A DNA stretch of 64,000 nucleotides, taken from an uncultured bacterium. Lineage in GTDB: Bacteria; Bacillota_I; Bacilli_A; RFN20; CAG-826. The notes below the pieces were generated by a model. The model did not search any database, was not told where the DNA came from, and saw only the letters and a list, made by a program, of their open reading frames with translations. The stretch's first letter is position 1, and each line of letters opens with the position of its first letter. Below, piece after piece: positions 1 through 64,000 of the stretch. The stretch spans positions 69,376-133,375 of the forward strand of contig CASDYC010000001.1 of the NCBI GenBank assembly GCA_949285665.1. Direction: 5' to 3'. A program made the translations under genes and the position numbers.

Positions 1-1
1 A

Positions 2-70
2 GCAAATTTAAATTTAGCTTATACACAAGCTACATCGTATAGTAGAGGAATTATTAAAGCAAGAGATTAA
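2..70 (+). CDS. C-terminal tail of a truncated upstream gene, probably an Opp-type solute-binding protein
   Basis: An open frame enters from the left edge and stops at 68-70, giving 22 residues (ending GIIKARD). It lies 25 bp before oppB, in the same direction. Opp operons usually carry the substrate-binding lipoprotein (family 5 solute-binding protein) immediately before or after the permease genes, and none is present downstream. The role is therefore inferred from position only. The tail is too short to identify by sequence. Confidence 0.4.
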   Translation, partial: ANLNLAYTQATSYSRGIIKARD

Positions 71-95
71 TTTATAACATCAATTAGGTAAAAAA

Positions 96-1166
96 ATGGA
101 ACAAGAAGTTGTAAAAAAGAAAAAGTTTGATTTTAAAGAGTTTTGTAAAAAAGCTTGGTATTTTATTTGTCAATTTTTCTATAAAAATAGATATTTCTTT
201 AAAAGACTTGGTTTTGCATTAGTGACAATTTTATTTGCCATAATGTTAACATTTCTTGTTTTAACTTTGACACCAAACAATGCAATCGATGAATATGCGC
301 AATATCTTGTTGACACTAGACGTATTCCAATTGAAGAGGCAAGAGTCTTAGCTGTTCAAATTTTAGGATACGATCCTAATGAAAATGTATTTATTCAATT
401 ATTTAGATATATCGGAAATTTGTTTCAAGGAAATTTAGGATCTTCTTTAAGATTTCCAGGTGTTACTGCAAATTCAGTTATAGCTCAATTTTTACCTTAT
501 ACCTTATTTATTTCAAGTATTGCACTATTTATTTCGTTCTTTTTAGGAATATTCATGGGATCAAACATGGTATGGAAAAGAAATAAAATAAAAGAAACAG
601 CTATTACTTCATATATTGTTGTTTCAAGCGCAATTCCTGATTATTTATGGGGATTAATCTTATTATTTATTTTTGGATGTTCACTTGGATGGTTTCCTCT
701 AACTGGTGCTAGGGATCCTACAAATGGATTACCTGTATTTATTGATTTATTGTGGCATGCTTGTTTACCTATAATTTCATTAGTAATTGTACAAACTGCT
801 TCTTGGGCATTGATGATGAGAGGTAGTTCAGTAGCAATTTTAGGTGAAGATTATATAAATGCTGCAAGAGCTAGAGGATTACCAAATAAAATTATAGTTA
901 AAAAATATTTAAGAAGAAACGCTTTACTTCCTTTAATTACAAGTATTGCAATATCTTTTGCTCAATTATTTGGTGGGTCGACTTTAATAGAAAGTATCTT
1001 TAATTATCCAGGTTTAGGTTTACAACTATCTTATTATATTGGTGCTAGGGATTATTTTGTTGTTGTCGGTATTCTATTTTTTACAAGTTTTATAATTATC
1101 ATAGCTAATTTAATCGCTGATTCACTATATTCAATTATTGATCCAAGAGTAAGGAGAGATGCATAA
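96..1166 (+). CDS. oppB: OppB/DppB-type ABC importer permease
   Basis: Inner-membrane permease subunit of an oligopeptide/oligosaccharide-type ABC importer. The 356-residue protein has a lysine-rich cytoplasmic N-terminus (about residues 1-35), a first membrane helix at about 38-58, a long extracytoplasmic loop, then five further helices. The coupling-helix (EAA) loop reads AARARGLPNKIIVKKYLRRN near residues 250-270 and docks on the ATPases. The N-terminal extension is longer than in typical OppB (about 305-330 residues). The ATG at 96 has an AGG at 86-88 at normal spacing. The stop overlaps the oppC start (TAATG), so translation is probably coupled. The family includes peptide, nickel and, in several bacteria, oligosaccharide transporters. 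The glycosidase neighbours favour oligosaccharides here, by inference. Confidence 0.93.
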   Translation: MEQEVVKKKKFDFKEFCKKAWYFICQFFYKNRYFFKRLGFALVTILFAIMLTFLVLTLTPNNAIDEYAQYLVDTRRIPIEEARVLAVQILGYDPNENVFIQLFRYIGNLFQGNLGSSLRFPGVTANSVIAQFLPYTLFISSIALFISFFLGIFMGSNMVWKRNKIKETAITSYIVVSSAIPDYLWGLILLFIFGCSLGWFPLTGARDPTNGLPVFIDLLWHACLPIISLVIVQTASWALMMRGSSVAILGEDYINAARARGLPNKIIVKKYLRRNALLPLITSIAISFAQLFGGSTLIESIFNYPGLGLQLSYYIGARDYFVVVGILFFTSFIIIIANLIADSLYSIIDPRVRRDA

Positions 1167-2065
1167 TGGATAATCAAATTACTATTAGCAAGAAAAGAGA
1201 TAATTGGATTATAAGAACGCTTAAATCTATTGGCAATTTCTTTAAATTGGCTTGTAAAAATAAGAAAGCACTAGCTGGTTTTATAATAATGGCGTTTTTC
1301 TTATTTATGGTTATTGTTCTGGTATGGGTATTTCCATATGATCCAACGCCAGATCCATTAAATATTTTTGCTGCTCCAAGCGCAGAACATTGGTTTGGAA
1401 CTGATGAACTTGGAAGAGATTTGTTTAGAAGAATGATAGCTGGTAGTCCTAGCATTATATCAATCGCCTTTTTAACAGGTTTATTTACAGTTGTATTCGG
1501 TGTTGTTATTGGAATGGTTGCTGGATTAGTTGGCGGTATTGTTGATAGATTTTTAAATTTCTGTACTAATTTATTCTTAACAGTACCAAGCTTTCCAATA
1601 ATGCTTGCATTAGCTCAAATATTAACAATTACAGATACAACTTTATTTGCATTATTGTTAAGTATTTGGGGTTGGGCAGGCCTTGCAAGAGCAGTTAGAG
1701 CACAAGTTATTTCAATTAAAGAAAGAGATTATATTCAAATTTGTAAAGTTATGAATATGTCTAAAGCTCATATCATTTTCAAAGAATTAATGCCTAATAT
1801 AGCTTCATATATTATTGTCAATTTTATTATGATCATGAGAAACGCAATTACTTCAAGTGTTGGTATTATGATGTTAGGTGTTGTTGCATATGATCATACA
1901 AATTGGGGAGCAATGTTAAATAGTGCTCAAGCATATATTCAAAATCCTAATGCTATTATGTTTTGGCTAACTCCTGTAATGTTTATAGTTTTATTCCAAA
2001 CTGGCGTTATTTTACTAAGTAATGGCTTAGATGAGGTTTTAAATCCTAGATTGAGAGAATTTTAA
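1166..2065 (+). CDS. oppC: OppC/DppC-type ABC importer permease
   Basis: Second permease subunit, pairing with the preceding OppB to form the membrane channel. It has 299 residues, a cytoplasmic N-terminus, a first helix near residues 36-56, the characteristic OppC segment HWFGTDELGRDLFRRMIAG (about 76-94), and then five helices. The EAA loop lies around residues 185-215 (IKERDYIQICKVMNMSKAHI). The start ATG overlaps the oppB stop by one base and oppD follows two bases after the stop, which is the arrangement of a single operon. The length is normal for the family. The substrate cannot be read from the sequence. Confidence 0.94.
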   Translation: MDNQITISKKRDNWIIRTLKSIGNFFKLACKNKKALAGFIIMAFFLFMVIVLVWVFPYDPTPDPLNIFAAPSAEHWFGTDELGRDLFRRMIAGSPSIISIAFLTGLFTVVFGVVIGMVAGLVGGIVDRFLNFCTNLFLTVPSFPIMLALAQILTITDTTLFALLLSIWGWAGLARAVRAQVISIKERDYIQICKVMNMSKAHIIFKELMPNIASYIIVNFIMIMRNAITSSVGIMMLGVVAYDHTNWGAMLNSAQAYIQNPNAIMFWLTPVMFIVLFQTGVILLSNGLDEVLNPRLREF

Positions 2066-2067
2066 AT

Positions 2068-3090
2068 ATGAGTAAAAATATTATTGAATTTAAAGATTTA
2101 TCAATTGAATATGTTTTGAGCAAATATTCTTTAAGAGCTGTCAATAAAGTTTCTTTGAATTTAGTTGAAGGAAAGATTACCGCTTTAGTTGGTGAATCTG
2201 GTTCTGGAAAAACAACAATTGCCTCTTCAATGATTAATTGTATATCAAGTCCAGGAAAAATCGTCGAAGGTCAAGTGCTTTATTATGGAAATGATGAAGT
2301 AATTGATGTTGCAAAACTTAATGAAGATGAAATAAATAAATTTAGATGGAAAGAAATTTCAATGGTATTTCAAGGAGCACAAAGTTCTCTAAATCCGGTT
2401 ATCACAATTTTTAATCAATTTTATGAAACATTAACTGTTCATGAAAATTACAAACCAAAAAAAGAAAGAAGAAAAATAACAAAGCAAATGGCAAAAGAGC
2501 GAGTAAAATATTTACTCGAATTTGTTAATTTAGATGCCGAAAGAGTTATGAATTCATATCCGCATGAATTAAGTGGTGGAATGAAACAAAGAGTAATGAT
2601 TGCGTTTTCTTTATTATTAGATCCAAAAGTAATAATTTTAGATGAACCAACAACAGCATTAGATGTTATTACTCAAGATTTTATTTTTAAATTATTACAA
2701 AAAATTAACCGAGAAATGAATATTACAATGCTTTTATTAACTCATGATATAGCTGTTGTTGCAAAATATGCTGATTATATGGGTGTTATGTATGGCGGTG
2801 AATTAATGGAGTATGGAACGGTAGAAAGTGTTTTTAAAAATCGATATCATCCATATACCTCTGGATTAATTTCATCCACTCCATCATTAATAGCTGATAA
2901 TTCAAAATTAAGTCCAATTGATGGAATACCACCAAATTTATTAAATATGCCAACTGGATGCAGATTTCATCCTAGATGTAAAAAATGTATGGAAATTTGT
3001 CAAAGTAATGAACCAAGTGAGGTAATAAATAAAAACGGTCATATGGTTAGATGTTTTTTGTTTGATAAGGAGGAAAAAATAAATGAGTAA
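2068..3090 (+). CDS. oppD: OppD-type ABC importer ATPase
   Basis: Cytoplasmic ATP-binding subunit that powers the OppBC channel. The Walker A motif GESGSGKTT is near residues 42-50, the signature LSGGMKQR near 165-172 and Walker B ILDEPTTALD near 186-195; the switch histidine is in LLLTHD. The C-terminal oligopeptide-transporter domain ends in a cysteine cluster (CRFHPRCKKCMEIC, about 298-311). In some Opp/Dpp ATPases the equivalent cysteines bind an iron-sulfur cluster. The length (340) is typical. The 3' end overlaps oppF by 8 bp, and the oppF ribosome-binding site (AAGGAGG) lies inside this gene. Confidence 0.94.
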   Translation: MSKNIIEFKDLSIEYVLSKYSLRAVNKVSLNLVEGKITALVGESGSGKTTIASSMINCISSPGKIVEGQVLYYGNDEVIDVAKLNEDEINKFRWKEISMVFQGAQSSLNPVITIFNQFYETLTVHENYKPKKERRKITKQMAKERVKYLLEFVNLDAERVMNSYPHELSGGMKQRVMIAFSLLLDPKVIILDEPTTALDVITQDFIFKLLQKINREMNITMLLLTHDIAVVAKYADYMGVMYGGELMEYGTVESVFKNRYHPYTSGLISSTPSLIADNSKLSPIDGIPPNLLNMPTGCRFHPRCKKCMEICQSNEPSEVINKNGHMVRCFLFDKEEKINE

Positions 3091-4087
3091 AGAAATTATC
3101 AAATTAAAAAACATACAAATGGTTTTTAATAAAAAAGGTAAAATGTTTCATGAAGAAAAAAAGATTCATGTTTTAAAAGATGTCAATTTAGATATATATG
3201 AAGGAGAAATTATTGCAATTGTTGGCGAATCAGGATGCGGTAAAACAACGGTTGGTAAAATAATTACTGGTTTATTAAAACCAACAAGCGGTGAAATATT
3301 ATTTGAAGATCAAAATATTTATAAATTTGATATACGTAATTTTAATAAAACTAGAGAACTCGTTCAATTTGTTCAGCAAGATTCATATGCTGCGCTAAAT
3401 CCCGTTAGAACAATTTATCAATCCTTATCAGCTCCTATTTTACATCATTATAAGAAGATCTCGAGAGAAGAATTAGATGAAAAAATTAATAATTTAATGA
3501 ATATAGTTGGATTAACCCCTGCTGAACAATTTTTAAGTAAATATCCTCATATGTTATCAGGCGGACAACGACAAAGAATTTTAATGGCGAGAGCTATTTC
3601 TCTTGAACCAAAATTGATTGTTGCTGATGAACCTGTTTCAATGATTGATGTATCAATGAGATTATCAATTTTAAATTTAATGAGTGAATTAAATAAAAAA
3701 TTTAAAATTTCATTTATCTATATTACACATGATCTAGCAACTGCAAAATACATTGCTAAGAATGGTCGTATATGTGTTATGTATTTAGGTGAAATTGTAG
3801 AATTAGGAAATATTGATGATGTACTAAAAAATCCAAAACATCCTTATACAAAAGCTTTAATTGCCGCTGTTCCAATTCCAGATCCTAAAATTGCTAAAAA
3901 AGCAATTGATATTCCAATTAAAAGCATGGATATAACTGGATTAGAGCATAGAGGCGATGGCTGTCCATTTTATTTAAGATGCCCACATGCAAAAGATATT
4001 TGTAAAGAAAAAAATGAAGATATTATTATTGGAAATAGATTGGTAAAATGTTGTAGGTTGGAGGAAATTGATCGTGAAGGGAGTTAG
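3083..4087 (+). CDS. oppF: OppF-type ABC importer ATPase
   Basis: Second ATPase of the importer, forming a heterodimer with OppD. Walker A is GESGCGKTT (near residues 49-57), the signature is LSGGQRQR and Walker B is LIVADEPVSMID. The usual threonine/alanine stretch after Walker B is replaced by VSMIDVS, which is common in OppF. A cysteine-containing tail (CPFYLRCPHAKDIC) parallels that of OppD. The start ATG at 3083 follows a strong AAGGAGG at 3067-3073 and lies within the oppD coding sequence. The gene ends just after the start of the next small ORF, giving a 14-bp overlap with the GTG proposed at 4074. Confidence 0.94.
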   Translation: MSKEIIKLKNIQMVFNKKGKMFHEEKKIHVLKDVNLDIYEGEIIAIVGESGCGKTTVGKIITGLLKPTSGEILFEDQNIYKFDIRNFNKTRELVQFVQQDSYAALNPVRTIYQSLSAPILHHYKKISREELDEKINNLMNIVGLTPAEQFLSKYPHMLSGGQRQRILMARAISLEPKLIVADEPVSMIDVSMRLSILNLMSELNKKFKISFIYITHDLATAKYIAKNGRICVMYLGEIVELGNIDDVLKNPKHPYTKALIAAVPIPDPKIAKKAIDIPIKSMDITGLEHRGDGCPFYLRCPHAKDICKEKNEDIIIGNRLVKCCRLEEIDREGS

Positions 4088-4250
4088 TTTCTTTGTAAAA
4101 TTTGCAATTGTATTGTTTATATTATCAATTATTTCAATGATTATTGTTGAAAAATATACAGTCGAATTTTATTTATCACTAACAGCATTTATTTTATCTT
4201 TATTAATAATAATAATTGGAATCATTATAATTCGAGTTAGAAAGGAGTAA
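4074..4250 (+). CDS. Small two-helix membrane protein of unknown function
   Basis: A 58-residue, very hydrophobic protein with two predicted membrane helices (about residues 5-25 and 31-53) and a short basic C-terminus (RVRKE). I chose GTG at 4074 because GGAGG at 4060-4064 is 9 bases away; the in-frame TTG at 4068 is only 3 bases from it. The gene overlaps the end of oppF and lies four bases before the beta-helix gene, so it belongs to the operon. No family is recognised. It could be a small accessory subunit of the importer or an anchor partner for the surface proteins that follow, but both are guesses from position. Confidence 0.65.
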   Translation: MKGVSFFVKFAIVLFILSIISMIIVEKYTVEFYLSLTAFILSLLIIIIGIIIIRVRKE

Positions 4251-4254
4251 AAAG

Positions 4255-6795
4255 ATGTTCTTTAAATTATTAGGACTTCTAGCGTGTTTATTTATGAGTA
4301 ATATTAATTCATCATCTAATCAAGATTTGTTTAATTTAAAAACACCTGAAACTTTTCAAAAAATTGATTTTGTTAAAGAAGCAAGTGCAGAATTAATTAC
4401 AAATAATTATGAAAGAGACGATGTTTTTGTAGCTGATATTATTTTAGATAAAGCTCATGGGTATGATATTGATAATACCGGTGTAAATTCAGCTACCCAA
4501 GTTATTCAAGAAGCAATTGATGAAATGTCATCAAGAGGCGGAGGAACTGTTTATTTACCAGCTGGAAAATATAGAATCACTTCAAGAATTGAAATTAAAC
4601 CTTATGTTAATTTAAGAGGTGATTATAGAAATCCAAATAATGTAAAAAATGGTGATTATGGAACAATAATTATAGCTGGAGTTTCTTCAAGCAATGATGA
4701 AGTTGGTCAAAATGTTAATCTATTTAGAATGGCGGGAAGTACTGGTTTAATCGGCTTTACATTCTTTTATCCAATGCAATATATGGATAATGTTGTTCCT
4801 TATGGATATGCAATAGAAATTCCAGGAGGAATAACTACTGATTATCATAATGTTTTTACAATTAAAGATGTCACTTTTTTAAATGCTTATAGAGGTATAT
4901 GTGCTTCAATTACTCCAAGCGGAATTACAAAGAGTGTTACCCATGAACAATTGCATTTAGAAAATATAAGAGGAACTATTTTAAGAGAAGGAATGCATTT
5001 AACAAATTCAAGCGAAGTTGGTGCATTTAACACAATTGATTTAAGTTCAAAATATTGGGCAAATGCAGGAGAAGAATTTAACGCTCCAAATAAACAAAAT
5101 ATTATTGATTTTACTTCAAAAAACAGTGTAGGTTTAATTCTTGGGGATTTAGAATGGCAAGAAATTGAAAATGTTAATATAGAAGATTATCAAACAGGAA
5201 TTTATTTCCATAATAAAACAAGAACCGTTGATTATGGAATGGCATTTATTGGATCATTATATAATTTAACAATTAGTGGCGCAGAATATGGTATTTATGT
5301 TGAAAATTTATATCCTAATTTAGGAATAGAATTTGCTAATTCAACAATAGAAGGATCTAAATATGCAGTAATTAATAATTCACCAGAAACAGAAGGACAT
5401 TTAAAATTAAGTGGTGTTACATTAAATGGAGCTGTTGGTGGCGTAAATGTTTATTATAATAATCAATTAAATGGTGAAATTAAAGGTGTGCAAACACCAA
5501 AATTAACATATAATTTACCAAAAATGGAATTATATAATGTATTATCTTATAATGCAGATAATACCGGTGAATACGATGCATCAAGTGGTATTCAACAAGC
5601 CTTAAATCAAGCACATAATAATGGTGGAGGAATTGTTTATTTACCTGCTGGTTTTTATAGGATTGAAAAACCATTAATAGTTTATGAAAATACACAATTA
5701 AGAGGTTGCACAAGTGCTATTCAAAAAGACTTACAAGGAAATTCACAAGGGACATTACTCTTAGCTTATTATGGTGCATTATCAAGAAATGAAAATGCTC
5801 CATTAATAACTTTAGATGGTGATAATTCTGGCGTAAGTTCATTGAGAGTAGTTTATCCAGAAATTAATCTTTTTAAAGAAGTTTTAAACCTTGATACTTT
5901 GCCAAAATATTCATATACAATAAAAGGCAATGGAGATGGAGTTTATGCTTTTAATCTTTATTTAACTGGTGTTTATAATGGAGTTGATTTTTCAAATTCT
6001 TGTAATGATTATTTAATTAGAAGAGTGATGGGAGTTTTCTATAATAATGGTTTCAAGTTAAGTGGGAATAATGGAGTAGTTGATACGTGTTTAAGCAATG
6101 GTATTGCAATTACAAAAGTAGGTTCACCTCAATTAGACGATTTTAAAGATTGGATTTTTTCAACTAATGATTTAGCAAATGTTTTAGCAACATTTGTTTA
6201 TCCATTAACAAGAGAATCAACACATTTTATTATTATGGAAAATGCAACAAATGCTAAAATACATAATTTATTCACATTTGCATCAAATTCATTAATTGAT
6301 GCAACAAATTCTGATTTTGAAGGATTAAATTTAGGATTAGATTCTCAACCAAATAACTCCGGGAATATGTTTAATTTAATTGATTCTAAAGCATATGTAT
6401 TTAATACATTAAGAGATGCTCTTGGAACTGAAGGTACATATTATACTTTAACTGGAGATTCAAGTTTGACTGTTTATAATAGAATTACTTTATTACCTAA
6501 TAATGCCTCGAAAAGTGAATCTAATTTAATAAATAATGAAAAACAAAATTTAGCTAAAATGACTGGTGATACAGAATATATTAAAAAAATCTGGGAAGAA
6601 AATATTAATTATGAATTTATTGACTATGATGATGTAAACAATCCAATAAATCCAGATAACCCAGATAACCCTGATAATCCAGATAATAAGCCTGATACCA
6701 CAAATAGTAACGCTATGTATATAGGCATTGGTATAGGTGTAGCAGTTATTGTTATTGCTTTAATTATAATATTTGTCATTAAATTTAGGAGGTAA
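4255..6795 (+). CDS. Membrane-anchored tandem beta-helix protein (pectate-lyase-3 / GH55-like)
   Basis: An 846-residue surface protein. Residues 1-20 form a hydrophobic export signal. Two homologous halves each begin with the Pectate_lyase_3 signature: GGGTVYLPAGKYRI (about residues 97-110) followed by NLRGDY, and GGGIVYLPAGFYRI (about 458-471) followed by QLRGC. Each continues into asparagine/glycine-rich beta-helix coils. Two consecutive helices of this type are the architecture of GH55 exo-beta-1,3-glucanases, and single ones occur in pectate lyases and GH91 inulin lyases, so a glycan-cleaving or glycan-binding role is likely but the substrate is open. A PDN-repeat linker (about 800-811) leads to a C-terminal helix and a KFRR stop-transfer, anchoring the protein in the membrane. 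AAGGAG at 4242-4247 supports the start. Confidence 0.8.
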   Translation: MFFKLLGLLACLFMSNINSSSNQDLFNLKTPETFQKIDFVKEASAELITNNYERDDVFVADIILDKAHGYDIDNTGVNSATQVIQEAIDEMSSRGGGTVYLPAGKYRITSRIEIKPYVNLRGDYRNPNNVKNGDYGTIIIAGVSSSNDEVGQNVNLFRMAGSTGLIGFTFFYPMQYMDNVVPYGYAIEIPGGITTDYHNVFTIKDVTFLNAYRGICASITPSGITKSVTHEQLHLENIRGTILREGMHLTNSSEVGAFNTIDLSSKYWANAGEEFNAPNKQNIIDFTSKNSVGLILGDLEWQEIENVNIEDYQTGIYFHNKTRTVDYGMAFIGSLYNLTISGAEYGIYVENLYPNLGIEFANSTIEGSKYAVINNSPETEGHLKLSGVTLNGAVGGVNVYYNNQLNGEIKGVQTPKLTYNLPKMELYNVLSYNADNTGEYDASSGIQQALNQAHNNGGGIVYLPAGFYRIEKPLIVYENTQLRGCTSAIQKDLQGNSQGTLLLAYYGALSRNENAPLITLDGDNSGVSSLRVVYPEINLFKEVLNLDTLPKYSYTIKGNGDGVYAFNLYLTGVYNGVDFSNSCNDYLIRRVMGVFYNNGFKLSGNNGVVDTCLSNGIAITKVGSPQLDDFKDWIFSTNDLANVLATFVYPLTRESTHFIIMENATNAKIHNLFTFASNSLIDATNSDFEGLNLGLDSQPNNSGNMFNLIDSKAYVFNTLRDALGTEGTYYTLTGDSSLTVYNRITLLPNNASKSESNLINNEKQNLAKMTGDTEYIKKIWEENINYEFIDYDDVNNPINPDNPDNPDNPDNKPDTTNSNAMYIGIGIGVAVIVIALIIIFVIKFRR
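6652..6687 (+). repeat. Four 9-bp repeats encoding a Pro-Asp-Asn linker
   Basis: The coding sequence of the beta-helix protein contains four consecutive 9-base units of the form CC(A/T)GATAA(C/T), each encoding Pro-Asp-Asn. They lie between the folded region and the C-terminal membrane helix, where they act as a rigid, polar spacer. Such short coding repeats can change copy number by slippage. Confidence 0.85.
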
Positions 6796-6801
6796 TTTTA
6801 A

Positions 6802-8361
6802 ATGGAAAACAAAAAGTTTACAGTTTTATTGACAACGTTATCACTTCTTTTGATTACATCTTGTGAGAATAACACGATACCAACAAGTGAATTTGTTCCA
6901 GTAACTGATATTAGTATAAAAGGAACTGGATATGATGAAGGTGAAGTTTTATACATTGAAAGAGGAAATACTGTAACATTAGCAGGCAGTGTTGTTCCAA
7001 GTTATGCAACCGATAGAGTTATAACTTATGAAAGTGATAATTATGATATACCTGTTGAAAATATTGGAAATAATCAATGTGTTATAACTGCTTATAATTT
7101 AGGAGAAGCAACAATTAAAGCAACAGTTGGTACTTTTACAAAAGAAATAGATGTTGAATGTATTGACAAAATTTTGCCTACTTCAATCGAAGTTGAAACA
7201 AATACAATTGATTTACAAGTAACTCAAAGAGCTGAATTAAATTTTGAAATTTTGCCTGCCAATGCTTCAAATAAAAGAATTTCCACAACAATAATTCCAG
7301 TTGGAGATTCAGAACCTGACAAAATTAAAATTATTGAAGAAAACAGTAAATATTATGTTCAAAATGATGGAGGCGGAGATCCAGGTGATTCATATGAAAT
7401 TACAATCAGATCTGTTGCAGCTCCAACTGTTAGTGCAAAAGTAACAGTTAATCTTGTTGATTATCCCGTTGAATCAATGAAATTCCAAAATGAAAATGTC
7501 ACAATTTCATTAAAAGATCCTGTTTATAAAATGCTTCCAACATTTAAACCAGATGGAACAAGTCAATATTATGCTACTTTTGAAAGCGATAATCCTGATA
7601 TTTGTGATATAGATGATGTAGGAAGATTAATTCCAAAGAAGGTTGGAAAGGCAACTGTTAGAGCTATAAATATTGATAATCCTGAAGTATCTTGTGAAAC
7701 AACAGTTACTGTCACAAATGAAGAAACCGAATATTTATTTAGAGGTTTAAAAAAGAGTGATGTAACAAATTTAGAAGTTGAAAATTACACTTACATGGAT
7801 TTTGAATTTGATAAGACTGCATTTTCTGCTTGGAGTGAAAATAGATGGTTTTCTGAAGACACAAACCTTCAATCTTCTCATATTTCTGATGCAGGATGGG
7901 CGATTTGGTTAGTTGGATTTGATACATATGATGACGATAATTATGTTGATGGGGCAGAAACAAATGTATTAATTTATTGTAAATTACATGTTCCAGAAAA
8001 TGCGACTGAAATGCAATATATTTTTAGATCTCATCAAACTTCAAATGATTATGCAAAATTTAGAATTAAAGCTGTTGATGAAGAATTAAATGTTTATGAT
8101 ATGACAGATAGTTGGATAACATTCCATAGAGCAGATGATATGTGGTACAACATTGAAGTTACTAAATTCCAAGGTCAAGATATTACATTTGTATTAGAAC
8201 AAGATCAAATGGGAATTAAAAAAGAATTAGAAACTGATAAAGTTGGTGTTTCATTAATGTTTAGAAGATGTTTATTTAATACACCAGAAAATGAAGAATT
8301 GTGGAATACTTCAATTGACTATTCTATTATTGAACAAAATAAACAAGAGGGAGTTTTATGA
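6802..8361 (+). CDS. Ig-like (Big_2) surface lipoprotein
   Basis: A 519-residue lipoprotein. Its signal ends in the lipobox LITSC, giving a lipidated Cys at about residue 21. At least three bacterial Ig-like repeats of the Big_2 type follow (roughly residues 33-120, 125-220 and 225-310), with phrases such as VTDISIKG...TVTLAGSVVP and GRLIPKKVGKATVRA. The last ~200 residues form a beta-rich module, from EYLFRGL to the end, with a KFRIKAV...DSWITF core. Similar modules recur twice in the lipoprotein at 9780-12041. No catalytic motif is visible. Export, the adhesive Ig-like repeats and the operon context suggest glycan binding at the cell surface, by inference. AGGAGG precedes the start, and the TGA stop overlaps the GH32 ATG by four bases. 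Confidence 0.85.
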   Translation: MENKKFTVLLTTLSLLLITSCENNTIPTSEFVPVTDISIKGTGYDEGEVLYIERGNTVTLAGSVVPSYATDRVITYESDNYDIPVENIGNNQCVITAYNLGEATIKATVGTFTKEIDVECIDKILPTSIEVETNTIDLQVTQRAELNFEILPANASNKRISTTIIPVGDSEPDKIKIIEENSKYYVQNDGGGDPGDSYEITIRSVAAPTVSAKVTVNLVDYPVESMKFQNENVTISLKDPVYKMLPTFKPDGTSQYYATFESDNPDICDIDDVGRLIPKKVGKATVRAINIDNPEVSCETTVTVTNEETEYLFRGLKKSDVTNLEVENYTYMDFEFDKTAFSAWSENRWFSEDTNLQSSHISDAGWAIWLVGFDTYDDDNYVDGAETNVLIYCKLHVPENATEMQYIFRSHQTSNDYAKFRIKAVDEELNVYDMTDSWITFHRADDMWYNIEVTKFQGQDITFVLEQDQMGIKKELETDKVGVSLMFRRCLFNTPENEELWNTSIDYSIIEQNKQEGVL

Positions 8362-9776
8362 CAAAATTATTTTATAAACCAGAAAATTTTTGGGCAGCCG
8401 ATCCTATTCCTTATTATGAAAATGGTGTATTTCATATCTTTTATTTATTAGATTATCGAAACCAAGAAAAGTATGGTGAAGGTACACCTTGGTTTAAAGT
8501 TACAACAAAAGATTTCATACATTTTGAAGATCATGGTGAAATGCTTAAAAGAGGAACAAGTAAAGAATATGACATGTATGTTTTTACAGGTTCCGTCATT
8601 AAGTATAAAAATAAATATCATATATTTTATACTGGCCATAATACTAAAATGGATCCAGGTAATTATTTACAAGCAATAATGCATGCTGTTTCTGATGATT
8701 TAGAACATTGGGAAAAAATAAAAGAGGATACTTTTGTTGCATTAAATGATGAATATGAAATTAGAGATTGGAGAGACCCATATGTATTTTTTGATGATAA
8801 AGATCAATGTTTTTATATGTTGTTATCAACAAGAAAAAAATCTAATGATATTCAAAGAAGAGGTACAACAGCATTGTTAAAAAGTACTGATTTGAGTAAA
8901 TGGGAATTACTTGATCCAATTTATGAACCACATTTATATTATGCTCATGAATGTCCAGATTTCTTTAAAATTGGAAAATGGTATTATCAAGTGTTTTCTG
9001 AATTTTCTTATTATAATGTAACTAGATATGTAATGTCAAAATCAATATATGGTCCTTGGACAAAACCAAAAGATGATAGATTTGATGGAAGAGCATTTTA
9101 TGCTGCTAAAACTGTAACAGATGGAAAAAATAGATATATTATTGGATGGAACCCCACAAAACAAGGCTTAAAAGATAAAGGACTTTGGGAGTGGGGTGGC
9201 AATTTAGTCGCTCATCAAATATATCAAAGAAAAGATGGAACATTAGCATGTAAAATGATTGATGGTTTAGATTTAATATTTAAAAAAAATAGAGAAGTTA
9301 AATTTCATAAATATAATCAAAAAGAAATTATTGATACTAATAATATTTCCAGTATTGGGAAATTAATTAGTTTAGTGTCAAAAGATCAATATTCAGATAG
9401 TTTTGAATATTGTGTCAAATTTAAATTTAAAAAAAATACTTCTAGAATAGGCATTTTATTGAATGTTTGTGAAGATTCAGATAACTCATATGGATTCTTC
9501 TTTGAACCAAAAAATAATAGAGTTATTTTTGAAAAATTCCCAAATTTTCCACAACATTCTATGAATGCAATTTTAGTTGAAAGACCAATAAAATTGACAG
9601 CCGGCAAAGAAATTAAAGTCAAAATTATTGTTCAAGATACAATTGCAGTCTGTTATGTTAATGATGAAATTGCCTTAAATACTAGAATGTATGATTTTAG
9701 AACACATAAAGTCGGCTTAGTAGTTGACGATGGTGTTGCATCATTTAAAGAAATAGTAGTTAAAGAAGAGGAGTAA
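8358..9776 (+). CDS. GH32-family glycoside hydrolase (fructosidase-type), cytoplasmic
   Basis: A 472-residue glycosidase of the five-bladed beta-propeller GH32 type, a family that hydrolyses fructosides such as sucrose, inulin or levan oligomers. The three catalytic positions are visible: the nucleophile Asp15 in WAADP (the family's WMNDP box), the transition-state stabiliser Asp140 in WRDP, and the acid/base Glu198 in HEC. A C-terminal beta-sandwich occupies about residues 320-472. There is no signal peptide, so it should act on imported oligosaccharides. The ATG at 8358 overlaps the previous stop (ATGA), consistent with translational coupling. The nucleophile box lacks the Met-Asn and the following Asn-Gly of classical invertases, so fructan specificity is not assured. 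Confidence 0.85.
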   Translation: MTKLFYKPENFWAADPIPYYENGVFHIFYLLDYRNQEKYGEGTPWFKVTTKDFIHFEDHGEMLKRGTSKEYDMYVFTGSVIKYKNKYHIFYTGHNTKMDPGNYLQAIMHAVSDDLEHWEKIKEDTFVALNDEYEIRDWRDPYVFFDDKDQCFYMLLSTRKKSNDIQRRGTTALLKSTDLSKWELLDPIYEPHLYYAHECPDFFKIGKWYYQVFSEFSYYNVTRYVMSKSIYGPWTKPKDDRFDGRAFYAAKTVTDGKNRYIIGWNPTKQGLKDKGLWEWGGNLVAHQIYQRKDGTLACKMIDGLDLIFKKNREVKFHKYNQKEIIDTNNISSIGKLISLVSKDQYSDSFEYCVKFKFKKNTSRIGILLNVCEDSDNSYGFFFEPKNNRVIFEKFPNFPQHSMNAILVERPIKLTAGKEIKVKIIVQDTIAVCYVNDEIALNTRMYDFRTHKVGLVVDDGVASFKEIVVKEEE

Positions 9777-9779
9777 TTA

Positions 9780-12041
9780 ATGATGAAAAAAACTAGAACA
9801 ATTTTCATGTGTTGTACTGCATTATTATTACTTTTAACATCATGTGATAATACAGCAGATGTTACTGGAAGTAGTAATACAGCAACTACAACAACTGAAA
9901 CTGGTCCTTCTTTTGAAGTTAACGGAAATTTAGGTGTTGAGGTTGAAAAGACTGCACAAATTAATGTAACGAATTTAGTTGGACTAGTTGCATCCGATTT
10001 TAAATATGAATCATATAATACAGATATTGCAACTGTAAATAATACAGGTTTAGTTACTGGTATTGAAGAAGGACAAACACAAATTTTAATTAGTGCAAAA
10101 TCTTTAAGAAAAACTGTCAATATAACTGTTACTGATTCAAATAAATTAAATGGTTTAGTTAGTTATCGAAAATTAAAAAGAATAGTTGGTTTTAATGGTG
10201 ATGATTCAAGCTATGATTATACAGGTGCTCCAATTATGAATATAGCTTGGGATCAAGGAACTTATGAAGCAACCGAGAAAAAATTTGATTTTGCTGATTT
10301 AGCAAGTGATGACACTCTAATTTTAAGAGGTGCTCATGTTGAAGATACAGCATCTATAGATAATGGTGATTACGTTATTGTAATGTCTAATGGTGGTGAT
10401 TCTTCCTTAACAAGCGAAAATATAACAAATGATGTACAAACAATGGTTTATGCAAAAGTTGAAGTATCTCAATATGCAAATCAATTTAGATTATGGGGTT
10501 GGTCAACAAAAAGTGATTTAGAAGCTTCTCCAGCATCTGGTTATGGTAAGTTCAGAATAATGGCTTATGAATTTGATGAAAATTATACAAGTTATACATC
10601 TAATTATTTAAAAGCTACTGATATTGGAACTTTAACACAAGATGAAAATGGTTGGATTACTTTTGATGAAGTAAGTGACGCAACAAATGGGACAATTGCT
10701 GGCGCCCCAGCTGATAATATGTTTGTTTTCCAAGTCGAAAACGATAATTATAATATTAAAGGTAAAGAAATTATTTTATCAATTGAGACTGCAAATTATC
10801 CAAATACCGTTGGTGCTGATGGTACAAATGTTGCTAACAGATTTGGAATTAAGAGAATGGGTTTTGGTTGTGATCCAAAACCAGATTTCAATATAACAAG
10901 CGAAACAGAATTATCATTATATTCTAATCAAACTTCTCAAATTGATGTTTCTGGCGTTGGTTTAGCAACAGAAGGTAACTTCTTTTATGATTCATCAGAT
11001 GATAACGTTGCCACAGTTTCTGAAACAGGATTAATTACAGCACAAGTAGTTGATGAAAACAAAGATGCAACAATCACAATTACAAATGATAAAGCAGATG
11101 GTATTTCTAAAACAGTATTAGTTCATGTTTTACCAATTCCTGATGAATATTTTGAAGTTGTTGAAAATATAAATTTAAAAGTTGGAGACAGCTACCAAAT
11201 TGTTCCAACAAACGTAAATGGTGACAAAACATTTGTTTACTCGAGTGGGTCTGAGTATATTGCTAGTGTTGATCAAGAAGGTAATGTAAAAGCATTAAAT
11301 GTTGGTCAAGTTGAAATCACAGTAACTTTCGGAGCATTAGTTAAAAAAGTAGTAGTTAATATAAATGAAACAAATCAACTAAAAGGAATTGATAATGAAA
11401 CATTAAAACAAGTTGCTTCATTTGGAACTACTGGAGGTTTTCCAGCCGCTTGGGATTTTGCATGGAGTGGAGGAGTCACAGCTGATAAGATTGATTCAAC
11501 TAATTCTAATTTATCTTCACCATTAATTAGATTTTCAAAGACATCTTCAGGTAGTGATTCTCAAGTAAACGTATTGCCAAATGATATTCAAGTAATTTCT
11601 GGTATTGGCGGAGTTAGAGATAATGATGTTGTAAGTCAAGTATATGTCAAAACTAATATTGCAGAAACTGCCGGAACATTTAGATTATGGACTTATGCTG
11701 GAGATCCAACAGCAGATCCAAATATCGGGGACTCGTTATTAACAAGAGTTGTAGTTTATATTCCAAATGAAAATTATACTTCTTATGAAGCTCATGTTTT
11801 AAAATTAACAGATGCTGTTGGGGGAAGTGGAGATAACGCTAGAACAATTAATACAGTTAGTAATGATAATGTCACAGGAATAGTTGGAGTCCATGATACA
11901 TGGGCAGATGGTTTCTTAGTATTTGCTGTTCCTGAAGAATTAAAAGGATTAACAAATGCATTAGTTGTAATTGAATCTTATTCAGTAAATAATGAAAAAC
12001 AAACAAGACAACAGATCAGAAGATTTGGATTTGATGCATAA
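9780..12041 (+). CDS. Large Ig-like (Big_2) surface lipoprotein with two repeated beta-rich modules
   Basis: A 753-residue lipoprotein with lipobox LLTSC (lipidated Cys near residue 22) and a Ser/Thr-rich spacer. The order is: Ig-like repeat 1 (about 40-115), module A (about 120-365, ending KRMGFGCD), Ig-like repeats 2 and 3 (about 368-450 and 455-530), and module B (about 535-753, ending IRRFGFDA). Modules A and B share FRLW, ENYTSY, LK.TD and a terminal R.FGFD-like strand. A related module ends the lipoprotein at 6802-8361. No known enzyme motif is seen. The likely role is glycan capture or presentation to the Opp importer. GAGGAG at 9768-9773 serves the ATG at 9780, with a second ATG three bases on. 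This is the last gene before the operon terminator. Confidence 0.85.
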   Translation: MMKKTRTIFMCCTALLLLLTSCDNTADVTGSSNTATTTTETGPSFEVNGNLGVEVEKTAQINVTNLVGLVASDFKYESYNTDIATVNNTGLVTGIEEGQTQILISAKSLRKTVNITVTDSNKLNGLVSYRKLKRIVGFNGDDSSYDYTGAPIMNIAWDQGTYEATEKKFDFADLASDDTLILRGAHVEDTASIDNGDYVIVMSNGGDSSLTSENITNDVQTMVYAKVEVSQYANQFRLWGWSTKSDLEASPASGYGKFRIMAYEFDENYTSYTSNYLKATDIGTLTQDENGWITFDEVSDATNGTIAGAPADNMFVFQVENDNYNIKGKEIILSIETANYPNTVGADGTNVANRFGIKRMGFGCDPKPDFNITSETELSLYSNQTSQIDVSGVGLATEGNFFYDSSDDNVATVSETGLITAQVVDENKDATITITNDKADGISKTVLVHVLPIPDEYFEVVENINLKVGDSYQIVPTNVNGDKTFVYSSGSEYIASVDQEGNVKALNVGQVEITVTFGALVKKVVVNINETNQLKGIDNETLKQVASFGTTGGFPAAWDFAWSGGVTADKIDSTNSNLSSPLIRFSKTSSGSDSQVNVLPNDIQVISGIGGVRDNDVVSQVYVKTNIAETAGTFRLWTYAGDPTADPNIGDSLLTRVVVYIPNENYTSYEAHVLKLTDAVGGSGDNARTINTVSNDNVTGIVGVHDTWADGFLVFAVPEELKGLTNALVVIESYSVNNEKQTRQQIRRFGFDA

Positions 12042-12076
12042 TTAAAAACCTCATAAAAGATCAATTAAAAATAACA

Positions 12077-12104
12077 AAAACGCTGCAAAACTGCAGCGTT
12101 TTTT
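12077..12104. terminator. Bidirectional intrinsic terminator between converging units
   Basis: The hairpin stem CGCTGCA / TGCAGCG (12081-12098) has an AAAC loop. It is flanked by an A-run on the left and six Ts on the right, so it can stop transcription of the 12 kb block from the left and of the GH38 mannosidase gene from the right. Confidence 0.92.
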
Positions 12105-12127
12105 CTATTTTAATTATGCTATAAATG

Positions 12128-14860
12128 TTATTGTATTAATAAATTTAGCATTTCTCCATGACTAAATTCATATTTGTCATTGTTTATTTTTTCAATTATA
12201 TTTCCAAAAATATCACACTTAGAAATCTCTTTATTTTTAAATACTTGTTTTAAATTTAAAGTTACATTATAAAAATTAGGATTGTACAAACGAATAAATA
12301 ATGATTTGTTTTTTGTTAAATAAATATTAGAAATGACTAAATCATTGATATTTAAATTTGTTGAATTTTTAAAAGGAATTTTTCCTTTATTATTTTTTAA
12401 TGTAACAACAAAAGGCTCATAATATAATGATTTTACTAGCAATATTTTATTAGATATATTGGATTTATCTATGTTTATAGCAAATGAAAAATATCTTTTT
12501 CCAATTTCAGAATATGGATGAGGATCATATGTACCTCTTAATAATGTAAGATATAAATTTTCTCCATCATATCTAAATCCATGTTTGGCTTTTCCAATAA
12601 GCATAACATCTTTTACAGTAATAAAAGATTGATATGGCACATCTTGATTTTTAATTTCAAATTTTGAAGCACCCATAGCAATATCACCGCAAGAAAAATC
12701 ATCTTGTTCTAGTAAGGGCAATTTAAATCTGATTGTTGGCACACCTTTATTTAATGAAGAATAAATAAAGAAATCACAATCACAATCAAAATGAAGTACT
12801 TTTGAATTTTTAAATAATGAAATTTTAACGTCTAAATTAATTTTATCGTTATAATTCAAATTCATTATGAAAGAGTTTAAGTTAGAATTCTTTATGATTG
12901 AATCTTTTTTAATAGAATTAAATTGATGCAAATCTATTTCTTTTTTTATTCTTCCATAGTACCAAGATGTCATTTGAAAATAATCATCTTCGTAAATTAA
13001 TTGAAGTTCTGTAGGATTTTTTAAATATTCTTTGTTGTATTCTTTATCAAAAATTGAAATAAGTTTCAATGATTCAAAATCAAAAGTATATCTAATTAAA
13101 TCATTTTCTAAAACTATATTTTTGATTTCGTCTTCAGTTCTTTGAAATAACGGAGGATATGTAATTTCTTCCACTTTATTTTCCTTTTGTTTTAAAATTA
13201 TGCAATCAAACCCAAATTTATCAATATTGACATTGACTAAAATTTCATGATTATAATGTTGCCAATAAAAATTTGAATCTTTTGAAACAATATAAAAATC
13301 AAGTTTCTTATTATTTGAATCAAAAATCTCAATGTTGTTTATGTCAAAATTATAATCCCAAACTTGTATTTTGATATATTTGTTTAAATTAATTTGTTGT
13401 GTATTTATAATCAAATATGCTCTAGTTTTACCATATGCTAATTGCTGAGAGAAATTTAAATTTTTTGAATTAAATCCAGAACCTGCTCCTATTGAAGTAT
13501 CATCAACTATTACTTCATTATTATTAAAAAAGGTTGAAGTATCAATGTTATTTCTAAGATAATTTAATTCTAAATTTATTAAACATCCAAATTCAGCAAA
13601 AGATTTTTGATATTCACCTAAGGCATAATTTTTTGTTTCATTAACGCCACTTCCAGGTAAAATATCATGAAATTGATTAAATAATAATCTATTCAATGGT
13701 TTATTATATAAGTTTTTATTTAATGATTTATTTGTTAAATAATATAATGAATTCAAATTAAAAAATGTTTCTTGACCTTTGAAATTTTTATCTTTAATTT
13801 CTGACATAGAAGAATAACAACCCGTAAAAATTTTAGATTGATTTCCATAAATATCAGGCAAATTTTTGCAATTTTTTTCAAGTAATTCGAAAAACTCTTT
13901 AAATGTTCCAAATTTAATATTTGGCATTATAGGGAATTTTGAAATTTCAATAATTTTTTCAATGTCTTTTACACTGGCACCACCTCCATGGTCGCCAATA
14001 CCATAAACTTTCAGCATATAATCTGTTTTATATTTTCTAGAGAAATCAATTGCAAAATTAAATGTATCATATTTAATGCTATCTAAATACCAAAATGGTT
14101 CACGATAAACTAATACTGATTTTCCACTTGGAGAATGCCATCTATAAATTGGCATTAAATCATTTCCTCTGCAATGATAGAAATATTTAATGCCTGCTTG
14201 AGCTAATATTTCAGGAATTTCTTCAGTATGGCCGAATGTATCAGGTTTAAAATCAATACAAAAATAATCTTTAGGTAAATTAAATAAATTTGATAAATAA
14301 TTTTTGGCTTGAATTATTTGTTGAACTTGGAGTTCCCCGTTTGATAAATTTTTATCTTCTTCAACATAAGTAGAAGCAGTTGAAATATCAAATCTTCCTT
14401 GTTTTACATATTTTTTAACCTTTTTTAATAAATCGGGTCGATATTTTTTAAGAACTTCATATTCAAAAGCTTGACTTTGAGCAAATGTAAAAGTAGGATA
14501 CTTTTCTAATAAATAAAGCATAGTTTCAATTGTACTTGTTATAACATTTACTGTTTCATCAAAACCCCAACACCAATTTAAATCTGTATGAGCGTGAGCT
14601 ACACAGATAACAGTTTGTTTTTTTGCAATAGGTTCTAATCGCAATAATATTTTTTCACAATTTTGAGCTACTTTTTTAGAAATAAATTTAGTTTTAGAAT
14701 AATTTTTATTTAAATAATTAATGGCTGTTTCGATTATATTAGTAAATTTATTTTCGTAATATTTGTTTAATTGTAATGCGTATTTAATTTGAATAATTAT
14801 TCTTTTTTGAAAAGGCAAATTTTGAGTCTTTTCAATTTCTTTTAAAAAATCTAAATCCAT
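12128..14860 (-). CDS. GH38 alpha-mannosidase
   Basis: A 910-residue alpha-mannosidase that releases mannose from alpha-mannosides. The metal-binding HAHTD box is at residues 89-93, and the nucleophile is Asp207 in FKPDTFGH (the GH38 D-x-F-G-H signature). Further GH38 landmarks are GDHGGG, FHDILPGSGV in the helical bundle, and the long C-terminal beta domains. The length is normal for the bacterial clade (about 850-1050). There is no signal peptide, so it acts on imported substrates. It is co-oriented with the LacI regulator (TAATG junction), so both are probably one transcript, divergent from the PfkB operon. The start ATG has a GGAG 8-11 bases upstream. Confidence 0.93.
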   Translation of the reverse strand: MDLDFLKEIEKTQNLPFQKRIIIQIKYALQLNKYYENKFTNIIETAINYLNKNYSKTKFISKKVAQNCEKILLRLEPIAKKQTVICVAHAHTDLNWCWGFDETVNVITSTIETMLYLLEKYPTFTFAQSQAFEYEVLKKYRPDLLKKVKKYVKQGRFDISTASTYVEEDKNLSNGELQVQQIIQAKNYLSNLFNLPKDYFCIDFKPDTFGHTEEIPEILAQAGIKYFYHCRGNDLMPIYRWHSPSGKSVLVYREPFWYLDSIKYDTFNFAIDFSRKYKTDYMLKVYGIGDHGGGASVKDIEKIIEISKFPIMPNIKFGTFKEFFELLEKNCKNLPDIYGNQSKIFTGCYSSMSEIKDKNFKGQETFFNLNSLYYLTNKSLNKNLYNKPLNRLLFNQFHDILPGSGVNETKNYALGEYQKSFAEFGCLINLELNYLRNNIDTSTFFNNNEVIVDDTSIGAGSGFNSKNLNFSQQLAYGKTRAYLIINTQQINLNKYIKIQVWDYNFDINNIEIFDSNNKKLDFYIVSKDSNFYWQHYNHEILVNVNIDKFGFDCIILKQKENKVEEITYPPLFQRTEDEIKNIVLENDLIRYTFDFESLKLISIFDKEYNKEYLKNPTELQLIYEDDYFQMTSWYYGRIKKEIDLHQFNSIKKDSIIKNSNLNSFIMNLNYNDKINLDVKISLFKNSKVLHFDCDCDFFIYSSLNKGVPTIRFKLPLLEQDDFSCGDIAMGASKFEIKNQDVPYQSFITVKDVMLIGKAKHGFRYDGENLYLTLLRGTYDPHPYSEIGKRYFSFAINIDKSNISNKILLVKSLYYEPFVVTLKNNKGKIPFKNSTNLNINDLVISNIYLTKNKSLFIRLYNPNFYNVTLNLKQVFKNKEISKCDIFGNIIEKINNDKYEFSHGEMLNLLIQ

Positions 14861-15840
14861 TATTTTATCTCCTTGGTGGAATTTCTATTTATGAAAAGTG
14901 GGGTAAGTGTTATTTTTTTAACTATATTATTTTTCTTGTTTGTATCATGATTTAATATAAGTTCTACTACATTATCAATTAAATCATTCATTGGTTGTTT
15001 AATAACGCTATAAGAAGAAAGTTTTGCCCAATATGAATCGTCGTAAGATATTAAAGAAATATCTTTTGGAATTTCTAAATTTAATTCTTGTAAGACTAAA
15101 CAAGTTTGTTGTGATAAATCTTCTGTGACACTAATTATTGCAGTCGGATTTGTTTCTTTAATTTTCGCTCTTATTAAATCAACATATATTTCTGAATTTT
15201 CTAATGATAATATATAATTTTCATCAAAAGGTATATCATTCTTTTTGAATGCATCTTTGTAACCTGAATATCTTTTTGCAAAAACGTTATTATTTCTATC
15301 TATTAATAAAATTCTTTTATGTCCTAATTTTATTAGTTTATCAGTTGCAATTTCCGTACCTAATTCATCATCAATAATAACAGAGTCAAAATCTGGAAAA
15401 TTATCAGTAAAAAGTTGTAAAAAATATGAATTGTTAGAATTTGATAATGTTGATAAAGTGTGTGATTTTTTCTCAAGCGTAAATAATATGGACGATGCCC
15501 TAAAAGATAATAGTGTTTTTATTTGATCCTTAACCTCTTCACGATCCTCTGCGTAAAAAACAAGAAGTTGTTTTTTATATTTTTTTAATACTTTTGTCAA
15601 TTTTTCAACAAATTTAGCAAAAAATGAATTGGATAAACTTGGTAAAACTAAACCAATTAAATTAGTTGTTTGACTTTTTAAAAAACTAGCACTTAAATTT
15701 GGTGTATATCCAAGCTCAGTGATAGCCCGTTTTATTTTTAGAGCCTTCTTTTCACTAACCATGGAAGAGTCTCTAATATATCGAGAAACAGTCGAAGGAC
15801 TTACATTCGCTTTTTTTGCAACATCTTTTACAGTGGCCAT
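14860..15840 (-). CDS. LacI-family transcriptional repressor
   Basis: A 326-residue sugar-responsive repressor. The N-terminal helix-turn-helix (TVKDVAKKANVSPSTVSRYI, residues 3-22) and hinge helix region (LGYTPNLSASFLKSQ) are typical. The rest is a periplasmic-binding-protein-like effector domain with the usual GLVLPSLSNSFFAK and IDDELG segments. It is encoded between the mannosidase and the divergent PfkB operon, and two LacI-type palindromes (15899-15910 and 15971-15984) lie in its upstream region. It probably represses both units and its own gene. The effector is unknown; mannose or a phosphorylated intermediate is a reasonable guess. GGAG lies just upstream of the ATG. Confidence 0.93.
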   Translation of the reverse strand: MATVKDVAKKANVSPSTVSRYIRDSSMVSEKKALKIKRAITELGYTPNLSASFLKSQTTNLIGLVLPSLSNSFFAKFVEKLTKVLKKYKKQLLVFYAEDREEVKDQIKTLLSFRASSILFTLEKKSHTLSTLSNSNNSYFLQLFTDNFPDFDSVIIDDELGTEIATDKLIKLGHKRILLIDRNNNVFAKRYSGYKDAFKKNDIPFDENYILSLENSEIYVDLIRAKIKETNPTAIISVTEDLSQQTCLVLQELNLEIPKDISLISYDDSYWAKLSSYSVIKQPMNDLIDNVVELILNHDTNKKNNIVKKITLTPLFINRNSTKEIK

Positions 15841-15898
15841 AATTATCTCCGTTCAATACGATTAAAATTATTTTAGCAAATTACATTAATGATTGAAA

Positions 15899-15910
15899 GA
15901 CAACGTTATC
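15899..15910. promoter_or_regulatory. LacI-type operator O1 (GACAACGTTATC)
   Basis: A 12-bp near-perfect palindrome with the central CG expected for LacI/GalR-family sites. It differs at one base from the perfect copy at 15972-15983. It sits on the LacI-gene side of the divergent intergenic region and overlaps a possible lacI -35 (TTGATA on the minus strand). Confidence 0.75.
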
Positions 15911-15970
15911 AATTTTAAAAAAATTGCTTTTTAGTACAATTGTGATTAAAAAAGTTATATCATATTTATA

Positions 15971-15984
15971 TGATAACGTTATCA
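15971..15984. promoter_or_regulatory. LacI-type operator O2 (TGATAACGTTATCA)
   Basis: A perfect 14-bp palindrome immediately upstream of the PfkB ribosome-binding site, where bound repressor would block initiation. Its centre is 73 bp from O1, close to seven DNA turns, so one repressor tetramer or two facing dimers could loop the intervening promoter. It also matches the CcpA cre consensus at all but one position, so catabolite control is an alternative reading. Confidence 0.8.
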
Positions 15985-15995
15985 AAGGAAAAATT

Positions 15996-17021
15996 ATGAA
16001 GACTAAGAAAATATATATAATTGGAAATGCTATTGTTGATAAAATTAAAACAATAAATTCATATCCTGAAGAAGGGATGCTTGTTAACATAAATACTATT
16101 AATGATTCGATTGGTGGTTGTTTATGTAATACATCAATTGATTTAAAAAAATTAGATGAAAATATTGAAGTTTTTGCTTTTGGAAAAATCGGAAAAGATA
16201 ATGAAGGTAAATTTATTTTAGAAAAACTTAATTTAGCTAATGTAGATACAACAAATATTGTTATTGATTACAAAAATTACACTGGTTTTACCGATGTTAT
16301 GACAAACAAAAATGGAAATAGAACGTTCTTTCATTATAAAGGTACTAACAAAACATTTTCTCCTAGTGACATTAATTTAAATGAATTTAAAACACCTTGT
16401 CATGTTCATTTGGGTTATTTAATGTTGTTGGATGCTTTTGATTCTTATGAAAGCGAATATGGAACAGAAATGGCAAAGTTTTTACATTATTTAAAGAGCA
16501 ATGGTTTTACAGTATCGCTTGATTTAGTAAGTGAAAATTCTAGTAGATTTAAAGATGTAGTTTTGCCTTCATTAAAATATTGTGATTATTTAATTATAAA
16601 TGAAATTGAATCTAGCATGATTACAGATATTAAAGTTAGAGATGATAATAAAAATTTAATTTTAAGTAATTTAAAGAATATTTGTTTAAAAATTTCAACT
16701 TTAGGTAACTTTAAAAAAATTATTATTCATTGTCCTGAACTTGGTATTGTTTATTCAAATGGAGAGTTTACAATTGTTGGCTCATTAATTCTTCCAGAAA
16801 ATTATATTAAAGGAAGTGTTGGAGCAGGTGATGCATTTTGTGCAGGATGCTTATATGGAATATTAAATAACTTAAATAATAAAGAAATACTAGAAGTTGC
16901 TTCGTGTTCGGCAGCAAATAATTTAGCTAGTTATGATTCAATTAGTAATGCCAAAAATATTAAAGAAGTTATTAAATTAAATAATTTATATAGAAGGAGA
17001 AATTTTGATGAAAAGAAGTGA
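15996..17021 (+). CDS. PfkB-family sugar kinase
   Basis: A 341-residue ribokinase-fold kinase that phosphorylates a sugar or sugar phosphate with ATP. The N-terminal GNAIVDKI and GG(C)LCNTSIDL segments and the C-terminal GSVGAGDAFCAGCLYG box, with the catalytic Asp in GAGD, identify the family. The start is the ATG at 15996, preceded by AAAGGA; the longer frame to 15924 would run through the operator and is rejected. The 3' end overlaps the isomerase gene by 14 bp. Next to an isomerase that makes a ketose and a class II aldolase, it most likely phosphorylates that ketose (fructose or xylulose). Family membership alone does not tell which carbon is phosphorylated. Confidence 0.9.
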   Translation: MKTKKIYIIGNAIVDKIKTINSYPEEGMLVNINTINDSIGGCLCNTSIDLKKLDENIEVFAFGKIGKDNEGKFILEKLNLANVDTTNIVIDYKNYTGFTDVMTNKNGNRTFFHYKGTNKTFSPSDINLNEFKTPCHVHLGYLMLLDAFDSYESEYGTEMAKFLHYLKSNGFTVSLDLVSENSSRFKDVVLPSLKYCDYLIINEIESSMITDIKVRDDNKNLILSNLKNICLKISTLGNFKKIIIHCPELGIVYSNGEFTIVGSLILPENYIKGSVGAGDAFCAGCLYGILNNLNNKEILEVASCSAANNLASYDSISNAKNIKEVIKLNNLYRRRNFDEKK

Positions 17022-17559
17022 AATCTTAAAATACCAAAAGATGGCTGCTGACTTTATTTGTGAAAATGGTATTGTTTTAACAAATAAAGAAAAAGAAAAT
17101 TTAGAAGTAGCAGATTTCGGTTTAAATGATATTAAAAATATTGGTTTACAAATTGTGACTTATATTAATACAAATAAAGTTTGTGCCAAAGAAATGGTTT
17201 TATTTCCATTCCAAACTTGTCCAGAACACGTTCATAAAGATGGATTTGAAAACGGTCAATATTATGAAGGAAAGGAAGAAACTTTTAGAGTTAGAAAAGG
17301 ATCTTGTTATTTATATGTTGAAGGTAGTGGTAATAAAGAAAATATAAAAGCAAAATTACCAAATACAACTGTAACAGTATTTCATGAAATTATATTGGAT
17401 GAAGGTGAACAATATACAATTTTTCCAAATACAAAACATTGGTTTCAAGCTGGAAAACAAGGAGCTATAATTTCTGAATTTTCCACAAAAAGTCGTGATG
17501 AAAGCGATGTATTTACAGATACAAGAATAAAAAGAATTCCAGAAATAGAAGAGGATTAA
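17008..17559 (+). CDS. D-lyxose ketol-isomerase family (lyxose/mannose isomerase)
   Basis: A 183-residue cupin-fold isomerase of the D-lyxose isomerase family. Members interconvert D-lyxose and D-xylulose, and many also interconvert D-mannose and D-fructose. The metal-binding pattern is visible: two histidines in CPEHVHKD, a glutamate in EGKEETFRVRKG, and a histidine in NTKHWFQAG. AAGGAGA at 16994-17000 supports the ATG at 17008 over the TTG at 17005. It lies inside the PfkB operon, overlapping the kinase by 14 bp and preceding the aldolase by 3 bp. With a divergent alpha-mannosidase, mannose to fructose is the attractive substrate assignment, by inference. Confidence 0.88.
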   Translation: MKRSEILKYQKMAADFICENGIVLTNKEKENLEVADFGLNDIKNIGLQIVTYINTNKVCAKEMVLFPFQTCPEHVHKDGFENGQYYEGKEETFRVRKGSCYLYVEGSGNKENIKAKLPNTTVTVFHEIILDEGEQYTIFPNTKHWFQAGKQGAIISEFSTKSRDESDVFTDTRIKRIPEIEED

Positions 17560-17562
17560 ATT

Positions 17563-18411
17563 ATGTTAGTTAATTTAAAAGAAATATTAAAATATGCAGA
17601 AGATAATAAATGCGCAGTAGGAATGTTTAATGCGACAGGATTTGATTCACTACAAGCGATTATTAAAGCAGCAGAAAAATTAAATCAACCTGTAATTTTA
17701 GCTCATGCTGAAGTTCATAATGTTTATAATGATATTTCATTAGTTGCCCCTGTTATGTTAAGTTTAGCAAAAAATTCTAAAGTTCCAGTATGTGTTCATT
17801 TAGATCACGGAACAACTTTAGAAATGATAAAAAGAGCAATAAATTTAGGTTTTACTTCAATTATGATTGATGCTTCAAGTTTACCATTTGAAGAAAATAT
17901 TAAATTTACAAAACAAGTTGTTGATATGTGTCATCCTAAAAATATAAGTGTTGAAGGGGAAATTGGACAATTAATTACATCTGAAAATGGTGCTAGTAAA
18001 AAACTAAAATCAAAAGAATATTATTATACAAAACCAAATGAAGCTAAAGAATTTGTAGAAAAAACAAGTGTTGATGCCTTAGCAATTGCTTTTGGGACAG
18101 CTCATGGTTTTTATAAAGAAAAACCTTTATTAGATGTAAATGTAATTAAAAATGTTAGAAAACTTGTAAATGTTCCATTAGTTATGCATGGAGGAAGTGG
18201 TTTAAGTAAAAAACAGTTCCAAGATTGTATTAAAGCTGGAATTAGAAAAATAAATTATTATTCTTATATGTCAAAAGCAGGTTATGAAGCGGCGAAAAAA
18301 TTAATTGAATCAAATAAAACTAGTTACTTACATGATGTAGAATTTGAAGCAATGAAAGCAATGGAAAAAAATGTTGAAGAAGCAATTAAAATATTTTCTA
18401 TGAAGGATTAA
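17563..18411 (+). CDS. Class II ketose-(bis)phosphate aldolase
   Basis: A 282-residue zinc-dependent aldolase of the FbaA/GatY/KbaY family. The Zn and active-site motifs are all present: VHLDHG (about residues 82-87), EGEIGQL, FGTAHG (Zn His) and VMHGGSG (Zn His), plus the phosphate-binding region near KINYYSY. It cleaves a phosphorylated ketose to dihydroxyacetone phosphate and an aldehyde. The family contains fructose- and tagatose-bisphosphate enzymes and some ketose-1-phosphate enzymes. The operon position after an isomerase and a kinase suggests it finishes that short pathway. It could also serve as the cell's general fructose-bisphosphate aldolase; no other copy is in this window. Confidence 0.9.
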   Translation: MLVNLKEILKYAEDNKCAVGMFNATGFDSLQAIIKAAEKLNQPVILAHAEVHNVYNDISLVAPVMLSLAKNSKVPVCVHLDHGTTLEMIKRAINLGFTSIMIDASSLPFEENIKFTKQVVDMCHPKNISVEGEIGQLITSENGASKKLKSKEYYYTKPNEAKEFVEKTSVDALAIAFGTAHGFYKEKPLLDVNVIKNVRKLVNVPLVMHGGSGLSKKQFQDCIKAGIRKINYYSYMSKAGYEAAKKLIESNKTSYLHDVEFEAMKAMEKNVEEAIKIFSMKD

Positions 18412-18415
18412 TATT

Positions 18416-19321
18416 ATGAATAAAAGAATTTCAAATTTAGAACAAGTAATGTATGCTAGATCAATTGTTTTAAATGAAGGTGAAGCTAAAGGAAAAAATT
18501 TAATTGATGTATATAACGGAGTTTTAGAATGCTTAATTTCTGTTGATAATGGTTTAGATATTACAAGTTTAAAATATAAAGGAGTTAATATTTCATATTT
18601 ATCAAAAATGGGTATTAATTCAAAATTAGATGATTTTCCTTATAGATTTGAAGGAGGATTGCTTTATACTTGTGGTTTAGATAATATTGGGACAATGAAT
18701 GGTAAATTTAAACACGGAATGTATCATTTAAAAAAAGCAATATTAACTAAAAAAATTGTTAACGAAAACGAAATTATTATTGAAGGTGAAGTATTTGACA
18801 ATAAGTTTTTTGAACAAAATTTAAAACTTAAAAGAACAATAAAATTTAATTATTTATCTAGTAAATTCTATATTGAAGATGAAGTTTTAAATATTGGTTA
18901 TGAAGAAGCAAAATATTGTCTTTTATATCACTTTAATCTTGGATATCCATTTTTAGATGAAAATTGTGAGATTAAATTTGGAAATGAAAATATTGTAGCA
19001 AAAACAAAAATTGCAAACAAAAACATATCAAGACAAAAAATGTTTGAAACACCATGCGATAATTCAATAGAAGAAGTATTTTATTGTTTAAATAATAATG
19101 GATTAGTTGAAGTTTTTAACAAAAAATCAAAATTAAAATTTAAATTAAAATATGATAGTAGTTTATTACCAATAATTGCTCAATGGAAATCATATAAAAG
19201 TGGCGATTATGCATTAGGGCTTGAGCCTTCAACCTCTAAAATGGATAATGAAATTGTTTATAAAACATTAAAACCAAGTGAAAAAATTGTTTATAAATTT
19301 GAAATTGAAATTACTGAATAA
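18416..19321 (+). CDS. DUF4432-family aldose-epimerase-like protein
   Basis: A 301-residue protein of the aldose-1-epimerase superfamily (DUF4432 type). Typical features are the GGLLYTCGLDN segment near residues 81-91, HG.YH (HGMYHL), and the closing LGLEPST. The fold usually interconverts sugar anomers or binds sugars. It starts 4 bp after the aldolase stop, with AAGGA upstream, and is the last gene of the kinase-isomerase-aldolase operon. Mutarotation of the released sugar, supplying the anomer the isomerase needs, is plausible but unproven. Confidence 0.85.
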   Translation: MNKRISNLEQVMYARSIVLNEGEAKGKNLIDVYNGVLECLISVDNGLDITSLKYKGVNISYLSKMGINSKLDDFPYRFEGGLLYTCGLDNIGTMNGKFKHGMYHLKKAILTKKIVNENEIIIEGEVFDNKFFEQNLKLKRTIKFNYLSSKFYIEDEVLNIGYEEAKYCLLYHFNLGYPFLDENCEIKFGNENIVAKTKIANKNISRQKMFETPCDNSIEEVFYCLNNNGLVEVFNKKSKLKFKLKYDSSLLPIIAQWKSYKSGDYALGLEPSTSKMDNEIVYKTLKPSEKIVYKFEIEITE

Positions 19322-19372
19322 CTACAAAAAAATAACTAATTTTTAAAAAATATTGAGGTTTTGCTTGGTTTT

Positions 19373-20344
19373 TTACTTTTTTGGTTTTTTGTTTCTGGTA
19401 AAATAAATTAATAAAATTGCTCCTAGTATTGCTAGAACTGCTGATATTGCAATAATTATATAAAATCCATATTTATTTTCATCTACAAATGGCAAATCAA
19501 CATTCATTCCAAAAATAGATGCAATTAATGTTGGAATTGAAATAACAATTGTAATTATTGTTAATGTTTTCATAACGATATTTAAATTATTTGAAATAAT
19601 ACTAGCAAAAGCATCCATAGTACCAGCTAAAATATCTCTATAAAGATTACACATTTCAGCAGCTTGGTTTAATTCAACTTCTGTATCTTCAATTAAATCA
19701 ATATCTTCATCATATTTTTTATATAAAGATGATTTTAATAATTTATTTAAAACTACTTTATTAGCACTTATAGCATTTGATATATAAACAAATGTTTTAT
19801 TTATATCCATAAGTTCAAATATTTCCTTATTTTTCATGGATGTGTGTAGTCTTTTTTCGACATCTTTTGTTTGATTATCAATATGTTTTAAAGTTGAAAT
19901 AAATTCTTTTGCAAGATTATAAATAATTAATAAAGTAAAACGTAATTGTTTTTGGGGTTTTAAATTTTTTACTTTATTTAATAAATTTGGAATTAAAGTA
20001 TTATTATACTTTGAAATTGTTAAAAAATAATCCGAATTATAGGCAATAATAAATGGTTTTGTACTGATATTATTTGTTTCTTTATCAATATGTGGAACGT
20101 CTAAAACAATTAAAACATTATCATCCTCATTATCAATATGAGCTGATTCTTCTTCATCAAGAGCAGAATTTAATAAACTCATTGGAATATTAGTAAGTTT
20201 TGATAATGATTGTAAAATTTCTAAAGTAGGCTTATTTAAATCAATCCAAGTTCTAGTTTCAATTGGATTTAAATCTTTGATATTAGAATTAGTTAAACTT
20301 TTTTTAACTAATTCGTTATTTTCTGCTTTATAGACATTAACCAT
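19373..20344 (-). CDS. corA: CorA-family magnesium/divalent cation channel
   Basis: A 323-residue CorA-type pentameric channel for Mg2+ uptake. A long cytoplasmic N-terminal domain (1-255) is followed by two C-terminal membrane helices. The diagnostic GMN motif sits at the end of the first helix (IASIFGMNVDLPF), and a basic tail closes the protein (RNKKPKK). It lies 24 bp downstream of the ABC exporter genes in the same direction with an AAAGGG before the ATG, so it may be read from the marR promoter as well as its own. It converges with the DUF4432 gene; I see no convincing hairpin terminator between them. Confidence 0.92.
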   Translation of the reverse strand: MVNVYKAENNELVKKSLTNSNIKDLNPIETRTWIDLNKPTLEILQSLSKLTNIPMSLLNSALDEEESAHIDNEDDNVLIVLDVPHIDKETNNISTKPFIIAYNSDYFLTISKYNNTLIPNLLNKVKNLKPQKQLRFTLLIIYNLAKEFISTLKHIDNQTKDVEKRLHTSMKNKEIFELMDINKTFVYISNAISANKVVLNKLLKSSLYKKYDEDIDLIEDTEVELNQAAEMCNLYRDILAGTMDAFASIISNNLNIVMKTLTIITIVISIPTLIASIFGMNVDLPFVDENKYGFYIIIAISAVLAILGAILLIYFTRNKKPKK

Positions 20345-20368
20345 AATTTATAGCCCTTTATATTTTAA

Positions 20369-22276
20369 CTATTCAAGTTCGAAAGCGCCAGTGTAAAGTT
20401 GATAATATACGCCTTGTTCAGCAATTAATGAATTATGATCGCCTCTTTCGATAATTCTACCGTGATCTAAAACCATAATAACATCGGAATTTTGAATTGT
20501 TGACAATCTATGAGCGATAACAAATACAGTTCTTCCCTTCATTAAATTATCCATACCTTTTGTTACTAAAGCTTCTGTTCTTGTATCAATTGAAGAAGTA
20601 GCTTCATCTAAGATCATAACAGGAGCGTTATGTAAAGCACATCTAGCAATAGATAATAATTGTCTTTGGCCTTGAGAAAGATTTGTTCCATCACCAGTTA
20701 ACATTGTTTGATAGCCATGAGGAAGTCTTTCAATAAAATCATGAGCATTTGCAAGTTTTGCCGCCTCAATACATTGTTCATCAGTTGCATCGAGTTGTCC
20801 ATATCTAATATTATCCATGACTGTTCCAGAAAATAGTGATGTATCTTGTAAGACCATACCAATTGATCTTCTTAAATCTTTTTTACATATCTTATTTATA
20901 TTAATTCCATCATATCTTATCTTTCCATCTGCAATATCATAGAATCTATTTAATAAGTTTGTAATAGTTGTTTTTCCAGCACCAGTTGCTCCAACAAAAG
21001 CAACTTTTTGACCTGGTTCTGCATATAATGTTATATCGTGTAAGACAATATTTTTATTATCATAACTAAAATCAACACCAAACATTCTAATATCACCTTC
21101 TAGTTTTTGATAAGTAACTGAATTGTCTGCAGTATGAGGATGCTTCCATGCCCAAATTGTAAAATCTTTGGAATCTTTTGGACACTCTATAATGTTTCCT
21201 TTTTCATCATATTTTGCTTTTACTAATTTTACATAACCATTATCTTCTTCAGGTTTTTCATCAATTAAAGCATAAACTCTTTTACTTCCCCCAATTGCTA
21301 AAGCAATAGAGTTAACTTGGTTTGCAACTTCAGAGAAGTTATAAGTTACTTGTCTAGTAACGGTTAAAAATGCAACAATTGTTCCAATTTCTAAAGTTTT
21401 TTGTAAACCACTTATAATATTATAATTTTGCCCTTGTAAAACTAAGAAAATACCAGAAACAATTGCAATTGCAATATAAACAATATTTCCAATATTTCCA
21501 AGTATTGGCATTAAGATGTTACCAAATTTATTTGCATTAGTTGCAGCAATAAATAAATCTGAATTAACTTTATCAAAATCTTTTTTACTTTCTTCTTCAT
21601 GACAGAATGACTTAATAACTTTTAAACCATTCATGTTTTCTTCTATAAAACCTTCGATTTTACCAATCATTTTTTGTTGTGTAACATAATTTCTAGAGCT
21701 TCTTGAACCAACAATTTTTGTCACAAAAAGCATGGCGATAACACCAATTAAAACAACAATTGCAAGCCACACTGAATAAATTGTAATCATTAATATAAAG
21801 TTAACTAAAACAATAAAACTTGAATTAAACATAACTGGAAGTGAGTTTGCAGCAAATTGTCTAATTGAGTCAATATCGTTTGTGTAAATAGACATAATGT
21901 CGCCGTGATTATGCTGATCAAAGAATTTAATTGGTAAATCTTGCATATGAGAGAAACATCTTTCTCTTGTTTTTTGCATGAAGTTATTACCTAAATTTTG
22001 TGTTAATTGTGTATAAGAAAATGTACCAATTAATGCAACGCAATAACAAGTTGCAAGAATAATAATGTTATTAATAAGTGGTTCTTGCCAATTAGCTAAA
22101 TCACCATTTATAGCTGGTTCTACAACATTATTTACAATTTCTTGTAACATAATTGGAGCAATTATAATACCAACTGAAGATAATAACACACATATAATTG
22201 ATAATATAAATACAAGTGGATTTGAAAGAAAAATATCTTTAATAAGTCTTCCTAAAATATTTGTTTTATTTTTCAT
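20369..22276 (-). CDS. Heterodimeric ABC exporter, subunit with consensus ATPase site
   Basis: A 635-residue half-transporter with six membrane helices (1-330) fused to a nucleotide-binding domain. Walker A is GATGAGKTT, the signature LSQGQRQ and Walker B with the catalytic Glu is MILDEATSSID. An insert of about 50 residues (roughly 345-400, rich in Lys/Asp with WAWKH) joins the two domains, as in many Bacillota exporters of this pair type. The start overlaps the partner's stop by 4 bp (ATGA). With its partner it forms a heterodimeric exporter, in which drug, lipid or peptide export is typical. MarR-linked expression suggests export of a toxic small molecule. Confidence 0.93.
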   Translation of the reverse strand: MKNKTNILGRLIKDIFLSNPLVFILSIICVLLSSVGIIIAPIMLQEIVNNVVEPAINGDLANWQEPLINNIIILATCYCVALIGTFSYTQLTQNLGNNFMQKTRERCFSHMQDLPIKFFDQHNHGDIMSIYTNDIDSIRQFAANSLPVMFNSSFIVLVNFILMITIYSVWLAIVVLIGVIAMLFVTKIVGSRSSRNYVTQQKMIGKIEGFIEENMNGLKVIKSFCHEEESKKDFDKVNSDLFIAATNANKFGNILMPILGNIGNIVYIAIAIVSGIFLVLQGQNYNIISGLQKTLEIGTIVAFLTVTRQVTYNFSEVANQVNSIALAIGGSKRVYALIDEKPEEDNGYVKLVKAKYDEKGNIIECPKDSKDFTIWAWKHPHTADNSVTYQKLEGDIRMFGVDFSYDNKNIVLHDITLYAEPGQKVAFVGATGAGKTTITNLLNRFYDIADGKIRYDGININKICKKDLRRSIGMVLQDTSLFSGTVMDNIRYGQLDATDEQCIEAAKLANAHDFIERLPHGYQTMLTGDGTNLSQGQRQLLSIARCALHNAPVMILDEATSSIDTRTEALVTKGMDNLMKGRTVFVIAHRLSTIQNSDVIMVLDHGRIIERGDHNSLIAEQGVYYQLYTGAFELE

Positions 22277-24096
22277 TCTTGATTACCTCCAATTTTATTT
22301 TGGATATTATAAATATCTTTATAAATATCATTATTTTTAACTAAATAATCATGATTTCCAATTCCATCAATTTTACCATCTTTCATGACAATAATTTGAT
22401 CACAATCTTGAACAGAAGAAATTCTTTGAGCGATTATAATTTTTGTTGTATTAGGACATACTCTTTTTAAACCATCTCTAATAAAGGCATCAGTTTTTGT
22501 ATCAACAGCACTAGTAGAGTCATCTAAGATTAATATTTTTGGGTTTTTAATTATTGCTCGAGCAATACACAATCTTTGTTTTTGTCCACCAGAGAGATTA
22601 GTTCCGCCTTGTTCAACTCTTGAATTATAGCCATCTTTAAAATTTCTAATAAATTCATCAGCTTGGGCAATTTTACAAGCTTTAACAATTTGTTCATCGC
22701 TTGCATCTTTATTTCCCCATAAAAGATTATCTTTAATCGTTCCAGAGAACAAAATATTTTTTTGTAAAACCATACCAATTTGTTCTCTTAAACTTCTAAT
22801 ATCATATTCTTTAATATCATGTCCACCAATTGTTAAAGAACCTTTTGTTACTTCAAAAAATCGAGGCAATAAATTAACTAAAGTCGACTTAGAAGAACCA
22901 GTGGCACCGATAATTCCAAGAGTTTGGCCTGATTTAACTTTTAAATTAATATCTTCGAGTGCATATTTTTCACTTGTATTATCATATCTAAAATATACAT
23001 CTTTATATTCAATACTACCATCATCTAAATTTGTAAGTTTTGCACCTCCAACATTTTCTTCTAATAATTTATTTTCTTCTGTCAACACTTCATAGACTCT
23101 ATGAATTGACTCTAAAGACATAATAATCATTGTTAAAATCATAGTTACCATCATAATTGAAGATAAACATTGAGCACCATAAGTAATTAAAGAAGTTAAA
23201 GCACCAACAGTCATTCCATTTTCAACACCATCAAAATTATTTTGAATAATTAAAAATGATCCAATTGATATAATGCATAACATAGAAGTCCACATAAAGA
23301 ATTGAAGAATTGGTGAACTTAAAGCTGCTAATCTATCAGCTTTTTTGAAGAATTTTTGTAAGCTATAGGCTTGATTATGAAATTTTTCTTTTTCATAATC
23401 TTCTCTAACATAAGTTTTAACCGTTCTCATTCCTTTAACATTTTCTTGAATTGATTCATTTAATTTATCGTATTTTTTAAATCCAGCACTATAAATTGGA
23501 TAACAAATTAAAACAATTATTAATAAGACACCAAATAAAACTGGAACTAAAATCAAATAAATCCAAGCAATACTAGGAGCTGCAATAAATGCCATTACAA
23601 TTGAGAAAATTAACATTAAAACACTACGAACTGCAATTCTAATTACTAAAAAATATGCCAGTTGGATATTCATAATATCAGTTGTTTGTCTTGTAACTAA
23701 ACTTGATACAGAAAATTTGTCAATATTAGTAAATGAAAAAGTTTGAATTTTATAATAAATATCCTGTCTTAAGTTTCTTGAAAATCCAACTGAAGCAAAT
23801 GCACAAAATCTACCAGATAAAATACCACAAGTTAACGAAAATCCAGCTAAAACTAATAAAACAGCTGCCCAAGTCAGTATTTTATAAAGAGTTTCCATAC
23901 CAGTTGCTTGACTATATGCTTCAATATCATTAATAAGAAGCATCATAATAAATGGAATTACGCATTCTAAAATTGTTTCAAGACCAACAAATAACATTGT
24001 TAAAAAAGTTTCTTTTTTATACTGTCTTACCGATTTTAGTAGTGTTTTAACATAAAGCATAAATGGAACTTTTTTCTCACTTTTTGAGTTTGTCAT
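22273..24096 (-). CDS. Heterodimeric ABC exporter, subunit with degenerate ATPase site
   Basis: A 607-residue half-transporter with six N-terminal membrane helices and a nucleotide-binding domain. Walker A reads GATGSSKST, with Ser replacing the usual Gly before Lys. Walker B is ILILDDSTSAVD, so the catalytic Glu is replaced by Asp. The signature LSGGQKQR is intact. In heterodimeric exporters such as TM287/288 or BmrCD one subunit carries such a non-catalytic residue, which fits pairing with the next gene. It overlaps the marR gene by 20 bp upstream and the partner by 4 bp downstream. Confidence 0.93.
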   Translation of the reverse strand: MTNSKSEKKVPFMLYVKTLLKSVRQYKKETFLTMLFVGLETILECVIPFIMMLLINDIEAYSQATGMETLYKILTWAAVLLVLAGFSLTCGILSGRFCAFASVGFSRNLRQDIYYKIQTFSFTNIDKFSVSSLVTRQTTDIMNIQLAYFLVIRIAVRSVLMLIFSIVMAFIAAPSIAWIYLILVPVLFGVLLIIVLICYPIYSAGFKKYDKLNESIQENVKGMRTVKTYVREDYEKEKFHNQAYSLQKFFKKADRLAALSSPILQFFMWTSMLCIISIGSFLIIQNNFDGVENGMTVGALTSLITYGAQCLSSIMMVTMILTMIIMSLESIHRVYEVLTEENKLLEENVGGAKLTNLDDGSIEYKDVYFRYDNTSEKYALEDINLKVKSGQTLGIIGATGSSKSTLVNLLPRFFEVTKGSLTIGGHDIKEYDIRSLREQIGMVLQKNILFSGTIKDNLLWGNKDASDEQIVKACKIAQADEFIRNFKDGYNSRVEQGGTNLSGGQKQRLCIARAIIKNPKILILDDSTSAVDTKTDAFIRDGLKRVCPNTTKIIIAQRISSVQDCDQIIVMKDGKIDGIGNHDYLVKNNDIYKDIYNIQNKIGGNQE

Positions 24097-24523
24097 TCGA
24101 ATACCTCCTTATATTTTCATTTAATTTTTCAATAACGTTATTAAATCTTTCAATTTCAGCATCACTTAAATTATCAGTTAATGATTTATTTACTTTTTTT
24201 ATTAATTCTTTATACTTAGGAATTCTTTCTTTAGCTTTATTAGTTAATAGAATTTCTTTGTATCTAGAATCGTTTGGACTTGTTAGTTTTACAATATATC
24301 CGTCTTTTTCTAAAAAATTTAAAAAATCACTTGTTGTTGATTTTTTAAATTTAAATTCATCTTCAATATCTTTTTGATGAACGATTTGATTGTTTTCAGA
24401 AATGTAGACTAAAATCATTGCAAATAGATGCGAATCAAATTCTTCTTTAAAAATATCATCAAGAAGTAATGATATATTTTTTTTAGTATCTAACAGTTCT
24501 TTTAATAATTGATAATTAACCAT
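24077..24523 (-). CDS. MarR-family transcriptional regulator
   Basis: A 148-residue winged-helix regulator. The DNA-binding helix-turn-helix spans about residues 45-75 (HQKDIEDEFKFKKSTTSDFL), followed by the wing (DGYIVKLTSPNDSRYKEI, the MarR D.R signature). It is the first gene of the marR-ABC-ABC operon, overlapping the exporter by 20 bp. A palindrome lies directly in front of its start, so it probably represses its own operon. There is no classical Shine-Dalgarno; the only G-rich stretch is GGTGG inside the palindrome. The predicted transcript leader is only about 15 bases. Confidence 0.9.
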   Translation of the reverse strand: MVNYQLLKELLDTKKNISLLLDDIFKEEFDSHLFAMILVYISENNQIVHQKDIEDEFKFKKSTTSDFLNFLEKDGYIVKLTSPNDSRYKEILLTNKAKERIPKYKELIKKVNKSLTDNLSDAEIERFNNVIEKLNENIRRYSNDKLKK

Positions 24524-24525
24524 TT

Positions 24526-24571
24526 TAGTTCGCCACCGAACTATTTTAATATAATTAATTTTTATTGTAAA
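24526..24571 (-). promoter_or_regulatory. marR promoter with overlapping operator palindrome
   Basis: On the minus strand, -35 TTTACA (24571-24566) and -10 TAAAAT (24548-24543) are 17 bases apart. The palindrome TAGTTCGCCACCGAACTA (24526-24543) has 7-bp arms and a 4-base centre. It touches the -10 and covers the predicted start point and the GGTGG that could serve as ribosome-binding site. This is the layout of an autorepressed MarR operon. The divergent dehydrogenase gene begins about 100 bp away and may also be affected. Confidence 0.75.
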
Positions 24572-24647
24572 TACCCAAGTAGAAAAAAATTTTTATTATT
24601 ATATAATAATAAAGAATAATGTTTTGACAACTATTTTGGAGGGGTTT

Positions 24648-25835
24648 ATGTTGGAAGATTTCATTTATCAAAACAAAACAAAGATATATTTTGGAGAAAA
24701 GTCACTTGATTATTTAAAAGATGAATTAGCAAATTATAAAGATAATATTTTGCTAGTTTATGGTCATGAATCAATTAAAAAAATTGGATTATATGATTAT
24801 TTAATTAAAATTTTAAATAATTCAAAAAAGAATGTATTTGAATTAAGTGATGTTAGACCAAATCCATCATATGAAAAAGTTTTAGAAGGTATTAAATTAG
24901 TAAAAGAAAATAATATTGATTTAATATTAGCAGTTGGTGGTGGTAGTGTTATTGATTGTGCAAAAGGAATATCAGTTGGTGCATATTATGATAAAGGAGA
25001 TGTATTTAAAGATTTATATTTAGCTAAAAAATCATTAGATAAAAATCAAAAAATTGTTCCAGTTGGATCAATTCTTACAATGGTTGGAACTGGAAGTGAA
25101 ATGAATGGCGGATCTGTTATAACTAATTATGATTTAAATATTAAAGAAGGAAGAGTATTTTTTGGCTGTGAACCTAGATTTTCAATTTTAAATCCAAAAT
25201 TAACATATACTGTTTCAGAATATCAAATGAGAAGTGGAATTTTTGATGCATTTTCTCACATGATGGAACAATATTTTTCCGGAAGTGATGATAATGTAAG
25301 TGATGATTTATTAGAAGCTTTAATGAAATCATTAATAAAAAATTCTTATTTATCTTATCAAAATCCTAAAAATTATATTGCAAGAAGTAATTTAATGTGG
25401 ATTGCCTCCATGGCTTTAAATACAATTTTAGGAGTTGGAAAAACTCAAGATTGGAATGTTCACAATATTGAACACCAAATTGGAGCATATACAGATTGTG
25501 CCCATGGTATGGGATTAGCAGTTATTTCTCCAAATTATTATAGATATATATACAAAGATGGACTTGAAAAATTTAAAAGATTTGCAATAAATGTATTTAA
25601 TGTAAATCCAAATGGAAAAAGTGATGATGAAGTTGCTTTAAAGGGAATTGATTGTTTAGAAGAATTTATAAAAGCTTCTAAACTTGCAACAAATTTAGAA
25701 GAACTTGGTGTTCATGATGCAGATTTAGTTAAAGAAATTGCATATAGTGTAAATTTATCACCAACAAGTTATAAAATTTTAAATCATGATGATGTTTATA
25801 AAATTTTAATGTCATGTTTTAAATCTAATAAATAA
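24648..25835 (+). CDS. Iron-containing alcohol dehydrogenase (butanol dehydrogenase type)
   Basis: A 395-residue NAD(P)H-dependent dehydrogenase of the Fe-ADH group, closest in pattern to BdhA/YqhD enzymes that reduce aldehydes to alcohols. The nucleotide-binding GGGS (VGGGSVIDCAKG) is near residues 95-106. The metal ligands are the Asp and His in IFDAFSHMMEQY and the two His in HNIEHQIGAYTDCAHGMGLA. GGAGGG at 24638-24643 serves the ATG at 24648; the upstream TTG at 24624 is rejected because it precedes that site. A TATAAT at 24602-24607 is a likely -10. It may dispose of fermentation reductant or detoxify aldehydes. Confidence 0.9.
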   Translation: MLEDFIYQNKTKIYFGEKSLDYLKDELANYKDNILLVYGHESIKKIGLYDYLIKILNNSKKNVFELSDVRPNPSYEKVLEGIKLVKENNIDLILAVGGGSVIDCAKGISVGAYYDKGDVFKDLYLAKKSLDKNQKIVPVGSILTMVGTGSEMNGGSVITNYDLNIKEGRVFFGCEPRFSILNPKLTYTVSEYQMRSGIFDAFSHMMEQYFSGSDDNVSDDLLEALMKSLIKNSYLSYQNPKNYIARSNLMWIASMALNTILGVGKTQDWNVHNIEHQIGAYTDCAHGMGLAVISPNYYRYIYKDGLEKFKRFAINVFNVNPNGKSDDEVALKGIDCLEEFIKASKLATNLEELGVHDADLVKEIAYSVNLSPTSYKILNHDDVYKILMSCFKSNK

Positions 25836-25856
25836 TAAAGTAAAAAAAATTATATT

Positions 25857-28538
25857 ATGTTTAAAAAATTTAATTTATTAATGATGTTAACCCTTTTTTT
25901 AACATCGTGTAGTACAACTAATTTAACTACTTCAAATTCTAGTAGTTCATCAAATCAAACTACAACTAATACAACAACTTCGTCTACTACAACAAGTCAA
26001 AATACGACTACAAGTTTAAATTCAACTACTACAACAACCAGTCAAGATGAAAAATTTGGAACAATTATATTTAATGAAAATACTATAAACGGTTCAATTA
26101 GATTTGAAAATTATTCTAATAATTCAAAAGTATCATTTAATACAAAAATTAATGTTGTTGTAAATCCAGATGTAAATTATGAACTTGATACATTAACTGT
26201 TAATGGACTTTCAATAAAATCAACTTTAAGTTTTATTGTTAATGAAGAAAAAGATTATTATGTAGATGTAACATTTAAAAAAATAAGTGAAGAAGAAAAA
26301 TTTGCTACTATTAAAATTGATGAAAATATACAAAATGGAAATGTTGAATTTGTCGACTTTAATAACACTGATGAAGTTAAATTAAATACCAAAGTTGATT
26401 TAAAAATAACTCCTGATACTAACTATGAACTTGATACACTAACAGTAAATGGAATTTCAATTAAATCAAGTTTGAGTTTTATCGCACAAGAAGAAATTAC
26501 ATATTTAGTTTCAGCAAGTTTTAAATATGTTGCGTCCGCTGAACAATATGCAACTATTAAGATTAATGAAAATATAAAAAATGGTGTCTTAAAGTTTAAA
26601 AATTATGAAAATAATTCAAAAGTTAGTCTTAATACCAAGGTTGAAATTGAAGTTATTCCTGATAATGACTATGAATTAGATACTTTAACAGTAAATGGTA
26701 TTTCAATTAAAAGTAGTAAATTTTTTATTGTCGAAGAATATATTGAATATGTTGTTAATGCAACATTTAAATATATTGGAAACACTGATAAATACGCAAC
26801 TATTTCTATATCTAATGATATAGAAAATGGTAGTGTAAAATTTAAAGATTATGAAAATAATTCTAGTGTATTATTAGGAAGTAAAATAGAAGTGATTGCA
26901 ACTCCAAATGATGGTTATAAATTATCATCAATTGAAGTTAATGGAGTTTCAATTTTATCAACTTTAAGTTTTATAGTTAATGAAGAAAAACAATACTTAA
27001 TAACCGCAAGTTTTATAAAAGATGAACCTATTTTAAACGAAGTTACTGGAAGTATTAATTTTGTCAATTTAAATACTAATGGTTATTTTTCTTTACAAGA
27101 AAATAATTTAGAACTTAACGATATTGAAATAAGTTCAGTTACTTCTTCAAACTTATATAAAGATAGCAATGAAGATAGTTTTAGAACAGGAACTAGTAAA
27201 GGTGCGACTATTGAATTTGAATTTGCTAGCACAATAAGTATTGTTTCTATTGAATTAATTGTTAAACAATATAGTGATGATGATCCAGAAATTACATTAA
27301 CTTTAAAAAATTTTACAACCTCATTAAAATCTCTTACCCAAAAAGTTTTAAGTAATAATGTCTATATTTTTAATACAGATAATGTTACAAATCTTGAATT
27401 AAAAACAAATGGTAATAATAGAGCTGTTTTATATGGAATTAATATTATATATTTATCAAATAAAGAACCAGTAAAAGCTAATTTAACTATAAATAAAACT
27501 GGTGAAGGCGAAGTAAGTGTGACTCCAAATACAAATTTATTTGTTGGAGATTATATAAATGTAAAAACTTCTCCAAATAATGGTTATTTTGTCTTTTCAA
27601 TTACTTTAAATGGTAATAGTGGAGAATTTATTTCATCTAATAATTATAAATTTAGATTAACTCAAGAAAATAATGTCTTAAGCGTTATATTTAAAGAACA
27701 AACATCACATAATGATAATTACGATTATTTATATGCAAATAATACAATTTATCCTACAAGAGGAAATCAAGGAAATATTGATTCTTATTATGAACCAGTT
27801 AGAGGCTTAAAAGGCGCTGAATTAAAACAAGCATTACATAATATAATTGATGATCACACAACTTTTGGATATGGAGAATTAGATTCTTCTGATTTTAATT
27901 TAATTGATGAAGATCCATTTAATTCAAATAATTATATTTTGATGTATGAAGGAAGTTATCCTAAATCTACTGGTATGAATAAGGAGCATGTCTGGGCTAA
28001 AAGTCATGGTGATTTTGATACAAGAATTCCAGAAGGTTCTGATTTAAATAATTTACATCCATGTGATAACTGGCTAAATAGTTGCAGAGGCAATTTAGAT
28101 TTTGGATTTGTCGGTGAAGAAAATGATAATCTTGATCATAGCAAACCACAATTTAGATCGACTATGATTGGAAATTATCGAAACTCATCATATTTTGAAC
28201 CAAAAGATGAATTTAAAGGCGATATTGCAAGGACTATATTTTATATGGCTGTCAGATATGAAGGAGATAGTGGTGAAAAAGATTTAGAAGTTGGTGGAAA
28301 TATTGACAATACTTTATATAATAATTTCACTTCAGGAGCAAATGGACTTCATGGAGATTTTGCTGCTTTATATCAATGGGCAACAAGTGGTCAAGATCCA
28401 GTCAGTGATTATGAAGTTAATAGAAATAATAATGTTGATCAATATTATCAACATAATAGAAATCCATTTATTGATCATCCAGAATTTTTAATTATGATTT
28501 ATGACAAAAATTATAATGGTCCTGGTGCTTTAATGTAA
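25857..28538 (+). CDS. Secreted lipoprotein nuclease, EndA/NucM (endonuclease I) family, with InlB-like repeats
   Basis: An 893-residue lipoprotein. Lipobox LTSC gives a lipidated Cys near residue 18, followed by a Ser/Thr/Asn-rich spacer (to about 60). Four ~80-residue repeats (about 62-390) carry the phrase YELDTLTVNG(I/L)SIKS, as in divergent InlB-type repeats. A beta-rich region (about 395-540) and a fifth, more distant repeat (about 543-615) follow. The last ~270 residues are an endonuclease I domain: NKEHVWAKSHG (metal-binding His), DLNNLHPCD and NSCRGNLDFG (Asn ligand). It should degrade extracellular DNA or RNA at the cell surface, supplying nucleotides. There is no clear Shine-Dalgarno; the gene starts 21 bp after the dehydrogenase. 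Confidence 0.88.
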   Translation: MFKKFNLLMMLTLFLTSCSTTNLTTSNSSSSSNQTTTNTTTSSTTTSQNTTTSLNSTTTTTSQDEKFGTIIFNENTINGSIRFENYSNNSKVSFNTKINVVVNPDVNYELDTLTVNGLSIKSTLSFIVNEEKDYYVDVTFKKISEEEKFATIKIDENIQNGNVEFVDFNNTDEVKLNTKVDLKITPDTNYELDTLTVNGISIKSSLSFIAQEEITYLVSASFKYVASAEQYATIKINENIKNGVLKFKNYENNSKVSLNTKVEIEVIPDNDYELDTLTVNGISIKSSKFFIVEEYIEYVVNATFKYIGNTDKYATISISNDIENGSVKFKDYENNSSVLLGSKIEVIATPNDGYKLSSIEVNGVSILSTLSFIVNEEKQYLITASFIKDEPILNEVTGSINFVNLNTNGYFSLQENNLELNDIEISSVTSSNLYKDSNEDSFRTGTSKGATIEFEFASTISIVSIELIVKQYSDDDPEITLTLKNFTTSLKSLTQKVLSNNVYIFNTDNVTNLELKTNGNNRAVLYGINIIYLSNKEPVKANLTINKTGEGEVSVTPNTNLFVGDYINVKTSPNNGYFVFSITLNGNSGEFISSNNYKFRLTQENNVLSVIFKEQTSHNDNYDYLYANNTIYPTRGNQGNIDSYYEPVRGLKGAELKQALHNIIDDHTTFGYGELDSSDFNLIDEDPFNSNNYILMYEGSYPKSTGMNKEHVWAKSHGDFDTRIPEGSDLNNLHPCDNWLNSCRGNLDFGFVGEENDNLDHSKPQFRSTMIGNYRNSSYFEPKDEFKGDIARTIFYMAVRYEGDSGEKDLEVGGNIDNTLYNNFTSGANGLHGDFAALYQWATSGQDPVSDYEVNRNNNVDQYYQHNRNPFIDHPEFLIMIYDKNYNGPGALM

Positions 28539-28575
28539 TTTATAAATAATTTTAATTATTTAATATTTAATTTGA

Positions 28576-29913
<1,338 letters not shown>

Positions 29914-29943
29914 TTAAAGTTTTATAAATTCTTAAACAAATTA

Positions 29944-29966
29944 AGCCCGTTAAAAACGGGCTTTTT
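29944..29966 (+). terminator. Intrinsic terminator of the enolase gene
   Basis: Stem AGCCCGTT / AACGGGCT with a three-A loop, followed by a T-run (29962-29966). It lies 31 bp after the enolase stop. Confidence 0.93.
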
Positions 29967-30003
29967 ATTATGGAATTTAATAGAAAAGTGGTATTATATT
30001 TTC

Positions 30004-31146
30004 ATGAAAGTTGCAATTATTGGTGGCGGATATTCTGGAGTTATATTATCAATATTATTAAAAAAACAAAATAATGATATTGATGTTTATATATTTGAAA
30101 AAGAAAATAAATTATTGAAAAAAATTTATGCTACTGGGAATGGTAGATGTAATCTAGGAAATTTTAATGATGATTTAAAATTTTTTAATTCAATTGAAGC
30201 TTATAGCATTTACAAAAATTGTGACATAAATAAACAAATTAATATTTTAAAAGAATTAAATATTGCAACAAGAAATATACAAGGATATATTTATCCATTT
30301 TCTTTAAGTGCTAAAAATTATATTGAAAATTTAGAATTTTGGGTTAAAAAATTAAATATTAAAGTATATTTAAATCATAAATTAAAATCTTATAATCAAA
30401 ATATATTAAAAAAATATAATTTAATATTTGAAAATGATTTAAATATTGATGATTTTGATTTTCTTATTTTTACAAGTGGGGGAAAATCTACTCCAAATCT
30501 TGGAAGTGATGGTAATATATTTAGCATTTTAAAAGAGCATTCTTATATAATATCTAATTTACAACCTGGTTTATGTCCTATTAAAACACTTGAATCAACA
30601 AAAGAGATAAAAAATGAACGTATGAAATGTAAAGTTTGTTTATATGATAATTTATCAAACTTAATTTATTCAGAAGATGGTGAAGTTATTTTTAAAGAAA
30701 ATGGATTAAGTGGAATTTGTATTTTTAATATTGAAAGTATAATTAAAAATAAAAACATTAAAACCCCAAGAATAATTTTAAAAGTATTCGATGAAGAAAA
30801 TGAAAAAACGCTAAAAAATTATTATAAAAAATATAAAAATATTGAGGTTTTGCATGGTTTTTTTGATTATAGAATGTTTAATTATATAAAAAAATATTAT
30901 AAAAATAATTTTTATCAATTCGAATTTTCATATGGAGAATCATATAGTTTTAATGATTCACAAGTTACAATTGGTGGTGTATCATTTTTAAACATAAATA
31001 AAGACACTTTAGAAAGCAAAATAGAAAAAAATGTTTATTTTGCTGGAGAAATATTAGATATTAATGGTTTATGTGGTGGATATAATTTAATGCTTTGTTT
31101 CTCTTCTAGTTATATTGTTTGTAATAATATATTAAAACATTTATAA
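30004..31146 (+). CDS. HI0933/YhiN-family FAD-dependent oxidoreductase
   Basis: A 380-residue flavoprotein of the HI0933 family (PF03486; annotated as aminoacetone oxidase-like or BaiN-like). The dinucleotide-binding IIGGGYSGVILSILLKK motif is at the N-terminus, the family-specific ATGNGRCNLGN box follows (about residues 43-53), TSGG(K)STPNLGSDG is in the middle, and the closing FAD motif is YFAGEILDINGLCGGYNL. The physiological reaction of this family is not settled. There is no Shine-Dalgarno; a -10-like TATTAT (29992-29997) ends 6 bases before the ATG, so the mRNA may be leaderless. The last ~28 bases overlap the tRNA-Leu promoter. Confidence 0.88.
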   Translation: MKVAIIGGGYSGVILSILLKKQNNDIDVYIFEKENKLLKKIYATGNGRCNLGNFNDDLKFFNSIEAYSIYKNCDINKQINILKELNIATRNIQGYIYPFSLSAKNYIENLEFWVKKLNIKVYLNHKLKSYNQNILKKYNLIFENDLNIDDFDFLIFTSGGKSTPNLGSDGNIFSILKEHSYIISNLQPGLCPIKTLESTKEIKNERMKCKVCLYDNLSNLIYSEDGEVIFKENGLSGICIFNIESIIKNKNIKTPRIILKVFDEENEKTLKNYYKKYKNIEVLHGFFDYRMFNYIKKYYKNNFYQFEFSYGESYSFNDSQVTIGGVSFLNINKDTLESKIEKNVYFAGEILDINGLCGGYNLMLCFSSSYIVCNNILKHL

Positions 31147-31147
31147 T
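31119..31147 (+). promoter_or_regulatory. tRNA-Leu promoter
   Basis: -35 TTGTAA (31119-31124) and -10 TATAAT (31142-31147) are separated by exactly 17 bases. The box lies within the 3' end of the flavoprotein gene, with the gene's stop codon inside the -10, and points at the tRNA 8 bp on. Confidence 0.85.
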
Positions 31148-31155
31148 ATTAAAGC

Positions 31156-31242
31156 GCTCGAATGGTGGAACTGGTAGACGCAATGGACTCAAAATCCATC
31201 GAGGTTAAACTCATGAGGGTTCAAGTCCCTCTTCGAGCACCA
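31156..31242 (+). tRNA. tRNA-Leu (anticodon CAA)
   Basis: An 87-nt cloverleaf including the encoded CCA. The acceptor stem GCTCGAA / TTCGAGC pairs fully, with discriminator A. The anticodon arm ATGGA-CTCAAAA-TCCAT gives anticodon CAA, reading UUG. A long variable arm (class II) is present as expected for leucine, and the T arm is GAGGG-TTCAAGT-CCCTC. Confidence 0.97.
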
Positions 31243-31255
31243 ATTAATAAATAAT

Positions 31256-31276
31256 GCCGATTTTATCGGCTTTTTT
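31256..31276 (+). terminator. Intrinsic terminator after tRNA-Leu
   Basis: Stem GCCGAT / ATCGGC with a TTT loop, followed by six Ts (31271-31276). It lies 13 bp beyond the tRNA. Confidence 0.92.
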
Positions 31277-31282
31277 GTTGCT

Positions 31283-31318
31283 TGGGGGTTATTTTGGGGG
31301 TTATTTTGGGGGTTATTT
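31283..31318 (+). repeat. Three perfect 12-bp tandem repeats with G5 tracts
   Basis: The unit TGGGGGTTATTT occurs three times without a mismatch, immediately after the tRNA-Leu terminator. Runs of five Gs are conspicuous in such an AT-rich region. Each unit would read Leu-Gly-Val-Ile in one frame, but no start codon or gene surrounds it. Its function is not apparent. Possibilities are recombinase arm-type sites beside a tRNA, a protein-binding array, or slippage debris. Confidence 0.9.
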
Positions 31319-31328
31319 GTTTTTTATA

Positions 31329-31359
31329 TTGACAACATTATCAATAATGATTTTATATA
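31329..31359 (+). promoter_or_regulatory. Orphan promoter with LacI-like operator
   Basis: A consensus -35 TTGACA (31329-31334) is followed at 18-19 bases by TTATAT/TATATA (31353-31359). Overlapping the -35 is GACAACATTATC (31331-31342), which differs by one base from operator O1 of the mannosidase region. No gene with a proper start follows for 500 bp, so the target is either a small RNA, the start-less frame at 31433, or read-through toward tRNA-Val and the GH3 gene. Confidence 0.5.
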
Positions 31360-31432
31360 AAAAAATGTCAATTTTTGATGCTAAAATATCGTTTAATTTT
31401 TAATACAAGAAAATGTAAATAATATATTTTAA

Positions 31433-31654
31433 GAACACGTAAATATTATATTTTTTTCCATTTTATACTTAGACTCTTATAATTCAACATACGAAATTTT
31501 AAATAAGAATCTTAAAAAAGTATATTGTTTAACAATTGAAATAAATAAAAAAATATATTTAGATGATTTTATTAATATAAAATTAAAAGAAGATTTATTT
31601 ATAATTAAAAAATTCTTAGATGATTTCTTTAATTTTTTAATGAGAATTATTTAA
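31433..31654 (+). other. Start-less open frame, possible gene remnant, in the 31.32-31.72 kb gap
   Basis: A 73-codon frame is open from after a stop at 31430-31432 to TAA at 31652-31654. It reads like a soluble mixed alpha/beta segment, with Lys, Asp, Ile and Phe and the phrase YLDDFINIKLKEDLF. It contains no ATG, GTG or TTG before codon 70, so it cannot be translated conventionally. In DNA this AT-rich a frame of this length can occur by chance. I list it because nothing else occupies the region; it is either a degraded gene fragment or fortuitous. Confidence 0.25.
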
Positions 31655-31682
31655 TATCTATATATTTTTAAAAATAGAATTT

Positions 31683-31715
31683 TTACTTATTGATATTTTT
31701 ACAATAAGTAATTTT
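31683..31715 (+). terminator. Strong AT-rich hairpin upstream of tRNA-Val
   Basis: A perfect 10-bp stem, TTACTTATTG / CAATAAGTAA (31683-31692 and 31702-31711), with a 9-base loop, followed by TTTTATT. It could end a transcript from the orphan promoter at 31329, giving an RNA of roughly 350 nt. The stem has little G+C, so its strength as a terminator is uncertain. Confidence 0.45.
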
Positions 31716-31719
31716 ATTG

Positions 31720-31748
31720 TTGAAATTTTTTCTTAATTAAAGTATTAT
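31720..31748 (+). promoter_or_regulatory. tRNA-Val promoter
   Basis: -35 TTGAAA (31720-31725) and -10 TATTAT (31743-31748) have 17-base spacing. The tRNA begins 12 bases after the -10. Confidence 0.8.
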
Positions 31749-31759
31749 ATTTTGTACAT

Positions 31760-31835
31760 GGGCGTTTAGCTCAGTTGGGAGAGCATCTGTTTGACGTACA
31801 GAAGGTCATGGGTCCGATTCCCTTAGCGCCCACCA
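31760..31835 (+). tRNA. tRNA-Val (anticodon GAC)
   Basis: A 76-nt cloverleaf with CCA encoded. The acceptor stem is GGGCGTT / AGCGCCC (one G-T pair), with discriminator A. The anticodon arm TCTGT-TTGACGT-ACAGA gives anticodon GAC, reading GUC and GUU. The D arm (GCTCAGTTGGGAGAGC) is standard and the T arm carries the loop TCCGATTC. Confidence 0.97.
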
Positions 31836-31847
31836 TTTGAAAAGTTA

Positions 31848-31874
31848 GGTTGATGTTTATATCAACTTTTTTTA
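31848..31874 (+). terminator. Intrinsic terminator after tRNA-Val
   Basis: Stem GTTGAT / ATCAAC with a 6-base loop and a run of seven Ts starting at 31867. It separates the tRNA from the GH3 gene 17 bp on. Confidence 0.8.
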
Positions 31875-31890
31875 TTTTAAGGTAATTTTA

Positions 31891-34335
31891 ATGGATAATA
31901 ATGAACTAAATAAGTTAATCGATGAAGAATTAAAAAAACTTACATTAAAAGATAAATTAAGTTTACTATATGGCGAAACTGCTTTTACTACTAATAGTAA
32001 AATTAAAAATATTAATGTAATTAAAATGTCAGATGGACCAAATGGTTTAAGAACACAAAAATTTGATGAAAAAGCTGGTTTTACAAGTACAATTGCAGCA
32101 ATTTGTTATCCAAGTCCATCTGCAATTTCTTGTTCTTTTAATCGTGAATTAGAAGATATTTTAGGAGATTGTTTAGCAAAAGAGTGTCTTAAAAATGGAG
32201 TTAATTTATTATTGGCGCCAGCCGTTAATCATAAAAGAAATCCAATGGGTGGCAGAAATTTTGAATATTATAGTGAAGATCCATTTCTTACAAGTGAACT
32301 TGCAATTAGAAGAATAAATGCAATTCAAAAATATAATATTGGTTGTTGTTTAAAACATTTTGCATGTAATAATCAAGAAAATGATAGATTTATTTCAGAT
32401 TCAATTGTTGATGATAGAGCATTATTTGAAATTTATTTAAAACAATTTAAAAGAATTATTGAAAAATCACATCCATATTCAATAATGACTGCATATAATA
32501 AAATAAATGGAATTTATTGCAGCGAAAATAAATATTTATTAAATGAAGTTGCTAGAAATAAATTTGGTTTTGATGGTACTTTTATTACAGATCGGGGTGC
32601 ATTAAATGATGTTTTAAACTCCTTTAAAAATGGCTTAAATTTAGAAATGCCTGGATGTAATCAAGCAACGGATGTTTATTTATATGATTTGTTAAAAGAA
32701 AATAAGATTAATGAAGAAGAAATAAATAATTCAGTTAAGGAAAATATTAAATTAGCTTATAAAGTAAATAAATCAGCTAATAACAAAGAAATAAACTTAA
32801 AATATGATGAAATGTTGAATAATATTAAAAAAATAAGTGATGAAACAATTGTTTTATTAAAAAACGATAATAACGTATTACCAATTAAAAAAGAAGAAAA
32901 AATATTAGTTATTGGACCATATTTTAAAAATCCTCATATTCAAGGTGGAGGATCAAGTCATGTAAATCCAATAAAAGTTATTTCTCCGTTTGATGAATTT
33001 AAAAATTTATCTAATAATTTTATTTATAAACAAGGTTTTAATATTAAAAATAATAAGGTTAATAATAAACTTGAAAAAGAAGTTCTTAAAATTGTCAATA
33101 ATTTTGATAAAGTAATATTCTTTTGTGGCTTAGAAGATGGACAAGAAACAGAAAACTATGATCGAAATAGTTTTCAACTTCCAAAAAATCAACTTAATTT
33201 AATAAACAAAATTACTCAATTAAGAAAAGATTTAATTGTTATTTTAGACGTTGGAACTCCGGCAGAATTACCATTTATAAATGATATAAATGGTCTAATT
33301 TTAATGCAATTAAATGGAACCACAAGTGGCGGTTCCATTGCTAATGTTTTATTTGGAAATATTAATCCAAGTGGTAAAACTAGTGAAACATGGCCAAAAA
33401 AATTAAATGATATTCCTTGTTATAATTATCAAAATGATATTAATAGAAATTATCAATACAGAGAATCAATTTATACAGGTTACCGATATTATAATAGCGC
33501 TAATATCGATGTTTTATTTGAATTTGGTTATGGTTTGAGTTATACGAAATTTGAATATTCAAACTTAAAATTAGATAAAAAAACATTTGATAAAAACGAT
33601 AAAGAAATAACTTTATCTTTTGAATTAAAAAATATTGGAAATTTTGATGGAAAAGAAATTGTTGAAGTTTATTTTTCAAAAACTAATTCAAAAATATATC
33701 GAGTGGAAAAAGAACTCTGCCAATTTGAAAAAATTTATTTAAAGTCTGGCGAAACAAAAAAAGTTGAAATTAAAATAGAAATAGAAGATCTAAAATTTTT
33801 TAATACGGTTTTAAATGATTATGATTTAGAAAATGGTGAATACATAATAAGTGTTGGTTCTTCAAGTAGAAATATATTACTAACTGAAAAAATATATATT
33901 CATAATGTCAATAATAATATATTTGATTATCATAAAAATAATGAAATTTATTTCGATGCAAAAAATATGCAAAATGTTTCTCAAAGTGAGTTTGAAAGAT
34001 TATTAAATAAAAAAATAACTTCCAATATTTCAAAAGAAATAAATAGAAATTCAACAATTAAAGATGTGTTAGAAATAAAGAAATTTTATAAATTATTTAC
34101 ACCTTTATTAAATTTAATTTATTTTATTCAAGCAAAGAAACGAAAAATGAAATTTAATGAATTTAAAAGAATGTTATTTGAAACCCCAATTAGAAGTTAT
34201 GAAATGAATAATAATTTGAATAAGTATTATATAGACGCTTTAATTTTAATTTTAAATAGCCATTTAATTAAAGGCATTAAATTATATAAATGCAGTAAGA
34301 AAAAAATTGAAAAATTTTTCAATAAACAAAAATAA
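31891..34335 (+). CDS. GH3-family beta-glycosidase, cytoplasmic
   Basis: An 814-residue glycoside hydrolase family 3 enzyme (beta-glucosidase or beta-xylosidase type). The N-terminal barrel has MSDGPNGLR, the substrate-binding KHFACNNQEN, and the nucleophile Asp234 in ITDRGAL; most GH3 enzymes have Trp after the Asp, here Arg. The alpha/beta sandwich carries the acid/base region ETENYDR (Glu419/Glu421) and GGGSSHVNP. A fibronectin-like domain (about 545-680) is followed by an unusual ~130-residue basic C-terminal extension. There is no signal peptide, so it acts on imported oligosaccharides. AAGGT is the ribosome-binding site at 31879. No convincing terminator lies before the LacI gene that follows. 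Confidence 0.92.
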   Translation: MDNNELNKLIDEELKKLTLKDKLSLLYGETAFTTNSKIKNINVIKMSDGPNGLRTQKFDEKAGFTSTIAAICYPSPSAISCSFNRELEDILGDCLAKECLKNGVNLLLAPAVNHKRNPMGGRNFEYYSEDPFLTSELAIRRINAIQKYNIGCCLKHFACNNQENDRFISDSIVDDRALFEIYLKQFKRIIEKSHPYSIMTAYNKINGIYCSENKYLLNEVARNKFGFDGTFITDRGALNDVLNSFKNGLNLEMPGCNQATDVYLYDLLKENKINEEEINNSVKENIKLAYKVNKSANNKEINLKYDEMLNNIKKISDETIVLLKNDNNVLPIKKEEKILVIGPYFKNPHIQGGGSSHVNPIKVISPFDEFKNLSNNFIYKQGFNIKNNKVNNKLEKEVLKIVNNFDKVIFFCGLEDGQETENYDRNSFQLPKNQLNLINKITQLRKDLIVILDVGTPAELPFINDINGLILMQLNGTTSGGSIANVLFGNINPSGKTSETWPKKLNDIPCYNYQNDINRNYQYRESIYTGYRYYNSANIDVLFEFGYGLSYTKFEYSNLKLDKKTFDKNDKEITLSFELKNIGNFDGKEIVEVYFSKTNSKIYRVEKELCQFEKIYLKSGETKKVEIKIEIEDLKFFNTVLNDYDLENGEYIISVGSSSRNILLTEKIYIHNVNNNIFDYHKNNEIYFDAKNMQNVSQSEFERLLNKKITSNISKEINRNSTIKDVLEIKKFYKLFTPLLNLIYFIQAKKRKMKFNEFKRMLFETPIRSYEMNNNLNKYYIDALILILNSHLIKGIKLYKCSKKKIEKFFNKQK

Positions 34336-34449
34336 ATTAACCTCAAAGCATCTTAAAAGTTTAAAAAATGAAAATTTACTGAAAATTTTTTCATAATTAC
34401 ATTTAATTTTTTATTTTTATATGGTATATTTAAAACAGAGGTATAAAAA

Positions 34450-35454
34450 ATGTCAACTGATAATAAAAAACCAAGAGTAACAATTTATGAAGTTGCAAAA
34501 AAAGCAGGTGTTTCTCTTGCAACGGTTTCTAGGGTTATTAATAATGCCAACAATGTTTCTCAAGAAGCAAAAAATAAAGTAAATGATGTTATAAAAAAAT
34601 TAGGATTTAAACCAAGTGCCTTGGCTCAAGGTTTGGCAACTTCAAAATCTTTTATTATTGCAGTTGTTGTACCAAGCGCGAATTATGTTTATATTTCCAA
34701 TTTTATAAATGGAATTCAAGAAGTTGCAAAAAATAAGGGATTTAAAATTTTATTATTAACAACATCTCATTCAAAATTAGATGCAACTAAGGTTATTGAA
34801 GATGTTATTAAATCTCACGTTGATGGAGTAATTATTTTTGATGATGAATTAACAAGTGATGATATTAGAAATATTAACTCTTATAGTGTTCCAGCAGTTA
34901 TTATTAATCATAATGTATCTGGAGAAACAACCGGATGTATTTTATTCAATCACGATGAATTAATTAGAAAAGTTGTTTTAGATAATATTTCACATAATGG
35001 AATTGATATGACATTTATTCATGTCCATAATGGTGGTAGACTATTAAATAAAGTTGAAAAAGCATTTGTTCAAGTACACGAAAATAGCAATAAAGATTAC
35101 AATATTATCAATTGTGATGATTCTTATACTCAAACTTATGAAGATTTTAAAGAATATTTTAAATATAATAAAAAAGGTTATTTTATTGCATATCGTGATT
35201 CAATTGCAGCGGCAGTAATTAATGCTGCAATGGATAATAATTTAAGAATACCTGAAGATGTTCAAGTTTTATCAATAATTGGAACGAAATATTCTAAAAT
35301 TATTCGACCAAGTATTACTAATTTATATTTAGATTTTAATGAAGTTGGAAAAATTGCAACTTCAATGTTAATAGATGTTTCAAATAATAATTTATACAAA
35401 AAAGTTAATAAATTTGAAGCCAAAATCGTAAAGTACAATACAACAATTGAATAA
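34450..35454 (+). CDS. LacI-family transcriptional repressor
   Basis: A 334-residue regulator with an N-terminal helix-turn-helix (TIYEVAKKAGVSLATVSRVI, about residues 11-30), a hinge (LGFKPSALAQGLAT) and a sugar-binding-type effector domain. It carries AGAGG before the ATG and a likely -10 TATATT (34425-34430) with a weak -35. It lies 114 bp downstream of the GH3 gene on the same strand and is a candidate regulator of it. It differs clearly from the LacI protein at 14860-15840, so the two presumably sense different sugars. Confidence 0.92.
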   Translation: MSTDNKKPRVTIYEVAKKAGVSLATVSRVINNANNVSQEAKNKVNDVIKKLGFKPSALAQGLATSKSFIIAVVVPSANYVYISNFINGIQEVAKNKGFKILLLTTSHSKLDATKVIEDVIKSHVDGVIIFDDELTSDDIRNINSYSVPAVIINHNVSGETTGCILFNHDELIRKVVLDNISHNGIDMTFIHVHNGGRLLNKVEKAFVQVHENSNKDYNIINCDDSYTQTYEDFKEYFKYNKKGYFIAYRDSIAAAVINAAMDNNLRIPEDVQVLSIIGTKYSKIIRPSITNLYLDFNEVGKIATSMLIDVSNNNLYKKVNKFEAKIVKYNTTIE

Positions 35455-35505
35455 ATTATTAATATAATTTACAATACTAATTGCATTTAAAAAAGGAGCT
35501 TTGAT

Positions 35506-36762
35506 ATGTTTAAAAATGTAATTGATGAATTAAATGCACGTGGTTTAATTAAAGATTATTCAAACGAAACTCAAATTAGAGAATTATTATCTACTCCACA
35601 AACAATTTATTGTGGTTTTGATCCAAGCGCAAATTCTTTACACATTGGTAATTTTATAATGATTGCAACACTTATGAGATTTGTTCAATATGGACATAGA
35701 GTAATTGCTTTAGTTGGCGGCGGAACCGGAATGATTGGTGATCCTAGTGGAAAATCAAAAGAAAGAGCATTTTTAACGGCTGAAAAAGTTCAAGAGAACG
35801 TTAATAGTATTAAAAATCAATTATCTAAGTTTTTAGATTTTAAAGATTCTTCTAAAGCAATTTTATTAAATAATTATGATTGGTTAAAAGATATTTCTTT
35901 ACTTGAATATTTAAGAGATTATGGAAAATTTATAAATATCAATTATATGCTTTCAAAAGATGTAGTTGCTTCAAGACTTGCAAATGGTATTTCATATACA
36001 GAATTTTCTTATATGCTATTACAATCAATTGACTTTTTAAAATTACATGAAAAATATGGTGTTTCTATTCAAATTGGTGGTAGTGACCAATGGGGTAATT
36101 TAACAAGTGGATTAGAATTAATTAGAAAAATTAAAGGCGATGAAGAAAAAGTTGGCTGTATGGTTCTTCATTTAATAACTAGAAGTGATGGAAAAAAATT
36201 TGGAAAAAGTGAAGAAGGTGCTTTATATTTAGATGAAAAATTGACTTCACCATATAAATTGTATCAATTCTTTTTAAATTCAACCGATGAAGATGCCGTA
36301 CATTATTTAAAAGTATTTACTTTTGTTCCAGTTGAAGAAATTAATGAAATTGAAAAAGAACATTTAGCAAATCTAGGTCAAAGAATTGCTCAAAAAAGAC
36401 TTGCATATGAAGTTACAAAAATAATTCATGGTGAAGAAAAAGCAAATGAAGCTGTAAAAATGTCAGAAGCTTTCTTTAAAAATGAATTTGAAAGTTTAAC
36501 TAAGGAAAATATTTTAGAATTATTTAATAATTCGATTCACAAAATTGATGTATCAAATAATTTTATGGATATATTAATTGAAGTTGGTGCATGTAAATCA
36601 AAAAGAGAAGCAAGAGAATTAATTAGTGGTAATTCTGTATCGTTAAATGATAATAAAATTAGTGATATAGATTATAAATTAAGTGATGTTAAATTACTTC
36701 ATGACCAATTTATTGTCTTAAAAAAAGGAAAAAAGAATTTTTATTTATTATCAACCAAATAA
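35506..36762 (+). CDS. tyrS: Tyrosyl-tRNA synthetase
   Basis: A 418-residue class I synthetase charging tRNA-Tyr. The HIGH-type motif is SLHIGNF (near residue 45), the tyrosine-binding YCGFDPSA and GGSDQWGN segments are present, and the KMSKS-type loop reads KKFGKS. An S4 RNA-binding domain forms the last ~65 residues (SKREARELISGNSVSLNDNKI). AAAGGAG precedes the ATG. Unlike in many Bacilli, there is no room for a T-box leader: only 51 bp separate it from the LacI gene. The gene faces rpsD, as in Bacillus subtilis. Confidence 0.97.
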   Translation: MFKNVIDELNARGLIKDYSNETQIRELLSTPQTIYCGFDPSANSLHIGNFIMIATLMRFVQYGHRVIALVGGGTGMIGDPSGKSKERAFLTAEKVQENVNSIKNQLSKFLDFKDSSKAILLNNYDWLKDISLLEYLRDYGKFININYMLSKDVVASRLANGISYTEFSYMLLQSIDFLKLHEKYGVSIQIGGSDQWGNLTSGLELIRKIKGDEEKVGCMVLHLITRSDGKKFGKSEEGALYLDEKLTSPYKLYQFFLNSTDEDAVHYLKVFTFVPVEEINEIEKEHLANLGQRIAQKRLAYEVTKIIHGEEKANEAVKMSEAFFKNEFESLTKENILELFNNSIHKIDVSNNFMDILIEVGACKSKREARELISGNSVSLNDNKISDIDYKLSDVKLLHDQFIVLKKGKKNFYLLSTK

Positions 36763-36787
36763 ATAAAAAAATAAAAATATTCCAATA

Positions 36788-36820
36788 AAAAAGATGGCCT
36801 TAATATATTGCCATCTTTTT
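36788..36820. terminator. Bidirectional terminator between tyrS and rpsD
   Basis: Stem AAAAAGATGGC / GCCATCTTTTT (11 bp) with an 11-base loop and T-runs on both strands. It serves the two converging genes. Confidence 0.93.
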
Positions 36821-36837
36821 TTAATTTATCATTGAAA

Positions 36838-37446
36838 TTACAATAATCTATTGTAGTATTCAATAATTGCAGCTTCGTTGATGTCTTGAGAAAGTTCGTT
36901 TCTTTCTGGAACTCTAATGAATTTACCAGAGAGTTTTTCCTTATCTAATTCAACATATCCAACAGTAGCTGGAGCACTTTCAAGTGACTCTTTAATAACT
37001 TTTAATGTTCTTGAGGATTCTTTAACTGAAATTACATCATTTACTTTACATAAATATGATGGAATATCAACTTTTTTACCATTAACAAGAATGTGACCGT
37101 GATTAACTAATTGTCTTGCAGCTTTTCTTGTTTGAGCAAATCCTAAACGATATACTAAATTGTCTAATCTTGATTCAAGAATTCTAAAGAATTCTAAGCC
37201 TGTAATTCCTTTAGATTTAGAAGCTAAATTGAATAATCTTCTAAATTGTCTTTCGTTTACACCATATAAAGTTCTTAATTTTTGTTTTTCAATTAATTGC
37301 TTTCCATATTCAGAAGATTTTTTTCTTCTTAATGGTGATCCGTGTTGACCAGGGACATAAGGTCTTTTCTTTAATTCTTTTCCAGTTTCAGAAAGAGACA
37401 TATTTAAATATCTACTTTTCTTCCAAGTTGAACCTGTATCTCTCAT
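36838..37446 (-). CDS. rpsD: Ribosomal protein S4
   Basis: A 202-residue small-subunit primary binding protein for 16S rRNA, needed early in 30S assembly. The N-terminal region ([21 protein letters not shown]) and the S4 domain ([34 protein letters not shown]) are canonical. It lacks zinc-binding cysteines, so it is the zinc-independent form. It is monocistronic and divergent from ezrA. AAGGAG is the ribosome-binding site. The long upstream region is compatible with the autogenous control known for rpsD in Bacillus subtilis. Confidence 0.98.
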
Positions 37447-37784
37447 TATTTATAACTCCTTTCTTTATTTTACATGAATAAAGCATAGGTGCAAATTCTT
37501 TATTTCGGATGAATTAATTTCCCTTATCAAGCAAATAAGATACTATTATTTATTAATCATCAGACAAATAAATATTCACATGCTTAAACACGCTTTAATA
37601 TTTTACTACTAATTAATAAAAAAACAAAATTAATTTTAAATATATTTAAAAAACTCTGCAAAACCTTAATGTTTTTTATTAAGTTTAACAATTTTTACTA
37701 CAAATTTAACCAGTTTCTTAAAATATTATTACAATTCAAATTTAAAAACTTTATTTTATATTAAAATAAATATAAAATAATTAT
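37447..37784 (-). promoter_or_regulatory. rpsD leader / rpsD-ezrA divergent intergenic region
   Basis: This 338-bp gap holds no gene. On the rpsD side, a hairpin with arms AATAAAG / CTTTATT (37477-37483 and 37498-37504) lies just upstream of the ribosome-binding site and is a candidate S4 autoregulatory structure. The remainder is A/T runs. TAAAAT (37773-37778) on the right is a possible -10 for ezrA, placed so that transcription would begin at or next to the ezrA ATG. A hairpin family match would decide the leader assignment. Confidence 0.45.
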
Positions 37785-39491
37785 ATGAAATTTTTGTTAA
37801 ACGTTGGTGGAATTATCGGCATTGTTATTGGAAGCATAGCATTTTTAGTAATTTGCGGTCTTTTACTATACTTTTTTGTCTTCGCTGAAAAAATTAAAGT
37901 TAAAAAAATTAAGGATTTAGATACACGTTATGAATATTTTAATGGTTTATTATTGGGTGAATGTAATCAAATTTTACAAAGATTGGAAATTATTTCTCAT
38001 TCAAATTTACTATATTCTCAAATACATGCTGAAAATTTAAAAACTTATTTAGAAATATACCAATCTGAAGATAAAAAAGCTCAAAAAGCCATCGAAAATT
38101 TAGATGATTATATTCTCAATAAAAGAAAAAAAGGTTTTAAAGTTGTTTATCAAAGTTCTAGCAAAGTAGTTGAAGAATATATTTCAAAAGTTTCTGCTTT
38201 AAGAGAAAAATTATTGTCTATTATTAAACCTGAAGAAGATGCAAGAAATGATGCTTTTAAAATTAAGGAAAAAGAAAGTGTTGTAAGAAAAAAATATATT
38301 CAAAATAGAACTTTATTTGATATTGCTAGTCAAACTATTGATGTTTTATTTGATAAAATTGATCAAAGATTTGAAAAATTTGATTCTTTTATTGATAGTG
38401 CTCAATATGATGATGCTTTAAAATTATTACCAAGTTTATTAAAAGTTATTAGTGAACTTGATAAAGCAGTGGATATTCTTCCTGATTTGTGTTTAGTTAT
38501 AAACGAAGAATATCCAAATAAAGTTGAATTCTTAAAAAAAGAAATCTCTGAAATGGAAGCCTTAAAAATTCCTCTATATAATATAAATCCGAAGAAAAAA
38601 CTTAAAAATTTAAAAGATAAAGTTGATGAAATTTCTTTAAATATTTCTCAATTAAAAATTGATACTGCTGTTTCTTTAATAAATTCTTTAAGAGAAGATT
38701 TTAATTCTTTAAACGTTTCTCTCTCTAAAGAAAAAGAAGCAAAAGACTATTATGATCAAAACTTTAATTTAGTTATTAAAAATTTCAAAGATTTATCCGA
38801 TAAAATAATTTCTGTTTATAATAGAATTCCAAATTATCAAAAAATATACATTTTTAATGATGAATTCGCACATATTATGGAATTACTTCAAGAAAAAGAA
38901 AGGATTTTTTCAAGTGCAAAAACTTCTCTTGATTTATCAACTTTATCAACAAATAGACAACCATATTCTATAATAAGTGACCGATTAAAAACTTTAGATA
39001 ATGCGATAAAAGATACAAATGATTTAATAAATTCCTTTGAAAAATATGTTTTATCACTAAAAAATGATTGTGATAAAGTTTTTGAATTAATAAAAGTAGA
39101 ATTTATTAATTTAAAAGCAAAGAAATCAGAATTTTATAAATTATGTGTTAATAATAGAGAAAATTATATTTCTAGATTTGATAGATGTTTTGAATTATTA
39201 AATAATATGGCTTTAATATTAAAAAAAGAACCAATCAATGTTACTAATCTAAATAGAGATTTATTAGAATTTAAAACATTGGAAGAATCGCTATTTAAGG
39301 AAATTAATGATATTAAAAACTTAATAAATGAATGTGATAAAATGATGTTAGTCTTAAATAAAATTAGAGATGGTTTCAGTGATGTAAATGCTGAATTAAA
39401 TACTGCTGAAGAATTATATCAAAAAGCATTATATAGTGATGCTTATAAAATACTTTCTAGTATTTATTCATCTAAAAAAGATTTATTTTAA
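37785..39491 (+). CDS. ezrA: EzrA-like septation ring regulator
   Basis: A 568-residue protein with one N-terminal membrane helix (about residues 8-33) and a long, almost wholly alpha-helical cytoplasmic part rich in Lys, Glu and Leu, as in EzrA, the spectrin-like FtsZ regulator of Bacilli. Identity is supported by synteny, since rpsD, ezrA, the cysteine desulfurase and thiI are neighbours in Bacillus subtilis too. No FtsZ-binding residue can be verified by eye. It starts without a Shine-Dalgarno, and TAAAAT six bases before the ATG suggests a leaderless message. Three bases separate it from the next gene. Confidence 0.8.
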   Translation: MKFLLNVGGIIGIVIGSIAFLVICGLLLYFFVFAEKIKVKKIKDLDTRYEYFNGLLLGECNQILQRLEIISHSNLLYSQIHAENLKTYLEIYQSEDKKAQKAIENLDDYILNKRKKGFKVVYQSSSKVVEEYISKVSALREKLLSIIKPEEDARNDAFKIKEKESVVRKKYIQNRTLFDIASQTIDVLFDKIDQRFEKFDSFIDSAQYDDALKLLPSLLKVISELDKAVDILPDLCLVINEEYPNKVEFLKKEISEMEALKIPLYNINPKKKLKNLKDKVDEISLNISQLKIDTAVSLINSLREDFNSLNVSLSKEKEAKDYYDQNFNLVIKNFKDLSDKIISVYNRIPNYQKIYIFNDEFAHIMELLQEKERIFSSAKTSLDLSTLSTNRQPYSIISDRLKTLDNAIKDTNDLINSFEKYVLSLKNDCDKVFELIKVEFINLKAKKSEFYKLCVNNRENYISRFDRCFELLNNMALILKKEPINVTNLNRDLLEFKTLEESLFKEINDIKNLINECDKMMLVLNKIRDGFSDVNAELNTAEELYQKALYSDAYKILSSIYSSKKDLF

Positions 39492-39493
39492 AA

Positions 39494-40633
39494 ATGATAT
39501 ATTTAGATAACGCCTCAACATGTAAACCTTATAAAGAGGTTTTAGAAACATACTGCAAATATGCTGTAAATAATTTTTTTAATCCATCTTCAATTTATAA
39601 AGCAGGAAAAAATAATTTATTTTTAGAAGAAAGAATAAAAAAAGAAATATTAAATAAATTAAAATTAAATAATAGCAAAATTATTTTTACAAGCTCAGCT
39701 ACAGAATCAAATAACTTAGCAATTTTTGGATATTTAAAAAATAAAGAAAAAAATAAATATCATATAATAACAAGTTTAAATGAACATAAATCAGTTCTTG
39801 AAGTTTTTAAATACTTAGAAAAAAACGGTTTTGAAGTGACATATTTAAAAAATAAAATAAATGGGAAAATTGACATAAATGAATTAGTTTCTAACATTAG
39901 AACAAACACAATTTTTTGTTCTTTAATGTGTGTTAATAATGAAACTGGAGAAATTTTAAATATAAAAGAAGTTTATGAAGCTTTAAAAAAACATAAAATT
40001 GTATTTCATTGTGATATGGCTCAAAGTTTTTTAAAAACTGATTTAAATTTGTTAAATTATTGCGATATGTTTACAATTTCAAGTCATAAAATACATGGTT
40101 TAAAATCAATTGCGGCTTTAATAACAAGAAATAATATTCCGTTAAATGAGATTCCTTTAGGTGGAGGACAAGAATACGGACTTAGAAGTGGTACTGTTGA
40201 TATTCCTTTAATTGCATCATTTTATAAGACAATATGTCTTTCGTTTGATAAATTTAATAATAATTATAAAGACATAATTAATTTATTTAACTATACAGTA
40301 AAACAATTAGAAAGTTATAAAGATTTAATACAAATTAATACAGACATTAAAAATTGTAATTATTTTATATTAAATTTTTCATTAAAAACTGTTAAAGCAA
40401 GTGTAGTTTTAGAATATTTATCAAATAAAGAAATATATGTTTCTTCTACATCAGCTTGTAATTCAAAAAATGAATCATTTTCATATGTTATATTAAATAA
40501 ATATGACGATATGAATTTAGCAAAAAATACAATTAGAGTGTCTTTTTCTTATGAAAATACAAAAGAAGAAGTTGACATATTTATAAAAAATTTAATTGAA
40601 GGAATATCAAAATTAGAAAAAAGAGGATTTTAA
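39494..40633 (+). CDS. nifZ: Cysteine desulfurase (NifZ/IscS type)
   Basis: A 379-residue PLP enzyme that removes sulfur from cysteine to form an enzyme persulfide. The PLP lysine is in TISSHKIHGLKS, the substrate pocket in IFTSSATESNN, the PLP-stacking region in LNEHKSV, and the active-site Cys in SSTSACNSK (about residue 322). It starts 2 bp after ezrA without a clear ribosome-binding site and ends 1 bp before thiI. In Bacillus subtilis NifZ is the dedicated sulfur donor to ThiI for 4-thiouridine in tRNA, and the tandem arrangement implies the same role here. Confidence 0.93.
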   Translation: MIYLDNASTCKPYKEVLETYCKYAVNNFFNPSSIYKAGKNNLFLEERIKKEILNKLKLNNSKIIFTSSATESNNLAIFGYLKNKEKNKYHIITSLNEHKSVLEVFKYLEKNGFEVTYLKNKINGKIDINELVSNIRTNTIFCSLMCVNNETGEILNIKEVYEALKKHKIVFHCDMAQSFLKTDLNLLNYCDMFTISSHKIHGLKSIAALITRNNIPLNEIPLGGGQEYGLRSGTVDIPLIASFYKTICLSFDKFNNNYKDIINLFNYTVKQLESYKDLIQINTDIKNCNYFILNFSLKTVKASVVLEYLSNKEIYVSSTSACNSKNESFSYVILNKYDDMNLAKNTIRVSFSYENTKEEVDIFIKNLIEGISKLEKRGF

Positions 40634-40634
40634 T

Positions 40635-41822
40635 ATGATAAAAAAACAAATAATGATTAGATATGGCGAATTAAATACAAAAGGCAAAAATAAAATTGAT
40701 TTTGTTAGAATGCTAGAGAAAAATATTCGACATTCATTAGGAAATTTAATTGATATTAAGGATTTATATCATACTCACGACCATAGTTATATTAATTTAA
40801 ATGACGATTCTAACATTGATGAAATTATTGAAATTTTAAAAAATATTTCAGGTATTCATTCTTTTTCTATAGTATATAAATTAGATGCAGATATTGACAA
40901 ATTATCAGATTTTTGTCTTGATTATATTTTAAAAGTTAAAGATAAAGTTAAAACTTTTAAAGTCAATTGTAAAAGATCTGATAAGCGTTTCCCAATGCAC
41001 TCAATTGATATTATTAAAATAATTGCAACGAAAATTTTAAAACAAGATTTATTTAAAGTTGATGTTCACAATCCAGATTTATTTATTAATATTGAAGTTC
41101 ATCAAGATGGAATAGTTGTTTATTTTAATTCTATTCGAGGAAGTGGAGGTTATCCTTTAGGAAGTCTTGGAAACGCATTGATGTTATTAAGTGGAGGAAT
41201 TGATTCACCAGTTGCATCTTTTTTATTAATGAAAAGAGGATTAAAGCTTGATTTTATACATTTTGCCTCTCCTCCATATACACAAGAAGGTGTTATTGAT
41301 AAAATTAAAGAATTATTAGATATTTTAAATATATATCAAGATAAAATTTATTTGCATATTGTTCCATTTACAAAAATTCAAGAAACTATTTATAAAAATA
41401 CGGATGTATCTTATGCAATAACTATCTTAAGGAGAATGATGTTTAAAATTTCTAAAATTGTTGCTGATAAAATTCATGCAAAAGCAATTTGCACCGGTGA
41501 GTCAATTGGTCAAGTTGCTTCTCAAACTTTAGAATCCATGAATACTATCGCTGATGGAATTAATTTAACAATTTTAAGACCATTAAGTGTCGTTGATAAA
41601 CAAGATATTATTGAAATAGCTAAAAAAATTAAAACTTATGAAATTTCAATAAGACCTTACGAAGATTGTTGTACAATTTTTAAACCTAAAAATCCTAAAA
41701 CTGCTCCTAAATTAGAAGAAGTTTTAAAATATGAAGCAAAAGCTGATTATGAAACTTTGATAAAAGAAGCAGTGGAGAATATTAATACAATAATTATTAA
41801 AAAAAGTGAATTAGATATTTAA
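40635..41822 (+). CDS. thiI: tRNA 4-thiouridine synthetase ThiI
   Basis: A 395-residue enzyme that installs 4-thiouridine at position 8 of tRNA. It has a ferredoxin-like plus THUMP RNA-binding part (about 1-165) and a PP-loop ATPase domain (LLSGGIDSPVASFLL, about 180-195), with the Cys-containing CCTIFKPKNPKTAP segment near the C-terminus. It lacks the rhodanese domain of the Escherichia coli protein, as in Bacilli, so it depends on the preceding desulfurase for sulfur transfer. It is the last gene of the ezrA-nifZ-thiI unit and ends at a shared terminator. Confidence 0.95.
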   Translation: MIKKQIMIRYGELNTKGKNKIDFVRMLEKNIRHSLGNLIDIKDLYHTHDHSYINLNDDSNIDEIIEILKNISGIHSFSIVYKLDADIDKLSDFCLDYILKVKDKVKTFKVNCKRSDKRFPMHSIDIIKIIATKILKQDLFKVDVHNPDLFINIEVHQDGIVVYFNSIRGSGGYPLGSLGNALMLLSGGIDSPVASFLLMKRGLKLDFIHFASPPYTQEGVIDKIKELLDILNIYQDKIYLHIVPFTKIQETIYKNTDVSYAITILRRMMFKISKIVADKIHAKAICTGESIGQVASQTLESMNTIADGINLTILRPLSVVDKQDIIEIAKKIKTYEISIRPYEDCCTIFKPKNPKTAPKLEEVLKYEAKADYETLIKEAVENINTIIIKKSELDI

Positions 41823-41824
41823 AA

Positions 41825-41854
41825 GAAAAAAATCCGAATAATCTCGGATTTTTT
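41825..41854. terminator. Bidirectional terminator between thiI and rplT
   Basis: Stem AATCCGA / TCGGATT (41831-41837 and 41844-41850) with a 6-base loop, preceded by an A-run and followed by Ts. It serves both converging operons. Confidence 0.92.
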
Positions 41855-41877
41855 AACAAATGGATAATTAATAAATA

Positions 41878-42234
41878 TTATTTATTTAAAGCTTTTGTAG
41901 CAACTTTTACTAATTCAGCGAATGCTTTTGGATCAGAAATTGCAATTTCACTTAACATTTTTCTATTAACATTTACTTCAGCTAATTTTAAACCATGCAT
42001 AAATGTTGAATATGAAATATTGTTTAATCTACAAGCTGCATTAATTCTTTTGATCCACAATTTTCTATAATCATTTTTTAATTGTTTTCTATTGATATAA
42101 GAATATCTTAATGATCTTAAAACTTGTTCTTTAGCAGTTTTAAATAAAATATGTTTACTTCCAAAATAACCAGAAGCAGCTTTAATTATCTTTTTTCTTC
42201 TTTGTCTTGTGACAGAACCGCCTTTTACTCTCAT
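41878..42234 (-). CDS. rplT: Ribosomal protein L20
   Basis: A 118-residue basic 23S rRNA-binding protein required for early 50S assembly. The N-terminal extension ([27 protein letters not shown]) and the globular part ([23 protein letters not shown]) are canonical. It is the last gene of infC-rpmI-rplT, 14 bp after rpmI. In Bacilli L20 represses its own operon by binding the infC leader, and such a leader is present at 43011-43153. Confidence 0.98.
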
Positions 42235-42248
42235 TTCAATTTTCCTCC

Positions 42249-42440
42249 TTATTTAATAAGATATTTAACTCTCTTGTAATCGCTAGCTGATACAACAGTA
42301 GCTTTTCTTAAATGTCTTTTTTGTTTATGAGTTTTGTTTGGAGCTAAATGTCTTCTTTTTGTACAATCTCTTTTTAATTTACCGCTTCCAGTAACTTTAA
42401 TTCTTTTCATTAAAGCTCTTTTACTTTTCATTTTTGGCAT
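42249..42440 (-). CDS. rpmI: Ribosomal protein L35
   Basis: A 63-residue, very basic 50S protein with the family pattern [20 protein letters not shown] and the [19 protein letters not shown] core. It lies 12 bp after infC and 14 bp before rplT in the conserved IF3 operon. AGGAGG precedes the ATG. Confidence 0.98.
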
Positions 42441-42452
42441 AAAATCTTCCTC

Positions 42453-43010
42453 CTATTTTAATTTTTTAGCCGATAAAACAACAGTTAAGTTTCGACCTTC
42501 TAAAACTGGTTGTTTTTCAATCTGTGAATAATCTTGTACGATAGTAATAAATTTTTGAAGAACTTCTTCGCCAACTTCTGTATGAGAAAGTTGTCTTCCA
42601 CGAAATCTTACAACAACTCTAACTTTATTACCTTCCTCAAAAAATTCTTTTGCCTTTTTAGCTTTAATTTCTAAATCATGAATTCCGATTTGAGGCGTTA
42701 ATTGAATTTCTTTAATTTCAATTACATGTTGTTTCTTTTTTGCTTCTTTTGCTTTCTTTTGATTTTGGAATCGGTATTTTCCATAATCAATTATTTTGCA
42801 AACTGGTGGGTTTGCTTTTGGTGCAACACATAATAAATCTAATTCTTCCTCATAAGCTTTATCTAAAGCTTGTCTTCTTGTCATTTTACCAAGTTGTGTT
42901 CCATCTGAGTCAATAACAAGAACTTCTGGAAATCTAATTGCTTCATTAACTAAATCACCATTATTTTTATCTGGTTTTCGTTGTTGGCTATTAAAATTCG
43001 TGGCTATAAT
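42453..43010 (-). CDS. infC: Translation initiation factor IF-3, with a rare ATT start codon
   Basis: A 185-residue factor that keeps ribosomal subunits apart and proofreads initiator tRNA. The first ATG (42884) would give a protein lacking the N-terminal segment of IF3. In the same frame the sequence stays open upstream for 42 codons to ATT at 43010, six bases after a perfect AGGAGG (43017-43022). The added residues include VNEAIRFPEVLVIDSDG, matching the conserved IF3 N-terminus. AUU/AUA/AUC initiation of infC is known in bacteria and allows IF3 to repress its own translation. The linker and C-domain (PPVCKIIDYGKYRF, VVRFRGRQLSH) are canonical. Confidence 0.95.
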   Translation of the reverse strand: MIATNFNSQQRKPDKNNGDLVNEAIRFPEVLVIDSDGTQLGKMTRRQALDKAYEEELDLLCVAPKANPPVCKIIDYGKYRFQNQKKAKEAKKKQHVIEIKEIQLTPQIGIHDLEIKAKKAKEFFEEGNKVRVVVRFRGRQLSHTEVGEEVLQKFITIVQDYSQIEKQPVLEGRNLTVVLSAKKLK

Positions 43011-43153
43011 CGTTTTCCTCCTAATAAAAAAGTGGGTGTTTTAATACCCACTAAAAATTACAAATTAATAACAAATTTGTAGCTATCTACCAATTAATAT
43101 AGTAATTAATCTGGTGATGAAGTGAGTACTTCAAACTTTCTACTTTATGTACG
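43011..43153 (-). promoter_or_regulatory. infC operon leader with attenuator (L20-leader type)
   Basis: About 143 nt of untranslated leader precede infC. Its 3' end holds an intrinsic terminator on the minus strand, stem AGTGGGT / ACCCACT (arms at 43046-43052 and 43031-43037) followed by six Us, directly upstream of the AGGAGG. This is the arrangement of the L20 leader of Bacilli, where bound L20 favours the terminator over an upstream antiterminator. I can see the terminator clearly; the L20-binding fold itself I infer from the operon. Confidence 0.8.
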
Positions 43154-43159
43154 TTTAAT

Positions 43160-43187
43160 ATTATAATAGATATTTTTTTACATTCAA
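43160..43187 (-). promoter_or_regulatory. infC operon promoter
   Basis: On the minus strand, -35 TTGAAT (43187-43182) and -10 TATAAT (43165-43160) with 16-base spacing. The promoter sits in the two dozen bases after the thrS stop, so infC is transcribed independently of thrS. Confidence 0.8.
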
Positions 43188-43189
43188 TA

Positions 43190-45109
43190 TTATTTTCTAT
43201 CTTTTGGTAATTTTTTTGTTACAATATCTTCTTTAACTTTATTAACAAATTCACTTAATGGAATTGTAATTTCATCTTTTTGAGAATAAATACGATATGT
43301 TACTTTTTGATTATCTCTTTCTTTGTCACCAATTACAACTGTGTAAGGTATTTTTTTGATTTGTGAATTTCTTAATTTATATCCAAGTTTTTCATTAGAA
43401 TCATCTAATGTAACTCTAATATTTTCTTTTTCTAATTCTTCTTTAACCTTTAATGCATATTGTAAGTGGTGTTCGTTGTTTACAGTTAAGATACTAACTT
43501 GAACTGGTGCTAACCATGTTGGGAACGCACCAGCAAAGTTTTCAGTAATTATTCCAATAAATCTTTCAATGGATCCTAAAACAGCCCTATGAAGCATGAT
43601 TGGTCTTACTTTTTCACCATGTTCATCAATATAAGTTAAATCAAATCTTTCTGGTAAGTTCATATCAAGTTGAATTGTGCCGCATTGCCAAATTCTATTC
43701 ATTGAATCTTTTAATTTAAAGTCAAGTTTTGGTCCATAAAATGCACCATCACCTTCATTAATAATGAATTTTTTATTTGATTTTTTACAAGCTTCAGAAA
43801 GAATTCTTTCAGATTCATTCCAAATTTCAATATCTCCGATGTATTTCTTTTCTGGTCTTGTTGATAATTCAATGTGATATTCTAGACCAAAAACAGAATA
43901 AATATCATCAAAGATCTTTAATAAATTAGAAATTTCATCAATCAATTGATCTTTTCTAATAAAAATATGAGCATCATCTTGTGTAAATGTACGAACTCTA
44001 AATAAACCATTTAAAGCGCCACTTGCTTCATGTCTGTGAACTAATCCTAATTCACCAAGTCTTATTGGTAAATCTTTATAAGAATGAATTGAATTTTTAT
44101 AAATTAACATACCACCTGGACAATTCATTGGCTTAATTGCAAATTCTTTTTCATCAATTGTAGAAGTGTACATATTATCTTTATAATTATCCCAGTGACC
44201 AGAAATTATCCATAATTCTTTTGATAACATTGTTGGAGTTTTACAAAAAACATAACCATGTTTTTGGTGATAATCATACCAGAAATTTTCCAATTCTCTT
44301 CTTAAAATCATTCCGTTTGGAAGCCAGAATGGGAAACCTGGTCCATATTCAGAAAGCATGAATAAACCCAATTCTTTTCCAAGTTTACGATGATCTCTCT
44401 TTTTTCTTTCTTCTAACATTAATAAGTATTTATTTAGATTTTCTTGTTCATAAAAAGAAATACCATAAATTCTTGTCAATTGTTTATTTTTAATATCACC
44501 TCTCCAATAAGCACCAGCAATACTTAAAAGTTTGAAATTTTTAATATAAGATGTGTTTGGCAAATGAATTCCATGACATAAATCAGTAAAACTTCCTTGA
44601 GTATAAATTGTGATTTCATCATTAATTCCATTTATTAATTCAATTTTATATGGATCATTTTTAAATATTTCTAATGCTTCTTGTTTACTAACGACTTGTC
44701 TTTTAAAATTATTATTTTCTTTAGCTAATTTTTTCATTAAAGATTCAATTTTAGCTAAATCTTCTTCTTTTAATTGATAGTCATTAAAATCAACATCATA
44801 GTAAAATCCTTCATCAATTGCTGGGCCAAATCCTAATTTTGCATCTGGAAACAATTTTAAAATTGCTTCAGCCATCAAATGAGAAGTAGAGTGATTTAAT
44901 ATTTCAAATGCTACTTTGTCATCATCGCTTTTATAGATAAATTCAATTTCATCTCCATCATTTAATAAAGTTGACATATCAAATAATTGATTATTTTTCT
45001 TATAAGCAATTATGTTTTTATGGTGCTCTTGATCAAAGCTTTTTGCAACTTGAAAACCATTTACTTGATTTTCAAATTCAAATGATTGATTTTTTACAAA
45101 TACTTCCAT
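43190..45109 (-). CDS. thrS: Threonyl-tRNA synthetase
   Basis: A 639-residue class II synthetase. The order is: N-terminal TGS domain (1-60), editing domain with HSTSHLMAEA and CHGIHLPNT (about 60-220), catalytic core with zinc ligands in KPMNCPGG and HRHEASGALNG and the class II motif 3 region MLHRAVLGSIERFIG, and a C-terminal anticodon-binding domain (from about 535). The length is normal. The upstream region carries a T-box riboswitch, so expression should rise when tRNA-Thr is uncharged. Confidence 0.98.
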   Translation of the reverse strand: MEVFVKNQSFEFENQVNGFQVAKSFDQEHHKNIIAYKKNNQLFDMSTLLNDGDEIEFIYKSDDDKVAFEILNHSTSHLMAEAILKLFPDAKLGFGPAIDEGFYYDVDFNDYQLKEEDLAKIESLMKKLAKENNNFKRQVVSKQEALEIFKNDPYKIELINGINDEITIYTQGSFTDLCHGIHLPNTSYIKNFKLLSIAGAYWRGDIKNKQLTRIYGISFYEQENLNKYLLMLEERKKRDHRKLGKELGLFMLSEYGPGFPFWLPNGMILRRELENFWYDYHQKHGYVFCKTPTMLSKELWIISGHWDNYKDNMYTSTIDEKEFAIKPMNCPGGMLIYKNSIHSYKDLPIRLGELGLVHRHEASGALNGLFRVRTFTQDDAHIFIRKDQLIDEISNLLKIFDDIYSVFGLEYHIELSTRPEKKYIGDIEIWNESERILSEACKKSNKKFIINEGDGAFYGPKLDFKLKDSMNRIWQCGTIQLDMNLPERFDLTYIDEHGEKVRPIMLHRAVLGSIERFIGIITENFAGAFPTWLAPVQVSILTVNNEHHLQYALKVKEELEKENIRVTLDDSNEKLGYKLRNSQIKKIPYTVVIGDKERDNQKVTYRIYSQKDEITIPLSEFVNKVKEDIVTKKLPKDRK

Positions 45110-45347
45110 AATTTTCCTCCTAAATATAAAAACCCTTATGTAATACTACATAAGGGCGAAATTTTTCCGTGTTACCACCTTAATTCCAATAAAATTATTG
45201 GCTCTCATCATGCTTTTAACGCAAGCGTTACGACAAAATTACTTTTGATGCTCCAAAGTGGTAATTATATATTTATCATTTAAGACTTTCACCAAACTCT
45301 TAATCGCTGTGTTGAATCAATATATAATCATGTCTTTTTCAACGCAC
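45110..45347 (-). promoter_or_regulatory. T-box riboswitch controlling thrS
   Basis: On the minus strand the leader contains the T-box antiterminator core AAGGTGGTAACACGG (45181-45167). A strong terminator follows, stem CCCTTATGTA / TACATAAGGG (arms at 45156-45147 and 45142-45133) with a U-run, just upstream of the thrS ribosome-binding site. Upstream lies a structured ~130-nt region consistent with stem I. The triplet ACC at 45262-45260, next to ACU, is a candidate threonine specifier. T-boxes sense uncharged tRNA by pairing specifier and anticodon. Confidence 0.9.
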
Positions 45348-45351
45348 AATT

Positions 45352-45379
45352 ATTATAATATAGTATAAAAAATAATCAA
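45352..45379 (-). promoter_or_regulatory. thrS promoter
   Basis: Minus strand: -35 TTGATT (45379-45374) and -10 TATAAT (45357-45352) with 16-base spacing. It lies just after the stop of the ROK kinase gene and would start the T-box leader near 45345. Confidence 0.75.
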
Positions 45380-45383
45380 TATA

Positions 45384-46220
45384 TTATTTTATATAATTAA
45401 AGCAAGCATAAGCAGCTCCAATTAATCCAGCTTGTTGACGGAATTTTGCTAAAAATAATTTAACGTTAGTATTCATGTTTTTTAAATCATCAAAGAAATA
45501 TTCTTGAGATTTGATGACACCACCTGAAATAACAATGACATCAACTTGAAAATATTTTTTAATAAATTGAATTAAATAAGTTAAATTATTTAGCCATAAT
45601 TTATATACTTTTAAAGCATTTTTATTATTTTGAGATTTAAGTAAGAAAAATTCCTGAGCATTTTTAACATTTAATTTATTTAATTTACACAAATTTAATA
45701 ATCCATTTCCAGAATTAAGTTTTTCAAATTCATAATATTTATTTTTATATTTAATATTAGTATGACCAATTTCATCATCCGGAATGACAATTTTTCCATC
45801 TTTTACTAAAGCTCCTCCGACTCCTGTTGAAATAGTTATAAAAAATGTTGATTTATAACCTTTTCCAGCACCGATACATCCTTCTCCTAAAGCCGCAACT
45901 TGAGCATCATTTAAAACAATAGTAGGCAAGAGGAGTTTAGAATTAATATATTCGGCAAGTGGGAGATCTTTAATTCCAACATTTGGAAGTTCACTTACAT
46001 AACCTTTAAAATCAACTGGACCAGGAACACCCATTGTAATTCCAACTGTATTTTCGTTTGGTGATATTTCTTTAATTATGTTTTCAATTTCGCTTAAAAA
46101 TACTTCACGAGATCCAACTTGAGTTTGTTTAATTAAAACTTTTTCAACTTCATAATTTTCGTTAATTAAAGCGCAACGAAGATTAGTTCCTCCAATATCT
46201 AAACAAATAGCATTTTTCAT
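45384..46220 (-). CDS. ROK-family sugar kinase (glucokinase-like)
   Basis: A 278-residue ROK protein without a DNA-binding domain, so a kinase rather than a regulator. The ATP-binding CLDIGGTNLRCALI is at the N-terminus, the catalytic Asp in LNDAQVAALGEG, and the phosphate-binding ISTGVGGALV follows. The GH before NIKY retains the ROK histidine, but the usual zinc-binding cysteine cluster (C-x-C-G-x2-G-C-x-E) is absent, as in some divergent ROK kinases. It follows pyk after 1 bp in the pfkA-pyk operon, which favours glucose phosphorylation feeding glycolysis. The exact sugar is not determined. Confidence 0.88.
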   Translation of the reverse strand: MKNAICLDIGGTNLRCALINENYEVEKVLIKQTQVGSREVFLSEIENIIKEISPNENTVGITMGVPGPVDFKGYVSELPNVGIKDLPLAEYINSKLLLPTIVLNDAQVAALGEGCIGAGKGYKSTFFITISTGVGGALVKDGKIVIPDDEIGHTNIKYKNKYYEFEKLNSGNGLLNLCKLNKLNVKNAQEFFLLKSQNNKNALKVYKLWLNNLTYLIQFIKKYFQVDVIVISGGVIKSQEYFFDDLKNMNTNVKLFLAKFRQQAGLIGAAYACFNYIK

Positions 46221-46221
46221 A

Positions 46222-47676
46222 TTAAATATCCTTTAATTCAGGAACATATACAATTCTCATGAAATTGGTATTTCCACTTCCAGTTGGTGTGCCACCTGCA
46301 ACAATAATTGTAGAACCAGCTTTTAGACCATATTTCATAGCATTTGAAAGTGCGATAACTTCCATTTCTTCAATGAAATCAGGCATAATTTTTGTTGGAA
46401 TATAACTTGCAAAAACACCCCAATAAACACCTAAATTTTCAGCAGTGTTCTTATTATTTGTTACAGCAATAATTGGACAACATGGTCTTGCTTTTGAAAT
46501 TCTAAAAGCAGTACGGCCAGTTTCAGTAAAACATACAATTAATTTTGCTCCGATTAATAAAGCTGTATTTGCAATTGAATTTGCGATGGCATCGTTATTA
46601 TCTTTATTTGAAGTATCATATGCTTCTTGAGCTAATTTTTCATAATCAAGATATTTTTCCATCTTATGAGCAATTTTTGCTTGCATTGAACAAGCTTCAA
46701 CTGGATAAAGACCATTTGCAGATTCTCCAGATAACATAACAGCATCGCTTGATTCAGAAACGGCAGTAGCAACATCACTAACTTCAGCTCTAGTTGGATT
46801 TGGATTTGAAATCATGGAATCAAGCATTTGAGTAGCAGTAATAACTGGTTTTCCTAAATTTCTACATTTTTTAATTAAATCAATTTGAATAATTGGAACA
46901 TCTTCAGCTTGGACTTCAACACCTAAATCACCTCTTGCAACCATTATTCCGTCAGATTCTTTGACAATTTCATCAAGGCAAGTTAATGCTTCTTGGTTTT
47001 CAATTTTTGAAATGATTTTAATATTTTCTTTACCATTGTCTTTTAAAATTTTTCTAATTGCTTTAATATCTTCGGGTGATCTAATGAAACTTGCAGAAAT
47101 ATAATCGACATTATTTTTACAACCAAAAATTAAATCATTTTTATCTTTTTCAGAAATGAATGGTAAAGACAAGTGAACTCCAGGAATATTTACTCCTCTT
47201 TTATCTTTAATAGTATGAGTGTTTAAAGCTTGAGTAATTAATTCTCTTTTTTCTTGATCTTTATCAATAACTTTCAACTCTAATTTTCCATCATCTAATT
47301 TAATTATATTTCCGATTTCAACATCATCATATAAATCTGTAAACGTGACAGAAAATTTATTTTCATCCCCTAAACATTCTTTCATTAAGATTCTAACAAT
47401 TGATTTATCTTTAATTGTAGCTAGACCATTTACAAATTTTCCGGTTCTAATCTCCGGTCCCTTTGTATCTAACATAATTGGAACACAAATATTTTCTTCT
47501 TTTTCAATTTTTCTAATTAAATCAATTTTCTTTTGGTGTTCAACATAATCACCGTGAGAAAAGTTAATTCTCATAACAGACATACCTGCTTTAATTAATT
47601 TTTTAAGTGTTTCCTTGTTATCGCTTGCTGGTCCAATTGTACAAACTATTTTAGTATTTCTTGTGATGTTATACAT
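46222..47676 (-). CDS. pyk: Pyruvate kinase
   Basis: A 484-residue glycolytic enzyme making pyruvate and ATP from phosphoenolpyruvate. Signatures: TKIVCTIGPASDN and MRINFSHG at the N-terminus, MLDTKGPEIRTG, the active-site ISKIENQEAL with the catalytic Lys, MVARGDLGVE and ATQMLDSM. The C-terminal domain includes the allosteric-site region (CFTETGRTA). It ends without the extra PEP-utiliser-like domain found in Bacillus Pyk. It lies 12 bp after pfkA and 1 bp before the ROK kinase, in one operon. Confidence 0.98.
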   Translation of the reverse strand: MYNITRNTKIVCTIGPASDNKETLKKLIKAGMSVMRINFSHGDYVEHQKKIDLIRKIEKEENICVPIMLDTKGPEIRTGKFVNGLATIKDKSIVRILMKECLGDENKFSVTFTDLYDDVEIGNIIKLDDGKLELKVIDKDQEKRELITQALNTHTIKDKRGVNIPGVHLSLPFISEKDKNDLIFGCKNNVDYISASFIRSPEDIKAIRKILKDNGKENIKIISKIENQEALTCLDEIVKESDGIMVARGDLGVEVQAEDVPIIQIDLIKKCRNLGKPVITATQMLDSMISNPNPTRAEVSDVATAVSESSDAVMLSGESANGLYPVEACSMQAKIAHKMEKYLDYEKLAQEAYDTSNKDNNDAIANSIANTALLIGAKLIVCFTETGRTAFRISKARPCCPIIAVTNNKNTAENLGVYWGVFASYIPTKIMPDFIEEMEVIALSNAMKYGLKAGSTIIVAGGTPTGSGNTNFMRIVYVPELKDI

Positions 47677-47688
47677 AATGTCATCCCC

Positions 47689-48642
47689 TTAATTTAAATT
47701 ATCAATAACTTCAACTAATTCATTAGAAACTAATGTTTCCTTTTTTAATGCATCAAGAATATCTTCATAAACAATCTTGTTTTCTTTTATTCCAACACAA
47801 ACCCCGGTAATATTTTGAGATAAAAGTTTAACAGCGTAGTATCCCATTTTTGTAGCTAAAACTTTTTCCATTGCAGAAGGAATGCCGCCTCTTTGAGTGT
47901 GACCAAGGATTGTTAATCTTGCGTCCCAATCAGTATTTTCTTGAATATCTTGTAATAATTTATTTGTATCTATTGTTTTTTCAGCAACAACAACTAAAGA
48001 AAATATTTGACCATTTTCTTTCATTTTATTTAATCTTTTTACGACATCTTCATTAGATATCATATGATTTTTTGAAATTACTAAATCAGCACCAGTTGCA
48101 ATTGCACTATATAAAGCTAAATCATCACAATGATTGCCCATAACTTCAACTAACATGCAACGTGAATGGCTTCTCCCTGTATCTTTAATTTTTTCAATTT
48201 CTTCTACAATTGTATTTAATGATGTATCAAAACCAATTGTAAAATCAGTACTAGAAATGTCATTGTCAATAGTTCCTGGTAAGCCAACACATTTAATTCC
48301 AAGTTCTTCAAGCTTTTTAGCTCCCATATATGAACCATCACCACCAATTACAACAATAGCGTCGATATCGTGTTTTTTAAGTTGCTCAACGGCTTTTTTT
48401 CTAACTTCTAATTCTTTAAATTCTGGTAATCTAGCAGATCTAATAATAGTTCCGCCACGATTAATTATTTCATCAACATCATTTTTTGTTAATTTTTTGA
48501 TGTTTCCATTTACCATACCTTTATAGCCATCATAAATGGCAAAAACTTCAAAACCTTTGTTAATTGCAGCAAAAGTTACTGCTCTAATTGCGGCATTCAT
48601 TCCTGGGGCATCGCCACCCGAAGTTAAGATTCCTATTTTCAT
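47689..48642 (-). CDS. pfkA: ATP-dependent 6-phosphofructokinase
   Basis: A 317-residue enzyme committing fructose-6-phosphate to glycolysis. ILTSGGDAPGMNAAIRA and VVIGGDGSYMGAKKL bind ATP, and LPGTIDNDI carries the catalytic Asp; TDFTIGFDTS and the MGNHCDDLALYSA effector/substrate region follow. The length and Gly-Asp-Gly pattern indicate the ATP-dependent (not PPi) type. It is the first gene of pfkA-pyk-ROK. A GGAG precedes the ATG, and a possible -35 TTGTTA with an A-rich -10 lies in the divergent gap to dnaB. Confidence 0.98.
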   Translation of the reverse strand: MKIGILTSGGDAPGMNAAIRAVTFAAINKGFEVFAIYDGYKGMVNGNIKKLTKNDVDEIINRGGTIIRSARLPEFKELEVRKKAVEQLKKHDIDAIVVIGGDGSYMGAKKLEELGIKCVGLPGTIDNDISSTDFTIGFDTSLNTIVEEIEKIKDTGRSHSRCMLVEVMGNHCDDLALYSAIATGADLVISKNHMISNEDVVKRLNKMKENGQIFSLVVVAEKTIDTNKLLQDIQENTDWDARLTILGHTQRGGIPSAMEKVLATKMGYYAVKLLSQNITGVCVGIKENKIVYEDILDALKKETLVSNELVEVIDNLN

Positions 48643-48753
48643 TATTTTGTCACTCCTAATTACTTAAATATATTAACATATTTTTTATATTTTTTTTAAA
48701 AATATAACAATTCATTTTATATTTCTTAAATCATTTTATGTTAATATATTGTT

Positions 48754-50013
48754 ATGGAAAAAATTAATGAAGATTTTTTAATAAAATTAGATACAAATTC
48801 TATATTATCTAATATTGGAGAAATGATTATTGCAAAATTATATTTGCCAATAATTGGATGTAATGCTTTAAGCTTATATTTTTTATACACATATAAAATC
48901 CACTTAAACGAAAAAGAAAATGAATTAAGTGATTTACTAATGTCTTTAAAATTTAATTTAGATGATTTTAATAACGCAAGAAAAATATTAGAAGCAGTAG
49001 GTTTAATTAAAAGTTATGTTAAAAACAATGTTTTATTAGAAGTTGTTTATTCTCCAAAATCTCCAATTAATTTTTTTGACGATGTTTTATTAAAAGGACT
49101 ATTAGTAAGGTCGATCGGTTCAAATAAAGTTGAACAAATTAAGGAAGAATTTTCAAATAAAATTGACAGAACTAATTTTAAAGAAATAACATCACGCTTT
49201 GATGAAGTATTTGATGTTGATGTAGATTCAAATGATTTTGATTATAATCCTGAAAATAATGAGTTTCTTTTACAAGTTAAAACAAAAGATTCTCCAATGA
49301 ATTTTGATTATGATTATTTTAAAAAAATAATTCAAGAAAAATATAAATTAAAAGATGATTTTTTTAAAAAAGAAGAACTTAAATATTTTGCAAAATTAGC
49401 TAATTTATATGGATTATCAGAAATTTTAATGGCTGATATTGTCATGAATTGTATCGATTTCTATTCAAAAGATAAAAAGATTGATTTAGATTTAGTAAAA
49501 AGTAAGTGTTATGATTCAATTGTTTTTGCAAATATCAAGAAACAAAAAACTAAAAAATATAAGATTTCAAGTTCAACTGATTTAGCTAAAAAAATTGATT
49601 ATATGGAAAAACTTGATCCTTATAATTATTTAAAAATAAAACAAAATAATGTTAATCCAATACATTCAGATTTAAAAATATTGGAAAAATTAAAATTAGA
49701 TTTAGGTTTAACAAATGGTGTTATTAATGCAATTGTTGACTATACTTTAGAAAAAAATAAAGGATTACTTAACTTGAATTTTATGGAAAAAATAGGCGCG
49801 ACTTTATTAAGAAATGATATAAATAGTGCTTATGATTCAATTATGTTTTTACAAAAACTAAATTTTGAAAATAGTAAAAATTACACAACTAATATTGACA
49901 AAACAAATTCAAATAAAAATATTAATCAAGGCAATAAAAAAGATACTGATAATGATGATAATAAAATATATACAACCGAAGAAATATTGAAGGCGTTAAA
50001 CGATGAAGAGTGA
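48754..50013 (+). CDS. dnaB: Replication initiation / membrane attachment protein DnaB
   Basis: A 419-residue primosome protein of the Bacilli DnaB (not the helicase) family, which with DnaD and DnaI loads the replicative helicase at oriC. The N-terminal winged-helix-like part (about 1-110) and the C-terminal DnaB_2/DDBH2 domain (about 290-365, LEKLKLDLGLTNGVINAIVDY) are visible, followed by a low-complexity Asn/Asp/Lys tail. The stop is TGA, overlapping the dnaI start by 11 bp. There is no Shine-Dalgarno; TAATATATT ends three bases before the ATG, so the message may be leaderless. Confidence 0.88.
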   Translation: MEKINEDFLIKLDTNSILSNIGEMIIAKLYLPIIGCNALSLYFLYTYKIHLNEKENELSDLLMSLKFNLDDFNNARKILEAVGLIKSYVKNNVLLEVVYSPKSPINFFDDVLLKGLLVRSIGSNKVEQIKEEFSNKIDRTNFKEITSRFDEVFDVDVDSNDFDYNPENNEFLLQVKTKDSPMNFDYDYFKKIIQEKYKLKDDFFKKEELKYFAKLANLYGLSEILMADIVMNCIDFYSKDKKIDLDLVKSKCYDSIVFANIKKQKTKKYKISSSTDLAKKIDYMEKLDPYNYLKIKQNNVNPIHSDLKILEKLKLDLGLTNGVINAIVDYTLEKNKGLLNLNFMEKIGATLLRNDINSAYDSIMFLQKLNFENSKNYTTNIDKTNSNKNINQGNKKDTDNDDNKIYTTEEILKALNDEE

Positions 50014-50923
50014 AGAAATTGTTAAATTAATTGATAATGAATTTTTATCTAAATTAAACGATAAACAAGAATCTAATCAAGATATTGTAAATAAAGCTTT
50101 AAAAAATGAAGATATAATTAGTTTTATAGAAAAAAATAATATATCCAATTTTGAAATTGCAAAAAATATTAATTTGTTTATTAATTATGATAATGAAACA
50201 AAAATATGCAAGAATTGCAGAGATTTTAATAGTTGTAAATTAAAAAATATGTGGTTTTGCCCAATTTTAAAATATGAAAATAAAACAATTTATTTAGAAT
50301 ATGACTTTTGTAAATTCTATAAAGAGATATCATTAAGAAATTCTTTATTTTTAATAAATGATGTTCAATTCGATTTAAATGATTTAAAAAAATCGACTTT
50401 TGATGATTGTTCAAGTTCTAAATTAAATGTAATAACAGAATTTTTTAAAGTTGTTAAAAAGAAAAAAGGAAACAAATTTTATTTTATATATGGTGACAAA
50501 AAAAGTGGTAAATCTTTTCTTGTTAGTAAATTTTTTAATGAATATTTAATGGAAAATCAAATTAATGGTATATATGCAGACTGTGTTTCGAGAATTCAAG
50601 AATTAAATGATTTATCATTTATTGACAAAATTAAATTTAATGATTTATTAAAAGAATATAAAACATGTTCGGTTTTAGTGTTAGATAATTTTTCATATTG
50701 TTCATTTAACGATTATAAAAGAGACACAATTTTAATTCCTATATTAAATGAAAGAATTAAAAATGGATTATTAACAATTATTATCAGTGATTACGATATA
50801 GAAAATACTATAAATAGTTTTTCAACTAAAGATTATAAATCCTTAAAAAATAAATCTCTTATAAATGTATTGAAAAATGCATTTAAAGAGATGAAAATCG
50901 ATGGAATTAAAGGGCTTTACTAA
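50003..50923 (+). CDS. dnaI: Helicase loader DnaI
   Basis: A 306-residue AAA+ ATPase that loads the replicative helicase. The N-terminal zinc-binding part has the cysteine set CKNCRDFNSC and FCPI...DFCKFY (about residues 70-110). The ATPase domain follows, with Walker A YGDKKSGKSFL (about 163-173) and Walker B SVLVLDNFSY. It overlaps dnaB by 11 bp. Its 3' end overlaps the converging mutM-coaE gene by 17 bp, so the two operons share coding DNA at their ends and no terminator fits between. Confidence 0.92.
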   Translation: MKSEEIVKLIDNEFLSKLNDKQESNQDIVNKALKNEDIISFIEKNNISNFEIAKNINLFINYDNETKICKNCRDFNSCKLKNMWFCPILKYENKTIYLEYDFCKFYKEISLRNSLFLINDVQFDLNDLKKSTFDDCSSSKLNVITEFFKVVKKKKGNKFYFIYGDKKSGKSFLVSKFFNEYLMENQINGIYADCVSRIQELNDLSFIDKIKFNDLLKEYKTCSVLVLDNFSYCSFNDYKRDTILIPILNERIKNGLLTIIISDYDIENTINSFSTKDYKSLKNKSLINVLKNAFKEMKIDGIKGLY

Positions 50924-52310
50924 TTTTTATTATTTGTTTTTTTAAGCTATTGAGATCCGTATTATTTTTTAAAATAATTGCATCATCAGAAATTTTAAAG
51001 TTATTATTCTTAAAATAAAGTTCATAGTCTGCTAATGGATTTTTTGAGCCTCTTAATTTCAACCTTTCTAATATGGTTTCTTTATTAGATTCTACATATA
51101 TTATCTTTTTAAAAAGATATTGCAAATGTGCCTTAAAAAGGAGTGGAATTTCAATTATAAGAGTATTATTAGAATTTTTAATTTCATTAATTAAAACATT
51201 TTCAACAAATGGAAATATTAAATTTTCCAAATTTTCATGTAAAATTTCATCTTGAGAGATAAATTGTCTCATAATTGAATAATTTAATTTATTTTTGTTT
51301 TTATCTAATACTTTATAAAAAAATAGTCGATTAATTTTTTGTTTTAATTCATCATTATTTTCGTATAAATTTTTTACTATTTTATCACAAGAAAGTGTCT
51401 TAAAGCCAAGTTCATTAAATATTTTTAAACATTCACTTTTTCCAGAACCAATGATTCCAGTTATACCAACGGCTTTTTTAAGTTCGTAATTTATTTGACA
51501 ATTTGGGCAAAAAGTAGTTCCTCTACCATTTAAAAATATTTTATGAAATAAAGTCCCGCAATTTGGACAAGGTTTTCCATAATGTCCATAACAAACTAGT
51601 TCATTTTGAAATTTTCCATCAATTCCATCTTTTGGATGATAAGATTTAATAGTTGAACCACCTAAATTTATTGCTTTTGTTAGAGTAGATTTTGATATTG
51701 AGACAATTTCTTTGAATTTTTCAAAAGAAATATCTTTTCCTTTTGTTAAAGGATTAATTTTTGCTTTAAATAATATTTCATCAGCATAAATATTTCCAAT
51801 GCCACAAATTATATTTTGATCCATTAATAATTCTTTAATTGGTTTATTTTTAGTTATTTTTTTATAAATATTTCCAATATTATTTTCATCTATTTTAAAA
51901 GGTTCTGGTCCAAGATTAGAAAGTGGTTTTGAAGTTAAATAATTAGAAGTTGTTTTTAATTCCATTATTCCAAATTTTCTTGTATCATGATAAACAAGTT
52001 TAGTATTATCATAAAAATAAAAAATTACACAAGAGTGAGGCGGATTTTTTTCTTCATAGTTAAGTAATGAATATTTACCTTCCATTCTTAAATGAGAAAT
52101 TAAAATGAGATTATTTGTTAAATGAAATATTATAAATTTCCCTAATGGTTCAACTTTTATAATACTTTGATCTTTTAAGTTTTCTTTAAAAAAATTTAAA
52201 TCATTTTGAACAATTCTTTCATAAATAATTTCTATATTTTTAATTTTTTTGCCAATTACTTCTTTATTTAATATGGCAACAACAGTTCTAACCTCTGGTA
52301 ATTCTGGCAT
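50907..52310 (-). CDS. mutM: Fused formamidopyrimidine-DNA glycosylase / dephospho-CoA kinase (MutM-CoaE)
   Basis: A 467-residue two-function protein. Residues 1-274 are MutM/Fpg, which excises oxidised purines: catalytic N-terminus PELPEVRTV (Pro2, Glu3), beta-loop Lys near residue 58 (LGKF), helix-two-turn-helix GIGNIYADEILF, and a zinc finger of Cys248, Cys251, Cys268 and Cys271. Without a stop or linker it continues into dephospho-CoA kinase (CoaE), with P-loop GIIGSGKS at 285-292, LSCDKIV, the lid region and a normal CoaE end. In other Bacilli these are adjacent separate genes; here they form one continuous frame. It overlaps polA by one base (TAATG). Confidence 0.93.
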   Translation of the reverse strand: MPELPEVRTVVAILNKEVIGKKIKNIEIIYERIVQNDLNFFKENLKDQSIIKVEPLGKFIIFHLTNNLILISHLRMEGKYSLLNYEEKNPPHSCVIFYFYDNTKLVYHDTRKFGIMELKTTSNYLTSKPLSNLGPEPFKIDENNIGNIYKKITKNKPIKELLMDQNIICGIGNIYADEILFKAKINPLTKGKDISFEKFKEIVSISKSTLTKAINLGGSTIKSYHPKDGIDGKFQNELVCYGHYGKPCPNCGTLFHKIFLNGRGTTFCPNCQINYELKKAVGITGIIGSGKSECLKIFNELGFKTLSCDKIVKNLYENNDELKQKINRLFFYKVLDKNKNKLNYSIMRQFISQDEILHENLENLIFPFVENVLINEIKNSNNTLIIEIPLLFKAHLQYLFKKIIYVESNKETILERLKLRGSKNPLADYELYFKNNNFKISDDAIILKNNTDLNSLKKQIIKISKAL

Positions 52311-54886
52311 TATTTTACACTATACCAATCTTTGGCATATCCTCCATCAACAGTTAATTTGACATCTAATTTAATAGTGTTTTCCATGATGTCTTTGATT
52401 TTAGTTTTTAATTCTTCTAATTCATTTTTATTGATTTTAAATATAAGTTCATCATGGATTTGAAGAACTAATTTTGAGTCATAGTTTTCAAGTAATTTAT
52501 CAATTTTAATCATTATAATTTTTATAATATCGGCAGCGCTGCCTTGAATTGGAGCATTACATGCAGCCCTTTTTGCAAATTCTCTTTTACTATAATTAGG
52601 CGAATTTATTTCTTCGATAAATCTTTTTCTGTTAAATATTGTTTTTACGTATCCATTTTTTGTTGCAAATTCAATTTGATTTTGCATATATGTTTTAATT
52701 TCTGGATAGGTTTCATAAAACTTATTAATTATTTCTTTTGCTTCTTTTAATGGGACATTAATTTGTTCTTTTAATCCATAATCTGAAATACCATAAACAA
52801 TTCCAAAATTGACAGCTTTCGCTTTTCTTCTTTCTTGTTCTGTAATTTGAGTTTTATTAAATACTTTTTGAGCTGTTAAGGTATGAATATCAATGTTTGA
52901 ATTAAAAGCATTAATTAAATTTTTACACTTTGAAAGAGAAGCTAAAATTCTTAATTCAATTTGAGAATAATCATAAGACAATATGCAATATAAATCATTA
53001 TCATAGAAAAATGCTTTTCTAATTTCTTTTGATTCTTCATCCCTAACAGCTATATTTTGCATATTTGGCTCACTTGATGATAGTCTTCCAGTAGTTGTTT
53101 GAGCTTGATTAAAGATACAATGAATTTTATTATCTTTTCCAATGTAGTTCAATAAACCATTTACATAAGTGTTTAATAATTTTGCATATTTTCGATAAGA
53201 TAATATTTTTTCAACTATTGGATGTTCATCTACTAAATATTTTAAATAATCGATAGAAGTTGACGACTTTCTATTAGATTTTAATTGTAAGACATTAAAT
53301 AATAAATTACTAACTTGCTTTGGAGAATCAATATTAAATTCGCACCCAGCAAGTCGATAAATATCATGAGTTAATATATCTAATTTATCTTGATAATTTT
53401 TTGCAATACTTAATAATGTTTGCTTATTTAACGGAAATCCCTCATACTCCATATTTAATAAACATTTAGAAAGTGGTAACTCAATATTTTCATATAAATT
53501 AAAATCGTCTTTAGTTTTTAAATCAACAAGAATTTTATTACTTAAAAGTCTTGAATATATTGAAATTTTTAAAGATGAATTAAATTGATCAATTTTTGGA
53601 TCTATATCAGTTTTATCAAAAAATAAAAATGTTGTTTTAACATCACTAGAATTATTTGAATTTAATAAATAAGAACATAATAATAAATCACAATTTATTC
53701 CATTTAAATTTATATTATTCTTTTTTAATATATAACCGATTGCTTTATAATTGAAACAGTCTTTTTTAATATCGCTACATTGCAAAATATTTTTGAAGTT
53801 TTTATCTAAAATGGCATTGTCATATTTAATATAATAATTTGCATTTTTAGTTGATATAAAAAATCCTGAAATCTCGCAATTATGGTAATTTGAGGCATAA
53901 TCATAATTTAGTGAAATACCAATTTCTTTATCATTAATCTCTGGAATGTTACTTACTTCTTCAAAATTAAAATTTTCAATAATTTCATCTTTTGAAATTT
54001 CAGTTTCGATATTAGAAATCTTATTTACTAAGCTTTTCATTTCATATTTATTTAAAAAGTTTGTCGCTTTTTTAAAATCAATTCCTTTAAACAAAATATT
54101 TTCAAAATTAAATGGTAAATTTAAGTCTACATCAATTGTTGCTAATTTTTTGCATAAAATGCCGCTATCTTTATTTTCAATTATTTTAAGCGATAATTTC
54201 CCACCGATTTCTTGAGCATTATTAATAATATTTTCTAAATTATTATATTTTTTTAATAATGCAATTGCAGTTTTTTCTCCAATTCCAGGTATTCCTTTTA
54301 AATTGTCGCTGGAATCACCTCTTAAACCTTTATAATCTTTTATTTGTTCTGGAAACATATCATATAAATTATAAAAGTTATCAAAATTTACTTTTTGAAT
54401 ATCTTTCATGCCTTTTCTAATTAAAGATATCGAAGTTTTATTATTGACTAATTGTAAATAATCTTTATCACTTGTATATATTTCAACATTATAATTGTGT
54501 TCATTTGACATTTTTGCAACGCTACCTGCAATATCATCAGCTTCATCGCCTTCTTGTTCAAAAAAAGGAATATTAAAAGCTTCTAAGAGTTCTCTTAAAA
54601 TTGGCATTTGAATTTTTAAAGATTCAGGACATGAAGGTCTATTTGCTTTATATTCAGCAAATTCTTTATGTCTTTTTGTTTCTTTTCCACTATCAAGTGC
54701 GACAAAAATTGTATCATTTTTATTTAAATTAGATAAAAGTGGAAGTACCATGTTTGAAAAAGTAAAAATAGCATTAATTGGAATTCCAGTAGAAGTTTTT
54801 AAAATTGTATCTTCTCCTTTATATGCCGTTGCATAATATGCTCTAAATAGTATCGAATAGCCATCTATAATTATTATTTTATTCAT
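52310..54886 (-). CDS. polA: DNA polymerase I
   Basis: An 858-residue repair and Okazaki-fragment polymerase. It has an N-terminal 5'-3' flap nuclease (about 1-290; EGDEADDIAGS and GLRGDSSDNLKGIPGIG), a middle 3'-5' exonuclease-like domain, and a polymerase domain with motif A YDYSQIELRIL, motif B RRKAKAVNFGIVYG and motif C LQIHDELIF. The exonuclease domain lacks the metal-binding D-x-E (it reads SLNYDYAS), so proofreading is probably absent, as in Bacillus-type Pol I. I take the ATG at 54886, which begins the conserved MNKIIIIDGYSILFRAYYAT; the frame extends upstream into dnaE but without homology. The dnaE overlap is 8 bp. Confidence 0.97.
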   Translation of the reverse strand: MNKIIIIDGYSILFRAYYATAYKGEDTILKTSTGIPINAIFTFSNMVLPLLSNLNKNDTIFVALDSGKETKRHKEFAEYKANRPSCPESLKIQMPILRELLEAFNIPFFEQEGDEADDIAGSVAKMSNEHNYNVEIYTSDKDYLQLVNNKTSISLIRKGMKDIQKVNFDNFYNLYDMFPEQIKDYKGLRGDSSDNLKGIPGIGEKTAIALLKKYNNLENIINNAQEIGGKLSLKIIENKDSGILCKKLATIDVDLNLPFNFENILFKGIDFKKATNFLNKYEMKSLVNKISNIETEISKDEIIENFNFEEVSNIPEINDKEIGISLNYDYASNYHNCEISGFFISTKNANYYIKYDNAILDKNFKNILQCSDIKKDCFNYKAIGYILKKNNINLNGINCDLLLCSYLLNSNNSSDVKTTFLFFDKTDIDPKIDQFNSSLKISIYSRLLSNKILVDLKTKDDFNLYENIELPLSKCLLNMEYEGFPLNKQTLLSIAKNYQDKLDILTHDIYRLAGCEFNIDSPKQVSNLLFNVLQLKSNRKSSTSIDYLKYLVDEHPIVEKILSYRKYAKLLNTYVNGLLNYIGKDNKIHCIFNQAQTTTGRLSSSEPNMQNIAVRDEESKEIRKAFFYDNDLYCILSYDYSQIELRILASLSKCKNLINAFNSNIDIHTLTAQKVFNKTQITEQERRKAKAVNFGIVYGISDYGLKEQINVPLKEAKEIINKFYETYPEIKTYMQNQIEFATKNGYVKTIFNRKRFIEEINSPNYSKREFAKRAACNAPIQGSAADIIKIIMIKIDKLLENYDSKLVLQIHDELIFKINKNELEELKTKIKDIMENTIKLDVKLTVDGGYAKDWYSVK

Positions 54887-57800
54887 TTTCTTTAATCTCC
54901 ATAATTTCACCTTGTTCAACAATGAATGATTTTTTATCATTTCTTTGAGAGAGTGTGCCTTTTAATGTAACGATTTTATCTTCGGCAAGATTTGAGTAAT
55001 CTTTCATTGCAAGTCTAGTATCATTAAAAATAATGCAATCTAAAGTAGTATTATTTATATCAAAAACGCTCAAAAAAGTAGTTATCTTATTTGGATCTTT
55101 GTTTGATTTTTTAATTCTAGAAATATAGACATGAATATAAGAAACTTCGTTTAATTTTAAATCTTTTATATCAATAATGTGATTTTTAAATCTTTTATTT
55201 GCATCGTTAATTGTGTATTTAAGAGGATTATCTGAAATTGCAATGCCTAATAATTTAATTTCATTTATTATTTTTTTAAACTTGTTTTCATATATATTTT
55301 CATCAAATTGAATTTCATTTTCGTTTGATTCATCAAATAAATTTCCAGTTTTAGAAGTTACATTTGCATATTTAATACATAACTCAATTTTATCTAAAAG
55401 TGCATTTCTGTTTTTAATAAACGAGTCAAAACAACCAGCTTCAATTAATTTTTGTATTTGAGATTGAGATACTTTATATTCGTATATTCTTTCGATAAAA
55501 TCAAAAAATGACTTAAATTGGCCATGGTTTTTTCTTTCAAATAAAATTTTTTCTCTTGTATCCATATTTAACCCTTTTATTGAAGAAAAAGGCATAATCA
55601 TTTGATTGTTATTTAAAACAAAAATATTGTCTGCTAAATTAATATCCGGTAAGCCAAGTTTAATATTTCTAAGTGTGATTTCGTCAATAAATTTTTTAAA
55701 TTTATCATCATTACTATTATTTGTTGTCTGAAGAAGTGCTATATAAAATTCTTCCGGGTATTTTAATTTTAAATAAGCCAGTCTTGTTGTGATCATAGAA
55801 TAAGATACACTATGAGATTTATTAAAACCATATCCAGCGAATTTTTCAATTAAATTGTAAAAATTAACAGCAAGTTCATAGCTATAATGATTTTTTAAAC
55901 AGCCTTCAATAAAATCTTTTTTCAGTTTTTCAATTTCACTAATTTTCTTTTTTGAAATTGCTCTTCTAAAAATGTCAGCTTTTGAAAGAGAAAAACCAGC
56001 AACTTTTTGACAAATTTGAAGTATTTGTTCTTGATAAATAATTATTCCATAAGTTGATTTTAAAATATCATATAAATCATTACTATAATAATTAATTTTA
56101 TAATTTGGATCTTTTTCAAGATTATTTTTTCTTTCTGCATATAATGGAATTGATTGCATTGGACCAGGTCTAAATAAAGCAATTGTAGCGACAATATCAT
56201 TAAAACAATTTGGCTGAATTATACTTATTGCATTATTTATTCCATCTGATTCAAGTTGGAATAATCCCATTGTTAAACCTTTATTAATTAATTTTGAATA
56301 AATTTCAGGTTCATCAATTGGTATATCTTCAAATTTAAGTGCAATATTTTTATTCTTTTTAATTAAATCTAAAATGAAATGAATTGTTGATAAATTTTTA
56401 AGAGCTAATAAATCCATTTTTAAAAAACCTTGTTGCTCTAAGTTATTCATCTCATACTGAGATAAATTTATATTAAATTCTTTTGAATAAATAAGTGGTA
56501 AATCATCAATTATTTTTTCATCATTTAAGACAACACCAGCGGCATGAATTCCAAGTTGTCTTGGCAAACCTTCAATTTTTTGAGCTAAGTAAAAAATTCT
56601 TAAATAATAATCGTTTTTATCATTTACTCCTTGGTTGACAAAATTTCTTAATTTAGGATTTTTTTCATAAGATTGTTTTAATGTTAATTTATCATCCAAA
56701 TTTTTACATAAATTGTCGATATGTTCTTGTGGAATTTTATAAACTCTTCCAATATCTCTAATAGATTGATTTGCTTTTAGAGTTTGAATTGTTACAATTT
56801 GACAAACTCGATCTTGACCATACTTATTTTTTAAATAAGAAACAACTAAATCTCTTTTGGTATTTTCAAAATCAATATCAATATCAGGCATTGATACACG
56901 GTCAATATTTAAAAATCTTTCAAAAAGTAAATCATATTTTAATGGGTCGACTTCAGTAATATTTAAAAGATAAGAAACAAGAGAACCAGCAGCAGAACCT
57001 CTTCCAGGAGCAACTAAAATGTCATTATTTTTTGCATAATTTACATAATCTTGAACAATTAAAAAATAGTCGTTATATCCCATTCTATCAATAACATCTA
57101 ATTCATAATTTAATCTTTCAACATAATTATGATTATTATCTAATTTTAGTTGTTTTAATTTTTCATAACAAATTGATTTTATTAATTGAGAAGATTGCTG
57201 TTGATTAGTAGAAAATCTTAATATTTTTCCTCTTTTAATATTGAAGTTAAAATTTAATTTACTTGTTAAAAATAATGTATTAATTAATTCTTCATTATTA
57301 TAAATTTCTTTAATTTTTTCTTCAGACATAAAATAATTTTTTCCAACTCTTTTTATATCTTCTTGTTTATCTATATCTAATGAATAAGTGAATTTCTCTT
57401 TGATACAATTTTGGATTTCAATTGTTATTGCATCTTGAGGATTAACGTATTTAATATGAGGAAAAGCAAGATAATTAAAAGGATATTTTTTTAAAAATCC
57501 TCGCAAAACCCCATTATTTTTATCATTTGGTGAATAAAATTCGAGCCCAATATAAAAATCATCTTTTAAAAGTTCGCTATATTTTTTCAATAAAAATGGC
57601 CATGAATCAAATGGGTTATTAAAAATATCTGATTCTTGAGTTGAAATAATTAAAACGATATTATTTAGATATTTTTTTACATCATCAAAATTTAAATTTT
57701 CTGATTTTATATTTTTAATATAAGATAATTTAATTAAATTTTTATATCCTAATTCGTTTTTAATTAATAATGTAAATTTATTATTATCAATTATTAAATC

Positions 57801-57995
57801 AAGACCAAAAAGTGGTTTTATATTATTTTTTTTACAAATATTATAAAAATTTGGAAAACCTAATAATGTATCTTGATCTGTTATTGCACATGATGAAATA
57901 TTTTCTTTTTTTAATTTCATCATTAAATCATCTAATTTTATGCAACTAGATAAAATAGAATATGAAGTATTTACATGTAATGGAACAAAATTCAT
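54879..57995 (-). CDS. dnaE: DNA polymerase III alpha subunit, DnaE type
   Basis: A 1038-residue replicative polymerase of the DnaE family. Order: PHP domain (1-~200), palm with the catalytic aspartates in MPDIDIDFENTKRD (about 370-383), fingers (FNKSHSVSYSMI), and a C-terminal OB fold (VTLKGTLSQRNDKKSF). The PHP metal site is degenerate: the usual H-x-H reads His7-Val-Asn9 and the following D-H-G region reads DQD, so this domain is probably structural. Bacilli use PolC plus DnaE; no PolC is in the window. It overlaps the DHH gene by one base and polA by 8 bp. Confidence 0.97.
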   Translation of the reverse strand: MNFVPLHVNTSYSILSSCIKLDDLMMKLKKENISSCAITDQDTLLGFPNFYNICKKNNIKPLFGLDLIIDNNKFTLLIKNELGYKNLIKLSYIKNIKSENLNFDDVKKYLNNIVLIISTQESDIFNNPFDSWPFLLKKYSELLKDDFYIGLEFYSPNDKNNGVLRGFLKKYPFNYLAFPHIKYVNPQDAITIEIQNCIKEKFTYSLDIDKQEDIKRVGKNYFMSEEKIKEIYNNEELINTLFLTSKLNFNFNIKRGKILRFSTNQQQSSQLIKSICYEKLKQLKLDNNHNYVERLNYELDVIDRMGYNDYFLIVQDYVNYAKNNDILVAPGRGSAAGSLVSYLLNITEVDPLKYDLLFERFLNIDRVSMPDIDIDFENTKRDLVVSYLKNKYGQDRVCQIVTIQTLKANQSIRDIGRVYKIPQEHIDNLCKNLDDKLTLKQSYEKNPKLRNFVNQGVNDKNDYYLRIFYLAQKIEGLPRQLGIHAAGVVLNDEKIIDDLPLIYSKEFNINLSQYEMNNLEQQGFLKMDLLALKNLSTIHFILDLIKKNKNIALKFEDIPIDEPEIYSKLINKGLTMGLFQLESDGINNAISIIQPNCFNDIVATIALFRPGPMQSIPLYAERKNNLEKDPNYKINYYSNDLYDILKSTYGIIIYQEQILQICQKVAGFSLSKADIFRRAISKKKISEIEKLKKDFIEGCLKNHYSYELAVNFYNLIEKFAGYGFNKSHSVSYSMITTRLAYLKLKYPEEFYIALLQTTNNSNDDKFKKFIDEITLRNIKLGLPDINLADNIFVLNNNQMIMPFSSIKGLNMDTREKILFERKNHGQFKSFFDFIERIYEYKVSQSQIQKLIEAGCFDSFIKNRNALLDKIELCIKYANVTSKTGNLFDESNENEIQFDENIYENKFKKIINEIKLLGIAISDNPLKYTINDANKRFKNHIIDIKDLKLNEVSYIHVYISRIKKSNKDPNKITTFLSVFDINNTTLDCIIFNDTRLAMKDYSNLAEDKIVTLKGTLSQRNDKKSFIVEQGEIMEIKENE

Positions 57996-58978
57996 TATTT
58001 AATAATTAAATTATCTAAATCCGAAATAAATTTCTTTAAATCTTTTAAAGAATTAATCTTACATCCACTGGCTTGAGCATGGCCTCCGCCTTCATATTTA
58101 TTTGCAACCCCATTAATGGCTATTTTTTTGGATCTAATTGAAATTCTATAACAATTAGAAACAACATCTTGAGCAATAGAACACCATATTTCAATTCCGT
58201 CAATATTTGCAAATGTATTTACAAAAGCTTTAGCATTCATTTGATTCAAACCAAGTTTTTTCATTCTTGATTCTTTTAAAACATAATAAGCAACGCCTTT
58301 TTTTGATACTTTATAATGATTTAAAATATATCTTAAAATATTTAAATCATTAACTTCTTGTTCATACATTAAACTATAAATTTTATTAATATCAATTTTT
58401 TTGTCAATTAATTCTTCAGCAATTGCAAATGTATGTTGATTAGTTGAAGAATATAAAAATCTTCCACTATCTCCAACTAAACCAGAATATAAATAATAAG
58501 CAGATTTTTCTGATATTTTAAGATTAGAATATATCATAAAATCGGCTACTAATTCACTAGCTGCGGCGATTTCAGTATCAATAATTGCAAGGCAATCATA
58601 ATCTTTAACATATGGATGGTGATCAAAAACAACAATTTCTTGCGCTTTGATAAATCTGTCATCAGAAACTCTAGATTTATCTGAAACATCTACAACAATA
58701 CTTAAAAATTTGTCATCAAACCATTCATCTGGAATGATTTTCATTTTTTCATAAAGTTTTGGAGTGAATTTATTATGATCATCTCCAACGCAAATTATAT
58801 CTTTATTAGGAAAATTATCTTTTAAAAAATAATATAAACCTAATTGAGTACCTAAAGCATCAAAATCTGGAACTCTATGTCTAAAAACACATATCTTATT
58901 ATATTTATTAATTAAATTTAAAACTTTATTGTAATTTTCTTTGTGTTTATTTGAGTAATTTAAAATTTCTTGATTCAT
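57995..58978 (-). CDS. nrnA: DHH/DHHA1 phosphoesterase, NrnA-like
   Basis: A 327-residue phosphoesterase of the NrnA family, enzymes that degrade very short oligoribonucleotides and, in many members, 3'-phosphoadenosine 5'-phosphate. The DHH domain carries RHRVPDFDALGTQLGL, VDVSDKSR and the DHH box VVFDHHPY. The DHHA1 domain ends with the nucleic-acid-binding GGGHAQASGCKI. It is a standalone cytosolic form without the membrane and GGDEF regions of GdpP. In Bacillus subtilis nrnA lies next to dnaE as well. The start overlaps the ackA stop by 4 bp (ATGA). Confidence 0.92.
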   Translation of the reverse strand: MNQEILNYSNKHKENYNKVLNLINKYNKICVFRHRVPDFDALGTQLGLYYFLKDNFPNKDIICVGDDHNKFTPKLYEKMKIIPDEWFDDKFLSIVVDVSDKSRVSDDRFIKAQEIVVFDHHPYVKDYDCLAIIDTEIAAASELVADFMIYSNLKISEKSAYYLYSGLVGDSGRFLYSSTNQHTFAIAEELIDKKIDINKIYSLMYEQEVNDLNILRYILNHYKVSKKGVAYYVLKESRMKKLGLNQMNAKAFVNTFANIDGIEIWCSIAQDVVSNCYRISIRSKKIAINGVANKYEGGGHAQASGCKINSLKDLKKFISDLDNLIIK

Positions 58979-60177
58979 TGATTTTTATATAAATTATATG
59001 CATCTCTTGCAATAACTACCTCTTCATCGGTTGGAATAACAACAACCATAACTTTACTAGAAGCAGTAGATATAATTCCTTCCTTTCCTTTAATTATTTC
59101 ATTATTTATTATTTCATCATATTTAATATTTAAAGCTTCTTTAACATTATCTAAAATTGCTTTTCGATACAAAGCAGCGTTTTCACCGATACCAGCTGTA
59201 AAAATTAATAAATCACAACCACCTAATCTTACAAAATATTGACCAATAAAATCAGCTGCTCTCCTTGCAAATAATTCAATAGCCAATTTTGCTCTTTTAT
59301 CGCCTTTAAAATAAGCATCTTCAACATCTCTTGTATCATTAGAAATACCAGAAACTCCCAAAAACCCAGATTGTTTATTAAAAATTTGATAAACTTCTTC
59401 AACGCTTAATTTTGCTTGTCTGCAAATATAATTCATGACTGATGGATCTAAATCTCCAGTTCTAGTACCCATCATAATTCCACCAAGAGGAGTTAATCCC
59501 ATTGATGTTGCAACACATTTTCCATCTAAAATTGCTGTGATTGATGATCCACTTCCCAAATGACAAGAAATGATTTTGCTGTTAGGTTTATTATTTAAGT
59601 ATTTTTTAATTGCAACTTCTGAAACATATCGATGAGAAGTACCATGAGCACCATATCTTCTAATATCATAAGTTTCCGTTAAATGATATGGAATTGGGAA
59701 TGTATAATCTTGAGGTTCCATTGTTTGATGAAAAGCAGTATCAAATGTCAATGTTTCTAAAGTATGTGGTAACAAGGATTCAAAAGCTTTAATTCCAATT
59801 AAATGAGCTTTATTATGTAGTGGTGCTAAAGGAATTAAAGACTCAACAATTTTTTCATTTTCAGGTGTTGAAACAACAGATTTATTAAAATATTTCCCAC
59901 CTTGAACAATTCTATGACCAATTACTTTAATTTCTTCAAGAGATTGAACAATACCCATTTCAATTAATTTTTTACTTAACAAATCAACACAGATATGATG
60001 ATCTTTTAATGGTAAAATTTCTTTAAATTTTTTATCATTATGGTTAATTTGAAAAATTCCGTCATCATGTCCAATTCTTTCAAAAATTCCAGAACATATT
60101 ATTTTTTCTTCTGGCATATCATATAATTTGAATTTTAAACTCGAACTACCGGCATTTACGGCCATTACTTTTTCCAT
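58975..60177 (-). CDS. ackA: Acetate kinase
   Basis: A 400-residue enzyme interconverting acetyl phosphate + ADP with acetate + ATP, the ATP-yielding end of mixed-acid fermentation. Signatures: VNAGSSSLKFKLYDM at the N-terminus, the catalytic Asp in TFDTAFHQTM, CHLGSGSSITAI, TRTGDLDPS and FTAGIGENAA. It opens the ackA-nrnA-dnaE-polA-mutM/coaE chain. A -10 TATAAT lies upstream on the minus strand (within 60200-60220) and AAGGAG precedes the ATG. No phosphotransacetylase gene accompanies it here. Confidence 0.98.
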   Translation of the reverse strand: MEKVMAVNAGSSSLKFKLYDMPEEKIICSGIFERIGHDDGIFQINHNDKKFKEILPLKDHHICVDLLSKKLIEMGIVQSLEEIKVIGHRIVQGGKYFNKSVVSTPENEKIVESLIPLAPLHNKAHLIGIKAFESLLPHTLETLTFDTAFHQTMEPQDYTFPIPYHLTETYDIRRYGAHGTSHRYVSEVAIKKYLNNKPNSKIISCHLGSGSSITAILDGKCVATSMGLTPLGGIMMGTRTGDLDPSVMNYICRQAKLSVEEVYQIFNKQSGFLGVSGISNDTRDVEDAYFKGDKRAKLAIELFARRAADFIGQYFVRLGGCDLLIFTAGIGENAALYRKAILDNVKEALNIKYDEIINNEIIKGKEGIISTASSKVMVVVIPTDEEVVIARDAYNLYKNQ

Positions 60178-60325
60178 TTTATTACTCCTTAATTTTTAAC
60201 ATTAAAATTATATCATTTTTTGTGTGTCTTTTTATAAAAACATGAAGTTTTTATTATTTATTATTTTGTGTATTTTTTTTATAATATTTATGTATTATGA
60301 AAAGTAATTAAAGGAGATTTTTTAT

Positions 60326-62200
60326 ATGGCATATGGATTGTTATATGATTTCTTAATGGGACAAACAACTAGAGCTTATGAATATTTTGGTGCCCATTTT
60401 GTTGAATATGACGATATTGAAAATGTACCACACAAAAGAGGAAGAAAGAAAAAGATAAAAGTCAAAGGAGTTATTTTTAGATTATACGCTCCAATGGCAA
60501 GTGATGTATCAGTTATTGGAGAGTTTAATAATTGGGATCCTAGAGTCCATAAAATGACAAAAATTGATGATAGTGGTGTCTTTGAAATTTTTATTCCTAA
60601 TTTATTTAATTATCAATCTTATAAATATCATTTTAAAAATGCACAAGGCTTTTATGTAGATAAAGCTGATCCTTATGCATTTTTCTCAGAAGTTGCTCCA
60701 AATTCATGTTCAAGATTATTTAATATTGAAGGATTTATCTGGCATGATAAACCATATATGGATCATAGAACTAGAAATTTTGACCAAGCAATGAGCATTT
60801 ATGAAATTCATCTTGGTTCTTGGAGAGGAAAAATTGATGGAAGAGATCCATCTTATGAAGAAGTAGCTGATAGTTTAATTCCATATTTAAAAGAATTAGG
60901 GTATACACATGTTGAAATTATGCCAATTTGTCAATATCCATTCTCTGGATCATGGGGCTATCAAGCTACTGGTTTTTATAGTGTTGATTCAAGATATGGT
61001 AATCCAATGCAATTGATGTCTTTTGTTGATCGAATGCATCAAGCAGGATTTGGCGTTATTTTAGATTTTGCACCAGTTCATTTTGCAGTTGATTATTATG
61101 GATTAATTCAATTTGATGGAACAAATTTATACGAAGGATCTGGTGATAGAGCTTATTCTCAATGGGGCAGTTGTTTATTTGATTTAGGAAAAGATCCTGT
61201 CAGATCATTTTTAATTTCTGCTATGAATTATTTCTTAACTTATTTCCATTTTGATGGCATTAGAGTTGATGCTGTTTCAAATATTTTATACTATGATGGC
61301 AATAAGCAAAGAGGCGCATGGGAAGGTGGAGTCGAATTCTTAAAAAGATTAACTGGAAAATTACACATTGAACATGATTCTGTCATGTTAATTGCTGAAG
61401 ATTCAACTGATTTCTTAGGAACTACCCATCCACTTTGGGCTGGCGGTATCGGATTTGATTATAAATGGGATTTAGGTTGGATGAATGACACTTTAAAATA
61501 TTATGCTTTAGATCCAGTTTATAAAAAATATGAAAGTAATAAATTTACATTCTCAATGATATATTTCTATAGTGAAAATTTCTTATTACCATTATCTCAC
61601 GATGAAGTTGTTCATGGAAAAGGAACAATTATTAATAAGATGTGGGGCGATTATGATACAAAATTTGCCTTATTAAGAAATTTATATACTTATATGTTTG
61701 CTCATCCTGGTAAAAAATTAAACTTCATGGGCAATGAATTAGCATCATGGGATGAATGGAATGAGAAAAAATCTCTACCATGGGAATTAAAACATTTCCC
61801 AATTCATGATTCAATTTCAAGAATGATTAGAGATTTAAATTTAATTTATCAATCTGAAGATGCAATGAAAGTAGAAGAATATAATAGTGCACACTTTAAT
61901 TGGTTAATGGTTGATAATAACGATCAATCAGTGTATGCTTTTGAAAGACGTGTTGGAAATTCACATTTAGTATTCATATTTAATATGACTCCAAATTTCT
62001 ATGAATACTACGATGTTGGTGTCACAAGACCTGGTAAATACGTTGAATTATTTAATTGTGATAAAGATGTTTATTCTGGAAGAAATCAATACAATGGTGC
62101 TGATATTTATACAAGTGAATGGGGACCAGAAAATAAACCATTCAAAGTTACAATTAAATTAGCAAGTTATGGTGCATTAATTTTAAAATACACAAAGTAA
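60326..62200 (+). CDS. glgB: 1,4-alpha-glucan branching enzyme
   Basis: A 624-residue GH13 enzyme that makes alpha-1,6 branches in glycogen. An N-terminal CBM48-type domain (about 45-135; GEFNNWDP, YKYHFKN) precedes the barrel. Catalytic regions are visible: region I DFAPVHF, region II FDGIRVDAVSNILY with the nucleophile Asp, region III LIAEDSTD with the acid/base Glu, and region IV LPLSHDEVVHGKGT. GAWEGG and the C-terminal beta domain complete it. AAAGGAG precedes the ATG. glgP follows 18 bp later, so both act on the same glycogen pool. Confidence 0.97.
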   Translation: MAYGLLYDFLMGQTTRAYEYFGAHFVEYDDIENVPHKRGRKKKIKVKGVIFRLYAPMASDVSVIGEFNNWDPRVHKMTKIDDSGVFEIFIPNLFNYQSYKYHFKNAQGFYVDKADPYAFFSEVAPNSCSRLFNIEGFIWHDKPYMDHRTRNFDQAMSIYEIHLGSWRGKIDGRDPSYEEVADSLIPYLKELGYTHVEIMPICQYPFSGSWGYQATGFYSVDSRYGNPMQLMSFVDRMHQAGFGVILDFAPVHFAVDYYGLIQFDGTNLYEGSGDRAYSQWGSCLFDLGKDPVRSFLISAMNYFLTYFHFDGIRVDAVSNILYYDGNKQRGAWEGGVEFLKRLTGKLHIEHDSVMLIAEDSTDFLGTTHPLWAGGIGFDYKWDLGWMNDTLKYYALDPVYKKYESNKFTFSMIYFYSENFLLPLSHDEVVHGKGTIINKMWGDYDTKFALLRNLYTYMFAHPGKKLNFMGNELASWDEWNEKKSLPWELKHFPIHDSISRMIRDLNLIYQSEDAMKVEEYNSAHFNWLMVDNNDQSVYAFERRVGNSHLVFIFNMTPNFYEYYDVGVTRPGKYVELFNCDKDVYSGRNQYNGADIYTSEWGPENKPFKVTIKLASYGALILKYTK

Positions 62201-62218
62201 CAAAATTAGGGGGAAAAT

Positions 62219-64000
62219 ATGTTTAAAGATAAAGAACAATTTAAAAGAGCGTTTGTCGAATCACTAACTGAAAAATATGGTGTTAGCGTTGAAGATAGCG
62301 ATATTACCGAAAAATTTGATATTTTAGGTACATTAGTTAGAAATTATGCTGGTGTAAATTGGAGAAGTACAAGAACAGAAATTTCTAGTGAAAAATACAA
62401 ACAATTATTTTATTTTTCTCTTGAATTCTTAATGGGCAGATTATTAGTCAATAACATGCAAAATTTAGGAATTTATGAAATTTGTCGGGATGGTTTAAAA
62501 GAATTAGGAATTGATATTAATGAATTAGAAGATCAAGAAAGCGATGCTGGTTTAGGAAACGGTGGTTTAGGAAGATTGGCAGCTTGTTTCTTAGATTCTA
62601 TTGCATCTCTTGGCTATCCAGGCCATGGTAATACATTGCGTTATCAATATGGATTTTTTAGACAAAAATTTGTCGATGGAAAACAAGTTGAATTACCAGA
62701 TCAATGGTTAGCAAATGGTAATGTTTGGGAAGTTAGAAAACCAAAACATGCAGTTGAAGTCATGTTTTATGGAAGACCTGAAACTTACTTAAAACCAGAT
62801 GGAAGTTATTCCATTAAAACAGTAGATGCTTTATATGTCAAAGCAATGCCTTATGATATGACAGTTGTTGGATATCATAATAATGTTGCAAATACATTAA
62901 GATTATGGAGTGCCGAACCTTCAATTTCTAATTTACCTTTAAATATGGATTTCGAAGACTATTTAAGTGAAATTAATGAAATTTGTCGATCACTTTATCC
63001 AGATGATTCAACGGAACATGGAAAGTTACTCAGATTAAAACAAGAATATTTCTTAGTTTCAGCTGGGTTACAAAGTGTTATGAGAAGTCATTATCGAAGA
63101 CATCATACTTTTGATAATTTCTATAAATTTTATGTTTTCCAATTAAATGACACGCATCCAATTTTAGCAATTCCAGAATTAATGAGATTATTAATGGATG
63201 AATATGGCTATGGTTGGGACGATGCTTGGAAACAAGTTACAAAATGTATTGCATATACAAATCATACAATTTTAGCTGAAGCATTAGAAAAATGGCCTAT
63301 TTCTTATATGCAACGATTATTACCTAGAATTTATTTAATCATTGAAGAAATTAATCGTCGATTTAATATTTTCTTAAATGAAAAAGGTATCGAAGAAACT
63401 CAAAAACGTGATATGCAAATTATTAAAGATAATCAAGTTTATATGGCAAATATGGCCATTTATGCTTGTTTCTCAGTTAATGGTGTTGCAAAAATTCACA
63501 CAAAAATTTTAGAAAAATCTACCTTTAGTTCGTTTTATAAAGTATTTCCAAGAAAATTTAATAATAAAACAAATGGTATTACACATCGAAGATGGTTCTT
63601 ATATTCAAATCCAAAATTAGCAAATTATGTCAGTGAATTAATTGGAAAAGATTGGATTACAGATTCTTTAAAATTAAAAGAATTTGAAAAATTTGCAAAC
63701 GATGAAGATGTTCAAAAGCGTGTTGGACATATAAAATATGAAAACAAAATTAATTTTGCAAATTTTGTCAAGAAAGAATATGGAATTGAAATTGATCCAA
63801 CAAGCATTTTTGATGTTCAAATTAAAAGATTACACGCTTATAAGCGTCAATTAATGAATTTATTTAGAATTATTTATTTATATTCTAGAATTAAAAATGA
63901 TGCAAACTTTACAATGTATCCAACAACATTTATTTTTGGTGCAAAAGCTGCTCCAAGCTATGTTTTTGCTAAAAAAGTTATTGAATTTATAAATGCTGTT
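62219..64000 (+). CDS. glgP: Glycogen phosphorylase (first 594 codons; continues past the window)
   Basis: A GT35 enzyme that releases glucose-1-phosphate from glycogen or maltodextrin. The frame is open from ATG 62219, after AGGGGGA, to the right edge. Visible landmarks are SLEFLMGRLL, ESDAGLGNGGLGRLAACFLDS, GNTLRYQYGFFRQ, LNDTHP, YTNHTILAEALEKW, NNKTNGITHRRW and VQIKRLHAYKRQLMN. The PLP lysine region near the C-terminus lies outside the window, so completeness cannot be judged. It forms an operon with glgB. Confidence 0.97.
   Translation, partial: MFKDKEQFKRAFVESLTEKYGVSVEDSDITEKFDILGTLVRNYAGVNWRSTRTEISSEKYKQLFYFSLEFLMGRLLVNNMQNLGIYEICRDGLKELGIDINELEDQESDAGLGNGGLGRLAACFLDSIASLGYPGHGNTLRYQYGFFRQKFVDGKQVELPDQWLANGNVWEVRKPKHAVEVMFYGRPETYLKPDGSYSIKTVDALYVKAMPYDMTVVGYHNNVANTLRLWSAEPSISNLPLNMDFEDYLSEINEICRSLYPDDSTEHGKLLRLKQEYFLVSAGLQSVMRSHYRRHHTFDNFYKFYVFQLNDTHPILAIPELMRLLMDEYGYGWDDAWKQVTKCIAYTNHTILAEALEKWPISYMQRLLPRIYLIIEEINRRFNIFLNEKGIEETQKRDMQIIKDNQVYMANMAIYACFSVNGVAKIHTKILEKSTFSSFYKVFPRKFNNKTNGITHRRWFLYSNPKLANYVSELIGKDWITDSLKLKEFEKFANDEDVQKRVGHIKYENKINFANFVKKEYGIEIDPTSIFDVQIKRLHAYKRQLMNLFRIIYLYSRIKNDANFTMYPTTFIFGAKAAPSYVFAKKVIEFINAV

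Follow-up and report, generated by a model that had tools for sequence, protein, structure and literature searches.

What do the long, unnamed segments of two lipoproteins encoded beside an Opp/Dpp-type ABC importer do for the uncultured bacterium that carries them? The original prediction, made for the 64,000-nucleotide stretch of DNA analysed here (the window), was that an unrecognised beta-rich module occurs three times in the two proteins, each time behind a Big_2 domain, and works with the importer. We find that the three-copy module is a real family, representing a new sequence family on a known fold and not a new kind of system. We consider it probable that both proteins are surface glycan-binding lipoproteins serving the importer, with a ligand that likely contains alpha-mannose.

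Architecture of the lipoproteins and their locus

Both lipoprotein reading frames were confirmed. Lipoprotein A (6802..8361, + strand, 519 aa) has a lipobox cysteine at C21 (ITS-C21) and lipoprotein B (9780..12041, +, 753 aa) one at C22 (LTS-C22), each read by eye in the sequence, and neither protein has a recognised catalytic domain. In A, a Big_2 domain (6949..7140, +, E 5.3e-6) and a Big_2-like domain (7468..7695, +, E 0.0023, under the Pfam cut-off), the latter immediately 5' of the module, lead to a single C-terminal copy, module A (7723..8292, +), analysed as residues 308-497 with A's final 22 residues left out. B has two copies in the order Big_2, B1, Big_2, Big_2, B2, all on the + strand: a Big_2 domain (9936..10127, E 1.8e-9) precedes module B1 (10140..10883, residues 121-368, the better modelled part being about 10440-10859), another (10896..11117, E 6.4e-6) separates the two modules, and a third (11202..11354, E 1.1e-9) precedes module B2 (11370..12038, residues 531-753), recognised by homology to B1. 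The three segments and the motifs first listed for them were located, each behind a Big_2-type domain as claimed, with their limits adjusted to those given here.

The importer, named from sequence and gene order, comprises two permeases and two ATPases (96..4087, +), and an SBP_bac_5 binding protein is encoded just upstream of it, beyond the window (G000:C1:67541-69442). A PF12708 (pectate-lyase-like) protein (4255..6795, +) shows a hydrophobic segment at each end, and a GH32-like enzyme lying between A and B (8358..9776, +) shows no signal peptide, both judged by eye. Beyond B lie a GH38 alpha-mannosidase family protein (12128..14860, -) and a LacI-type regulator named from sequence (14860..15840, -), followed on the + strand by a PfkB sugar kinase (15996..17021), a D-lyxose isomerase family protein (17005..17559), a class II fructose-bisphosphate aldolase family protein (17563..18411) and a DUF4432 protein (18416..19321). 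The closest PDB chain to the GH32 enzyme is the structure of the endo-levanase BT1760 (E 7e-56). Its catalytic residues D15, D140 (RDP) and E198 (EC) are kept, and align with Asp41, Asp169 and Glu221, the catalytic residues of BT1760 (PMC6560043).

Homology among the copies

By sequence, B1 and B2 are clearly homologous: BLASTP aligns them at 29% over 150 residues (E 8e-10), hhalign gives 98.4% (E 5.7e-15), and the window's B1 receives 56.8 bits from the B2 profile, where 999 shuffles reach 5.6 at most. Module A appears to be a far more remote copy, whose distance was understated when its motifs were treated as equivalent to those of B. BLASTP of B1 against A gives E 0.07, the better value for whole A against whole B (E 0.007) comes from an aligned stretch that takes in Ig-like sequence, and a search of the genome itself with B1 (E<=10) recovered B1 and B2, not A. 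With three-row profiles, hhalign gives A 35% against B1 and 1% against B2, and four profile tests of this kind did no better than shuffles, their best real scores being reached by 2, 5, 12 and 26 of 999. A weak sequence link emerges only once a distant relative, G076, is added on both sides. The extended A profile then gives the window's B1 21.5 bits and the B-like protein of G076 12.4 bits (shuffle maximum 10.9 in 994; the remaining five of seven rows fall under it), and hhalign of A with B reaches 96% (E 3.5e-9). A fourth, divergent copy occurs elsewhere in the window's own genome, in a Big_2 lipoprotein whose neighbours are a different importer and putative glycoside hydrolases of the GxGYxYP type.

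Sequence libraries and predicted fold

Pfam and NCBIfam scans of whole A and B gave matches confined to the Big_2-type regions, the leader and chance-level stretches. Scanned against Pfam at E<=10, 11 module sequences touched four families, each through a single sequence (best E 0.081), with no CBM among them and none matched by Big_2 (PF02368). PDB sequence searches stayed at chance level (lowest E 0.04 with B and 0.082 with A), and an 11-row module profile matched no PDB chain at E<=10. Matches to PHROGs lay in Ig-type regions of the proteins, with a weak one to phrog_10059 (E 0.0038) at A residues 241-365, overlapping the start of module A. Viral contigs matched a pattern in 24 stretches, none of which (0/24) encoded a relative, and the module search of plasmids gave no match. 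We recognised no description of the module in the literature, which is weak evidence of absence because the module has no name to search by. Thus, the term unrecognised stands for the sequence family, unnamed in Pfam, NCBIfam and the PDB, and is limited to it because the predicted fold is well described.

That fold is a predicted galactose-binding-like beta-sandwich (jelly-roll) as found in many CBMs. It derives from AlphaFold2 models of B1 and A, whose strands agree in order apart from two extra short strands in B1, in keeping with the beta-rich family first proposed; for B2 the fold follows from homology to B1 only. Mean pLDDT is 61 for B1 and 57 for A, with values below 50 at residues 1-79 and 246-248 of B1 and at 1-52, 58-60, 67-80 and 164-170 of A, and the N-terminal parts of both models are unreliable. 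Foldseek gave nothing for B1 at E<=1e-3 and two matches for A, a peptidase and CBM22. Among the folds already picked up by Foldseek, VIA-align placed CBM28 (Z 8.5, rmsd 3.5, 155 aligned), CBM11 (8.4) and an alginate CBM (8.4) at the top for B1, followed by CBM6, CBM22, CBM4, CBM27 and CBM15 at Z 7.8 to 7.2; the best Z is borderline, in a range where common arrangements occur. For A the best match is a domain of a xanthanase (Z 12.4, rmsd 3.4, 131 aligned), and 26 of the best 50 rows are titled CBM, ten of these being entries of one protein, CBM29. The predicted models thus agree with the CBM-like fold that had been anticipated.

Many domains that are not known sugar binders share these lists. 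MAM and meprin occur in both, joined by Eph receptors and Cry proteins for B1 and by reelin and Elapor1 for A. Domains of the Eph receptor, MAM, meprin and reelin types bind proteins, and for A such rows stand above the first titled CBM. The modules might accordingly be surface assembly scaffolds that bind the solute-binding protein, the PF12708 protein or each other, a reading that also fits their being found together with the locus genes. We regard it as unlikely, as CBMs lead the list for B1 and make up about half of the best rows for A, and the similar lipoprotein adjoins an unrelated importer, which suits general glycan handling better than one fixed partner. The nine top matches of A, none titled CBM, nevertheless lead us to hold glycan binding lower, and scaffolding higher, than we otherwise would.

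Distribution and co-occurrence

The module is rare. Four of the 279 genomes of the order carry it, in every case within a single conserved locus that also encodes an Opp-type importer, a PF12708 protein, GH38, a sugar kinase and a protein of the D-lyxose isomerase type. These four genomes, from two families, largely agree in copy number and neighbours. The modules have a fixed place in an importer locus, and four carriers within one order represent few independent events. Wider profile searches returned the genome itself only (1/395 in the class, 1/392 in the phylum); as even samples of larger groups that missed the three further carriers already known, they indicate rarity, not absence.

We compared the locus with nine other genomes, three carriers and six more that have the importer. 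A and B occur together with PF12708, GH38, PfkB and the isomerase-type protein in the three carriers, and the other six showed no match to A, B, PF12708, GH38, isomerase or aldolase (E<=1e-5) in 21-35 kb around the importer. The absences rest mostly on these stretches, which again lowers our confidence in glycan binding and raises it for scaffolding. PF12708 proteins at E<=1e-10 were found in 6 of 273 genomes of the order, the four best belonging to the four module carriers. The looser proteins of G064 (E 2.5e-69) and G014 (E 1.8e-57) lie in stretches with no module (best A6-profile score 7.3 bits, one domain, in G014, E 0.05), which rules out PF12708 as sole predictor of the module.

The GH32 enzyme follows a different pattern. 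Its position between A and B, its kept catalytic triad and its proximity among PDB chains to BT1760 suggest that the modules might bind levan (beta-2,6-fructan), making A and B counterparts of the Bacteroides levan surface glycan-binding protein. However, five of the six genomes with no module in the importer stretch have GH32 beside the importer (the sixth, G043, had no match to this GH32 in the stretch around it), and G076 has the modules with another GH32 but no match to this one at E<=1e-5 in its importer stretch. Because modules and this GH32 part company, levan as sole substrate is lowered; with the enzyme showing no signal peptide, and the Bacteroides binding domain being ThuA-like, a fold other than the one predicted for the modules, we rate levan binding as less likely still than scaffolding. 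That the modules serve as adhesins of a general kind or as components of the cell envelope, at an incidental position, seems most improbable: Big_2-like proteins are common in the lineage (43 of 94 genomes match B at E<=0.001, nearly all over short stretches), but copy number and neighbours are kept among carriers, and these are the same four genomes that have the closest PF12708 proteins.

A proposed model for glycan capture

Because the predicted fold resembles known CBMs, A and B could keep a glycan that serves as food at the cell surface. The lipid would anchor both proteins, Big_2 stalk domains would lift the modules off the membrane, and one (A) or two (B) beta-sandwich copies would act as carbohydrate-binding modules, holding a polymer or oligosaccharide that is probably trimmed by a surface PF12708 protein. 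The Opp-type binding protein and importer would then bring in the trimmed glycan, cytoplasmic GH32 and GH38 would cleave it, and the freed sugars would pass to glycolysis by way of the isomerase, kinase and aldolase. Sugar binding, the ligand, the enzyme locations and cooperation with the importer are inferred. In favour of the reading as a whole are the CBM-rich fold lists, the same locus genes in four of four carriers, the co-occurrence with PF12708, and the divergent copy beside another importer and putative glycoside hydrolases. Against these we count the weak models, the fold matches not known as sugar binders and the lack of a Pfam CBM sequence match. The ligand would most likely contain alpha-linked mannose, perhaps plus fructose; the BT1760-like GH32, however, favours a fructan over a mannoside.

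More tentatively, and with rather less than even confidence, we suggest that the modules are a new CBM family for an alpha-mannose (perhaps mannose-fructose) glycan, and that A and B form a dedicated multi-site capture layer before an Opp-type importer, a counterpart of the Bacteroides SGBP, reused with the same cell's other importers in a lineage with genomes of about 1 Mb. Two named relatives are labelled Tenericutes bacterium and uncultured Erysipelotrichaceae bacterium, and a limited literature search found no account of organisms of this kind capturing glycans at their surface. With a family of binding modules confined to a locus, the question of the substrate becomes concrete and testable, and annotators could name a lipoprotein class for which libraries offer nothing but Big_2. 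Should the modules bind nothing, the locus would illustrate how readily a CBM fold misleads.

Comparison with known systems

The modules have their predicted fold in common with beta-sandwich CBMs (CBM29, CBM36, CBM35, CBM4, CBM11, CBM22, CBM28), and are likewise modular, repeated and near sugar enzymes and an importer. They differ in sequence, matching neither Pfam CBM families nor, as a profile, PDB chains, in an N-terminal part that lacks a reliable model, and in a lipoprotein host without a recognised catalytic domain. The surface glycan-binding proteins (SGBPs) of SusCD loci are surface lipoproteins with an Ig-like stalk and a C-terminal binding domain; A and B have a lipobox, read by eye, and Big_2 domains, the C-terminal module being the putative binding domain. 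BT1761 (SGBPlev) of Bacteroides thetaiotaomicron works with SusCD, whereas we noticed neither SusC nor SusD among the locus genes, whose transporter is an Opp-type ABC importer with an SBP_bac_5 binding protein. The binding domain of BT1761 is ThuA-like (PMC7618045), and the modules are predicted beta-sandwiches. Big_2 (PF02368) Ig-like domains form the putative stalk before every module, and no sequence of the modules themselves matched Big_2.

Two lipoproteins with an unnamed module

The module carried by lipoproteins A and B is a genuine family of sequences, narrow and unnamed, that sits in a conserved importer locus and is predicted to take a known fold. In the genome containing the window (1,030,441 bases, 6 contigs), their open reading frames lie where the original prediction placed them, at 6802-8361 (A, 519 residues) and 9780-12041 (B, 753 residues). 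Read by eye, both begin with a hydrophobic stretch and a lipobox cysteine, as do their relatives with a visible start. An Ig-like domain precedes every module (residues 308-497 of A; B1, residues 121-368, and B2, residues 531-753, of B), and the module has no name in any library searched, both as predicted. Mechanical ORF listing also returned a 155-residue antisense ORF in the GH32/B region (9653-10120, minus strand).

The claim that these are three copies of one module is beyond doubt for B1 and B2 and holds for A, but only as remote kinship. A search of the same genome with B1 did not recover module A. With three-row profiles A was not separable from shuffled sequences, the best real score being reached by 2 to 26 of 999 shuffles, and hhalign returned 35% and 1% for A against the B modules; one distant relative added per side gave 96% (E 3.5e-9). 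The enlarged A profile scored 21.5 bits on B1 of the window and 12.4 on the row from G076, a more distant carrier, against a shuffle maximum of 10.9 (994 shuffles), the other five rows falling below that maximum. In the reverse test the B profile gave A 8.6 bits, which did not clearly beat shuffles (2 of 1,000 reach it). The predicted structures, a check proposed with the original claim, agree in strand order: the last eight strands of the A model (82-89, 96-102, 110-118, 124-126, 132-134, 140-145, 153-161 and 176-186) pair, by eye on aligned sequences, with 99-108, 113-121, 136-145, 152-156 with 159-161, 173-175 with 178-180, 194-198, 210-218 and 230-244 of the B1 model.

Predicted fold

Because of the Foldseek and VIA-align matches of both models, the common fold of A and B1 is predicted to be the galactose-binding-like sandwich, often, though not always, a sugar binder. 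The A model (mean pLDDT 57.3, pTM 0.59) had two Foldseek matches at E<=1e-3, Bacillus immune inhibitor A2 peptidase and a CBM22. Its best VIA-align match was a xanthanase stretch (Z 12.4, rmsd 3.4, 131 aligned), with reelin, Elapor1, agarase and MAM domains below it; CBM29 (rank 10) reached 10.7 and CBM36 10.6. Judged by title, 26 of the best 50 rows are CBMs, and CBM29 entries account for ten of these. The B1 model (mean pLDDT 61.2, pTM 0.65; block means 53-54 at residues 81-100 and 61-94 at residues 101-240) had no Foldseek match at E<=1e-3. Its list was headed by an archaeal cannula protein (rank 1) and also held 2c26 (a CBM according to its description, probability 0.97), 2wys (xylanase Xyn10B N-terminal region, 0.95) and many legume lectins. 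VIA-align placed CBM28 at the top (Z 8.5, rmsd 3.5, 155 aligned), then CBM11 (8.4, 3.4, 136) and an alginate CBM (8.4, 3.5, 143), these leading CBMs being tied with several other structures.

The importer locus and its company

In the window with its upstream region, and in the carriers G035 and G052 (spread across two contig ends in the latter), the binding protein gene is followed in turn by those for two permeases, two ATPases, the PF12708 protein, A, GH32 and B. The window also encodes a GH38, a PfkB kinase, a D-lyxose isomerase family protein, a class II aldolase and a DUF4432 protein. G076 has the same gene kinds in another arrangement, which runs from kinase, isomerase and aldolase through a one-module B-like protein and an A-like protein to the binding protein, permeases, ATPases and PF12708 protein; beyond these come a regulator, a GH43-like protein that scores below the Pfam cut-off, and then a GH38 protein and a GH32. 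PF12708, GH38, PfkB and an isomerase-type protein occur in all three other carriers (the last a weak match in G052, 29%, E 8e-10), and the aldolase in two.

As a control we took the binding protein as importer marker (E<=1e-120 in 7 of 395 class genomes, this one included) and compared 21 to 35 kb around it in the other six (G011, G013, G541, G595, G043 and G420). All six retain the importer, and five have a GH32 match, the exception being G043. PF12708, A, B, GH38, isomerase and aldolase had no match at E<=1e-5 in these fetched stretches, a scope that copies elsewhere in the genome would escape; whole-genome searches of G011 and G043 listed neither module nor PF12708. PfkB had a weak match in G043. 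Searching the order with the PF12708 protein found 6 of 273 genomes, the top four being the module carriers; the remaining two have longer proteins and no module in the fetched stretches. Within so small a sample, the modules keep company with PF12708 and GH38 rather than with GH32, an association that points to a mannoside.

The comparison stretches (L068-L079) hold the same Opp-type importer with one or more GH32-like enzymes (none matched in G043) and other lipoproteins in place of A and B. Separately, in genome G014 a GH38-type protein (22% to that of the window, E 6e-34; L093:6805-9321) adjoins a PF12708 protein related to that of the window (L093:9316-13050), a second link between the two families; binding protein, permeases and modules were not matched in that stretch.

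Proposed role

Judging by their build, with a lipid anchor, an Ig stalk and one or two sandwich modules, and by their locus, A and B most likely serve to capture a glycan at the surface. Their putative sugar-binding modules, sugar binding being the best explanation for them, would hold this glycan, to be trimmed and imported. GH38 substrates are alpha-mannosides, and D-lyxose isomerases interconvert mannose and fructose; the kinase and aldolase would act after the isomerase. The GH32-like enzyme (8358-9776) is close to endo-levanase BT1760 (E 7e-56) and keeps its catalytic triad, the BT1760 residues being those given in PMC6560043. No signal peptide was seen by eye in three GH32 orthologs, and thus fructoside cleavage is likely to occur inside the cell. 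Bacteroides surface glycan-binding proteins resemble A and B in proposed function; we do not class A and B with them, because import here goes through an ABC transporter and a different fold is predicted for the binding domain.

Distribution and a divergent copy

Full-length relatives of B number two, in G052 (40%) and G035 (38%), in a whole-protein search of 94 genomes including its own; the remaining matches are short, mostly Big_2 regions or the leader. Module A occurs in 3 of 144 genomes (its own, G052 and G035). Of 279 genomes in the order, a nine-module profile was positive in 4, adding G076, which belongs to a different family and whose protein the B1 profile also finds independently of A (E 2.7e-12 in a set of 609 ORFs from the loci compared). 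Class (1 of 395) and phylum (1 of 392) samples recovered the genome of the window alone.

Additionally, a profile search matched an 881-residue Big_2 lipoprotein encoded elsewhere in this genome, on contig 4 (L083:4797-7442, minus strand; E 0.0096). Residues 303-500, a region picked after that match, score 15.2 bits against a shuffle maximum of 6.9 (1,000 shuffles), and 13.3 against 7.6 with an A-only profile; a B1-only profile gives just 3.3, reached by 9 of 1,000 shuffles. Such a divergent copy suggests a wider family than strict searching reveals. The protein has two more repeated domains, 33% identical to each other (E 1e-16), which do not match the module. Its neighbours are two GxGYxYP putative glycoside hydrolases and an importer, CUT1-type by our naming, with an SBP_bac_8/SBP_bac_1 binding protein.
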